DNA from: Turritopsis dohrnii
Taxonomy: Eukaryota > Cnidaria > Hydrozoa > Anthoathecata > Oceaniidae
DNA: 64,000 bases
Reading direction: 5' to 3'
NCBI GenBank assembly: GCA_027922465.2
Contig: BQMF02000326.1
Span: 124,001-188,000 of the forward strand
How positions within the stretch are numbered: position 1 is the stretch's first letter; each line of letters starts with the position of its first letter. The notes beneath the pieces were generated by a model, which was given only the letters and a program-made list of their open reading frames with translations, made no database searches and was not told the origin of the DNA. The position numbers and the translations under genes are program-made. Shown one piece after another: positions 1-64,000 of this stretch.

Positions 1-106
1 ATTTATTTCGAAATCGTACATAAACCCATTTGTCCTCGAAGTGACTCGATGTTTTATCATAAAGTACTGGATACTTCACTTAATTTTTCTTCCATTTTTT
101 CAATGG

Positions 107-188
107 CATGCGTTTGCGCTTGCGTCGATGTCATATTTTTTTACTAGTGCGCATGCGTGCGTCGCTTGCGTTTGCGTCTGCGTCGCAG
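107..188. repeat. TGCGTC-rich low-complexity tract
   Basis: Imperfect repeats of TGCGTT/TGCGTC stand out from the AT-rich surroundings. No coding evidence is seen. Positions 1-316 hold nothing else I can assign. Confidence 0.6.
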
Positions 189-316
189 ATTGAGCCAGGA
201 AGCACAATTTGTGTAATAATTTTTAAAAATATCACGATTTTTTTAATAAACATATTTCGACATTTCTTCTGTCATCAACAGTATAAATTAATTACAAGCT
301 GAGTCGTATGAATATA

Positions 317-556
317 CAGTGTGTCCCAGAGAATTTCGGTCTGAGATTTTAACTTTTTATACATGTATCAGATTTCAGCGATTCTTACACCATTCGATAA
401 AATTTTATGCAAAGATTTTAAAAATACATATTTTATATATATCTATATATATCTTCTTGATGGTTCATTCACACATCTATCTAAAAACAACTATCAAAGT
501 TCATTCTCAAAATCAATAACAAGTAAAATGGTTGTAAAACACAAGAGTCATTAAGG
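317..556 (+). mobile_element. Mariner-type MITE, 5' fragment
   Basis: Starts with TA then CAGTGTGTCCC. It matches the outer ~240 bp of the complete element at 6579-7414, whose inner side also carries the 'aaaacacaagagtcattaa' stretch. The copy stops at 556, next to the GGTGGATTCACACC sequence that may be the end of the Mutator-like element, and its other half is not found in the window. Confidence 0.7.
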
Positions 557-1440
557 TGGATTCACACCAACCTTAAACGTGATTTTGAGAAAATTTTCCA
601 AAAAAATGAAATTTTAAGAAAGTAATAAAAACCCCACTTTTCTAGACTAAAACTTATCGTAGAATCCGAATATGCTATTAGTTTTCTCTTAAAAGTTATA
701 TTTTTTGTGTTATGACCTGTTTAATTGAGTACAGTACCAATTTGTTTTTCAAATTTTTGACAGAACTTGACTTCCCCTTCCTTCCACGCGCGATTCGCGG
801 GCGGCAATCGGCTTTTTCATGCATTTTCCGTTGGCTTTATGTACCATGTCACTAATTTGCTTGTTTTGTGCGGAATTTTCGCTGCAGAATGACTATTATT
901 TTTCCTCAAGTTGAGTGAAGGTCTCATCAGTACTTCTGAAGATTTCTGCAGCTATTATAGATATTTGTTGTCAAAAAATGGATAAAACACAAAGAGAAAG
1001 AGAAAAAGGAAATGCAGGGAGGTGTTCCAAACAAAGCAACAAAAAAAGATATTCTAAGAAAAGAAAATGGCATGGTAAAATGAAAGAAAAACAAGCCCCA
1101 GCACAGCTGATACCAACCACAGAAAATGATCCTCTGCCTGAACAAACTGAGATATTGAACAATCCTACTGCACATAATGTTAGTGCTTCTGAATGCAAGA
1201 TAGTTGACATTCCAAATACTAATAGTAATGATGATGAGAAATGGTAATGCCGATACTGATGAACTTTCTTGTTTCCGCATTATCGATATGTCAATCCTTA
1301 ATACTGTATGCAGCCATATGGCTTGTCCAGATTGTTTTTCGACAAACACTTTAACATTAACTGATGTCAAAGAAAAGAAAAAGGGTCTAGCCAGATTGTT
1401 GTCACTAAAATGTTGTTATAGCTATGTGTACCAGTTCTTT

Positions 1441-4400
1441 TAGTCTAGGAGCTGGTGGGGGGTTATCCGAAAAAATTGATGGAGAAATTCTGATAAACTT
1501 TTTTTGGTCAATTTTTGGGTGTAGATTTCGAAAATCGAGGGTATACGGGCAAATTTTGGGTGAAACACCCTTTTTTAGGCCTAAATGTGACGTCATTGAC
1601 CCAATTTTGGGTCAAATTTCAAAAGTCGAAAAATATGGAAACCATGTATACCAATCGATAGATATTTTTATACTGAACAAAAAATTATATTGCAACTTTT
1701 CATGAAAATCAACCTATCAGGAGTTACAGGGAGTTTTATCTTGCGTCATCAGGGGGTCAAATTTCATTAAAATGTGCAATTTATCGCACTTTAGCGTTAT
1801 GTGCAAAGTAATATTATGCCTTAACGAATAGTTAAGTGTAAAGAAGGTAACAAAAGTATAAATAAGAAATAATAGAAAACCTTTTTAGAAAGAAATCATT
1901 ACTATTGATGATAGAAAGACTATTCATCCAAAATTTCATTGGAGCCTGAAGATATCGAAATCCTTTCTCTGTTAAAAGGCTGCATAGACGAAGAAGGCCA
2001 TTACTTCATAGAAGGAAATGCAGATCCAGCTATCAATGGAGTCATTGAAAGATACCAAGAGTTGAGAGTAAAGGGATTGAATGGTGACTTGGGAAAAACG
2101 CCTCAGTACTGGCTGATCTATGTCAATATGATTAGCTATATTCAAACTCTTCACTTTGCTATCAAAACGAATAACTTGGCTTTGAAAATTAGATGCTGGA
2201 ATGACCTACTTCCATTGTGTTTCGCAACAAACAAAGTCCATTACGCCCGTTATGGTACCTACTACATTCAGCAGCTGAGAAACCTTAATACTTTGCATCC
2301 TGGAGCGTTTGAAGAATGTGAAATCATGTCTTCTGTAAGGCGAAATGACAGAGGGATTGGGCAAGCAATCGATCTAGCTGGTGAGCAAACATATATGAAA
2401 AACGCCAAAACAACAGGTAGGGATGTCTAATATTTTCCACCATTTTCATAATTACCCATTAAGTTTCTCTAAATAATTTCTTATCTTTATAGACGATTTA
2501 GTATTGTTTCTTCATGTCCATTAGGATTTTTTGAGATGTTTGTCAAAATACAAAAACTGAAAAAGTTTCTTATTCATGTTAACAAAATAATAACCAAGAA
2601 TGGAACCTTTACGTTTTAGGTGGAATAATAAAGTTTGCTTCAAAGCCAGCTACAGTTGCTAAATGGGTTCTTAGCCGACCGTTTCAGTCAAGATTCATAG
2701 AATCCCTGCATGAACGATGTGGTATTACGCCTACGAGTACAAGTCAAAGCAAACCCTTAAGACCAAGAGAAATACAAAAATCGAATCAAATGGTTGTGAG
2801 CGTTATGAAAGTACTTACAAAGCACTTCTTAAACCCATTTGACAAAGATTTGCAAAAAGAGTCGTTATACAACCTGATATCTGGGATGCCCGTAGATGAT
2901 CTTGTCGCTGAAGAACTGACCTCAATCTTTTCTTCTGGCAAAACACTCATGAACAACTTTGTGCAACGTCTACATCACAATGGCAGCTCTGAATCCTTAA
3001 ATGACCCTATCAAAAAGTTTAAACTCAAAACCTTTGAAGAAAAATCGGTTAAAGCAAAGTGTTCAAGAAATGGTAACGTAAAAGAAGTTAGAATCCAAAG
3101 AGATATTTTAGGAACACTTGTTTCACTATCCACCAAATACAAGTCGCCAATTGATCTTGATGGTGCACTGGCATACCCATTGGCTCCTATAAGTTTACCT
3201 CTATGTTGTGCAGATGGTAGTATTCGGAAAACAACTAAATCAAGTCTGTTTAATGCTTCAATGGGTGATTTGGTTATCTTGAATACCGAAGATCTTCCGT
3301 CACAGCAAGAGCTTTCCACCTACTTTCTCGATTTAGCTGCCCCAATAAGGACGCAAACCAAAGATTGTACGACTATCCATCAACTTGCTTGGAAACTGAT
3401 GAATTCAATTCCGTCCCAATATCAAACTATCTTTATAGTATGTGATACTTACCTGGAAAATAGTATCAAAGGTGGAGAGAGAAGAATTCGTGGAGATGGA
3501 AAACTTTATCTAATCAAAAATCCTCACATGAAACTACCATCCGACATGTCAAGTTTTCTAAAAAATGGCCAAAACAAGGAAATGCTGTTTAATTTGATTG
3601 AACAATCGTTCATCGAATCGAAGGAAAACTTGAAGAATAGAGTTGTTTTTTTCTGAAATAAGTCGCACTGCAACAAAATCACTCATGATTAGGTAAACAT
3701 TTGTGATGGTTTAGCTAGTGACCATGAAGAAGCGGATACAAAACTGGTTGCACTTGTCAATGCGCACAATCTTCACGGGGCCGAGAGCAGTGTGATGGTA
3801 CGCTCTCCATCGGGAGACATAGACATTTTGGTTTTGTTCTTGTTACACCAGTTTGAAGGGAAAAAGGTACGATTATTTGAAAGCTGATTAAGCTTCCTAA
3901 TTTCTCGAATTTTTTAGCTTGTGAATATTCCATCTCAAATAATTAATTAAGAGCGAAAAGATGTTGAGTAGGACAACCATAAGAATTTTTGATTATGCAA
4001 ATTTCTGCCAAAATAGAAGTTTCATTGTATATTTTTAGGTATACATAGATAATGGAAACGGAAAAAACCGAAAAATCATTGACATGTCCTCCTCTGCAAT
4101 GACCAATCTTCAGAGACAAGCCTTATCCGGAATGCACGCATTTAGTGGCAATGACTACATTTCTTCGTTTTTTCGCAAAGGAAAACCAATGATATGGAAG
4201 TTTCTCAACAAGCACCAGGAATTCATGCAGACTTTTGCAAACTTTGGTCTCTACAGTAATGTTACGGACGAAACAAGGAACGAACTGGAAAGATTTGTGT
4301 GTATGTTGTATGGTGGGAAAAAATGCACGAAAGTCAACGAGATGCGTTCATTTCTCTTCCGTCAGAAGTTTTCCAAAGGAAAATCCATCGACTTAATGCT

Positions 4401-5357
4401 TCTTCCACCTTGCCAAGAGAACTTAAACTTGCACATCAATCGTTCTTGCTATGTTGCGAATCTCTTTTGTGAATCTTCAAGGCTAGAAATGCTTCTGGAC
4501 AGCCCTTCTTTACACGGCTGGAACAACGAAGGAAATCCTGTATGGTCTCAGAATTGTTTTCCGGAGGATGTTTGTGATCTATTGTTGGTAGATGAAGAAG
4601 ATATTGAAGAATTGAATGAAAGCGATTATGATTTAAGTGACAGTGATGAAGAGAATGATTGCGATGAACTTTAATTGTTTATGCATGGCTTATGTTACTT
4701 ATTTTTTTCTGAAGTTGTTTATATAATGATAGAAATTGAATAATTGTTGCCATATATTGGTCTGGTAAAAGGGTTAGAAATAGAGGACGGCTAAAAACAC
4801 ATTGCGGTTCCACAGAAGCAGTTATTTCGATTTTTATAGGTGTTTGATCACTTTTTACCTTAAAACTGGGGTTCATTAATTTTGTTTGAAATTAAGATTC
4901 TATGATGATTGCTCTTATATGAAGATTGATTATACTAAAATTATTTACCTAAGTAAAGGTGATTCTTTGAGGGAAGTATTTCAATTTTTACCGACGTAAA
5001 ATTACAAAATTTGCCAATTTTTATGAAAAATTGACCCCCTGAACCCCCTGATGACGCAAGATAAAACCCCTGTAACTCCTGATAGGTTGATTTTCATGAA
5101 AAGTTGTAATATAATTTGTTGTTCAGTATAAAAGTATCTATCGATTGGTATACATGGTTTCCATATTTTTCGACTTTTGAATTTTGACCCAAAATTGGGT
5201 AGATGACGTCACATTTAGGCCCAAAAAAGGTGTTTCACCCAAAATTTGCCCGTATACCCTCGATTTTCGAAATCTACACCCAAAAATTGACCAAAAAAAG
5301 TTTATCAGAATTTCTCCATCAATTTTTGCGGATAACCCCCCACCAGCTCCTGGACTA
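1441..5357. mobile_element. DNA transposon with ~310-bp TIRs, Academ-like candidate
   Basis: Long inverted repeats lie at 1441-1770 and 5031-5357. Both begin TAGTCYAGGAGCTGG and stay nearly identical for about 310 bp, including a TGACGTCA-type stretch. They are flanked by TTT at 1438-1440 and 5358-5360, a 3-bp target duplication. Removing the element plus one TTT restores the reading frame of the Mutator-like transposase. The interior carries one plus-strand multi-exon gene with XPG/PIN-like motifs. The Academ superfamily makes 3-4 bp duplications and some members encode XPG nucleases, so Academ-like is the best guess. The superfamily is inferred, not proven. Confidence 0.8.
1939..4674 (+). 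pseudogene. XPG/PIN-like transposon protein, multi-exon
   Basis: Probable transposition protein of the 1441-5357 element. Exons: 1939-2418, 2619-3656, about 3700-3867, and 4039-4674. Introns use GT-AG (2419-2618, 3868-4038). No ATG opens the first exon, so the true start is upstream or lost. The central part has GERRIRG followed by a KNPHMKLPSDM stretch. Next comes DHEEADTKLVAL and RSPSGDIDILVL, an acidic pattern like that of XPG/FEN nucleases. HAFSGNDYISSF and an acidic C-terminus follow. The motif order matches a large repetitive protein family of cnidarians and molluscs. Two lesions are seen: an extra T in the T-run near 3648 ends the frame at 3656, and a second shift lies near 3699. Either is enough to inactivate it unless splicing avoids them. 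Confidence 0.6.
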
Positions 5358-6578
5358 TTTACGTTTAAAGAAATTGAACGGTCAGCAAATGGTAAAAAAA
5401 ATCGCGTTGGGAATAAGCACATGGAAATAAATGTTCCATCCGTTTATGGTATGCGAGCAATTGGTGCAGGGCAAAGTCAATTGGAGAAATTATGTGTGTT
5501 TCTAAATTTGCCAGATCCTATGAACAAGTCTGCATATTCAAAACTTAGTGACGTGTTGAAATGTGCTGTTAAAACTGTCGCTGAACAAAGTATGTGTGAT
5601 GCTGCCTGTGAACTCCAGGAGAGGAGTACCGATGTTGCTGTTTCCATTGATGGAAGTTGCCAAAACATACACATATGTTGGATTGTCTACCCTGTCATTA
5701 GGTGTGTATGATGCTATTGGTCATTTCAATTATGTTTCAAAAGCAACACTGGATGTTTTGAAAGTTTTGAACGTAGAACCTGGCTGTTTCACAATGCATG
5801 GTTGTTCTGTAATAAACCGAAAGCGAAAACATAATGCAGCTTACAAAGTCTTGGAAACCTCTAAGAAGAGAAGGAGAATGAGCAGAAAGAAGTGGAGTAA
5901 AGAACAGGACAAAAATATATTAACATGATTTTCGGGTGATCGTTTTGTGAACTATAGATTCTCATTCTTGTCAATGGTTTATTTCTTTTACAATTTCATT
6001 TCGGAAGAAGACTTTTCGTCATTAGAAAATAATAGCTGTCATATAGTAATAGTTATCATCAATAATAGTTGTCATATTTCAGCGGTACCGTGCGGACACA
6101 AGTACAGACACAAGTCAAATTAATAAAATGGAAGAAAAATTATCAAAATATGGAAATATGGAAGGAAATATCTCTGATGATAATGGATGTTATAATAGAG
6201 CCAATTCAATCAAATCGAACGAAGTATTTGTTGATATGAAACTGGAAAAGCTAAAATTGGAAGAAATTAAATCAAGTTTGTATGATGATGTTTTATCCAA
6301 GTTACTAGAAACGGTCAGGATAGAAATTCCCACAAAATCAACAATAAATGATAGAAAATCGGTAAAAAGGGAGAGATCAGAGACCCTAGAAGAATTGGTG
6401 ATCCATTTGAGAGGTGAAGTTGAATTTTTAAGGGAAGAAATAAAAACAAAAAAGTATATCATAAATAATCTTGTTGCGACAAAATCATTGTCGCGTGATG
6501 AGCAGAATTTTTCTTACAAAAATTTAGAAATTAATTCGACTAAACAAGTCGATGAAAGTGTCACCATTGATAGCAGTA

Positions 6579-7414
6579 CAGTGTGTCCCAGAGAATTTCG
6601 GTCTGAGATTTTAACAAGCTATAACTTTTCACACATATATCAGATTTTAGAGATTTTTACATCATTCGATAGCATTTCTTTCAAGGATTTTAAAAACCTA
6701 TATTTTAAATAATTTAGTCCAATACCTTTGTAGTTATAAGGATTTCTTTAAACTGTCACGGTCATTAACTCCTTAATGGTTAATAAAAGTAAGTTTCCAC
6801 GTGCAATTATTCTTTTGTTTATTAAGAACATGTCGTGGTGTTGTTGAACACACTAAAATTATAATCTCATCATAAAGTTAAAAATTGTTAGACGGGGGCT
6901 TCTACAAAACTTTTTTGACATCATATGAGCAATCTTTAGTTGCTGCAAAAACTTTTCTCCACTGAGATCCAGAGTCTATCAGAGTTGAAAAGTAAAAATG
7001 TTGACGCAGCAAATAATCTTAGACAAAATCAGAATTTTATTCGCCACTCTTTATGACAGCAACAGCAAATCGTTGTGTCAAGAGAAACGGGGGACATGTT
7101 GAGACAGCTTAACGTTTTGTTTTTAATGACTCTTGTGTTTTACAGTCACTTGACTTTGATATTGTTTTTGATAATGACCTTTGATAGATGTTATTGAAAG
7201 ATGTGTTAATTAACCATTAAGAAGATAATTGGATTTTTTCATGGTAAAATCCTTAATTGTTTCCAAACTAAAAGGTTTTGGAGAACAAAATGTATATGTT
7301 TAAAATCTATGAATAAAATCCTATCGAATGGTGTAAAAATTGCTGAAATCTGATATATGTGTGAAAAGTTATGAGCTGTTAAAATCTCAGACCGAAATTC
7401 TCTGGGACACACTG
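6579..7414. mobile_element. Mariner-type MITE with ~130-bp TIRs
   Basis: TA (6577-6578 and 7415-7416) flanks inverted repeats that start CAGTGTGTCCCAGAG and stay similar for about 130 bp. The inner ~570 bp has no transposase. TA duplication and a CAGTG start fit the Tc1/mariner group. It interrupts LINE-A ORF1. A partial copy lies at 317-556. Confidence 0.85.
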
Positions 7415-8647
7415 TAGTATTAAATATGAACAATTGATCAATGATCAACTAATTGCAGTGCGTATAAAAAAACATAATGACTATCTCTCACTTAAAAGCT
7501 CTGAAGATAATACAACAATCAAAAAAGTCCCATTCCCGAAGGAGAACGTTGAAAAAACAAAATCTAAAGGTAGAAAAAACGTTATTGTATGCGGAGATTC
7601 AATGTTAAACTCACTCGACAGTAATGGCGTCTCTTCAAAATATAATAATGTTTCGATTAGAAGTTTTCCTGGAGCTACGTAGTATGACATGTTGCACTTC
7701 GTTTAACCACATCATAGTCACAAGAAAAATAGTCTGGAAGATGCGGCCCTAAACGACCGATTTGCAGCATGAACCTCAAATTGATGCGGCCCGTACAATT
7801 ATGGTGCAAAAAACAAGCAGGAGTAGCAGCAAGACAGGAAGATTTCTTTTCTGGAGATGCTCCTTGATGCAATTTTTGCGGCTATTGATCACGATCTGAA
7901 ATCAGTAAGTGGTCAGTCAGATGAGGGATGTATTTCAGTTGCTGGTGATATGCCTCATGACTCTTCTTGTTGGGCATCGTTTACTTGTAAACATTTCAAG
8001 AAAGGTTTGCCTGGTAGAACGTGTTCTAACTCCTGGTTTAATTTCCAAACATGATAAATTCTACGTCCTCTAAAATTGCAGAAAAAATGCTTCACACGTT
8101 TTTGAAAGGAAAATCATGGAAAAAACTGGTCGAAGAGGGTTGTTATCCTGACCTACAGTTAATAAAATGTGATGTTGTTTGGCTTTATACTTTCAAAAAT
8201 CATCATGGAGATGCTGATAAAGTTTTATTCAAAAATTTATACATGTGCATCGAACAAGACTGAAGATTTGTTTCAAGGGATCAGTAAGAAGTGTTCTGTA
8301 GTTGTGGGATTTTAAATTGTAAATCATATTTTGGCTCACTTAACTGATGTTAGAAGCTTTTAAGAAGATTTTAACTGCAAAGATACTGAAATTATTGCTT
8401 ATTTGAATGGATATGTATTTGGGAATATAGCTATATCAATGAATACGTTTCAAGAAAGCTTAATAATCGACATTGTTTATCAGTTCTCTTGCTGGAAAAT
8501 TTGACGATATCACTGCATGTTTTCTGGAGCACAAACTGGTTGACGTTCATGATTAAAATGGATTTTGGAATGTACCTCCTAATATATTTTTACTGCTGTT
8601 GACAGCAAGGAAAGCACTTGGTGAAAGATTCCTACATCCTTGACTTA

Positions 8648-9789
8648 CCGGGTGGTCCAAAAAAAACGAGTCCAAAATTGGTTTTTCAATCAGCAAAGTT
8701 CAGAAAATGATTATCGTTCCTTCTTTTGTATTTGAGCTGTCTTATCATTGTTCGGAAATTTTGCAAAGTTGGATCAATTTTAATATGTCTTGTAGATTTT
8801 GGCTTGTTTAAAAATGTTGAAAAATTGACTTCAAAAAAAGTTTTTCATTCACTACTTCATAAAGAGGAAATCTCTATCTAGCAATAAACTCAGATACCAA
8901 CGCTTGACATTAACAGACTCCAAAAATAGTAATCTAATGGATTACAATCGGGAGATCTTTCCACCAGATCTTTCCGTTCGTCGCTTTTTTGTTCCTTCGC
9001 TCATTCGTGGGGTCTTTATCCTCTTATACTGCTTTCATCCGTTCTTTCTTATCATTCTTACGACTGAAGATCTTTTTATACCAGTATGTCTTTCAATTTC
9101 TCTGGGTGACATGTGGGTTCCGGGTGATTCCTCTTGTGAGAAGATTAATTCTTCAACAATTTCTTCGTTTTCCGGTGTGATTGCAGATCCTGAACCTGAT
9201 TTTCTATTCATCGTTCCAGTCTCTTTGAATTGCTTTATCAATCTTTGAACAGATCCTACCACTTCTTTGTCGCATGTTCCTTACATATACAATAAGCCGA
9301 CCAACCTTTTTCAACATGGTCGTTTTTAATAATTGCTTTATCATCATCAGAGAAAACCAACTTTACACAACGAAATGATACTGATTAAAAGCAAAAGATT
9401 AGGGGAGTCGGTTAAACTTGGTTTAAGACAATGCAATGGTATCAATCATGAAGACTGTTTATATAGTGTAGCCTTTTCTACAGTCTGATGAACAAGTGAT
9501 GAGGAGTATTGAGCACTGAATGTCTGGTAAAAGATATCGATATACAAGATATCGTCTGAGTACAAAAAAAGTTTCGTAATTTTGACGTCAATTTTTAATC
9601 AACTTTAAAATGATAGGACAGACTTCTAACCCAATAACAGAAAGTTGGTTAATCGGAGCTTTTTCAAAATCTTACAGCCTTAAGAAACTATACGAAATAA
9701 TTAACATGCAAAAAATTGTGAAGAACGGACATATAGTTTTTGAGATAATAAAAATCCAATTTTAGACTCGTTTTTTTTGGACCACCCGG
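8648..9789. mobile_element. Mariner-family transposon, decayed
   Basis: TA (8646-8647 and 9790-9791) flanks inverted repeats beginning CCGGGTGGTCCAAAAAAAAC, with one mismatch in about 35 bp. The length of 1142 bp is slightly short for a full mariner (about 1.3 kb). It contains transposase remnants on the minus strand and sits inside the P companion gene of copy A. Confidence 0.9.
8930..9400 (-). pseudogene. Mariner transposase, N-terminal DNA-binding part
   Basis: The minus strand reads SDDDKAIIKN then EKGWSAYCICKEH. A frameshift near 9262 leads into GSVQRLIKQFKETGTMNRK and ITPENEEIVEELI, then EIERHTGIKRSSVVRMI. These are the two helix-turn-helix modules of mariner transposases. A RMSEGTKKRRTER remnant follows after a stop. 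The DDD/DDE catalytic half is missing, so the copy is inactive. Confidence 0.8.
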
Positions 9790-10825
9790 TATTTCTAAAA
9801 TAAGGACCAGAGATGACCATGTTATGAAGAAAGAACCTTCAATGAATTTACTTGAAAATTTGCTCATGCTGTACATTTGCACAAGAACCTTTTCTTTTAA
9901 GAAAGATAAACAACAGCCTCAACAGTCAGATGAAATCTGACAAAACTAGAACGAAATTGTTGAGGACTTATATTGAAACGAAATCATTGAACTTGGATAT
10001 TCAAGGACACTGAAGCAGCCTCTGAAAACAGCTTATTTTATAGCTATATACATATCATAAAAGCATTAATTGGATACACTTTCATGTAAGACCATGTGCT
10101 TTCATTGTTCTCATCCCCTACACCCCTCAAAAGTCTGTTTTAGTGGTTAAATTAAACCTAAATCTCAACCTATGTGCCGTATTACTGAGAGATAATAAAA
10201 ATGGCTGAGATAAAAGTTTCCCTAGGCAGAAGTACTCCCAAAGTGTTTTTTTTTACGTAATTATCTCCATCATGACTAGCTTGTCTTAAAACCAAAACAT
10301 TCCAAAACAAATAAAGAAATTGCATCTGCAAAAGACATAGCAGTTTGGATTCTAGCTTTGCTATCAATAAAGTTCCTTGTGAACAGAATAATTTATGGAT
10401 TTAAGGTATTTATTTGCTTTAAGTATTTCAATTAGTTTCTGATGAAGATGGGGAAGGGAGGAAAATGCACTTTCTTACACTCGCTGACTCTATTTAGCCC
10501 AAAGTAATTTTCAAGTGTGCTGACTCCTGCAAATTGTCGCCAATTATTCTACCCCTCCCTACCTATTATTAATATCTATTGCAACGTCCAATCTCCTATT
10601 ATTGCACTCCTCTTATTATTGAGGACTCCAGAGTACATATCGTATAGATACCAAATATTTGACGAATTCAATCACTGAATGCATGCTGATTCTGATCCCT
10701 TTTTTAGATTTGCTTGGATATAAACATGTTATAAAATAGACATAAAAAATGGCTTTGACCTATGGACACATTCAAAGTTATTACGTATGTCATAACATCA
10801 ACAAACAAATTGCAACTGTGCCTAA

Positions 10826-13250
10826 GGTGGTAATATACCTAGATTTCAAGAAAAATTCGGAAAATTTTGAAAATTGAGATTTTTCCCTAAAAATAATGCT
10901 TAGACATTCTGGATCAATTCCTGAAAGTTTGAGGCTTTAATTTCATGGTTATAACGATATATTTAACGTTTTCTGGGAGAAGGTATGCTACTAAATCTCA
11001 AGATTCCCCTAGCAACCAACGCTTAGACCGTTGCTATGGTGTTTCTGGGTCATCTGTTCACTTACTGTAATGAAATAAGAAGTTTAACAAAACTTCAAGG
11101 TGTAGACTGTACCTTAAACACGGGAAATTTCGTGTATTGTTTCCATGAACTCATAGAAATGTTTTTGAAAGTGTGTTACTGTACTTGATTTGCTTTTGGA
11201 TGTTGAAAAGTTGAAAGGTTTTTACTCTTATCTGTTTACCTAATTTTTTTCATACTTAATATGTATAACAAGAATAAGTAGAAAGTATGGCTGGTACAAA
11301 GCAGAGCTCCAAATATAGACGAAAAAGAAGAGGCTTTCCTGGTACACAAAAACAACATATGCAAAGTGAAGCAACTTCTTCCTCTTCAACGAGTACTTCT
11401 ACATCTTCTATTTCTTCTCCAGTGAAACTTAACAGATCTCTGGAAAAAATAAGCAGGAACTGTCCACTCTTAAAGGAGGAGAATAATACAGTGCTTACCA
11501 GAAAACAAGCATTTAATCTTGGTATTGTCAATGGCAATCGCAGTGACCCTGTAAAGGCACATAGCAACAAGATCATCAGCGCAGAATCGTTGCAAGAAGC
11601 TATCAGTATTGCTGCAATATGTCGCCATTGTAAAAGCCCTAATAGTTTATTAGAAATTTGGCAACATGATAGTAAGAGACATGGACTAAATGAAGCATTG
11701 TGTTTAAAATGTAATTTGTGTCATCATGAAACTTTATTAAATACAAAGGTAAACTTGCTGATGGTGGTTTAGTTGGAGGCCGCGGCAGATTAACAGATGC
11801 TGTCATTGATAACTTTCAGAACTATTATGGTGCTGCTATTAGAAACAATTCGAAATCCATTGAAAATATGGTCAATGCCATATGGGCAATATTTCACCAT
11901 TCTATCTTTCCTGAGAAAAAAGAAACATTAGCGCAACCACATCGTTTTTGTCCAAAAGGAGCCCTATCGTGGTGTAAATATAAAAGAGATCAAGCAAACA
12001 AAAGCAACACATACAATAGTAGTAAGTGTCTACCATCAGTTTTTAGATCACAGTTGAAGCCTATTTTCATTAGACTTTCTGAAAAAACACTTTTAGAAAG
12101 ATGCTTGAAAGGACTCACTCAAAATGCAAATGAGGCAATTAATTCAATTTTATGGAGCAAATGTCCAAAGAGGGTTTTTTGTAGCAAAACAAAGTTACAA
12201 TCATGTGCTGCACTAACCATCCTTGAGTGGAATTCAGGAGCTGCTGGTTCTTCAAAAATCCTTTCTAACGTAGGTGTTGGGTTAGGTGTGAACACAAATG
12301 TTGGTGACCGTTTACGCAATAATTCTCGCATACTACAAGCTGCAAATAAATGCAAATCAAAGTACCAAAAGCGTCGGCAAGCATTACGCCAACTGAGGAA
12401 GTCAAGAAAAGCAGACACTGCCTCATATCAGTCAGGTGCATTTGGTACAAGCAAATATCCTGATGCAAATAAAAAGACAACTAAACTTGCAAAAGGCGCT
12501 CTTGTAGATATTGTCTTTGTTGATGAAAGTGAAGTTGCTATGATAAAATTCCAGGAAGGACTGTAGAATGTTGTGTCTAACTAAAAACAATTTTCCACAG
12601 TCATATTTCATGAAGCTTTATCATCAAAACTTTACTTGGTTAGCCAAGTATCTCTGTTTCAAAAATCTTTGCCTTGATATAATTGAAATCATTTTATTCA
12701 GTTCATTTTTGTAATCAATGAGTAAAAAAAACTGTTTTTCAACTAAAACGGCTTTTTTTAGAATTTAGATCTTTTACAATTTGAGTAAAGATTTTAGAAG
12801 TTCTATAAGTAGCTATTTTATGCCATTTTGCACAGAGCTCAGAATAAGTGTCTTCTTCAAAATGAGTTGAGGATTTTCCTTTTTAATTATCCGAAGACCC
12901 CGTATCCAAGAAAAACAATATTTTCCAAGTTACCATAGTAACCGTTGCTAAGGAACAAAATCCTCAACTCATTTTATAGCTAATTGAATTTATAACAACT
13001 ATGTGGAGTTTGAGTTCATAACCATCACCCTAACTCATTTTATCGTTTCTCAAAGATTTCTATTGCTTTTGTTTCCATGGCAACAGTACTAATTTGGGCA
13101 CTTGTTTTTCATGACCAAATCACCCAAATGTTTGTTGAAGGTATATAGTCTCAGAAACTTTTATTTGTTTTGATAGATTGTAATTTGTTTCATTAAAACA
13201 GCTGTCTTTTAAATGTATGTGTTTTTCCTGCCATATGGTCTATTACCACC
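10826..13250. mobile_element. Mutator-like element, candidate boundaries
   Basis: GGTGGTAATATACC at 10826 is matched in inverse at 13237-13250 with one mismatch. Inside, both ends carry related 'ctagcaacc...gttgctatgg' segments (about 11010-11040 and 12930-12955), as expected of long, diverged Mutator TIRs. Near the right side, 12857-12876 and 12956-12977 form a hairpin-like inverted repeat. No clean 9-bp duplication was found, so the ends are tentative. Confidence 0.45.
11287..12566 (+). pseudogene. Mutator-like transposase with internal deletion
   Basis: N-terminal piece (11287-11772): basic start, Ser-rich linker, then CRHCKSPNSLLEIWQHD and CLKCNLCHHE, the cysteine-rich module. It stops after NLLMVV. 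The C-terminal piece (about 11770-12566) begins GGLVGGRGRLTDAVIDNFQNYYGAAIR and contains RFCPKGALSWCKYK and GLTQNANEAINSILW, the conserved C-terminal blocks of Mutator-like transposases. The part with the first catalytic Asp blocks is deleted. It is a different lineage from the copy at 978-5928. Confidence 0.75.
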
Positions 13251-13599
13251 CAATGCATCTAATAGACCACAACCTCGAAGAACTTGACTCACTAACTAAA
13301 AACTTTGGTGCTACCTTGACATTTATGACTGAACAATATGAGAACTTGATGTGGTTGTGCAATAATTTTGGAAGCATAAACATGAGCTTTGTTGTGTTGG
13401 AAGATTTGAGTGTTTGGGTTGTAAATTCACAGCACATGATTAATAAAAGAAACTGGTTATGTAGACTGAGATAATGAGGCAGCTTCATATTTCTTTTTGT
13501 CATAATAACATGACAGGGACTGCTGAACAGAAATTTATTTGAGGGGGCTATTTGATTAAGTGCAAGAAAATTTTAATTGTCTAAAATGGCTAAAACCAG

Positions 13600-14000
13600 C
13601 ACTGTTTTTCATGGCCCATAAATATGAGTTGTGTCACTGGAATTATTGAGTTGCATAAAAAATAATAAAATTATTAAGTCTTGCAGGCTGTATATACTTA
13701 GAATAAGGGAATTGAATGGTAAAAAGGAATTGTCGTTAAAATTTCTTATGTTAAGGAAAAAAGATTGTCTTGTTGTGGAACTTGATGGTGGAATACTTTT
13801 GACTGGTAGGTTTAAAGTAGGGATATATCCTGAAATCAAAGTTACATATGGGAAAACAGGAAGAAATTGGCTTATCATAGATATATACTTTGTAAAGGAA
13901 ACAATTTTATTCAAAAGACTTTGTAAGTAATAAATGACACTTGTGAATCAAATTATAGAAAATGATAAAATTCTATAAAAGTATATTGCAGAAAGCTTTT
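13600..14000 (-). pseudogene. P transposase remnant, post-THAP region
   Basis: The minus strand carries YIPTLNLPVKSIPPSSSTT, which matches IPTLNLPVKSIPTSS just after the THAP region of the P transposase at 60700. The rest of the transposase is absent from copy A. Positions 14000-14770 show no recognisable coding segment apart from the element's right terminus. Confidence 0.6.
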
Positions 14001-16054
14001 CGTAAAATTTTATAAGTAGAGCACCTAACAAATACGAGAATGATCAATGGATAATGGCCATTATCTTTGTATTTGTAGAAATAGAGATACCTGATTCTCT
14101 AAGGGCCTTTTCTAGAAATTGGCTGTTATATATAAGAAGTTTAATAAATATATATAATAAGTTTAATATAATAAATTTTTCAGTTTAATATTTTTTAGCA
14201 GACGAAGATTTCTTTGCAATAGAATTTCATAATTTTATTTATATTTTAATTTCATTTATTACTTACATTGTTGAAATAGCATATTTTGTAACAAGAGACT
14301 TTATAAACACAATATATTGTGTATACATATACTTCTAGCTGTAGCTGGCTATATGCATAAAAATAGTAAAGAAACCTACTACTCCCCTTCCCAATTGTTG
14401 TTCTTTGAAATAACATTCACATAACATATTGTGTATATTCATTTTCTTAATTTGCTCGAGGGTTATCAACGAACCATCCTGTCTCTCTGTGTCACAACAT
14501 CCACCCATTTCGATCGCTAATTCTTGCTATACTCTTCGTCTCCTCGAGGAAGACGAAATATAGGGATACCTTGAGTTTATTTAACAGCCAAAAATGGTGA
14601 AACTTGCCCCTGGAAGACCAGAGGAAGTGAAAAATAATTCGAAAAATCTAAAGCTTCCAGCCTGATTTAAAGATTTTTTGCATCATAAAAAAGCATGGGT
14701 TCTAGTTTTTCACGGAACCCGACTTATTCATAAGAAACGGCCCGAAAACGGCCCTGATTCCAGACTAGTTTTTTTCTTGTGACTATGACCGCAAACAAGA
14801 AACCTGATGTGTTAATATTCCACGTAGGAACTAATGACCTTACGAAAAATATTAATAATACCAAGGAAAAAATCACTAATTTGATCAATATAGTGAAAGA
14901 AGCTTCTCCGTCTACTGAAATTGTATTTTCTAATATTTGCTTACGTGAGGATGTACCAAACATTAATGCTAGACGACAAAAATTGAACAAGGACTTTCGA
15001 GATAACAACAATATTGACAGCAGCTTCCTAGCTAAGAAAAAGTTGCATCTAAATATGAGATTCGGAATCCCTCGATTAGCAAAGAACATCAAGCAGTTTA
15101 TTCAAAGTTGAACAATTATAGAGACAAGTCACACAGAAGAGATAGACGATCAACGCTTCGACCTGAAACGCCTAAAAGATATACGTTGTAGACACCCAAG
15201 TAATGTTATTTTTTCATACATAAATATCAACTCGATTAGGAATAAGTTGAATTTGCTAGGGTCATACTTAAGCGGTCTAGTAGATATCTTGTCGATTGGG
15301 GAGACTAAACTCGATAGTTCATTTCCAGAATCTCAATTTTTGCCTCCCAAGCTTTAAAACGCCCTATCGACTTGACGTCTCATGCCAAAGTGGTGGTCTT
15401 TTAACTTATGTGAAGAACAACATTCCTTCCGTCGTCTTTTTGATTTCAATTTTCCTATTGATATTCAAGTTATTCCAATTGAGTTAAGATTGCGTGGAAG
15501 GAAGTGGCTGCTACTTAGTGTCTACAGACCACCAAAACAATGCTTAAAATATTTTTTAAGTAAGTTACAAGAAGCTATCATGTTTTATAGCAATTTTGAG
15601 TATATCATCATAAGTGGTGACCTTAATACAAAACCAACAAACCCAGAACTATCTGAATTTCTTGAAATTAACTCCCTATTCAATCATGTGAAAAATAAAA
15701 CCTGTTGGAAAGCTGCGTCAGGGAGTTGTATAGACCTTATCATTGCCAACAGGAGATATTGTGTTATGAATACTGGGACTGTTGAGACTGGATTAAGCGA
15801 TCACCACTTGCTTATTTATACTGTGCTTAAAACTAGGTTTTAAAAACTTCCACCCAAAATTATCGAATATCGTCTATGGAAGAATTTTGAACATGACTTA
15901 TTTAGAAATGATGTATCAAAGGCTCTTGATGGCATCGATACATATTCCAATTTTGAACAAACATATACTCGAATTTTAGATAAACAAGCCCCAAGAAAAA
16001 CTAAAGCCAGCCACACATGACCAAAAACCTCAGGAAGGCCATCATGTTAAGGTC

Positions 16055-16910
16055 TAAATTTAAATTATTATTATTTTATTATCGATAATGTCTTAACAGG
16101 ATATTTACACTTCAGTTAAAACTAATTACTGCTATCAATGTGTGTCCTGCATAAAATAAAATCTAAGAAAAATTAAAGGCTAAAAATTATTTTACATGTA
16201 TATACATTTTACATCTATACAATAAAATGAATAAAAATACAACAGGTTTCAAACATTAGGAAAATGTACCCATCTACCAAGCACTTCATCACTCGCAGAA
16301 ATAGGCATTTATCTTATCTTTGAATTCTGTTAAGCTATCGCTGTTCCTTATTCCAAGCGGTAAATCATTATATATCTTAGCACCCTGATATTTGAATGCC
16401 TTTTCACCATACTCTAACTTAATCTTAGGAAGTTTGAGTAACATATTTCTGTTTCTAGTTCTCAGTTCATGTCTGTTAATTTCAAAATATTCATTAAACG
16501 GATTAGTCGAGTTTCCACTCAAACAGTTTTTCACAAGCAAAGTAGCTTTTGTTTTCATTCGACTTTCAATACTCTTGATCTTGATATCACCACTAACAAT
16601 TCGTCTAGCTCTACTATCCAGTGACCTCAATTTTGTTTGCTGTGTAGGTGTAAGATGCAAACTGATCAAGCTACTGTACATGATGATGGGTACAATAACC
16701 ATTTCATACACTTTGAAGGCCGCTTCTGTACTTAAAAACGATCTAAGCTTTTTCAGTAAACTTAATCTTCCAGCAGCCTTTTTATATTTTTTTTCGAAAT
16801 TTCCAATTAATGTTAACTTTGAGTCTAACTGATTTCCTAAGTACGTATACGAGGTTCCATGCTGAATAGGAACACCATCCAGGGTTATCGTTAAGAAATC
16901 TATCGTGATA
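16055..16910 (-). mobile_element. LINE 3' end (minus), 3' half of a chimeric insertion
   Basis: The minus strand from 16930 to 16289 encodes the end of a CR1/L2-type ORF2: TLDGVPIQHGTSYTYLGNQL, then VIVPIIMYSSLISLHL and KIYNDLPLGIRN. A ~230-bp 3' UTR follows, ending in an A/T repeat at about 16060-16080. It lies within LINE-A ORF2 and joins GTPase sequence on its 5' side near 16905. Confidence 0.75.
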
Positions 16911-18169
16911 AATATCATAGCCCATTCCAATCTTCAAATCTTTAAAGGACTGATTGAGATAGTGTTCAGGAAGCTCAAGCAATTTGGTATTGCATTTTTT
17001 AAGAACACTGAGTGTTTTAGGGCCAATGGAGTATGGATACAGTATGCCGGCTATATCATCGAAGGTCTTGCCTTTGATCTCTTCAATTTCTTTCACTCCA
17101 TTCTCAGTAAAAATGTCTGCTAGATAATCGCGTTGTTCATGTAAATCTTTATCAAGGTTGCTTTTCATTAAAACTTGTTGTATTGGGTTTGATTCGTCTT
17201 CAGGGAGATGTTTTGCATATAAGGCTTCTTCATCATCATTCAAATCATCATCTTCGCTAGCAGTAACTGATAAATCTTCTACTGGATTCAATTGCCTTTG
17301 CTCCCGGAAGAAATGAGAAATCGTGACTGCTGCCAAATTGTCCCCATTACCTTTTAACATATCCAGCATAGCTTCAAAAACATTTAAAAGTTGCCTAGTT
17401 CCACTAGGATTTTCCATTCACTGTTTCCATCAACAAGTAATCCGTAAGCTTCAGCTTGATTTTCAACGAAAACAACCGAGGGTATTATCTTAAGATAACA
17501 TGCAAACATCTTCAGAGTGTGGTTATAGAGCTTCCTAAACTCTGACCACATAGCACTTCCATCAGACGAGTTTGTGTAGGTATGGCCCGCAACTGAGCAT
17601 GCATGAGTGAAGACAACCAACACATTAGGATGATCAATATCAACAAGCTCCAAATACTTGAAAGCTTTTAAAGTCCTGCAGAAATCACTTTCTGCACCAC
17701 AAATTCTGTCATATGATGCCTTGAAAACTAGTAAAATAAGATTTGGATGAATGAAATTGTGTTGATTAAAAAATGTTTTTATACTAGTTATATTTCTAAT
17801 ATCTTGTTCCGCGCCATCTTCACTACCAAACCCAGGAGTATCTTCTAAAGCAAGTGAATTATTCTTTATATGTAACATAGGATCATCAGAAGTCACAACA
17901 TACTCTACAGTTCTATCAGTGCCTTTACGTTCAGTAGTAACGTTTGAGTAGACACCCTTGAATAAATGATTGACCAGGCAGCTTTTACCAACATTAGTGT
18001 AGCCATACAAAAGAATAATAGTTTTACCAAGACAACGTTTCAATTTGACAGAATCTTCGATCATGCACAAAAGCTTTGGAGCATTTTCATCAGTTTTGCC
18101 AATTTCAGAAAATTTGTCTAGTTCATCTTGGTTCTTTGGCAAAGTGAAGTGTTTCTCTGCTTGACTCAT
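16905..18169 (-). pseudogene. Intronless P-loop GTPase, retrocopy-like
   Basis: Starts at 18169 (MSQAEKHF). The P-loop GYTNVGKS lies at residues 56-63. A TTERKGTDRT switch region, LEDTPGF (G3) and VLVVFTHA (a G4-like variant lacking TKxD) follow. The fold resembles the AIG1/septin-like GTPases common in invertebrates. A frameshift at about 17400-17417 joins DGNSEW to NPSGTRQLLNVF, after which an acidic tail continues to near 16905. No introns in about 1.25 kb. The same-strand join to a LINE 3' end suggests template switching. Cellular role unknown. Confidence 0.65.
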
Positions 18170-19152
18170 TTGATTCCTTTAAGTGCAGAAAAGGTTGGTT
18201 CTCCGATAACCACATGAATATGCAAAAAACGGACGTTTTAGCGTAATTCCACAATTTCTCTTTATTGAGTGAATACAAAACTTCTTTCTCAATAACAAAT
18301 GCAAAGTAAATCTATTTTTTATATACTATCTCTTTGTTATTGGAATCTTTTACTGGCTAGAATAGTATATTTTATTGTCAGCATTTTTATGCAAAAAATG
18401 TAAAAAAATGTAAAAACAAAGCCAATAAAACTGGAGATCCTGAGGACATGGCACGTTACCGGAAACAGAGGAATTTAGTAGGGAATTTGAACAGACAAGC
18501 AAAGAAATCTTACTTCAGGGATTCCATGCGTTCCAATGGATCCTTTAAAAAATCTTTTGGTTGTCAAAATATATCTGTGGCTTTCGTAAAGGCCACAGTT
18601 GTCAGTATGCTTTGATCAATATGTTTTTAAAATGACAATCAACTTTAAACACAAACGACATTGTGGGGGCAGTCTTGATGGATTTTTCCAAGGCCTTTGA
18701 CTGTTTGCCACATAGCCTCTTAATAGCTAAACTTTCTGCTTATGGGTTTGGTATGAAATCACTCAAACTTTTGCACAATTATCTAAGTCGTCGCAATCAA
18801 CGAATCCGCATAGGTTCTCTTTTTAGTGAATTTTTAGAGATGATTATGGGCGTTCCCCAAGGCTCAGTCCTTAGCCCAACGTTATTCAACATCCTTGTTA
18901 TAGACCTTTTATTTTTGATACAAGAAGATATTTGCAACGATCTTGAACGCTTAAATAATGACCTGGAAATTGCTTTGGAATGGGTCATGAATAATGGCAT
19001 GGTTGCAAGCCCTGATAAATTTCAGGCAATCTTCTTGGGTACCAAAAGTGAAAGCATCGCTGTTAATGTGCGTTCTTCGAACATCGTCAATTGTAAGTCA
19101 GTTACACTTTTTGGTGTCACGATCGATAACAAGTTAAGTTTTTATCCTGTAA

Positions 19153-21895
19153 CATATGGTTCATCAGAATATTCGAGGGTTATTCGGAAACAAACATTAT
19201 GTTGCTGAAATAATTGAAAGTTTTAAAAACATCGACATTTTCGCTCTCAGTGAAACACACTTGCTCTTAGAGACAGACTACGGTGATTATTTTGAGATTC
19301 CGGAGTATGATTTTATTAGCCAACCACGAAGATCTGGAACATGCGGAGGAGTAGGCGCCTATATAAGGACAGGAATAAACTGGAAACGGAGAGAAGACCT
19401 TGAGAATGAAAACATTGAGTACATATGCTTAGAGATTTTTCCGCCAAAATCTAAATCGTCATCATGTACAGACCCCCGGATTCCTCGGAGTATTTACATC
19501 AAAACTATAATGACATCTTTTCTAATGTTTTGATGAACATTAACAAACAAGAATGTATTATCATGGGAGATGTGAATGTTGACTTTCTTAAGAAAGGTAA
19601 TAACCGAGAATATAAGTCGTTACTTCGTGCAAATGGTTTTTGTACAACTTTTAAAGAAACCAACACGAATAGATGGCGACTCAAGGACGCTAATTGACAT
19701 CATTGCAACGAACAACAGTAACGCTATTCATGCCTCTGACGTCATTACGGCCGGAATCGCAGATCACGAGATGGTCGGCTGTGTGGGAAAGGTGAATCAT
19801 ATGAGATATCCTTCGAGAAAATTAACGTGCCGTGATTATAAACGCTATGATCCTAACCAACTAAGGGATCATTTAAAAACCTGTGATTGGCAGGAAGTTT
19901 ATTGTGATAATGTGAACACCGCCTGGTCAAAGTTACATGAAATTCTTTTTAATGCTTTTAACACTTTTGCGCCTAAACTGACCAAGCAAATTAGAGGTGA
20001 ACCGTGCCCGTGGCTGACACCGCAGATTAAAAAAGTAATGAATGTACAAGATCAACTACTAAGAAAAAGTCAACGGAAGAATTGCAGAGAAGCACGTGCA
20101 CGATATAAACTTAAGAGAAATGAGGTCAACATCATGATCCGCTCCGCCAAAGCTGACTATGCCAAGTCGCTGCTTCTGGAAAATGCACGCGACACCACCA
20201 AGTTCTGGCTTTCAATCAAAAAGATATTTCCAGCGAAGTCCAAAAAATGTAAGGTCGATCAGGCATTTAGCGTATGTTATCAACCTGTCTCTCCGCACTG
20301 GAATTTTTCCGGATCAGTGGAAAATTGCAAAGCTTTTGTCACTGCATAAGAGTGGTCCCTCGGATTCCTTTGATAATTATCGTCCGATCTCTGCACTCCC
20401 TATCGTCTCAAAGATAATTGAAAAAATCGTTCACAAGAGACTGACCGAATACTTGGAAAGGGAACACCTTATATCATCTCAGCAGTTTGGTTTCCGTCCA
20501 AAACGATCAACAGAGCTTGCTGTAACACTCCTCACTGACGACATTCGCCGATCTGTAGATGCCAAGAAGCTTGTTGGCTGCGTGTTTATCGATTTCAGTA
20601 AAGCGTTTGATACTTTATCCCACGCCAAACTTCTCCAGAAATTGTCGGCTTACGGTATCAGCGATGTCGAATTGCAATGGTTCTCTAGTTACATGTTCCA
20701 CTGTAAGCAGCTCATGTACTACAATGGCGAATCTTCTGTTGTTAACGCTATAACAAGCGGGGTTCCACAAGGGTCAATCCTCGGGCCCCTTCTATTTATT
20801 ATTTATGTAAATGATATTGTGGATGTTGTGAAGCACTCTCAAATCATAAAATATGCAGACGATACCGTTTTGTATATAGCTGATAAGAATATCATCGTTA
20901 TCGAAGAGCACCTCTCCTCTGATCTTCAAGAACTTGCCGCCTGTTTTACCGAGAATGAGCTTATCTTAAACCTGAAGAAAGGTAAGACTGAATGCATGCT
21001 TTTTGGCACTGCTCAGCGCTTATCTGCAGCTCCTAAGACACTAGAGCTACGCTATTCTCACCAATCTATTAATGTCACAACAAGATACAAATACCTAGGG
21101 GTAGAAATAGACCCTACCCTCACTCTCAACGATCATTTCGATAAATCTTTCAAGAAGGCAACATCACGCTTGAACCTCATGTCAAAGCTACGTTACCAGA
21201 TGACGTCAAAAGCTGCAGCAGATATCTATAACACCATGGTTTTACCAATCGTCACGTATTGCAGCCTTGTTTCATTGTGCTCTACGAAAACTGAAGAGCA
21301 GAAACTTGCTTTGATTGACGAACGTGTCAGAAAAATTATTGGAGGGCCATGCGATGTTGAAGGAACGCAAACGCCTTATTGAAGCCTCCAAAAGCAGGCC
21401 TTGAATTTGCGCGGAAGTCAGCCTTCTATATGTGTTACAAGATATATAACGATTTACCATTAGAAATAAGGAAAGCAGAAGTTTTTTCAGCTTTTTGTAG
21501 GAAGCTGAAGGAACACTTTGTGTGATTCGTCTTTGGTATTACTTAGTCCATCCTTTGGGTTTTTAACTTGATCCAGAAATACAAGGAGACTAGATCCTCT
21601 ATCCGAGATTTACCATATGTGAAGTGACACGCCAAGTTAATCAAGTAAGACTGTTTGCTGTGGTTCTTCAAAATACACTTCCCTCGTAAGAGTTCGTACG
21701 ATTTTAGAAATAAGTGTTGTGACTGTGACTGCCTAATTGCTTCGTTTAATTTGCTTTGATTTTTTTAGATTTTATATGATTTTATTCTAGGATAAAGATT
21801 TTTAAACTATTATATACAGGACCCACTTGATACCAGCTTTTGTTGAAATGGACATCCTGTGTAAATATTCGTCATAAATAAATAAATAAATAAGT
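19153..21895 (+). mobile_element. LINE-B: 5'-truncated LINE inside LINE-A
   Basis: Begins abruptly inside the endonuclease domain (HQNIRGLFGNKHYVAEI) and ends with a TAAA/ATAA repeat at about 21874-21892. CTGTAA at 19147-19152 and 21896-21901 is a candidate 6-bp target duplication. LINE-A coding resumes straight after. A minus-strand 3' end of a related LINE lies at 32655. Confidence 0.8.
19156..21524 (+). pseudogene. LINE-B ORF2, endonuclease and reverse transcriptase
   Basis: Endonuclease blocks are ALSETHLLL, GDVNVDFL and IADHEMVG (19156-19770, with a frameshift near 19500-19690). An internal deletion near 20250 removes the linker. The RT (20290-21382) has FRPISALPIVSKI, CVFIDFSKAFDT (motif A), SGVPQGSILGP (motif B) and IKYADDTVLY (motif C, intact YADD). 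A frameshift near 21360 leads to KIYNDLPLEIRKAE and a stop at 21524. It shows the same domain order as LINE-D and is inactive through truncation and shifts. Confidence 0.85.
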
Positions 21896-22417
21896 CTGTA
21901 AGACGGCTTCCAATAAATCAAAGGCTTTAATGAGGATAAGAAGTTAGTCAAAAGCAAGCTGATCTTCTCCACTCTTCGTACATAATGTCTCCGTTTAACT
22001 ACTGCCACTTGGTGTGGATGTTCTGCAGCAAAAGGGCACATCATTTGATCAATGTAACTCATCACAAGGCCCTATGTGCAAAGCTAAATACTTTTGCATA
22101 CTCATTAGATGAGCTACTATTGATGTCCAATAGCATTCACATCCACACCAAGAACCTCCAGCTAATGGTCATTGAGGTATTCAAATCCCTTAATCAACTA
22201 AATCCCGAATTTGTGAGAGATTATTTCATCTTAAGGGAAACATGTGCGATCTTAGACAGGGTTCTTCTATTTTTGTTGCTAAAGCAAAAACAACAAAAGC
22301 CCTGAATTCCTTCATATTTCGTGCATCCTTAGCATGGAATCACTGCAATCACTGCAAACATGAAGGAATTAAAGCACTTGTCTAAATTCATGCACGTACT
22401 GAAGGGACAGAAAATAT

Positions 22418-22582
22418 CAGTGGCGGATCTAGAGGTATGTCGAAATTTGTGTGGGAGAGTGTCAGCAATCTAACCATAAAAGAAAAGCGTTCAAATAATC
22501 CCATTGGTAATATAAATTGAATTCACAAATTATGTTAATGCTCTCCTACACAAATTTCGACATACCTCTAGATCCGCCACTG
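22418..22582. mobile_element. hAT-like MITE, 165 bp
   Basis: Inverted repeats start CAGTGGCGGATCTAGAGG and run about 42 bp with one mismatch. The CAGTGGCGGATC start is typical of hAT-type elements. The flanks (GAAAATAT, AATATATT) fit an 8-bp duplication only approximately. It interrupts the end of LINE-A ORF2. Confidence 0.8.
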
Positions 22583-22897
22583 AATATATTGCAAATGCAA
22601 AAATTGTAATTAATACGCTTTAGCTTATAACCTTCATATTTTGTTTAATTCCTTATTCCTTATTATTCCATATTATTATATTTCTTCTATCGTTTTTATG
22701 TAGTTTGTTGCATGTTGGACTTAATTAGTATTATATACTATAGTTTATATCCAACTGAAAATAAAGAATAGATAAATAAAACAATGGCTTCTTTAACGAC
22801 AAGACGTTTTTTTTCGTGAGTGAAAATTAAAGTCTTTTATTGAAATTTTTTTTACGCTAATTAAAAAGAACCTGTTTCTGATGGTGTATTTTATTGC

Positions 22898-25800
22898 ATG
22901 GAAAAAGATCAAAAAGATCAAAAAAATCATCCGACAGCTACTCTTCGTATCCAGTCCAACAAAAGAAGATTCTGTGCGCCAATTAACATCTACGCGAACC
23001 ATTCAGCCAGATTTCAGCTTGTTATTTCTGGTGATATTGAAACGAACCCCGGTCCACTCACTTGTCCCATCTGCGAAAAAACTGTCAGGAAGAACTCGTG
23101 GAATGCAAAGTTTGCCTAAACACCACACATGTCATGTGTATTCATCGAAATTTCAAACACTTTACTGAAAAACACTCTTTGTGGACATGTAATAACTGTC
23201 TGCTAACTGAACTACCATTTAATAACGCGAATATTGACTGTTACCTTCTGCCTGAAGCTGTTAACGTAAATGCTGCTCCTGAAGCAATGAATGTTTCAGA
23301 CCAGCTCAATATCCTAAACTCAAACAGAAATCTCTACAGTATTGGTCACCTAAATATCCAATCTCGCAAAAGCAAAACCGCTCAACTCGAGGCTATGCTT
23401 GTGAAACACCAGTTCGACATCTTAACAATTTCAGAGACCTGGTTGGTTGAAAACCCCGGACTCGTAAAACAGCTCACGTTCTCTGGATACGCCCCGTTCA
23501 AATGTAACAACAGAACTGGTCAACGCGGCGGAGGAGTTGGTGCTTATTTCAAAGACGGAATCAAACACAAACTGAGAGCCGATATCGTGAAGAAAGAACC
23601 TACCATCGAATATCAATGGTTTGAAGTGAAGGGTAAGAACAGTCCTTTCCTTCTTGCCGTTTTCTATCGACCCAGCTCCGATGATGCAGATAAACGAATC
23701 TGGTTGCAAAAATTTGAAGCGTTGGTTTCCTATGTCCACACCATCTGGTCCGACCCTATCGCCATCACGGGTGATACTAACATTGACGTTCTAAAACATA
23801 ACTACAACGTCGCGGAGGAATACAGAGAAACGCTTGATTGTCTTGGATTACGCCAACAAATAACAAAACCAACACGAAAAGTAAAGACCTGCATTGATCA
23901 TATCATAACCACGTTCTCGAAAGTCCCCCATGAGGACGTTATCCCATGTGGCGAGATGAGTGACCACGATGCTGCCTTTGTCATTTGTAACTTGCGTAAG
24001 CCACGTTTTGAGCCGAGGTTTAAATACATCCGCATCGAAAAGAACTTTAATTCGAACTTGTTCAAAGCTGAAGTCGAACAGCTTCCTTTCAATCTTGTTT
24101 ATGCTCTCGATACACCGGAACAAAAACTAGACACCTTTAACGACCTGTTTACCACCTGCTTAAATCGCCATGCCCCACTCATCAAACAAAAAGTTACCCG
24201 TCCACCTTCCCCGTAGTTAAAGGATCTTAATATTAACGAAAAGCAAAAAGAAAGAGACCACCTTCGAATGAAATGTCACTCATCACAATTTGACGAAGAT
24301 TGGGTTGTTTTTCGAAACGCTCGAAACGAACTGAAAAGACTTATTAGACTAGCCAAATCTAACTTTTATAGACGAGCATTGTCTTCCAAGCGGCCAAAGG
24401 AGGTTTGGTCAACTATCCATCGTATCTTGAAACCACGCCCGCACAAGATCAATGCTGATCCTGAAACCCTCAACAAGAACTTTAAGACGACTGCTGGAAG
24501 ACTGCTCAACTCAAAACCGAAATCAGAACATGTATTGCACCAACTTATCGAAAAACTACCTGAACCCGAAAATCCATTCACAATTGCTGAAGTTTCCTAC
24601 GCTGACGTTCGTAAAGCCATACTTGGTCTTCGCAACGACTGTTCAACCGGCCATGATCAATTACCATCAAAATACCTGAAACTCTGTGTCAACGAGATAT
24701 GCAGTCCAGTATGCCACATAATCAACACCTCCATCAAGGAATCCGTCTTCTCTAATCAATGGAAGATATCCATAATCAGCCCAATCCCAAAGATCGATAG
24801 CCCAGCTGAACCAAGCGATTACAGACCAGTATCCATTTTGCCTATCCTTTCGAAAGTGTACGAAAGACTCATTATGATTCAAATGACTAACTTTCTTGAA
24901 AATGAGGAGCTACTCTCAATGAACCAGTCAGGGTTCCGGAAGGGACATTGTACAGTCACAACATGCATTAAAATCAAGAACGACATCCTGAAAGCAATGA
25001 ATCGTGGTGAGATTACCCTTGCTGTCCTTGCTGATTTTTTGAAAGCATTTGACACAGTCGATTTTGAGACACTAGTTAAGAAACTTCACACACTACGCTT
25101 CTCGAGAAAATCACTACTCATCATCTCAAACTATCTAAGTCATCGTTATCAATACGTTCAAATCGATGACAAAAAATCCTCCCTCCTCAACGTCACCAAT
25201 GGATTACCACAAGGCAGTATACTTGGTTCGATCTTTTTCAACATTTACGTGCACGACATGGCTGCTACCACCACCGCCAAATGTGTTCAATATGCCGATG
25301 ACACCAGTATCTACTGTCATACGAAACCGACGGCACTCGAAAGCTGTACAAAATACATGAACTCTGACGTCAACGAAATTGAAAAATGGGCAAGTGGAAC
25401 GAATCTGATTTTCAATGCAACGAAAACTAAGTCGATGCTCTTTGCTGCAAAACAAATGGCAAGGAAGCATAACTTTGATCTTGACATCAAAGCGAACAAC
25501 GGTAAACCAATCGAACGAGTTTTATCTTTCAAGCTTCTCGGCGTAACCTTCTCAGAGGACCTTACATGGAACAATCATGTCAAAAATGTCACAACAAAGG
25601 CTTATGGAACGCTTAAAAGCCTCTCGCTTATCTTCCGTATCATCTGCGTAAGCAACTCGCCGATACGATGGTTCTAAGCAAATTGGACTATGGCAACGCA
25701 GTTATCAACAATGCCCCACCGTACATGTTTAACCAGCTACAAAAAGTTCAAAACGCTGCAGCCAGCTTTGTCATGAAAAGCTACTCTAGATGTTCCGATG

Positions 25801-26126
25801 TTATCGACAGAAAATGGCTTCCGATGAAAGAACGCTCGGAACATAGTATTGCAAAACTGGCTTGGAAGTCCATCAATAAAAGCGATTTGCCGAAATTCTT
25901 GCCAATGGAAAGAGACGAGAACATTCGTCAACGTCCATTAAGAGATGAACAGATTGGAGGTACGAAATTACGTCGAACCTCGAACATTCATGCTTCTTTT
26001 GAGTTTGAAGCTTTGAGCATATTCAATGAGCTACCAAAGGCTTGTCGTAACTCATTGAGTTACAAAGATTTTTGTAATCAAACAAAACATTATTTTTTAG
26101 ACAAAGCTCTTGCTAGGAGCTTATAG
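22898..26126 (+). pseudogene. LINE-C polyprotein: 2A, PHD-like, endonuclease, RT
   Basis: Order: short leader, SGDIETNPGP (23027-23056), CPIC...CKVC...CNNC PHD-like finger (23065-23210), endonuclease (SETWLVE, GDTNIDVL, SDHDAAFV; 23330-24000), and RT with VLADFLKAFDT (motif A), NGLPQGSILG (motif B) and QYADDTSIY (motif C). The C-terminal part ends at 26126. Three lesions keep it from being one open frame: a one-base shift near 23095, a nonsense TAG at about 24214 where Trp is expected (PPSP*LKD), and a shift near 25665. The few lesions suggest a fairly young copy. Confidence 0.85.
23027..23056 (+). other. 2A-like ribosome-skipping motif
   Basis: Encodes SGDIETNPGP, a full match to the D-x-E-x-N-P-G-P 2A consensus, preceded by a hydrophobic FQLVI. 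2A sequences at the start of non-LTR retrotransposon ORFs are an established observation. Here it would separate the short leader from the PHD-like region. Activity is not tested by sequence. Confidence 0.8.
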
Positions 26127-26236
26127 TAGTTTTTGTTTTGTTTTTTTTCGTTGTTTTTTTTAGACACTACATATATACTTTACACGCAATTTCAGATAAA
26201 AAGCCAAATGTAAATTTTGGAAATACTGAAATATAC

Positions 26237-26238
<2 letters not shown>

Positions 26239-26270
<32 letters not shown>
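26239..26270. repeat. (ATT)n tail of LINE-C
   Basis: About ten ATT units end exactly where CACGGTCGTT of the RAG1-like element starts. CR1/L2 LINEs end in short tandem repeats, so this is read as the LINE 3' tail and also as the target of the transposon. Confidence 0.8.
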
Positions 26271-26272
<2 letters not shown>

Positions 26273-26313
26273 CGGTCGTTTAGTGCGTATATTTAATTGT
26301 GAGCATGCGCAGT
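26271..26313 (+). repeat. Left terminal inverted repeat of the RAG1-like element
   Basis: CACGGTCGTT (26271-26280), then a divergent 11 bp, then a conserved 22-bp block at 26292-26313 that includes TTAATT and ends CATGCGCAGT. Counting CACGGTC as the heptamer, TTAATT begins after a 15-bp spacer. Confidence 0.8.
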
Positions 26314-26807
26314 AAAATAGCCGTTGCAATGATGAATTATAAACATGGCGCTATGTTCATAGGCCTAGCGACGAAGTTGTTTTTGAAAACCTATTGTTTA
26401 AATCAAAATAATTATGCTTTATATGGAAGATATGGTTGCATGCAAGATATGCACGTGTTGAATAATTGTTGAAGATGAACTTGAACAGTTACTGGCGGAT
26501 GATGGTGTCCATGTCGCCACATATGAGCATTAGTAACTTTACCTTCGAAATTTTCGACATATCGTTACAGCTTATGCAATATCCTCGAATTGGGAACTTT
26601 AATGAATTTTTTGAGAACGTAAATATGGTTTTATTTGTTGCTTAAGACCCTAACAAAGTTTTCAAAGAGGTCTGGATGTCCAATCATTTTTTTACAGAAA
26701 GTTTTGAAATCTTTGCTATGAATAAGTCGTTTTTAGTTCAGTTAACTATCTTTTCTCAACACAGTAAAGTCAAAAACAAGGTAACTTAAAACAACTAGTC
26801 ATATTTT

Positions 26808-29800
26808 CTAGTAGGGCGCCAATTTCCTTCTTTTTATTTCTGGTTTTCGTTTCTTGGCAATAGGATTCACACGTATATGGTGTTCTTTCAACATGCTTTG
26901 CAACCTTGATGTCCCATGCATGTGACAGTACATCCTCCCTAAATTATTAAATTCGGAGTGGATACTTTCACCACCCTGTTCACTGTAAACACCGAGTCCT
27001 AACTTCCATCTTCTTAGAAAATCAATGACATGGTCTTCCAACATATGCATTTTGGGTGTTATTGTTTCATTTGGCCATTTCTCACGATAAAATGAAACAA
27101 ACTCTTCGATATGTTGACCTAAAAAAGTAAACATTTAACACAATTGATCTTAATGATGCATAATGTATACCTATAACTTGAGCTTTTTACTATTATATAC
27201 TTACGAAAAGTTTCAATTTTTTCCTCATCAAAGTTCTCTGTTGTGTTCAGCATCACATGACATAGACCATATTTGTTGAAAAGATTTTTAAAATCTTGGC
27301 ATATTGTTATGGCTTCCTGGTGTAAGTTTGTGTTTCGCAGACCCAATTGAACAACCAAAATTGGAATTGCATTGCACAACTTGATAATGTTGGTAACCTG
27401 AAAAAAAAGTTTCCAAAGTTAGCTTGAAATAGCTTATAAAATGACCTTGTTAAGTGTAAGTCAGTTCACCTTTAACATTTTGTGCACATGATTTCCCACG
27501 AAAGACTTCCCATGATAAGCTTGTCTTTCAACATTTAATGATTTTAAAATTTCATCAAGTTTTTGTACGCAAGGACCAGCAGTACGTTTTAGTTCGCATG
27601 TGTCAATCAATACTCTAATTTCATGTTCCTATTATGACAACATAAAATAAATATTGTGGAAGAACTCAGATGAAAAGTTTACAGAAAATTTCATACCTTC
27701 TCCTCCTTTTTGCTTTCCAAATATCTTAATCGAGGTTTGTATACGTCCATGATGGCATTTGTATGTTCTGGTTGTTTTAAAATATTTAAAGTAATTGCAT
27801 CATGCACCAAGTTGATTGTCTCCTCAAAGTCACTTACTTGATTTTGTAGATTTAATATTAGTGACTGTGTAGCTATAAATTCATCAAATTGCTTCTGATT
27901 GATCTTTTTTTCGTTTATTGCCAATTGTCCAGCAATTTTCATGTCAAGTAAATAACAAGTACTTTCAAGTAGATTGAAAATTTTCAGGTAAACACCCAGT
28001 GAAATATGTAAGACTGGTAATGCAACCTAAAATTCACATTTTTATAATACTTAAATAAGCACAATCTGAGCTATGTAAAATCAGGCCTGCTGATAATCAG
28101 TTTTTTAAACTTTTCCCTTTTCATTATAGTGACACATAAATTCATTACCTAAATTCTAATAGATAATATCAAAATTAATTAACCTGGTCAAGTGGTATAT
28201 TGAATATGGGTTCATCTATCACATTATTGTACTCCTTTGCATTTTTGATGTCTCCACCAGCAGCCATGAATGCACAATAATTATCTTGTAAACTTTTTAG
28301 GGAACGTTGTGTGGATTTTTCATGAGGTATCTGCATATCTGACTTAGTGATGTGGCAGAATAAACAAGGATGACGTCCTGTAAAAGAAGATGTCTATAAT
28401 GAACCTGTTATATAATTGATTCAGGAATTCCTACATGTTTACATACCACTTGCTCCACTTATGCCATATATAGCACACAAAAATGCGTAGTCACCATACA
28501 AGAATAAACGTATCTTCCTGTTTCTAGATAGGTAAGATTTTATTGTTACAAATTTGAAATTCATTCAAGATAACACGAAAGTGTGAATAACTTACTCCCA
28601 TTGCAAAGTTTGTAGTAGATCAACCTGTTCTGAAAACGGATTCAACCCAACTTTCAGGTTGGTGACATAATCCTTAGCTTCAAACATACTAAAAACTGTT
28701 GTATTGGCTTTGCTGTTAGGCTTATTCACATTAGCGATTTGATATGCCATCTTGAATGAACCACCACCGTGATCACCCCCAATTTTTATATGAATTTCAT
28801 TGTCATAGGTTTTTCCTTCAATAAGTAAATCATTCCTGAAAATAATTGTAAACTTGAGATGCTTATTCTTTCTAGGAGAAAAATCCTGGTTCAAGTTATA
28901 TATGAATGCATATTATATATTTTTTATGAAATAGAATATTCTCAACTTACTTGCTCAAACAGTCAAGCCTTTTCATTATGTTATCGTGTAGATTTTTTAC
29001 ATATCCCCAGGGAGCTAGCTTAATTTCATAATTTTGTTTGTGATTTTTCACTTCAAAAGTGAATGGCGTGTTCTCAACTATAATGTCATCACCAGCCCAA
29101 GCACTTGCAGTTTGTCTTTGTTTAGCGTTTGATGCTGCTTTAATATCGAAAGTTTTCAACCATCTGAAAAAGAAAAGTATTTTTACGTAATGTTTTTATT
29201 TCCATTATTATGCTTGTGAGTCTTGTTTCTTACCGTGCCATTGTTTTAATTTTTTCCCATGGAACACCCATATCAGCCTTGAGAGCAACCATATCTTCAG
29301 CACTTATTTCAACGAATCCAATGTTTGATTTTGCGATTATTTCTCTTCTTTCTTCCTTGTCAAATAGTTTCACTAACTCAGCACTTTGCAATGTTTGTGC
29401 AGAACCTGAGGCTCCAGCCGTTAAGGCAAGTGTGTCCAACATATTTTTTGCCCTTGTTTTTAGTGTTCTTTGACAGACACTATCACTATCTTTTACAGGC
29501 TTTTTTATAGATGTGAAGCAATGCGGCTAGGAAAAGGGAAATAGATATTATATATACAAATATATATATAAAAATATATCATTTGCCTTTTTGAAGAAGA
29601 AATTTTCAAAATTTACTTAAACAATGGAAAGCTATAAGCTTTTATTTCCTAACACGAAGAAATAACATGAAAAGTTCATTTAATTTGATTATTCACTTCA
29701 TTGAAAATTTCTCCTGATAGAAGATTGTATCATATATGTAACATTTACCCTTGGTCCCCCAGAAGGAAACTCAATGATGTTTGATGTTGCATTTGCCAGT

Positions 29801-30642
29801 TTGTGCTTTAAAACATGGAGTGCAGCATCTTCCATATTTCGGGTCAATGAATCTGTTGGTTGAATCGAAAAAATTTGATTAATTATGTCGGTGGAGTTTT
29901 CTTTTGGTTGCGGACCATTGCAATTCTGTTCATGATGGATCTTTTTTCCTTTTTCAGAAATTTTAAATGTTTCTCCACAATTTTTTTCACATGGTATTGT
30001 AATGTATTCAATCATTTCGACAACATGGTGTGCGTATTCAACATCCCCTGGATAAATAGCTTTGGAACACATTTTACAAACTGTGTTTTCGAACGATTTT
30101 CCCTCTAGTGATGGAACAATGCAATACAAGCAGTACGAATGCCGACAACTAAGAACCACCGGTTGAACCACAAATTTCTTACATGAACAGCATCTGCAAA
30201 GATCTAAGTGGCTGTTGAGATTTTCGCAAATTTCTATGTCATTTACATCAATTGATTTTTCTTTTGCTACAGTGTTTATTAAAGTTTTTATGTGTTGTCT
30301 TGTCCATATTTTATTGTTGTTTATTTTAGGTCTTCCTGGGCTTTTCTTTTTTCTTTTTCTCCCTCCCTTCTTGTTACAAATTGTGCATGTTTCACTATGA
30401 GCCTCCCATGGTTTAATTTTTAAGGATGTTGTGGTAGATCTTATTTCCACATTTCTGATAGTCTGATAACATTTTTGACAGACTTTGTTTGGATGAATGG
30501 TTGAGTTATCAGCACTGACATCGGTGAAAAATACAGCTTTAATGTTATTAATAAGTGAAGAAATGGGTATAGAGTCTTTATGAAGGTTTTCTCCACATAT
30601 TCTACATAATGTTTGTAAGTTTTTTAAATGCTGTTCAGCCAT
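26808..30642 (-). CDS. RAG1L: RAG1-like recombinase/transposase, 10 exons, ~965 aa
   Basis: Probable DDE transposase homologous to vertebrate RAG1, acting on DNA in the nucleus. Exons (descending): 30642-29749, 29526-29234, 29163-28951, 28835-28596, 28517-28447, 28377-28184, 28026-27697, 27628-27470, 27397-27205, 27118-26808. All introns are GT-AG and the phases add to 2898 nt without a stop. Residues ~13-89 hold CRIC, CQKC and CTIC, matching RAG1 zinc pairs. A C3HC4 RING (~151-192) keeps RAG1 spacing. The core has GGDHGGG (D488 = D600), YGDYAF (D556 = D708), CLFC (575/578 = C727/C730), KMHMLEDH (887/892 = H937/H942) and QGGES (E913 = E962). The D708-to-Cys spacing of 19 equals mouse RAG1. 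The start at MAEQHL is chosen because homology begins just after it; an upstream in-frame ATG exists at 30747. No C-terminal zinc tail as in some RAGL proteins. Confidence 0.93.
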
Positions 30643-31058
30643 GATAGATCTTGAGAGGAAGGCGATGAGTACCCCCCCCAAAATGCGTCTGAAACTGTTT
30701 GTTAAAAAAATGATTGGAAAAGATGATATAGGTTTTTTAGAAGGCAAGACTATAAGGATCCAAGGGCTTGTTTTGGTTTTGCTGGGAAAATTCGATTATA
30801 TCGGTTTTCAGTATCCTGAAATGAACCAGTTTTTCAGAATCTTCTCCTTAGCGATGTTCGCTTGTTTGGAGATGATCCTGATTCAAAAACATTAAAAAAC
30901 TTATAGTTTGTTTATCCTTGGTCATTCTTTCAACTACTAAAATTAAATGTTACTAGGTATAAAACCTGTAATCTCGATTTAGAAGTGTTTTGAGTCACTG
31001 GGGTCTATATGGCCAGCGCTAAATTATGTCGCCAAGAGCATTATGCAAGACGTGTTGA

Positions 31059-31112
31059 ACTGCGCATGTGCATAATTAATTTCCGAGTTTCGGCTAGCGT
31101 TGAACGACCGTG
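31059..31112 (-). repeat. Right terminal inverted repeat of the RAG1-like element
   Basis: On the minus strand it reads CACGGTCGTT (31112-31103), a divergent 22 bp, then the conserved 22-bp block (31080-31059) ending CATGCGCAGT. The block matches the left one at 18 of 22 positions. The spacer from the heptamer to TTAATT is 26 bp, exactly 11 bp longer than on the left. Confidence 0.8.
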
Positions 31113-31420
31113 TATTAGCAAAACGATCCCATACACTTTTTTGATCAGCTTTTCAAATGATGCCACGTGCTATTATACTAATCGTGAATGTGTCTTGCGT
31201 GGTCGGACTGCCGCTATATGACCACGATTAAGAAGATTTTGACCATTAAAAAACAAAAAAACTCACGAAAAATAAAATTAAGTAATTGGCAACCGAAAGT
31301 GTTCCCATGTTGTAGAGCTCGAAAAACCGATCAAAAAAATGCATGGGATCGTTCCGCTACGATCAACCGTTACAGAGATATCATCGTTCGAAGATTTTGA
31401 TGAAGTCAACACTAACATTT
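31113..31420. repeat. Rearranged fragment of the ~565-bp repeat family
   Basis: Starts TATTAGCAAAACGATCCCATAC, related to 'tagcgaaacgatcccatac' in the satellite at 43-54 kb (inverted). At about 31157 it switches to forward orientation with the CCACGTGC, 'gaccacgattaagaagattttgacc' and 'gttgtagagctcgaaaa' segments of that family. It shows that the DNA right of the RAG1-like element was already repeat sequence. Confidence 0.75.
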
Positions 31421-31424
31421 AGTA

Positions 31425-31585
31425 TGGCCGCGGCCTGTGATTATTGCGGTTCTGCCCCCGGCCCCTACCGCGGGTTTGGTCCGGAGGGAGAAAAACCCCT
31501 CCATGCCGCACCCACGAACCGGGGGCGGCATCGGTGGTTGGCCCTCCTCGGGACAGCTGTTCCCGCAAGAACCTGGCATATACTG
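31425..31585. other. GC-rich island of unknown nature
   Basis: About 160 bp of strongly GC-rich sequence in an AT-rich window, with runs such as CCCCCGGCCCC. ATGCCGC and GCGGCAT flank a 15-nt loop at about 31503-31531. Open frames exist in several phases but none resembles a known protein. A second small GC-rich patch (GGGTTCGGCTCCCGGCC) lies at 31667-31684. It could be a fragment of a GC-rich retroelement or of foreign DNA. Confidence 0.4.
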
Positions 31586-31737
31586 CAACTATAATAAGAA
31601 ATTATCTTTTGTTAATAATTGAAGAATGATAATGATAAGAAGGTTATTTGAATTCTTACTGATTTGCGGGTTCGGCTCCCGGCCATCGTCAATTTGTATA
31701 TTTTCTAAATTATGGAATGAATTAGAAATGGCATATC

Positions 31738-32335
31738 TACACATTAAAACCAACAAGAGGCCCTGAGGCCTGAAGGTCAGCGCTTTCAGGAAGAGTGATG
31801 GACTGTAAAGCAAAATCGAACACCTTTTTGCTCACCAGGAAGCTCGAAATAGGAATTTTTGAGATACAACTAGTCTGACAGTGAATAAGAAACCCCAGTT
31901 CAAATCTGAAACATATATTGAGCAATATAGCAATAAAGCAATATATATCATTGTAGTAAAATTTAATTCGAAACAATCATAGATATTAAAATACAACACA
32001 TTCACTCAAATACTTATGAATGCACCATTAATGTCTACACATAAAATTAATAGAAACAACAGGACATGAGGCCTGAAAGTTAGTGATTTCAGCAAAGTTG
32101 AAAAATGTTGGACTGTGAAGCAAAATTGAAAAACACTTTTGCAGCAGGAAGGTCAGAATAGTGGCAGTGATTCAGAGAATAACATATTCCAGTTGAAAAA
32201 GCAGACAGGTACCCTTTCAAAATTGAGAATCATTACAAGAAAACTTAATTAAATAAAATCTTTATGAAAGAAATTAAAGATACGAAGCATTCACTCAAAT
32301 ATTTATTAATGTCTTATTTGTATATACCTGAATAT
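31738..32335. repeat. Two tandem ~298-bp repeats
   Basis: Copies at about 31738-32033 and 32034-32335 share 'ctacaca', the GAGGCCTGAAGGTCAG/GAGGCCTGAAAGTTAG core, 'tggactgt(a/g)aagcaaaat', and the 'acattcactcaaata' end. They are diverged, and no coding is seen. Positions 32336-32650 show nothing recognisable. Confidence 0.7.
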
Positions 32336-32654
32336 GTAAAACTAAGTTTATATAAAAAAGACTTTCATGTAGGGGTTTTCTCTAAAGTAACTTATAAGAG
32401 ATCTTTTCCAAACAAAATATGATTTTTTTTCAATTGAAGTGAATACAAATCTGATTTCGATTAAAAGAGTTTGTATTAAAGTCAAAATAAGTTACTTAGT
32501 CTTCAAAAGCTGTTTTTGAGTATATACTTCAAAAGATTTCATGCAGACCTTGTGTTATATGACCACAAAAAGTTCAAAAGTAAACCTCTTCCTATGCAGA
32601 TGATTCCGAAAAGGAATGACTATAGATCATTAAAAATTTATGACAATATTAAAA

Positions 32655-32760
32655 AATACTGTGCTATTTATTTATTTATTTATTTATCAAATATTTATAC
32701 AGGAGAGCTACACCAGTACTAAATACTGCTATCACGTAGGTCCTGTAGATAAAAATAAGT
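32655..32760 (-). mobile_element. LINE 3' end fragment (minus strand)
   Basis: A TTTA repeat (32667-32688) followed by 'tatttatacagga' reads in reverse as 'cctgtataaatatttgataaata', like the 3' end of LINE-B ('cctgtgtaaatattcgtcataaata'). This is a short, 5'-truncated insertion. A pure A run follows at 32888-32910. Positions 32760-33028 hold no gene. Confidence 0.6.
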
Positions 32761-33028
32761 TACAGGGTGGTAAAATAAAAGAGCATATAGAATGATATAA
32801 AAATAGAAAATTATTTAGCAAAACGTGAGACGAAAGTAACCTAATTGTGTCAAAATAACCACAATGAAAATGAAAATTTGAAAATAGAAAAAAAAAAAAA
32901 AAAAAAAAAATAGAAAATGTAAAAATAGATAAAAGCGAAAGTTGATTAAATAATAAAAATTGATAAAAAGGAGACAAAAACAAACTATTATTTACAATAA
33001 AAACTGTTAATCATAGATAAATACTTAT

Positions 33029-35806
33029 TGGATTTCTGCGTAAGCAAGAAAGCCTTTACTTTCGTCGTTGTTGGATTTCTGCGTAAGCAAGAAATACTTT
33101 ACGATCGTCCGTGTTTTTCTGTTTTTTCATCTCACTGTCCAAACCTACGCATTTTTGTTTCTTAAATTTCATTGGTTCATAAAAAAGCCGTCTTAATTGT
33201 CATTGGTGCATAATGCCCGATTTCTCCGAAAGGGTGCTAATTTAGCCACCTCCACTTAAATAGCGATAGTTTATTGGCTGATTTTCGCCATGCCATGTGA
33301 TCGTCCACAAAACGTTTTAAAAATGGCAGCGAAAGAACGTGTGTAGTTTGCTAAAAGTTTCTTTGATGGAAATATGGCTTTAAAAGAAGTTAATACAGCT
33401 TATAATTTTATATAAAGAATTGCATTACTGTTGGGAACTTATCATGTTCACAAAATTAAATTACAGTGTGGTTATTCTGTTTTTTGAAAGAAGTTTTCTT
33501 GAAGTTTAAAATATGAAAACAGTGCCAATACATGATGGTGTGTGGAAGAAAAGGTATTTCTTGTTTTATTTTTGCTCCAAGCCTTTTTAAATATGAAAGA
33601 CCTTCGTGTATTTTGTATGTGTATGCATGTTTGAAGTCAATTTTTAGAAGCTTTTGGATTTTTAAAGCTCAGCTTAGCTTCCTTTCAGCTCCTCCCCAAC
33701 ATCACCAACATATGCACTTTATACAGCTATTTATACTATATTTAGTAGCAATTTTTGGATGTATTCTGGCTATATCAGCTTATCTCTTTTCTCCCTATGT
33801 ATGTTGTATTTTTTTTATCTTTTAGATTAGATATGAGCTTTAATTTCTAAGTAATTATTATTTTGATATTTATATTTTTCATTCTGAGGAGATCAATAAT
33901 ATAGAAACTTTATAATTAGTTTGTGCTGCCCAAACGATATGTTGGTTACTGCCAGTATACACAATCTTTTTATAGGATTCATTATATTTAATGTGGTTAA
34001 ATTAAAGTTTCGTATTGTGTCGATGCACTTTTTTGGAGTACGTGAGTGGCAAATATCCAGTAACAATCATTCAGCTTATTCGTACAAAAAAACAGATCTT
34101 CATAAATGATCTCCGCGATAGCATAAAGAAAAGCCCCTTTTTTATGTTATGGTAGGCTGACTTTCTTGACGAACATTGTCAGTCGCATCAATATTTTTGT
34201 TTATTTAATGCTGATGCCTCTCGAGCTGAATGATGTGACTGTCTTAGTTTTGCAGGACTAGTGTGCTAGTGTTGCATTTTTGTGGCATTTTCAGCAGCAA
34301 AGCTTGCAGAAATCCTTCTGCCCGGTAGGGCATCTTGTTTTTCTTAGTTTTTTTTTTTTTTTTTTTTTTTTTCATCTTACTGTCCAAACCTAGCGATTTT
34401 TTTATTTCGAAGTTCATTGGTTCATACAGCCACCGTCTCAAAGTTCATTGGTGCATGAAGCGCCACTATTACGAAAGGGTGCTAATTAACTTTAATAGCG
34501 CTAGTTTATTGGCTTGAATTTCCGCCATGTGATCATCCGGGTATTTTTCGACTTTACATTTGCACGCCGTTCGCATAATGGTATACCACAGCGTGACCGA
34601 AGAAACTTCCAAAAGTTGATTGATCAATGTTGAATAGATTTACAGTTCCCAGACCGACAGTAGAGGGTAGAAATTTATGATTATCTTACAAAGATTCTAC
34701 TGTGTTCATTCATTGTTCATTTTTTAAAAACAAGTTCTCAATGTTTTATAAAAACAGTGTGTCAAAAAGGAAAGGTTTTTGTTTTTTTGAAAATATCTGG
34801 TATTCTTTTAAGCTTTTCTAAATACAAAAGCTCGTTTGTTTCATTTGTGGGCTGTAATGCCTTTTAAATTCTGGATACGTACAGCTCAGCTCAGTTTCCT
34901 CTTCAGCTCCAACAACAAGAATATCTGTCTAACCTCTGCCTGCATCATTTTATGTTTGATATTTCTCTAGCTATGTTAGCATATTTACTTGTATAGTTCT
35001 TGGCTGTATTATTATCAATGCCCTTAATTAGGAATGGGACTCCCTACTTACGATAGCAAATAGGAAACTTATCTTGACTGTATTTAAGTTTGAACTGCTT
35101 TCAGTTATGTTTGCTAATTTAAAAATCCAAATCTTTGTTTACTTTTTTTTGTTTGGGAAGTCTTTTCGTTATTAGGAAGATTGACCGTATATTGAAAGAC
35201 TTACGTAATCACTGTGATATCTTACAGCATCTATTTAAATTTATTGTTCTTTTGTTCATTAAGTTTATTGGCAGTTAACGTAAGTTTCATATTGTGTCAG
35301 CTATGCTTTAATAATTTCCTGGGGTGTATGCGTAATTAAAAATCTAATGTTTTTTTAAGTTTCTAAGTTTTTAAGTTTAAGTTTCAGTTATGTATGTTGA
35401 TTTTGTATGTATATGGATGTATTTCGTATCATTAAAATCTACGCTTTCCTTTTTGTCCTTAGGAATTCTGTTAGGAAGATTGACAATACATATTTAAATT
35501 CATAACATTTACATTGACTTACATGCATACTCATTGATCACTGAATACTTAATATCATTTCGTACCAACAAAATAAAGAACTTATGTCATTCAGATATAA
35601 TCAAGTTTATTGATGTTTATTGGTATAAAGTTTTGCATAGTGACAATTATGTTTTTCCAGATTTTTGCGGAGTACATGATCAGAAATTTAATGAATATAT
35701 ATTGCAGATTAAACTTTTCTTAAATTTCAAGAATCTTGTAGTCTTTCTCTTTTCATACTTCAGCTGATTTTGCAGAAATCCTTATGCCTGCAAGGGCATC
35801 TTGTTA
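33029..35806. repeat. Two adjacent ~1.2-1.45-kb repeat units with hairpin ends
   Basis: Unit 1 (about 33113-34340) and unit 2 (about 34341-35806) share, in order: 'tgtccaaacctacg/agcg', 'cattggttcata', 'gaaagggtgctaatt', 'tagtttattggct', 'ccatgtgatc', the 'agctcag...ttcctcttcagctcc' region, and the end GCAGAAATCCTTCTGCC...GGGCATCTTG. The end can fold as GCAGAA-ATCC-TTCTGC in unit 1. The inverse GGATTTCTGC occurs twice just upstream (33031 and 33070). A Helitron/Helentron-type non-autonomous element is possible, but CTTG is not the canonical end. Non-coding. Confidence 0.45.
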
Positions 35807-38800
35807 AAATTTCTTTCTTGTCGAATATTTACAGGGAGTTCGTTGTATAACTTTGCCCCAGTATAGGCAAACGACTTTCTTGAGAATTCTAGTTTTATAT
35901 TCGGTAACTTAAGAAGGCAGCCAGCATTTCTAGTCACTCTATTATGATCGTTGATCCTAAAATATTGTGAAAACGTTTGACATGTTTTACCATCTAGACA
36001 TTTCCTTGTCATGACACAGGCATTTCGTTTGAACAGGTTTTCAATCGATATTGATTTATCTGTTGAGATACTGTTGTACATTCTTTCCAGCGATTTGAGG
36101 TTTTCTTGCTGTTTTTTCGTTAGTACAAGATGAAGATTACTGCAGTAACTGATAATGGGTATGACCATTGCTGTATAGATCCTTTTTGTTGCATGGTTTG
36201 GTAGAAGTGGTTTCATTTTCATCACCAGGTTCATCCTCTATGTTAATGCTGAATCAAGTATATTCCCCAAATACGTATATCTTTCAGTTGAATGGAGTGT
36301 TACATCACGATATTTAACATCAATCTTTTTTCCTTTTCAATCTCTGTGCAGTTCCAAATAGCATAGATTCACTTTTTCCTTTCTTCATATTTAAGATTAG
36401 CTCGTGCTCGAAACAAAACTGCGATAAAAAATCAAGATCTTCGTTGATACAAGGATTCAGCACAACGATGTCACTATTTGCCAGATACAGAACAGTGTCA
36501 TCAGCATACTTGATAACACTGGAATGGCGTAAAGATTCTGCAAAACTATCGAAAAATACCAAAAACATTAGAGGACCCAGTATAGATCCCTGGGGAACAC
36601 CTGAAGTTACTGGTTCTTCTTTAGATCTTACACCATCAATGTCAATGATTTGTTTCCTATTAAACAAGTAAGACTTAAACCATTCAAGTTCTTTTCCGGA
36701 AATACCATAGGAAAAAAGTTTATCAATAAGAGTTGCATGGTTAATGGTATCAAAAGCACGGCTTAGATCAATGAATACACATGCAACTAGTTTACCATCA
36801 TTTACATTTTTTCTGATCTCATCACATAAATGTAATGCTGCTTGGTTAGTGGAACGTTTCTTTCTATAGCCAAACTGGCTCTCTGACAAAAGATTGTGGT
36901 GTTCCAGATAATCACTGACTTGTGACTGCACGGCCTTTTCAATGATCTTAGAAAGTATAGGAAGTATCGATATTGGTCTAAAGTTTTCTGGTTGATTGTT
37001 TGGGCCTGCTTTATGAACAGGTGTTATTCGGGCTTTCTTCCAATGTTCAGGAAATGTTGCAGTTTGTAACGATAGATTGATGACATGAGTAATCATGGGT
37101 GAAAGAGAGCTGGCACAGTCCTTAAGCATGGTTGCAGGAAGTTCGTCTAAACCTGAAGCTTTCTTTCTTTTAAGTTTCTTTAACTGCTTTTGGACGAAAA
37201 CGTTCGAGACATATGCAAAATGAAAAATTGAGCTAGTTTTAGTTTGAGATGGTGAGAGTTTTCTCCATGCGAAATTGACCAGCTTAAATGAATTTTGTTT
37301 AAGCTTGTTTACAATACCAGAGAAATAATCTGAGAATTCATGTACCTTTTCTTCTTTGTTCAAATTAGTCGTGATTGATTGACGTTTTGTAGGAAAGACT
37401 TTTTTGACGATATTCCAGAATTGTTTTGGTTGATGTTGATGTTCGTTGATTAGATTTTGGTAGTACGTGCTGCGACCTTTGCGTAACATGTTGCTGCATC
37501 GATTACGTAAATTTCTAAAGGCCTTCCAATCGTTCTCTAAGTTCGTTTTCCTGGCTTTTCTTAGCATTCGGTCACGATAATCCATTAGGCCCCTTGTAGC
37601 TTGGTCTATCCAAGGGCACGGTCTACCTTTAATTCTCTTCTCGATGAATGGTGCATGTCGGTTAAAGATGCGTGACAAAACCCTGTTAAGAATTTCAACA
37701 ACCCGGTTGACATCCGTTATTTCGTAAAACGATGTCCAGTCTAGTTCATTGATCTCATTTGATACGTTGATAGCATTGTAATTTCGATAATTACGACATC
37801 GAATCTGTTTCGGTTGATATTTTATAAAGTTGTTCTTTCTAATGCAACCAACCATGTCATGATCTGAATATGACATTGGAATAACAAAAGACTTTTTAAT
37901 GTTTATGGAGTTTGAAGCAATTATATCTATCAAACTGGTCGATTCCGAAGTGATACGTGTCGGTTCTTTTATCAACTGTTTCAAACCATTAGCCATTAGA
38001 ATATTTTTGAATTCTTTACTGTTTCGAAGATTGCTATTGTTTTTACAAAAATTAACATTGCAATCCCCCAGGAAAATTACTTCATTAAATAATATAATTG
38101 ATTTTGATAAAAGAATCTGCAAATGTTTATTGAAATTTTTTGAGAGATATTTAGAGTCATTTGGTGGCCTGTAAAAAGCAATTATGAGAAAAGATTTGCT
38201 TTTTTGTTGTGATATTTCGATAGCAATACTTTCAATATCTGTGTGCTCTAAATCAGGCCTTCTGTTCCAAACAACTGAATTATGAATATAGCAACAAATA
38301 CCACCACCCTTTCCAGTGAGTCGTGCCTTACTGATAAACAAATAACCATCTACATTAAACAGCATTTCATTTTCATCTGGTGATAAATACGTTTCAGACA
38401 AAGTTAGTATATCGATCTCATTTCGGTTTAGCATGTCATGTATTCCTTCAAAGTTGTTTGAAAGACCACGTATATTCAGATGTAATATCTTGAACCCACT
38501 TTCCTTCAGTACGTTCAGATCAGTAGGGCCAGGACAAGGCTTAATATCTCCACTTAACAGTAACAACATAAGCAAGAAAATATTTCTCCTTGAGATAAAA
38601 TCATAACGAAGGATCTTTTTCTTGATGTTATTGTAGAAAAGCATCGTCATAATTTCAGCAGTATCTTCATTTGTTAAATAATTATTCTCGGTATTCAGAT
38701 TATTGTTCCAAGTAGTATAAGTATAAGTAAAGCCAATGAACAAAATCAAAGCAAGAGTGAAAACTGTACACAAGAACACGTCCGTTCTGCTTACCGCCAT
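35807..38800 (-). pseudogene. LINE-D ORF2: TM, 2A-like, endonuclease, RT
   Basis: Starts at 38800 (MAVSRTDVF). A hydrophobic segment (residues ~8-26) and a second (RRNIFLLMLLLL, 71-82) lead into SGDIKPCPGP. The endonuclease follows (HLNIRGLSNNF, LSETYLSPDE, GDCNVNF, YSDHDMVG). The RT has FRPISILPILSKI, CVFIDLSRAFDT (A), SGVPQGSILGP (B) and IKYADDTVLY (C). The 826-codon frame is open to 36320, where an A-run shift ends it. The remaining ~150 residues (TYLGN to KLYNELPVNIRQ) follow in another frame with one more stop. The endonuclease and RT motifs look intact, so the copy is recently inactivated. Confidence 0.9.
38525..38554 (-). other. Degenerate 2A-like motif
   Basis: Encodes SGDIKPCPGP at residues 83-92 of the LINE-D ORF, in the position of 2A peptides. 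The 2A Glu and Asn are replaced by Lys and Cys (D-I-K-P-C-P-G-P), so skipping activity is unlikely. Confidence 0.65.
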
Positions 38801-39961
38801 GTTGCCATGTAAAAAGCTAGGAAATCTGACACCTTACAAAAAATGACCTTGATTGCTCGTATGCGTGACAATGTGTCTTTCACACATTTTTGTTGTACTT
38901 CATTGAAAATAAAAAAGTATATAAGCAAAACAACTGCTTATTATTTGAGATTAAGAAAATAAGAGATTGCTGGCCAAGCAGAGAAACAGAAAAAACAACA
39001 ACAAATTCGCAAAAGCTTTCGATTTAAAAATCATCATCAGTGCTGATGTAAAAATGAAAAAAATGAAAAAATGAAATTTATCTATTATGGTGAATGATAA
39101 TTTTTTACATACATGAAAACATAAAAGATCATACGAATATATATGAGTGACAAGACAAGACAAGACTATGAAAGAAATAAAAAATATATGTGTCCATTGC
39201 TTTGATAATAAGTGCATTACATTACTAACACAGAATATTAGTGATTAATTCAATTATAAGTAGCACACAAATGCACCTTCACAGACAGAGCAGAGCTATA
39301 ATAACTATGTCTTATATATATACATTTTTGGAGATGTTTTCTGTTTGGGTGACTATAGATTGAACACACATTGTGACACACACATTGAAAACTCTTCTAA
39401 GTTGACGGATGTAACTATATAACAGATTACAAAAAATAACATCAACATTCATTATGGAATGAAATGCATATCATAATGCATCATAGCATACATAGGTCCT
39501 TGCTTGGCTTGGAGGTAGCAGAGCTCTAATATCTCCTGGCCAATTTAGTGACACAAAATACAAAATCAGCAATAAGTAGCCAGCAAGGAAACTCAGCAGT
39601 ATATAATCACAGTATCACTTATAACGATCATAATATTGAGAATTGCATTACTTCTCTGAAGCATTATAAATCCGTGTTTCCAGAAACGTGAACTCCTCTT
39701 TATTTTTATGGAGGCCGCACTCACCCTGATAAAGAAGTTGTAATTATCAATCATTAAACAATTCTTAATTAAGCCACAATCAACAAATAGCCTCTATTCC
39801 AGCCTTAAGATTAAGGCTTGTGTTTTTAAAGGTATCAGCCTACAACTGGGGACAAAAATTTATGGACGGACGGACGGACGAACACAAATGCTAATGAAAG
39901 ATCAGCTGCTGCCGCGCTGACCAATTATAAAAAATAGAAAACGACTATAACAGCTACTTAC

Positions 39962-40244
39962 GAAGCAGCCGCTCCATATCTAAAAATACAAAAAAAAATA
40001 ATAAGCAACAACCAAAAAAGTATATTTTTTAGAGAACCATAGAAATATTTTGCGAAAGGAAATGGACATACCTATATTATTGTTATTATTCAAATTTAGA
40101 ACTGAAAAGAAAATAAAGATTTAATGAAGCATTTTATAGAATTGTAATCAGTATTCATAAAACAAAATGAAATTATCATAGGTGCTTACATAACGCCGCA
40201 ACTGCCGCTTGGACATTATTGCCCTGGAGATTATTATTTGCCAT
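39962..40244 (-). CDS. Chain of three possible micro-exons, unknown
   Basis: On the minus strand three short segments are bounded by AG and GT: 40244-40190 (begins ATGGCAAATAAT), 40101-40072 and 39979-39962. Spliced, they read MANNNLQGNNVQAAVAAL, then an Asn-rich stretch and MERLLR, with a stop at the next acceptor (39725). It could be the end of a larger gene, a short peptide transcript or chance. Positions 38950-41150 otherwise show no coding I can support. Confidence 0.25.
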
Positions 40245-41276
40245 CTGAAAAAGTAACGATAATTATATTGTTAAGACTGCTTTTTTCTTGGACATACAGT
40301 GACTATGTCATTAACAAGTGATAATACGAACGTTGACTAAAAGTATTGTAGGTGTTAAAGGTACAATATTCCATATGACAACTTGAATGAGATACAGAAA
40401 AGCAACATATAACGGCCAATACGTTTAATGCTAATTTAGTCTGTAAAAGAGAAAATATTGGACAATAGTTCAAGTTATATATTCTCAATATATATTAACA
40501 ATGTATAATCAGATAAATATGAAATTACTTTAAACACTTTTATAGAGAAAAACTGTGGATCAAGTTACTTCTGTGATTATTATACCGACTCCAGGGGAAA
40601 AACTCCTGGTTATCCCATGCCAAAGGGGATTGATTAAGTCTATTGTTCCAGAAGAAACCGTATAGATAGGGTGGGGGATGTCACTGAATTATAAACAAAA
40701 CCACTTGTGAGCATGCAGCCATGTGTAACTTCCTAACTTTCTATTATCTCAATAAACATAGACCAATCTCTCAAGTGCAACGAAATTTCATCTTTCTTTA
40801 CATTTAGCTGATATGTATTTTCTATTCTACGACTATACGCAAACTCTAAACATATGAAATTAAGTTGTGCTCACAACATGAACTTGTGAAAAAATCTTAC
40901 TGAATCTACTTTCAATTTGTTAGCAAAGCCTCAAGTTTAGAGGAATATTTTCAAAAGATTTCTTACCCAAGTGTCTCAATCCAAAGCTACACAACATGCA
41001 AATTATGTGTAGAGGTTTACGCTTTGTCTCATTGTCTAAAAAAGAAAAGAAAATCTAAGAGAACTGCAGGTACAAAAAATAGTAATGGACTATCAGGTTA
41101 AAAAAGGAAAAGAATTGTAAGCAAAACATTCATACCAATTTTTAAAAGAAACCATGCAGTTCAACATGTATGGCCATATGTTACTGTATAACATTGATAA
41201 AACTGCCTTTTCAATGACATCAGAATCTCAAAAAAAGAGAATAAATTACAATATGTCACACATACAACGGCTTTTT

Positions 41277-41375
41277 GCCGCTTTCATACCCTCCTCCACC
41301 CGGCTCCATGCCTCTTTCATACCCTCCTCCACCCGGCTTCATGCCGCTTTCATACCCTCCTCCACCCGGCTCCAT
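41277..41375. repeat. 33-bp minisatellite, 3 units
   Basis: Three exact-length 33-bp units (gccgctttcataccctcctc...) with two or three substitutions. The repeat length is a multiple of three and is open on the plus strand (AFIPSSTRLH), but no gene context supports coding. Confidence 0.85.
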
Positions 41376-41384
41376 GTCGCTAAT

Positions 41385-41600
41385 CTAATCTAATGCTATA
41401 TACTAATCATTTGGCATATTCAATCTAATCTATTTAATGTAAACTAATCTAATTTCTAGGTCATCTAATCTAATGCTATACTCATTCAATTCAATTCAAT
41501 TCAATGTAATTCAATTCAATGTAATTCATTTCAATGTAATTCATTTCAATGTCATTCATTTCAATGTAATTCATTTCAATGTAAACTGCTTTAATTTCAG
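41385..41600. repeat. TCTAA and TTCAATG(TAA) simple repeats
   Basis: AATCTAATCTAATG motifs (41385-41480) grade into ATTCAATTCAATG and 15-bp ATTTCAATGTAATTC units (41484-41590). Confidence 0.85.
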
Positions 41601-41768
41601 TATTATTCAATTCAATGTATACCAATTTCCAGGTAATGTAATGTGATGCCTCCTCATTAACCTTGCGTAAAGTTTCAATTCAAAACATTTAATATCAATT
41701 GCACAAATATTTTTGCGAGGTAAAAATATTCATAATACCTGTTGGTAGATTACATTCCTAGTGTAGCA

Positions 41769-42131
41769 TCATTGTCGGTGAGCTTGCGCTTCAAGTCGAG
41801 CAGCAACTTGCTCAGGTTGTTCGTTACCTCTTAACGACTGCTGTCGGTGAGCTTGTGATAGGAGTCGAGCAGCAACTTGTTCTGGTTGCTCATTAGCCCG
41901 TCGCTGTCTTTGAAGTTGTGCATCCCTCTCCCTTCTCAATTGACCACGAATCTCACTTTGATTTGCACGATATCTACTTTGTCGTTCAGCATTTCTAATG
42001 CGACGACGTTGTTGAGGGTCATCAGCAGGGGGTTGTTGTTGTTGTTGCCGTGCATCAACTACATTTCTATCAAATTGTGATCTAGGCAATGCAAACCTTT
42101 GAGGGATTCCATAGTCATGATCAGAATTCAT
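41769..42131 (-). CDS. Small Arg/Gln-rich protein, Helitron-helicase N-term-like
   Basis: 120 codons, start MNSDHDYGIPQRF. It has a Q-run, then RRRIRNAERQSRYRANQ and two copies of NEQPEQVAARL...QAHRQ. This R/E/Q repeat style is common at the N-terminus of PIF1-like helicases of metazoan Helitrons, but no helicase follows, and a stop closes the ORF. It may be a Helitron fragment or an unrelated low-complexity protein. Positions 42132-42640 show nothing else. Confidence 0.4.
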   Translation of the reverse strand: MNSDHDYGIPQRFALPRSQFDRNVVDARQQQQQPPADDPQQRRRIRNAERQSRYRANQSEIRGQLRRERDAQLQRQRRANEQPEQVAARLLSQAHRQQSLRGNEQPEQVAARLEAQAHRQ

Positions 42132-42644
42132 AACTCGTTGAGAAAAAACTCAAACAAAAGAACAATCTATACGCAGGAATCTATTCACCACAAAAATAAA
42201 AACACAACAGGCCTTGTGCTTTTTGTCAGTTTACCTAGCTAAATAGACAACAATAAACAAAAAAGCAAACACAACTTTCCTTTGTTGTCTTTAGGCAAAC
42301 GAAATGATCGTATTTCAACTTTCTTCACTTTCTTTTCGCGCGAATATATGAACCAAAAGGGTTCAAAGCAAACCTGATCAGTTTCCAATTGTTGCCATAA
42401 CATTGAACGGGGGTTAACAATCACTTAAAACCTTATCACTAAAGGTCATTCTTAAGTATTGTGGAAATATTAAGTTATAAATTCACTTATATTACTCATG
42501 TACATATATTTCAGTTAAAAATATTACAATTTCATGCAATTATTGCTATTTTTTAGAAGCCAATTTTTTACGTTTATACTCCCTAATTTTCTTCAGATCT
42601 CCGCGATTTCTCCGTTGCAGATCCCCGATTTCTTTCGAATCGAA

Positions 42645-43620
42645 ATCTACAATCTTACGTGACTTACAAACAAACGAACAAACAAACAAGCAGAGAATCG
42701 GCTATTAATATATAGACTAGACGCCAAGGCGTCGTCGCACGCCGCCAACGATCGACATGCATTTCAGGTAAAACATTTCTTACCGGTTTTTATTTCGAAA
42801 ATGATCTCTTTATTCAAATCCCGTGTACGCGTATAAAAGTTGTTGTATGTACTGATAAAAAAAACTGACGTCAAATCAATGATACAGTAGAATCTGACGT
42901 CATTATAGAGAAAAAAACGTTCTCACCGCTGCGTGGTTTTACACGGACAATATAGGAAATCCTACGTAAAATTTAGTTAAATATATCACTCTCTAAGATA
43001 AAAGTGTGACACACAATTGTGAATTAGTATAATAAGACTAGTATTCCGGGTAAAACCTTTTTACCGAACTTAACTTCGAAAAGGATCGTTCAAAATCGCC
43101 TTTCCTGTGAACGATCCCCGTGATGAAAATTCCAATTTAGGAATTGGAAACGGAAAATGTAACCATGTTGTAGATCTCGAAAAACTGATCAAAAAAGTGT
43201 ATGGGATCGTTTCGCTACGAACAATCATTGCAGAGATATGGTCGATCAAAGGTTTTGATGACGTCATATCCGCAGTACCAAATAAAATTTAGGCCCAAAT
43301 GATGCGTCACCCCATCACGCGTATCGCTGACCCCAAAAAACGTCAGTTATCCCTATTGTTTCTTGAGATATTTCCCCAAAAACGTCGCGTTCGATTGGGG
43401 ATGCAATGCAATGATTCCCCGTGATCATAAAAAATTGACGTCAAATGATGCCACGTGTTTTTGGAATGATCGTGAAAAAAATTTCTCTCGCATCTACGTG
43501 GTTTTACGCGCACATAAGAGGACGATGACCGTAAAAAATAAACAAATATATCACTCTCTAAAATAAAAGTGTGACACACAAATGCGAATTAGTATAATAA
43601 GACTAGTATCCCGGGTAAAA
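42645..43620. repeat. Start of the ~565-bp satellite block
   Basis: Begins with the boundary module 'gagaatcggctattaatatatagactag' plus a CGCCAAGGCG-type hairpin (42690-42745). A partial unit follows, then a full unit (43024-43586). Unit landmarks are 'ttagtataataagactagtatcccgggtaaaa', 'gatcaaaaaagtgtatgggatcgtttcgctac', TGACGTCA and CCACGTG. Confidence 0.85.
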
Positions 43621-43679
43621 ACTTTTTACCGAACTTAACTTCAAAAACATTAGGTCAAATCCACCATTCCCGTGTACGT

Positions 43680-46160
43680 ACCCCGTGACGAAAAAATAAA
43701 TCATAGAATCGCAACTCAAAAACATCCCAGGAGGCGTCGTTCGCCACCCATGTTCAGTATGCGTTGTGTCGCAGAATTTAACTCTTGCAAAAGTTTCTTT
43801 TCAGGCATTAATTTTTTAATTCATTTCTTACATTCAGAAAATTTAAAACAGAAACAAATAGCAACATGGCTCAGAATATATATTCATACGCAGAAGAGAA
43901 GTAACTTTAATGTAAAAATATGCAATATATAACACAGAACCGTTTACTAAGACATACAAAACCAAACATTGAATAACATTACAAAAATGATACCTTCCAA
44001 CTTTTTCTTTTGTTCAAAAGTTACTTCTGGACTGCAACCATTAATGAATTTTTGAAATGATATAGTTAGTTCTTCCCAAAACCATCAACATCATGATTAA
44101 AACCATGAGTTTCATTTCTTTATGCTTTTTTTATTATTGCCTAAAAGAATAATGTTTCAATTATAATACCGAAAAAAAAAAAGAAACAAAAAAAAAAAAG
44201 GAAATTCAAGTACGTATTTATCCTAAAAACAATAACTAAGAAGAAAAATTTACACAAAAGGTAAAAAGTCACAAATAAAATCATAAATTCAAAGTTATAT
44301 ACCTAGGCATAGTACGTAAACGATTACCATAACACAAAATATGCATAAACGCGATAAAATATAAACTTAAGAAAAATACAGCCAACAACACTTATTTTTT
44401 GTAAGATAGTTTCATTGCACAGTCATTAAGTAAGTAAATCTTAAGTAACCCTCTCGACATTATAACCCATCATGTGCTTCATTTCTATTTTAACAGATCA
44501 AAACATTAAAAAAACATATACAAAAAACCTAATCATGCTATGATGAAATCTAAAGAAAAACAAAACAAAGGAAAAGAAACTTTGAAAATGTATTAACCTT
44601 AAAAATAATAATTAAAAACACAAACGTGATGACAGAATTAGTATAGCTGAAAAATTTTTAACATATGAAAACATTCGTGGAGCCATTTTTTATTTCCAGT
44701 TCAAAGCTCCTCTCTGCTGGAAAATTCAAAACACAACAGTAAACATCCCTCTTATCCTTTATGTATCCACTAATACTAACAGTGTTTAACTAAATAGATA
44801 CTATTTTAACTTTACCTTTCAATACCAATTCACATCATCATGATAGTAAACAATATTGATCATGTTCTGTAGCCATTATCAAACACTTCTAAACTCTTTT
44901 ACTTTCTGTATTTCATACCTGTAAACAAATTAATAACACTCGATTAACTTTCCAGCATACTTTCCTATTGTAAAGACACACTTTCTCTTTGCTTTCTACT
45001 GAAATTCCAATACCATTTTTATACAGTGAAAGTCATAAAAATGCTTTCTTCGTAACTTCACTTCATAACTGTGGAGCCATTTTGAATTAAATAAAATAAG
45101 GAACAGCAACTTCGTTACCAAAACAAATCATTAACTGCTCGAGGGACATGCATCTTAATGATTTGATCGTTTTAACTCTGTTTTTACTCTCTTTTAACGC
45201 TGTATTTACTAAATCCGTTTGACTCATGTACTTACGTATATTACTTTATATCTTTTCCAAACAATTTCTCTCCGAAAAAAGAAGTATAACCATTTTCTTC
45301 ACCAATGTAAATAAACAGCATCCTTTCTGCAGCCATTTTTAAACAACTTCAACTTCATCTACACTACTCTACTGCTGCACTCCCATAACTATTTGATAAC
45401 TATAAAAAGAAATACGTAAACAGCTCGTAAAATAAAAATAGACTTTCTTCATCTCGTTCTTCGTTTCGTTTTCCTCTGAAAAAACCTATATATAAAAAAC
45501 AACATCTGTTTAAAAACTCACCTAAGCATGTGGTTATACCTGTTCTTTTATTAATCTAAAATAAAATCTAAAATACAATAACAATAAAAGTTTAACAATA
45601 AATTGATAACTAAAACGTAAACAAACATTTAAATACATTTAAATACTAACTTGTTCTTCTATTAATCAAAAATAACAGTTTTATAATAATACCTTTTGTT
45701 CGTTCGATCTTTCTGCAGCTAATTTTTAAAAACTTCACTGCACTTCTTCTGTATATCTAAATATGATTTTTCATTGTAAACAATAAAACGTTTTATAATA
45801 ATAACAATACCTTCGTGCATACAAACCTGTGTTTCTTCGTCAGTTCTTTCGTCGATTTGCTGCCTAAAACAATCAAATTTAAATTAAAATATTCGTATAC
45901 AAAAAGAAACACGTCTTCTTTGCGAAGTTTCTTGCTCACGAAATGATCGTTGACAAATTTCGAACGATTAACATTGCATTGCTCGCACTCCTCCAAAGAC
46001 GCTTTTCGGCTGATTTCCAGTGCGCAAACCAAAAATAACAAAACGGAGGAGCATATACTAATCGCGGAAAATCAAAAAAAGTGTTCTCGCCTCTACGTGG
46101 TTTTACGACAAAAAGGGAAAAAATAAGAAGGATTTGACCGTGAAAAAAAAACAAATATGT
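43680..46160. repeat. Long spacer segment S1, duplicated at 49490-51590
   Basis: Starts 'ccacccatgttcagtatgcgttgtgtc' and is AT-rich with recurring 'cagccatttttaaa' and 'cctgtaaacaaatt' phrases. It is colinear with 49490-51590 though the latter has many deletions. The last ~470 bp (45690-46160) is about 98% identical to 51070-51590. No recognised protein. Confidence 0.75.
45793..46041 (-). CDS. 82-codon ORF in S1, near-identical copy at 51220
   Basis: Encodes MLFLVCALEISRK... with CEQCNVNRSKF. The copy at 51220-51468 differs at four residues. An AG/GT-bounded segment GCAGCAAATCG...ACACAG lies inside, so the real transcript may be spliced. Unrecognised. The identity may only reflect a recent duplication. 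Confidence 0.25.
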   Translation of the reverse strand: MLFLVCALEISRKASLEECEQCNVNRSKFVNDHFVSKKLRKEDVFLFVYEYFNLNLIVLGSKSTKELTKKHRFVCTKVLLLL

Positions 46161-49100
46161 CACTCTCTAAAATAAAAGTGTGACACACAAATGCGAATTA
46201 GTATAATAAGACTAGTATCTCGCGTAAAAGTTTTTTACGGCTATAATTTCGAAAAGGATGTGTCGAAAATAGGTGATCAAAAATTAAATCACAAAATCGT
46301 GACTGGAAAGTGTTCCCATGTTGTGGAGCTCGAAAAGCTGATCAAAAAAGTGTATGGGATCGTTTCGCTACGATCAACTGTTGCAGAGATATCGTCGATC
46401 AAAGATTTTAATGACGTCATATCCGCAGTACCAAATAAAATTTAGGTCCAAATGTTGCGTCAACTCATCACCCGTATCGCAGACCCCAAAAAACGTCAGT
46501 TATCCTTATTGGTTCTCGAGATATTTCCCCAAAAACGTCGCATTCGATTGGGGATGCAATGCAATGGTTGCCCGTGATCATGAAGACATCTGACGTCAAA
46601 TGCCACGTGCTATTATACTAATCGTGAATGTGTCTTGCGTGGTCGAACTGCCGCTATATGACCACGATTAAGAAGATTTTGACCATTAAAAAAACAAAAA
46701 CAAAACACTCTCTAAGTTGAATGTGTTACACACATTGCGAATTAGTATATACTAGTATCCCGGGTAAAAACTTTTTACCGAACTTAACTTCGAAAACATT
46801 AAGTCAAATCCACCATTCCCGTGTACATACCCCGTGACGAAAAAATAAATCATAGAATCGCAACTCAAAAGTGTATCCATGTTGTAGAGCTCGAAAAGCT
46901 GATCAAAAAAGTGTATGGGATCGTTTCGCTACGATCAACCGTTGCAGAGATATCGCTGATGAAAGATTTCGATGACGTCATATCCGCAGTACCAAATAAA
47001 ATTTAGGCCCAAATGATGCGTCACCCCATCACACCCGTATCGCTGACCCCCAAAAACGTCAGTTATCCCTATTGGTTCTTGAGATATTTCCCCAAAAACG
47101 TCGCGTTCGATTGGGGATGCAATGTAATGATTCCCCGTGATCATAAAAAACTGACATCAGATGCCACGTGCTTTTGGAATAATCGTGAAAAAAGTGTCTC
47201 TCGAATCTACGTGGTTTTACGCGCACATAAAGAGGGCGATGACCGTAAAAATTAAATAAATATATCACTCTCTAAAATAAAAGTGGTATGCACAATCGCG
47301 GATTATTATAATAAGACTAGTATCCCGGGTAAAACCTTTTTACCGAACTTATCTTCGAAAACATTAGGTCAAATCAACCATTCCAAATCCGCAGTACCAA
47401 ATGAAATTCGGGGCCAAATGTTGCGTCTCCCGTTCACTGGTATCGCGGACCCTAAAAGACGTCAGTTATCCCTATTGGTTCTCGAGATATTTCCCCAAAA
47501 ACGTCGCGTTCGATTGGGGCTGCAATGCAATGATTCCCCGTGATTTTAAAAAAAACTGACGTCAAATGATGCCACGTGCTTTTGGAATGATCGTGAAAAA
47601 AGTGTCTCTCGCATCTACGTGGTTTTACGCGCACATAAGAGGACGATGACCGTAAATTTAAACTAAATATATCACTTTCTAAAATAAAAGTGGTATGCAC
47701 AACGCGGATTATTATATAGACTAGTATCCCGGGTAAAAACTTTTTACCGAACTTAACTTCGAAAACATTAATTCAAATCCACCATTCCCGTGTACAAACC
47801 CCGTGACGAAAAAATAAATCATAGAATCGCAACTCAAAAGTGTATCCATGTTGTAGAGCTCGAAAAACTGATCAAAAAAGTGTATGGGATCGTTTCGCTA
47901 CAAACAACCATTGCAGAGATATGGTCGATCAAAGGTTTTGATGACCTCATATCCGCAGTACCAAATAAAATTTAGGCCCAAATGATGCGTCACCCCATCA
48001 CCCGTATCGCTGAACCCAAAAAACGCCAGTTATCCCTATTGGTTCTTGAGATATTTCCCCAAAAACGTCGCGTTCGATTGGGGATGCAATGCAATGATTC
48101 CCCGTGATCATAAAAAATTGACGTCAAATGATGCCACGTGCTTTTGGAATGATCGTGAAAAAAGTGTCTCTCGCATCTACGTGGTTTTACGCGCACATAA
48201 GAGGACGATGACCGTAAAAATTAAACAAATATGTCACTCTCTAAAATAAAAGTGTGACACACAATTGCGAATTAGTATAATAAGATAGTATCCCGGGTAA
48301 AAACTTTTTACCGAACTTATCTTCGAAAACATTCGGTCAAATCCACCATTCCCGTGTACGTACCCCGTGACGAAAAAATAAATCATGGAATCGCAACTCA
48401 AGAGTGTACCCATGTTGTAGAGCCTGAAAAACTGATCAAAAAAGTGTATGGGATCGTTTCGCTACGACCAACCATTGCAGAGATATCCTTGATCAAAGAC
48501 TTTGATGACGTCATTTTCGCAGTACGAAATATAATTTAGACCCAAATGTTGCGTCACCCACTCGCCCGTATCGCAGACCCTAAAAAACGTCAGTTATCCC
48601 TATTGGTTCTCGAGATATTTCCCCAAAAACGTCATGTTCGATTGGGGATGCAATGCAATGATTCCCCGTGATCATCATAAAAAAACTGACGTCAAATGAT
48701 GCCACGTGCTTTTGGAATGATCGTGAAAAAAGTGTCTCTCGCTTCTACGTGGTTTTACGGGCACATAAGAGGACAATGACCATAAAAATTAAACAAATAT
48801 ATCACTCTCTAAAATAAAAGTGGTATGCACAACGCGAATTAGTATATATAGACTAGTATCCCGGGTAAAAACTTTTTACCGAACTTTACTTCGAAAAGAT
48901 TAGGTCAAATCCATTATTTCCGTGTACGTACCCCGTGACGAAAAAATAAATCATAGAATCGCAACTCAAAAGTGTACCCATGTTGTAGAGCTCTAAAAAC
49001 TGATCAAAAAAATGCATGGGATCGTTTCGCTACGATCAACCGTTGCACAGATATCGTCAATCAAAGATATTGATGACGTCATAGCCGCAGTACCAAATAA

Positions 49101-49490
49101 AATTTGGGCCCAAATGTTGTGTCACCCGGTCACCCGTATCGCGGACCCTAAAAAACGTCAGTTTTCCCTATTGGTTCTCGAGATATTTCCCCAAAAACGT
49201 CGCGTTCGATTGGGGATGCAATGCAATGATCCCCCGTGATCATAAAAAAAACTGACGTCAAATGATGCCACGTGCTTTTGAAATAATCGTGAAAAAGTGT
49301 CTCTCGCTCTACGTGGTTTTACGCGCACGTAAGAGAACGATGACCGTAAATTAAAACTAAATATATCACTCTCTAAAATAAAAGTGTGACACATAAATGC
49401 GAATAAGTATAATAAGACTAGTATCCCGGGTAAAACCTTTTTACCGAACTTAACTTTGAAAACATTAGGTCAAATCTGTCATTAATGTGG
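46160..49490. repeat. Tandem array of ~565-bp units (about six)
   Basis: The 'actagtatcccgggtaaaa' landmark occurs at about 46200, 46740, 47310, 47710, 48270, 48840 and 49405. Spacing is 540-570 bp except for one 403-bp deletion unit. Each full unit holds a plus-strand ORF of 61 codons (HVVELEKLIKKVYGIVSL...) ending NKI-stop at the same place, plus one or two TGACGTCA palindromes and a CCACGTG box. A satellite of TE origin is likely. Protein coding is doubtful. Confidence 0.9.
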
Positions 49491-51590
49491 TACGTACGCG
49501 TCACTCGCCACCCATGTTCAGTATGCGTTGTGTCACAGAATTTAACTCGTGTAAAAGTTTCTTTTCAGGCATTAATTTGTTATTACCTTCAGAAGATTAA
49601 AAACAGAAACAAATAGCAACATGGCTCAGAATAATATATTTATACGCAGAAGAGAAGTAACTTTAATGTAAAAAAAATGGCAATATATAACACAGAACTG
49701 TTTACCCAGACATACGAAACCAAACATTGAATAACATTACAAAATGTGAATTGAAAACAAATTGATACCTTCCAACTGTGTTTCTTTCGTGTGGAAGTTA
49801 CATTATACAGCAACCATTAATGAATTTTTGAAATGATATATAGTCTGTTCTTCCCAAAACCATCAACGTCATGATTAAAACCATGAGTTTCATTTCTTTA
49901 TGCTTTTTTTTTATTATTACCTAAAAAATTAATACTTGAATTGTAATACCGAAAACCTAATCATGCTATAAGAATATTGAAATAAACAACAAAGTTATAT
50001 ACCCAGGTACGTAAACGATTACCATAACACAAAATAATGCATAAACATTTCATTGCACAGTAATAACTAATGAACTTCTTAAATACATAATCCATTCACA
50101 TCTACCTTATGAATAATAATTAAAAACACAAACGTAATGACAGAATTTATATATCTAAAGAGTTTATAAAAAATTGAAAACAACCACATTTTTAATCTGA
50201 GTTAAAATCTCCTCTGGCTAATTCACAACAGTTAAACAACCCTTTATTCTTATTTATCCAGCATACCAACTGTGTTATAACTAAATAGATTTATACTATT
50301 TTAACTTTAGCTGAACTTCAAACAAAATGGGATACCTTTCACTGCCAATTCACATGTTAGTAAACTAAACAGCATTGATCATCTTCTGTAGACATTTTCA
50401 AACACTTCTAAACTCTTTACTTCTATATTCATACCTGTAAACAAATTACTAATACTTTATTTACTTTCCAGCACAAACATACATAGGTATTTATAAAACA
50501 TTTTCGCTACCATTTTTTTAAGTGAAATACATAAAACTGCTCTCTTCGTTTGGAAAAACTGCTAAACTTTCTGTATTTTCCAGTAGATTTTGTACTTTTT
50601 GGCAGGCAGACAAAAGCATCAAGCATCGATATAAATTAGATACAATAGATACAATCAGACAGCATAACACATTCCCCACTTCCACAGCGTCATGAGAAAT
50701 AAAAACATTCATAGCTGTAGGACCATTTTTAATGTAATAATAGCGCGCGTTACCAAAACAAATTTCTCTCGGCTTCCTTTTCATCCAACAGCATATACAC
50801 ATACTAAACGACAGAATAACTGAGACATCCACTCAAAGCTAAATCAATTAATCTTTCAAAACTAAATTAAAACCATTCCTTACTGTGTAAATAAACATGA
50901 AACTGCATTTCTCCACTGCACTTTCTTCTGTATAGCGATATTTGATAACTAAAACGTAAACAAACATTTAAAAACCTGTTCTTTTATTAATCTAAAATAT
51001 TAAACAATAAAAGTCTTATCGTTCTGCACAGCCAATTTTTCAAAACTTCACTGCACTTCTTCTGTATAAAAGTTTTATAATAATACCTTTTGTTCGTTCG
51101 ATCTTTCTGCAGCTAATTTTTAAAAACTTCACTGCACTTCTTCTGTATATCTAAATATGATTTTTCATTGTAAACAAACAACTAACTCACTTACACGTGC
51201 TACCCGATAATAAAACGTTTTAAAATAATAACAATACCTTCGTGCATACAAACCTGTGTTTCTTCGTCAGTTCTTTCGTCGATTTGCTGCCTAAAACAAT
51301 CAAATTTGAATTAAAATATTCGTATACAAAAAGAAACACGTCTTCTTCGCGAAGTTTCTTGCTCACGAAATGATCGTTGACAAATTTCGAACGATTAACA
51401 TTGCATTGCTCGCACTCCTCCAAAGACGTTTTTCGGCTGATTTCCAGTGCGCAAACCAAAAATAACAAAACGGAGGAGCATATACTAATCGCGGAAAATC
51501 AAAAAAAGTGTTCTTGCCTCTACGTGGTTTTACGACAAAAAGGGAAAAAATAAGAAGGATTTGACCGTGAAAAAAAAACAAATATGTCAC
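49490..51590. repeat. Long spacer segment S2 (copy of S1)
   Basis: Colinear with 43680-46160. It includes a minus-strand 82-codon ORF at 51220-51468, matching the one in S1. Repetition of array-spacer-array gives a higher-order period of about 5.4-5.8 kb. Confidence 0.75.
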
Positions 51591-51905
51591 TCTCTAAAAT
51601 AAAAGTGTGACACACAATCGCGAATTAGTATAACAAGATAGTATCTCGCGTAAAAGTTTTTTACGGCTATAATTTCGAAAAAGATGTGTCGAAAATAGGT
51701 GACAAAAACTTAAATCACAAAATCGTGACTGGAAAGTGTTGTCATGTTGTAGAGCTCGAAAAGCTGATCAAAAAAGTGTATGGGATCGTTTCGCTACGAT
51801 CAACCGTTGCAGAGATATCGTCGATCAAAGGTTTTGATGACGTCATAGCCGCAGTACCGAATAAAATTTAGGCCCAAATGTTGCGTCAGCCCGTCACCCG
51901 TATAT
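51590..51905. repeat. Single forward unit of the satellite
   Basis: Same start as the unit at 46160 ('ctcgcgtaaaagttttttacggc') and the same ORF to 51871. It stops at 51900, where the inverted boundary module ('ggctagtctat...gttctccgtttgtctgtc') begins. Confidence 0.85.
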
Positions 51906-51969
51906 AGGCTAGTCTATGTAGAAACAGCCGGTTCTCCGTTTGTCTGTCGCGCAAAATGGTAGATTAAAT

Positions 51970-51976
51970 TGTAGAG

Positions 51977-52008
<32 letters not shown>

Positions 52009-52136
52009 GTTAAATATTTGTTATGGCTATACAATAAACACCATCCAGACAAAAAACTCGCAGTTACTGCATAAAATACAGTTCATCTAACAATTTGAGG
52101 CCATCCCATATATGGTAAAGTAACTGTAGAGTGATT
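51970..52136 (-). mobile_element. Small poly(A) retrocopy with 12-bp target duplication
   Basis: TGTAGAGTGATT occurs at 51970-51981 and 52125-52136. Between them is a T run (51982-52008) and 116 bp of unique sequence. On the minus strand this is a ~116-nt RNA copy followed by a poly(A) tail, inserted with a target duplication in the LINE-machinery manner. The source RNA is not recognised, and no tRNA-type A/B boxes are evident. Confidence 0.8.
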
Positions 52137-52189
52137 ATTTTATTTTATTTTATTTTATTTCGTGCGACGTCAGTGTGAAACCACCCTAT

Positions 52190-54260
52190 TGAGACCCAAA
52201 TAGAACGTGACGTTTAGGGAAAATTATCTGGGTAACCAATGGGGTCAACTGACGTTCTTTGGGGTCTGCGATACAGGCGATGGGCTGACGACAAATTTTG
52301 GTCTAACTTTTGAGGGGACGGGGCTTTATGACGTCATCAATATTTTTGGTCAACGATATCTCCGTAACGGTTGGTTGCAACGGAACGATCCCATACATTT
52401 TTTTGATCAGCTTTTCGAGCTCTACAACATAGGTACACTTTCAGTTGCCAATTCCATAATTTTATTTTTCCTGAAGTCAACGCAGGCTAAACATGGGCGG
52501 CGAGTGACGCCACCTTGGTGGCTAGTCTATATATTAATAACCGATTCTCTGTCTGTCTGACACGCAAAATGGTAGATTGGGCTACGAGAGAGATTAGTTC
52601 ATTTCTGGTACGCGACGTCAGTTTGAAGTCAATGCATTGCATTCCCAATCGAACACAACATTTAGGGAAAATTATCTCGGTAACCAATAGGGATAACTGA
52701 TGTTTTTGGGGGTCCTCGATACAGGCAATGGAGTGACGCAAAGTTTGGGTCGAATTATTTAAAGGGATGGGTCTGTGACTTCATCAAAACTTTTGATCTA
52801 CCATATCTCTGTAACGGTTGGTCGTAGTATCCTATACATTATTTTGATCAGTTTTTCGAGCTCTACAACATGGGTACACTTATCATACCAATTCCTAAAT
52901 TTTATTTTTCCTGAACTCTACGCAGGCTGAACCATGGACGACGAACGACGCCGCCTTGGCGCCTATATATTAATAGCCGACTCTCTGTCTGCTTGTTGGT
53001 CTGTCACGCAAAATGGTAGATTGAGTTGTAACAGTGATTATTTGATTTGATTTTGTGCGACGTCAGTGTGAAACCATTGTATTGAGGCCCTAATGGAATG
53101 CGACGGTTAGGGAAAATTTTCTCTGTAACCAGTTAGGGACATTCGTAAACTCGACGTGCCTGTTACACGAAAAAAATCAATTACTTGTGGGAATTTTTTA
53201 AAAACTGTCTACTAAAACGGTACTTCAGACATTTAAAGCCTTTGTTGTATCAAAAAAAACATCATTACTTTCCACGCTTACTTCAAGTATTCATATGAAG
53301 TTTCAAAGGACTTTGTAGGGAAAAATTCAGAAACAACTCTACTAAGTTGTATACAATTCCCTACAAATCTATAGAAAAGTAGTTTCGTGTAAACGGAACA
53401 TGATTTTTCCGAATCCCGCTAATAGCGATAACTGACGTTTTTTGGGCTCCACGATATTGGCCATGGGGTGATTTAGGCAAAATGTTTGGGGACGGTTTTC
53501 TATGACGTCATCAAAACTTTTGATCGACGATATGTTCGAAACGGTTTGTCATAGACATATGATCCTATACATTTTCTTGCTCAGAATCTCGAGCTCTACA
53601 AGATGGTAACACTTTCCACTGTCAATTCCTTAATTCCATTTTTCGTGAACCAAACGAAGGCTGACGAAGGACATGGGCGGCTATTTTATTTTATTTATAA
53701 TCTACTTATACTAATTCGCAATGTGTGTAAAACATTTAACTTAGAGAGTGTTTTGTTTTTGTTTTTTTAATGGTCAAAATCTTCTTAATTGTGGTCATAT
53801 AGCGGCAGTCCGGCCACGCAAGACACATTCACGATTAGTATAATAGCACGTGGCATCATTTGACGTCAGATGTTTTATGTTTTATGCATCCCCAATCGAA
53901 CGCGACGTTTTTCGGGGAAATATCTTGAGAACCAATAGGGATAACTGACGTTTTTTGGGTTCAGCGATACGGGTGATGGGGTGACGCATCATTTGGGCCT
54001 AAATTTTATTTGGTACTGCGGATATGACGTCATCACAATCTTTGACCGATGATATCTCTGCAACGGTTGGTCGTAGCGAAACGATCCCATACATTTTTTT
54101 GCTCAGTTTTTCAAGCTCTACAACACGGGTACACTTTTGAGTTGCGATTCCATGATTTATTTTTTCGTCACGGGGTACATACACGGGAACGCGTCGTATT
54201 TCTGCAGATTCCTTTCGAAATTAGAGTCGTAAAAAACTTTTAGGCGAGATACTAGTCTAT
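52190..54260. repeat. Inverted satellite units and boundary modules
   Basis: Units related to the 565-bp family in reverse orientation at about 52190-52500, 52530-52965, 53400-53690 and 53700-54260. They are separated by 'ctatatattaata(a/g)ccgattctctgtctg' modules with GCCGCCTTGGCG-type hairpins. The stretch 53110-53400 is unrelated AT-rich DNA. No coding recognised. Confidence 0.75.
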
Positions 54261-54429
54261 ATATACTAATCCTCGTTGTGCATACCACTTTTATTTTAGA
54301 GAGTGTTTTGTTTTTGTTTTTTTAATGGTCAAAATCTTCTTAATCGTGGTCATATAGCTGCAGTTAGACAAAAAATAAAATTAAGGAGTTAGCAATAATA
54401 AGTATACTCATGTTTTAGAGCTCTGAAAA

Positions 54430-55040
54430 CTGATCAAAAAAAGGTCACATTCGATGGGGATGCAATGCAGTGGTTTTGAACTGGCGTCGGGCACAAGAAA
54501 AGAAATAATGTCTCTCACAACTCAATCTACTATTTTGCGTGAAAAACAGACAGACAAACAAACAGACAGAGAATCGGCATTTAATATATAGACTAGCCGA
54601 AAAGGTTTCGTCACTCGCCACCCATATGTTTAGCATTTGTCCAGTTAACGAAAAATAAAATGAAGAATTGGCAGTGATACGTGTGTCCATATTGTAGAGC
54701 TCGAAAAACTTATCAAAAAAATGTATGGTATCGTTCAGCTACGACCAACCGTTACAGAGATATCGTTGATCAAATATTTTGATGAAGTCGCAGAGACCCT
54801 CCCCCTAAAAAATTCGACCCAAATTTTTCGTCATACTATCGCCTGTAACGTCAGTTATCCCTATTGGTCGCCGAGATTATTTTTCCTAAACGTCGCGTTT
54901 TATTTGGGTCTCCATGGGATGGCTTGACACTGATGTCTCGCAAAAAAGATAAGAAACAACTTCTCTCACAACCAAACCTACCATTTTGCGTGACAGACAA
55001 ACAGACAGACAGACGGCCATTAATTTATAGACTCGCCGGC
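54430..55040. repeat. Partial forward satellite units with boundary modules
   Basis: Contains 'acagacagagaatcggcatttaatatatagactag' at 54555-54600, then a degenerate unit (54650-54960), then a second module (54975-55040). Confidence 0.7.
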
Positions 55041-55249
55041 CATGCTCAGCCTGCGTTGTGTCACCACCTGCTCCAAATTATTGCACTTAAAACCAGCAAT
55101 AGGACTTCTTTTGCTGCTGGCTTTATCGCTTAATAAAGCTCGTTTACACGTAAAGAGAAATACGTTCCTGGTGTTTCAAATCTTGCATTTTCTTCACTCA
55201 GCCGTTTCTTGCTTTACACAATGCATTCAGAACGTGAAATTCACGTGTT

Positions 55250-55935
55250 TTTTATTTACGATTTTAAACCAACAAATATCAGTTTAACAATACACTCAAA
55301 ACGCAGAGAGAAAAAACTTTTCAACTTATTATTAGCTTTTGTTTTACGCGCTTTAACATGGGTGCTGTCAGAAGTAGGTGAAAAAATGGTTTTTCTTAAA
55401 AAGATCACACGGGAGGAGAAAAAAATGCACGTGCTAAATGAATTAATAAAAAACGTTCGATCAGATTGAAATAGATTAAAAGAAATCGATTAAAAGAAAT
55501 TAAGACAACTATTAAGACAAAAGCAAAAAAATATTTTGTTTGATGATACTCTTTTTTTTACCTATCGGTTTTTAAACATTTTGATTGCTCGAGAAAAAGT
55601 TCACCCGTCTCAGACAGTCAGGCAAGCGTTAGGATACGCTGGCAAACCGAACATGCTCCCACTTTCTGCCACTGCTGCTTTTTGTCCAAAATGTTTAATC
55701 AGTTAGTTTCTTTGTATTTAGTTGATGTACTGTCTTCAAAACTAACAATAATTTTACAAACAAAACGTTATCTCTATTGGTTCACCAGCCAAAAAAAGTC
55801 ACGTTCGATTGGGGTTGCAATGAATTCGTTTTGAACTCACGTCGCACACAAAAAAAGAAATAATTTCGCTCACAACTCAATCTACCATTTTTCGTGACTT
55901 ACAAAAAAACAAACAAACGGAGAATCGGCTATTAA
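55250..55935. repeat. Repeat Y, left copy
   Basis: Colinear with 61310-61990: 'cgtagagagaaaaaac', 'aacatgggtgct', 'cccgtctcagacagtcaggcaagcg', 'tgctcccactttctgccactgctgc'. It ends in the 'ggagaatcggctattaa' module. Short ORFs are present but not conserved in frame. Confidence 0.8.
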
Positions 55936-55942
55936 TAGACAA

Positions 55943-56166
55943 GAGACTGTGCAGCCGTTAATAGAACAGTTATCACCAGGCATGTTGATAATCTTTTGGG
56001 ATATCTTCAACACAAAATCCAAATTACACACACATGTTCACGCAAAATGTGCAATTTTTGAAAATCTATGCACGAAGAAGACTGACCTCCAGTTAAGAGT
56101 AGCGAACAATAGCAAAAACAATAACACGCTTTGAGTGGCCAGACTATCTCTTTTCTTATGACTATG
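55943..56166 (-). mobile_element. Solo right end of a P element
   Basis: Matches 60929-61151: it contains the MPGDNCSIYGCTVS start of the THAP exon (minus strand), leader sequence and the CATAGTCATAAGAAAAG terminus. The flank after it (56167-56395) also matches the flank after P copy B (61152-61380), so terminus and flank were duplicated together. Confidence 0.85.
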
Positions 56167-56589
56167 AATAAACCTCATATTTCCTTAAAAACGGCTCGTA
56201 CAACTTGTGTTCAGCCAGAGGCAGATTCAAAATCAAATAACAAATATCAGTTTAAACAAATGGTTCCAAAAAACCCAAATTTCGTCCCAAACGATGTGCT
56301 ATTTATTTACTTTTTAAAACCAATCGTTGTTTACTTTAACATTTACACTCAAAACGTAGAGAGAAAAAACTTGAACTTATTATTAGAATCGGCTATTAAT
56401 ATAAAGACTAGCCGCCAAGGCGGCGTCGCTCGCCGCCCATGTGCACCTGCTCTGTGTCACCCCGGAGACCCCAATAAACCATAGTCACAAGAAAGAGATA
56501 GTCTGGTGATACGGCCCGACAGAATTGTTTTTCCGATTATGTTTGTTTTCTTCTTACGGACTGAGCGTGCATGCACTCTGTTTTCCAAA

Positions 56590-57767
56590 ATGGCTGCGAT
56601 CGGAGAGTAATTCCTTCAAGTTGATGATTTAGATGCTGTAATCGAAGCTATCGACGACGATATATTTGAAAATGATGCCGAAATTGAATCTCAACTGGTT
56701 AATGTATTCGCTGATAGTAACTTGGAATGTACTGCTGTTCAGTTTTCTTGTACTTACTGTGATAAACTTTAAGACCAAAACAGGCCTTTCAAGATATGTT
56801 CGTGCTAAGCATCAAGAATCTTCATCCTTAAGTGATCACTCAAAAGAGAAATCACCTGAGGAAATTCTTCATCCATTACGTTTCAAGCAGTTTATGCAAC
56901 AAAGTGCAACAAAACTTGCTTCTGACAAATGCTACTCTGAGAAAAAGCGACAAGAGTTTTCATCTTATTTGGTTTCTAACGAAGATGCTGTATACTCTTA
57001 CCAATTTGTTCGCGAATTGATTGATGGATTTAATGGTGACATTGAAAAGTTTTATCCATTGTTTTATAATTGTGTATCGACTAAAGGGAATACTTTTAAA
57101 AAATTTGTCCAATACATCTTCCAGAATTCTTGGGTTTGAAACAGTAAATTATGTTGTTGCACATTTGACTGGCTCATCAGGCAAAGATAGCAGTGTCGAA
57201 TTTAAGGACATTTCTTTTACTAACAAAGAAAAAGATATAATAAAGTATTTGTGTGGTTATGTTTTTGGAACAGTATATCGTCGTAACTGCAGGTCACAGT
57301 TGACTAGAAGTATGCTTGCTCAACAAAGTTTAAGTATTCTACTTGCTGTTGAAAGTTTAATGAACGACGAAAAAGAAGACCATTTGACCAAAGTAAAAGA
57401 TAGAGGAGGCTTATGGAGTGTTACAAATACTGTATACTCAATTTTTGCTACTGTCGAATCCACTTTCCGTCAGTCGACTGCTGGTTGTCAAAGAAAAATT
57501 GACAGTAACAAAATGGTGGGTGAACTCCTGGAAACCACAACTGTTTTGTTGAATTTCAATAAGTTACGTACAGAAGCTTCTGAAAAAGTTAGTAAGGAGG
57601 TCAGTCTTAATTTATTGGAGTATCTAATAACCCTTTATATTCGTGTAAGGACGTTTTCATTAGTTAAAGACAAAAGAGAAGAGCATTACATTAAATCCAA
57701 AAGGAAGAAATCAAGATCACTTCGTACAGAAATCAAGAAAGCTTCGAGTAGTGAACAAATGCACTGA
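56590..57767 (+). pseudogene. P-element companion gene (zinc-finger-type)
   Basis: Start MAAIGE at 56590, then an in-frame TAA and an acidic stretch (DDLDAVIEAIDDD). CTYC...LSRYVRAKH is a C2H2-like finger whose first His is Tyr. A frameshift occurs inside it (about 56768). The middle part runs to 57139 and, after another shift near 57100, reads FTNKEKDIIKYLCGYVFG, GGLWSVTNTVYSIFATVE and TLYIRVRTFSLVKDKREEH, with a basic tail ending at 57767. Function unknown. The family is seen repeatedly in cnidarian genomes. It could assist DNA binding or regulate transposition. Confidence 0.65.
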
Positions 57768-58327
57768 TGACCAAGAAATTAATCCTGTCAAAAAGGCTTT
57801 TTTTTTAAAAGCCACACATTAAATAAAAAACATTATTTGGTCACCAATCATTATTTTATCACCAATCAAAGGAAAACTACAAGAATTCAAATATGACTAT
57901 AAAGGTAAGGGAAATATTTCTAACTAATTTCTTAAATTTATTTTATTTATTTTATTTTATTTTATTTTATTTTTATTTATTTTCCCAATTACACACAAAA
58001 ATTTCAGAAGTTATATACAAAAGTTCTCAATGCTTTCATTGGCATTGCTTATTTTAAGAGCGAATTTCCCATGATTCTACAAATCTGAGTTAATGCTATT
58101 CAATTGCAAAAAATTCCTGAAAGTACTTTATCATCTGTTATAAATCCGGAATTAAATGATTATCAATTTTAAAAAAAGAACAATAATATTTCGTACTTAC
58201 CAAGTATTTCTTTCTTGAGATAAAACATAACCATATTGCCAATTCTAATGTTTTTTAACATTTGTAGCTATAAGAATAGCTGTTTTGACAGGATTATAGT
58301 CACTGTCCGGGACTTTCTTGCAATAAC

Positions 58328-60968
58328 CTATTTTGTTCTAGTACGACAAGGCACAGTCTCAACATCAAGCTTAGCAAATTGGGAATTACTTTCACAGTTA
58401 CCGGCAATTGACCTAAAGAGTTTTGTGGTACGTATAGTGTTATCATTGTAACCAAAATTACGAAGTGTTGGATTGTCTTTGCGGTGACCCATTGCCGTCT
58501 GACGACCAAAAGAGTTTTCAAGTGGGTCCTGACAAAGTCTTTCAGTTAAGACATATGGAATACCTGATTGAAGCAAAAATTGAATGAGTTCAACAGTAGA
58601 ATGGACAGTAATTTCCAAACCCTCATAAGTTTGCCATGAGATGAACATGTGCACTGAAGTTACCAGGTCGTGCTTCAAATGATTGTTTGCCAATCTTCAA
58701 AATATTTTAGAAAAGTATCTAAGAGCCAGGTGAAACGTTCATCATCTACAGCTTCAAATGGTTTTAAAAATGGTTTTATCTTGGTCACACACTCGGTAGT
58801 ATTTTTCACATTCATTCAATCAAAGAATTTGTCTAACATGCAACAATAAATGGCGGTTTCAATTGCTTCTGGTGGCCCATATGTTACAAGCGCTTGATAC
58901 ACAGATTCACTCAACACTTGAGCTGCTAGGCGGACATTCATAACAGAAAAACAGGTAAGATTGATGTGATTATTAGTAATTTTTGGAACCAAATGAAGTC
59001 CACAATCCAAGTCATTATAAAACAGCTTAGAAATGTGATTCCAAGTGAGATATTTACCATTCTTCACATACTTCTAGTACCTCTTTCTGCAAGCGAATTT
59101 CTCAGACAGTTGCGAGCTGTTTTGATTAAGTGAGGTGGATTAGAGATGAAATAAATATATCTCTCTTCTTCAGCCATAACATTCAAGGTACGGTAAACAA
59201 CACCAGCATCAGGACCATCTTAATGTTGATTCATGTGTAAATGCATCCGATACATTTTGCAATTTGATGAAACACCATCACTAGTCACCCCAACAACTTT
59301 AATTCCTACATTCTCTTCAGGAATGCTGACTGCTTTCAAAAACAAAGTGAATAACTGTACAGAATCAGCAGTGGTTGTTGCAAAATTTGCAAATGAAAAC
59401 TTTAATGGATTGACAATACTCCTAACCAGGAAAACTAACACATGTGAAGCAATTTCATCTGTCTTTTTCAATGTAGCATAATTAAGTTCGGTATCACCCA
59501 AGTCAACATAACCAATCAAGTCATTTGTAAATTTGTCCCACACTAGATTTTCTTGGACTTTCATCTCATCCATGAGAATGATGCCATATTTCTCAACGGA
59601 TTCAAATTTACTGACACAAAGCTCCTGACCCATCTTTTCATTGAAACCGTGTTTAGGACGAATGTAGTTTTTGTAATCTCTTAGGCGTCTTTGACTTGGA
59701 AGAATGAGGGAACCACTATTTGTCTTTTCATCATAATGTATTTCATCATACATAGCTGGAGACTTAGCAGCCAATCCTAATCAACACCGAATTACCATTG
59801 GGTGATATCGGACACCTGTTTTTGATGATGATAGGTATTTTTGTTGTTCCTCCCAAAACATTTTCATGAAAGGATTAATAGATTTCTTGTCAGCCCCAGC
59901 CATAATTTTAATAAGATCATCACCAAGATTTCTATCTACTTCCAGAGACTTTGACTTGATTTCAAGTTGCAATTTATTTATTTCATCCCTCAGCTGCTTG
60001 TTTTCTAATCTGTAATTCTGTAAGCTTTACTCTCTCAGGAGATGTGAGAGAAATTGGTGCTTTTAGTTTTGCTGGTACAGTTTACTTGGATCTTTTCCTT
60101 TTCAAGCTTAACTTTTCTTTAGATTCAGCAGAAGTACAGGCATTGCACTTTTCAAGTTGACTATCAATTAACATCAAGTAAGATGAAGATCTATACCATA
60201 TGGTTTGGTGAAGAGGATGACTATGGCTTACATTAGCAGAAAATAACTTTGGAACAGCATGCTCAATACAACTACCATTTAACTCACTTGATAAACCAGG
60301 GCATATTTTGTAACTTTTTATGAAGTTTAGCAATTGCGATAAATAAACATTCTTTAGTGATGATTGATTAGCTGTGTACAATGGATGCACTGACGAAATA
60401 CTCCAAAACAGGACTTGAATGGCATAACTTAATTTCGTGATATGTAATTCATGCTTGGGTACCATATGAATAGAATCAAAATAGCAAATAGATACTGCAT
60501 TCTCCTCTTGATAACTTATTTGCCAATCAGGGATTTTCAATTTTTCTAACCTTGAGGAAAATTCCAAAAATGATTTGTAACACTCCTTCTCTTTGGTTAT
60601 ATTGGCTACATCGGACAAAAATTCTTCTTTTTTATGCTGAATTCGTAAGGCAGGATCACGAAGATGAGAGGTGGTGATGCATGATGATGTAGGAATACTT
60701 TTAACTGGCAGATTTAGAGTTGGGATGGCCATTGGGTTTAAAGTACGTTTGTTATCGTGAGTTGCATAAGAATCCTCAGTAAAATAACGTTGACATATAA
60801 ATAAACAGCTTTTATTGATCAGTCTTTCGTAATGATATTTATGAGTTCATTTCTCCATTCGGTTTCAAACTCTCCATTACCAGATGGAACTTTAAAAAGT
60901 GAAATTCCCTTATACTTAACCTTACGAGAGACTGTGCAGCCGTAAATAGAACAGTTATCACCAGGCAT
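58328..60968 (-). pseudogene. P-element transposase (THAP type), decayed
   Basis: THAP start MPGDNCSIYGC at 60968, continuing SLFKVPSG. After a frameshift near 60822 the finger ends CQRYF, so the last zinc ligand His is Tyr. The core then reads PSQRRLRDYKNYIRP, ILMDEMKVQENLVWDK (first catalytic Asp block), GYVDLGD, FLVRSIVNPLKFSFA and VVGVTSDG (59774-59220). Next are GKYLTWNHISKLFYNDLDCGLHL (59067-58816) and QDPLENSFGRQ with the catalytic Glu block (58693-58328). At least four stops or shifts separate the blocks. Clearly a THAP9/P homologue, not functional as it stands. Confidence 0.85.
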
Positions 60969-61151
60969 GTTGATAATCTTCTGAGATATCTTCAACACAA
61001 AATCCAAATTACACACACATGTTCACGCAAAATGTGCAATTTTTGAAAATCTATGCGCGAAGAAGACTGAAATCCAGTTAAGAGTAGCGAACAATAGCAA
61101 AAACAATAACACGCTTTGAGTGGCCAGACTATCTCTTTTCTTATGACTATG

Positions 61152-62000
61152 AATAAACCACATATTTCCTTAAAAACGGCTCGTACAACTTGTGCTCAGC
61201 CAGAGGCAGATTCAAAATCAAATAACAAATATCAGTTTAAACAAATGGTTCCATAAAACCCAAATTTCGTCCCAAATGATGTGCTATTTATTTACTTTTT
61301 AAAACTAATCGTTTTTCACTTTAACATTTACACTCAAAACGTAGAGAGGAAAAACTTGAACTTATTATTAGCTTTTGCTTTTAAAAAGTTACGCGCTCTA
61401 ACATGGGTGCTATCAAACAGGGCGAAAATGGTTTCTCTTCTTAAAAATATCACAAGGGAGGAGAAAGAATGGCATGTGCTAAATGAATAAACTGAATAAA
61501 AGAAACGTTCGATCAGAAGCGCTTAACAATTAAAAGAAATGAAATTATTAAAAGAAAAGCAAAAAAATATATTTTGTTTCATGATACTCTTTTTTTTACC
61601 TATCGGTTTTTAAACATTTTGATTGCTCAAAAAAAGTTCACCCGTCTCAGACAGTCAGGCAAGCGTTAGGATACACTGGCAAACCGAACATGCTCCCACT
61701 TTCTGCCACTGCTGCTTTTTGTCCAAAATGTTTAATCAGTTAGTTTCTTTGTATTTAGTTGATGTATTGTTTTCAAAGCCAAGTCAACGTTGGCCCTTGG
61801 AATATAAAACTAACAATAATAATAAAAACAAAACGTTATCTCTATTGGTTCACCAGCCAAAAATAGTCACGTTCGATTGGAGTTGCAATGTATTTGTTTC
61901 GAACTCACGTTGCACACAAAAAAAGAAATAATTTCGCTCACAACTCAATCTAGCATTTTGCGTGAATTACAAACAAACAGACAGACAGACGGAGAATCGG
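61152..62000. repeat. Repeat Y, right copy, flanking P copy B
   Basis: 61152-61380 matches 56167-56395, and 61310-61990 matches 55250-55935. It ends in the 'gacagacggagaatcggtta' boundary module. Non-coding. Positions 62001-62590 hold no gene I can see. Confidence 0.8.
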
Positions 62001-62596
62001 TTATGCTTAAAAAATGCATAACTTCACGAAACTTACTTGTTTCGTACTGAAATTTTAAACAAGCGTTCCACTTCAACTAAAAAAACTGCTCCCAAAAAAC
62101 TGTTACTGTATCTTTCTAAAACGTTTAGCATTGAGTCCCCTAATTCATGTTGCGTTTGTTTTTTTTTACCCACTCCGTATAACTTATTTTTTTAATTTTA
62201 TTAGAAAGTTTTTGCAACATCTAACAAATTATGCTCTTTAGTGATGACTGGGCCTATTGCAGGTCATTTTTTTCAGTACATTGTTATTGAATAAGACACG
62301 CCTTTTAGCTAATGCTAAGCTGTCATAGTTAAATAATTAAATTATCTTTTGTTGTATTTTCCTCCTGTTATGTGGTCTTGTTCGTAACATTTTAATTCTT
62401 GTTGTCATTAGTAATGAACCTCACATAAGCTTGTGGAAGTAAGAATATGCATTATCAAAATTTTAACCTTCGTTTTTGTTTAGTCATAACATATTCTGTT
62501 TGATTTTGTATTTCAAAGCATGAATTATTCATTGTTTATTTGAAAAAAATTCAGCACATAGGAAATAAACTTGGTAAAAATTTCATTAGTCTCAAG

Positions 62597-62604
62597 TATA
62601 AAAT
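62597..62604 (+). promoter_or_regulatory. TATA box
   Basis: TATAAAAT lies 38 bp before the ATG at 62642. Transcription would start about 30 bp downstream, leaving a very short leader. Confidence 0.55.
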
Positions 62605-62641
62605 GAGGTTTGATTCTGCATAACACAAAGTTGCTTTAAAG

Positions 62642-63142
62642 ATGTCATATAAAGACCTTTTACTATCATCTTTGCTTGTGATTGTATTGACGCTTGTTGC
62701 CTTGACTGAAGGTTTATATGATGCATCCAAAACTACAAAAGGTAGCACACAGTCTCTGAAAAGTTTGGTACGACAATGGAACGAAGCTGATCATAGGAAC
62801 GAAATCAAAACTTCAGCTTTTCCAGAAAACCATTTTAAAATCTATCCATATAATGGAAAATCATTGTCACGTAGAAGATTGGAGAAAAAGTTGTTCAAAA
62901 AAATGCAAGAGGATGTTTTTGGTATACTAGCTGAACCAACAAATCATATTAACGATTTCCCTGTGAAGCAACGTCGCATCAAATTGGAAATAAGTCCCAT
63001 TCTTCTTCCAGGTGGGTTTGAAGCTGGCAAAGATTACACAGGGTGTTGCTGGATCGATTCCGATTTGGATGGAACACATAAACGCCAATTTAATCTCTCC
63101 AATTTCAAATTTCGCTTATTGAAAAAACCCCGAGAACATTAA
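62642..63142 (+). CDS. Predicted secreted protein, 166 aa, intronless
   Basis: The start MSYKDLLLSS gives a clear signal peptide (hydrophobic residues ~6-21, likely cut after ALTEG). The mature part is basic, with dibasic stretches (LSRRRLEKKLFKK) and only two cysteines, side by side (GCCWIDSDLDG), near the C-terminus. A TATA box sits just upstream. There are no stops or TE similarity. I do not recognise the family. It is the best candidate for a host gene here. The dibasic sites could be processing sites, which is speculation. Confidence 0.6.
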   Translation: MSYKDLLLSSLLVIVLTLVALTEGLYDASKTTKGSTQSLKSLVRQWNEADHRNEIKTSAFPENHFKIYPYNGKSLSRRRLEKKLFKKMQEDVFGILAEPTNHINDFPVKQRRIKLEISPILLPGGFEAGKDYTGCCWIDSDLDGTHKRQFNLSNFKFRLLKKPREH

Positions 63143-63384
63143 CATAAAAGACATTGTTGTAGCTTATATGCTAAGAATTGTGAATGACTGTTTTGGATAT
63201 GAAGTTTATCGACTTCACAAAAACCTTGATTTTTGAATTAAGTCAAACAACTGTCTTTAATTCAATCAATTTTTTCATTTTGCTAGCTTTAATGAAGATC
63301 ATGGCTTGGATTTTATATAAAAAAATTATTTACATTACATTATCATATCCATATGCTCATTGTAAAGCTCTCTGGTTATGAAGT

Positions 63385-64000
63385 GATATTTAAAAAGGGA
63401 AGACCGGCATATTCTCTTATTTTCAGTGTAGAATCTAAAGGTAAATTTTAAAATTTTAGACCATAAAGCGTTTAAGTTCATTCGTAATTTGTGAGACAGT
63501 ATTAAAAATAGTCTAAATAATTCATTTTCTTGTCAATATTACATTGTTATTTGATTGGCTAAAAGTTCTGATTACACTGTCTCTGCCACAACCACCAATT
63601 ACCACATCTGTCATTTTATTTTTCATCCTAATGATCAAGACACATCAGTAAAGGCTATTTTGAGCAGCAAATCATTAGAAATACTGTTGTCATCAGTTTT
63701 AAGCAATGTGGGTGGGGTGAGAGGTTATTAGGTGACACAATTACTGACGTCATCAACCTTCACAATTTTCAAACCCTTAATTTTTCTAATTAAGCAAACG
63801 TTTTGTTGTTGTTGTTGTTGTAATGAACTTCTATTGTGTTCAAAAATACCTTGGTTTGGAGGGTTTCTTTCCAAAAGATGACGTCAACTTAGGAGGAGGG
63901 GTAGAGCAAAGTTAAAACAAGTTGATGGAGGTGGGAGGTTGTCAAAACTCTTGAAAAAATGGTTGACGTCATTTCTCGTGAACAATCCCTATAATTTTGT
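63385..64000. other. Non-coding tail with (GTT)n microsatellite
   Basis: A (GTT)n run lies at 63803-63822. No supported gene, RNA or mobile element is seen in the rest. Confidence 0.5.

Follow-up and report, generated by a model that had tools for sequence, protein, structure and literature searches.

A probable Chapaev-group DNA transposon in Turritopsis dohrnii with a RAG1-like N-terminal zinc region and RING finger

DUF1280 is the domain of the transposases of Chapaev transposons, and in a tree of RNase H-like proteins it is placed with RAG1 in one small clade (PMC3985635). Chapaev is described as one clade of a wide Transib superfamily, so the term "RAG1 relative" is fair in a broad sense (Kapitonov and Koonin 2015, PMC4411706). 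The same paper describes two subgroups of Chapaevs in which a Chapa domain is followed by a RING finger, and according to it the RAG1-type N-terminal zinc region is not exclusive to RAG1. The hallmarks given for Chapaev are 3- to 4-bp target duplications and CAC...GTG ends, and its characteristic motifs are C(2)C, LH and H(4)H (PMC4079192). RAGL and Transib elements are described with mostly 5-bp target duplications. CACTA, Mirage, Chapaev, Transib and RAG1 are all reported to carry the zinc motifs C(2)C and H(3-4)H (PMC12730594). The spacing within the ends is given as 12/23 for RAG signal sequences and 27/31 for ProtoRAG, while most Transibs are symmetric (PMC8289069). A Chapaev3 in a fly and the RING fingers of other elements are treated in PMC3630058, and counts of DUF1280 and RAG1 domains in Hydra are given in PMC7642931.

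The window analysed here, the whole 64,000-bp stretch of T. dohrnii DNA, contains a single full-length transposase gene, flanked by CAC...GTG ends in inverted orientation. Together they form what appears to be a complete Chapaev-type DNA transposon of 4,842 bp on the minus strand (26271..31112), delimited by an inverted CACGGTCGTTYA at both ends. Judged from its sequence, the locus is very probably a cut-and-paste Chapaev-group DNA transposon that is autonomous and whose transposase carries a Chapa zinc region and a RING before the DDE core.

The gene was read on both strands and rebuilt from its splice sites. It lies on the minus strand, with the ATG at 30642 and the stop codon ending at 26808. 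All nine introns (68 to 222 bp) are of the GT...AG type, and the ten joined exons give an in-frame protein of 965 residues, or 966 codons with the stop. The earlier note had read the locus as a RAG1-like gene of ten GT-AG exons and about 965 codons. Its gene model held, with the frame kept over 9 of 9 introns, and D488, D556, C575, C578, H887, H892 and E913 were all found at the positions that it had given.

Exon 1 (29749..30642, residues 1-298) encodes the Chapa/RAG1_imp_bd zinc region and the RING, as indicated by Pfam and PDB matches. Exon 2 (29234..29526, residues 299-396) and exon 3 (28951..29163, residues 396-467) are followed by exon 4 (28596..28835, residues 467-547), which holds the first catalytic residue, D488, and the end of the DUF1280 match. 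D556 lies in exon 5 (28447..28517, residues 547-571), C575 and C578 in exon 6 (28184..28377, residues 571-635), and a candidate LH motif at residue 642 in exon 7 (27697..28026, residues 636-745). H887, H892 and E913 are encoded by exon 10 (26808..27118, residues 863-965 and the stop). The DUF1280 match spans 2 of the 9 exon junctions, and exons 5, 6, 7 and 10 each contain an expected motif; both observations support the gene model beyond the open frame. Exons 8 (27470..27628, residues 746-798) and 9 (27205..27397, residues 799-863) were placed by frame and splice sites only. All ten exons are on the minus strand.

The N-terminal part of the protein is RAG1-like, as had been claimed. In Pfam, the RAG1 importin binding family (PF12560, RAG1_imp_bd) was matched with an E value of 1.1e-9 by the whole protein and of 2.1e-13 (50.9 bits) by exon 1 alone. 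Among the best 60 of 64 PDB matches, full-length RAG1 was matched significantly through its N-terminus only, over residues 28-238 (E 1.3e-6). When exon 1 alone was compared with the PDB, the matches included RAG1 (E 1.3e-5) and RING proteins, among them RNF8 (E 1.4e-4). The Pfam RING model stayed under its cutoff in exon 1 (17.2 vs 21). The presence of a Chapa zinc region followed by a RING is thus read from the RAG1_imp_bd match, the RNF8-type PDB matches and the sub-cutoff Pfam RING. A structure of exon 1 predicted with no alignment was unusable (mean pLDDT 39, pTM 0.23).

The core gave a different result. Two Pfam matches in the whole protein were above cutoff, PF12560 and PF06918 (DUF1280); the latter covers residues 371-542 and scores 66.1 bits, where the cutoff is 25 (E 4.7e-18). 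Three more whole-protein matches were all far under their own cutoffs. PF12940, the RAG1 recombinase family, was absent at E values up to 10 from both the whole protein and the core. In the same Pfam run the mouse RAG1 core had PF12940 as its sole match (E 1.8e-252), and the core from the window matched DUF1280 and, far under their cutoffs, two other families, none of them a RAG1 family. In a PDB search at E values up to 10, the 682 residues of the core alone retrieved a single chain, a splicing factor at E 0.31, and neither RAG1 nor RAG1L. The positive control, a stretch of 414 residues from the mouse RAG1 core, matched amphioxus RAG1L (6b40) at E 3.8e-68, so a RAG1L core of ordinary divergence ought to be detected. 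Even the mouse control gave no Transib-named PDB chain at E values up to 1e-5, and the PDB result therefore has no bearing on Transib.

The DUF1280 match covers the first catalytic D only; D556 and E913 were located by motif and spacing. In a single-pair BLASTP, the region of the glutamate (residues 882-942) matched mouse RAG1 932-991 with 24.6% identity at E 0.018. In phmmer, residues 881-946 matched the RAG1 glutamate region with about zero bits, which is not significant, among the best 60 of 64 PDB matches. A weak match of this kind is as would be expected between distant relatives. In the sequence tests run, the core is the DUF1280 core of Chapaev transposases and not a RAG1 or RAGL core. 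The description of the gene as a RAG1-family recombinase therefore stands in part: the gene looks intact and has a DDE triad and a RAG1-like N-terminus, but its core belongs to DUF1280, with neither PF12940 nor a RAG1 or RAG1L chain among its matches.

The distance from the second D to the first Cys is 19 residues and that between the two His is 5, both here and in mouse RAG1, as had been pointed out. Other spacings are D1-D2, 68 here vs 108 in mouse RAG1; C2-H1, 309 vs 207; D2-E, 357 vs 254; and H2-E, 21 vs 20. The zinc ligands had been taken as a mark of RAG1. They do not single it out, because the CMC/Transib/RAG1 group as a whole carries C(2)C and H(3-4)H, as described in PMC12730594. The Chapaev motif set is present here as C575/C578, the candidate LH at 642 and H887/H892. 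Five LH pairs occur in the protein, and this is one of the two that fall between C(2)C and H(4)H.

Termini belonging to the gene had also been proposed, and they are real as an inverted pair at 26271 and 31112. These are the only two zero-mismatch matches of CACGGTCGTTYA in 64 kb; with up to 2 mismatches, 5 matches were found in the window vs 4.69 expected by chance. The gapped alignment of the two 110-bp ends scored 41, and none of 500 shuffles scored higher than 34. Taken alone, the terminal 10-mer match is nothing unusual, since 13 exact inverted 10-mer pairs, mostly T-rich runs, exist between the 1-kb flanks of the gene. The chosen ends are singled out by the CAC start, the matching flank and a second shared block. 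A perfect 16-bp inverted pair is also present about 400 bp inside each end (26679-26694 / 30703-30718); it is either chance or part of longer ends.

A putative target site duplication, TATT, flanks the element at 26267..26270 and 31113..31116. When flank lengths of 1 to 10 were compared in this one copy, whose left flank is an ATT repeat, the flanks agreed at 4 bp (TATT) and at 1 bp, and no 5-bp agreement was present. A perfect (ATT)11 array ends in the left TATT. Since TATT returns at every third base of this microsatellite, the duplication taken alone is only weak evidence. Apparently the transposon inserted into this repeat. The array (26238-26270) directly abuts the transposon end and lies downstream of reverse-transcriptase frames; perhaps it is the tail of the upstream retrotransposon.

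Only 537 and 470 bp of the element lie outside the gene. No RAG2L gene was found in the element, in which the largest non-gene frame (30584-30895, 103 aa) had no Pfam match. Because so little of the element is outside the gene, the transposase would probably work without a RAG2 partner. No other copies of the element were found in the 64-kb window by blastn (E 1e-3), and tblastn at E values up to 1 found nothing in the window besides the gene itself. No relative was confirmed among viral contigs (exon 1 and core) or GTDB genome contigs (core); these represent viruses, bacteria and archaea, so the result has little weight.

The two 100-bp ends were compared along diagonals -80 to +80. The two leading matches were a 10/10 match at the very end and an 18/21 match that lies deeper, with a shift of 11. 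On the side downstream of the gene, the terminal block CACGGTCGTT (26271..26280, plus strand) is followed 12 bp further inside by a 21-bp inner block (26293..26313, plus strand), which agrees with the other end at 18 of its 21 positions. On the upstream side of the gene, CACGGTCGTT (31103..31112, minus strand) and the 21-bp inner block (31059..31079, minus strand) are 23 bp apart. The gap between the blocks is thus 12 bp at one end and 23 bp at the other in this one copy. The level of the inner match was reached in none of 300 shuffled pairs and none of 300 random window pairs, and as a 36-nt pair this match tops the inverted-repeat list of the region. CATGCGCAGT, the core of the inner block, occurs exactly only at these two places; with one mismatch it has 4 matches, which is not unusual (12 of 100 shuffles). 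We take CATGCGCAGT to recall an NRF-1 binding site. The 11-bp shift is independent of where the block boundaries are set, and the exact values of 12 and 23 depend on them; if the terminal block is taken as 12 bases (11/12 equal), the gaps become 10 and 21. The unequal gaps, which were noticed after the fact in one copy, could be an indel. It is possible, if rather unlikely, that this two-block layout with unequal gaps works like that of V(D)J signals; were the arrangement recurrent and both ends needed, Chapaev transposases would pair unequal ends whose difference is one helical turn. This would be a 12/23-like architecture outside the RAG/Transib lineage, which Chapaev and RAG1 either took over from a shared ancestor or acquired independently.

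To characterize the surroundings of the element, Pfam was run, besides the gene, on 19 of the window's 28 frames with a length of 140 aa or more. Several other mobile elements were found near the Chapaev-type element. Endonuclease or reverse-transcriptase frames lie at 15376-15843, 18636-19208, 20138-21382, 23041-25677 and 36320-38833, and a Mutator-like piece lies at 11730-12566. The region 23041-25677 (plus strand) is one non-LTR retrotransposon with endonuclease and reverse-transcriptase frames parted by a stop, and a sub-cutoff PHD-like zinc match is seen at its front. At 59220-60846 (minus strand), a TNP-like RNase H frame (E 5.6e-25) adjoins a sub-cutoff THAP match; by these matches it is probably a P-element-like transposase in pieces. 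The frame at 17387-18178 (minus strand) contains a GTP-binding domain (MMR_HSR1, E 3e-9) and possibly encodes a GIMAP- or septin-like GTPase. The adjacent frame 16785-17417 showed no clear family. The GC content is 34.9%, and a 33-bp tandem repeat of 3.2 copies at 41276-41381 is GC-rich for the window. Scans of the window with Rfam (gathering threshold) and for tRNA gave no matches.

Other explanations of the locus were weighed against an autonomous Chapaev-group element. It is very improbable that the gene belongs as RAG1L to a RAGL (ProtoRAG-like) transposon, or that it is a domesticated form of RAG1. Such an origin would agree with the RAG1-like N-terminal region, with the same catalytic and zinc residues at a D-to-Cys distance of 19 and a His-to-His distance of 5, and with the weak BLASTP match of the E region (24.6% identity, E 0.018), a stretch also given by phmmer without significance. 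The core, however, has DUF1280 instead of PF12940 (none at E up to 10), and it found no RAG1 or RAG1L chain, vs 3.8e-68 between mouse and amphioxus. The D1-D2 distance is 68 vs 108, a 5-bp duplication is absent in this one copy, and the element has neither room nor a recognised frame for RAG2L. Membership of RAG1/RAGL was rejected because of the core family, the PDB comparison with its positive control and the duplication length in this one copy.

A true Transib element is the least probable of these explanations, barely to be entertained. CAC termini are shared with Transib, in which C(2)C and H(3-4)H also occur. The DUF1280 match argues against it, as does the N-terminus of Chapa and RING, which is described as absent from the canonical Transib transposase (PMC4411706), and the putative duplication in this one copy with its ATT-repeat flank is 4-bp, not 5-bp. 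A host gene domesticated from a Chapaev transposase and now immobile is very improbable, although the intact frame and the single copy in 64 kb would fit it. Inverted ends and a likely target duplication close to the gene would be unexpected for an old domesticated gene, and several other mobile elements are nearby.

For the preferred reading, a Chapaev-group transposon, we propose that the spliced 965-residue transposase would bind both ends via the conserved blocks. Its RNase H-like site D488/D556/E913 would cut outside the terminal CAC/GTG, and the element would insert elsewhere with a stagger of 4 bp. As in RAG1, the RING may provide E3 ubiquitin ligase activity and a means of dimerisation. 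Recent mobility is suggested by the sharp ends and the open frame.

As a member of Chapaev the element is ordinary, yet it is a full-length example of Chapa, RING, DDE core and ends. The Chapa-RING-DDE architecture underlies the argument that the RAG1 N-terminus and RING were fused to a transposase before RAG1 arose. It is also a warning that an active site, zinc ligands and N-terminus alone are insufficient for calling a gene RAG1. The earlier note had held that a copy with an N-terminal RING region deserves description. A Chapaev with a RAG1-like N-terminus is an architecture already in print, since Chapa and RING are known together in Chapaevs, as described in PMC4411706, and the domain order here follows it; this copy itself may well be undescribed. 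Should other copies also show the unequal bipartite ends, it would become possible to test outside the RAG lineage how the 12/23 rule arose.

Among the described systems, the element is most like the Chapa-RING Chapaevs, with which, by their published description (PMC4411706), it has the Chapa zinc region, the RING and the DDE core in common. The general Chapaev hallmarks are CAC...GTG ends, which are also seen here, and a short target duplication, for which TATT is the candidate here. With Chapaev3 elements (Merrow, Garfield, Conan) it has C(2)C, LH and H(4)H in common, CAC...GTG being a Chapaev hallmark (PMC4079192). Garfield_BM is described there with a 556-aa transposase in two exons and TWA 3-bp duplications, in contrast to the 965 aa, ten exons and putative TATT duplication found here. 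N-RAG-TP of Aplysia (Panchin and Moroz 2008) is, as here, a case of RAG1 N-terminal-like sequence in a transposable element, in that case of a mollusc, but unlike this element it is described as composed entirely of the N-terminal-like part (PMC8355894). RAGL elements (ProtoRAG, protostome RAGL) differ from it in their core family, their RAG2L partner and their 5-bp duplications, as described in PMC7204232 and PMC8289069. According to the same sources they resemble it in N-terminal zinc motifs, in a ring domain in some of them, in the same kind of active-site residues and in CAC ends, and ProtoRAG resembles it also in its unequal ends (27/31; PMC8289069).
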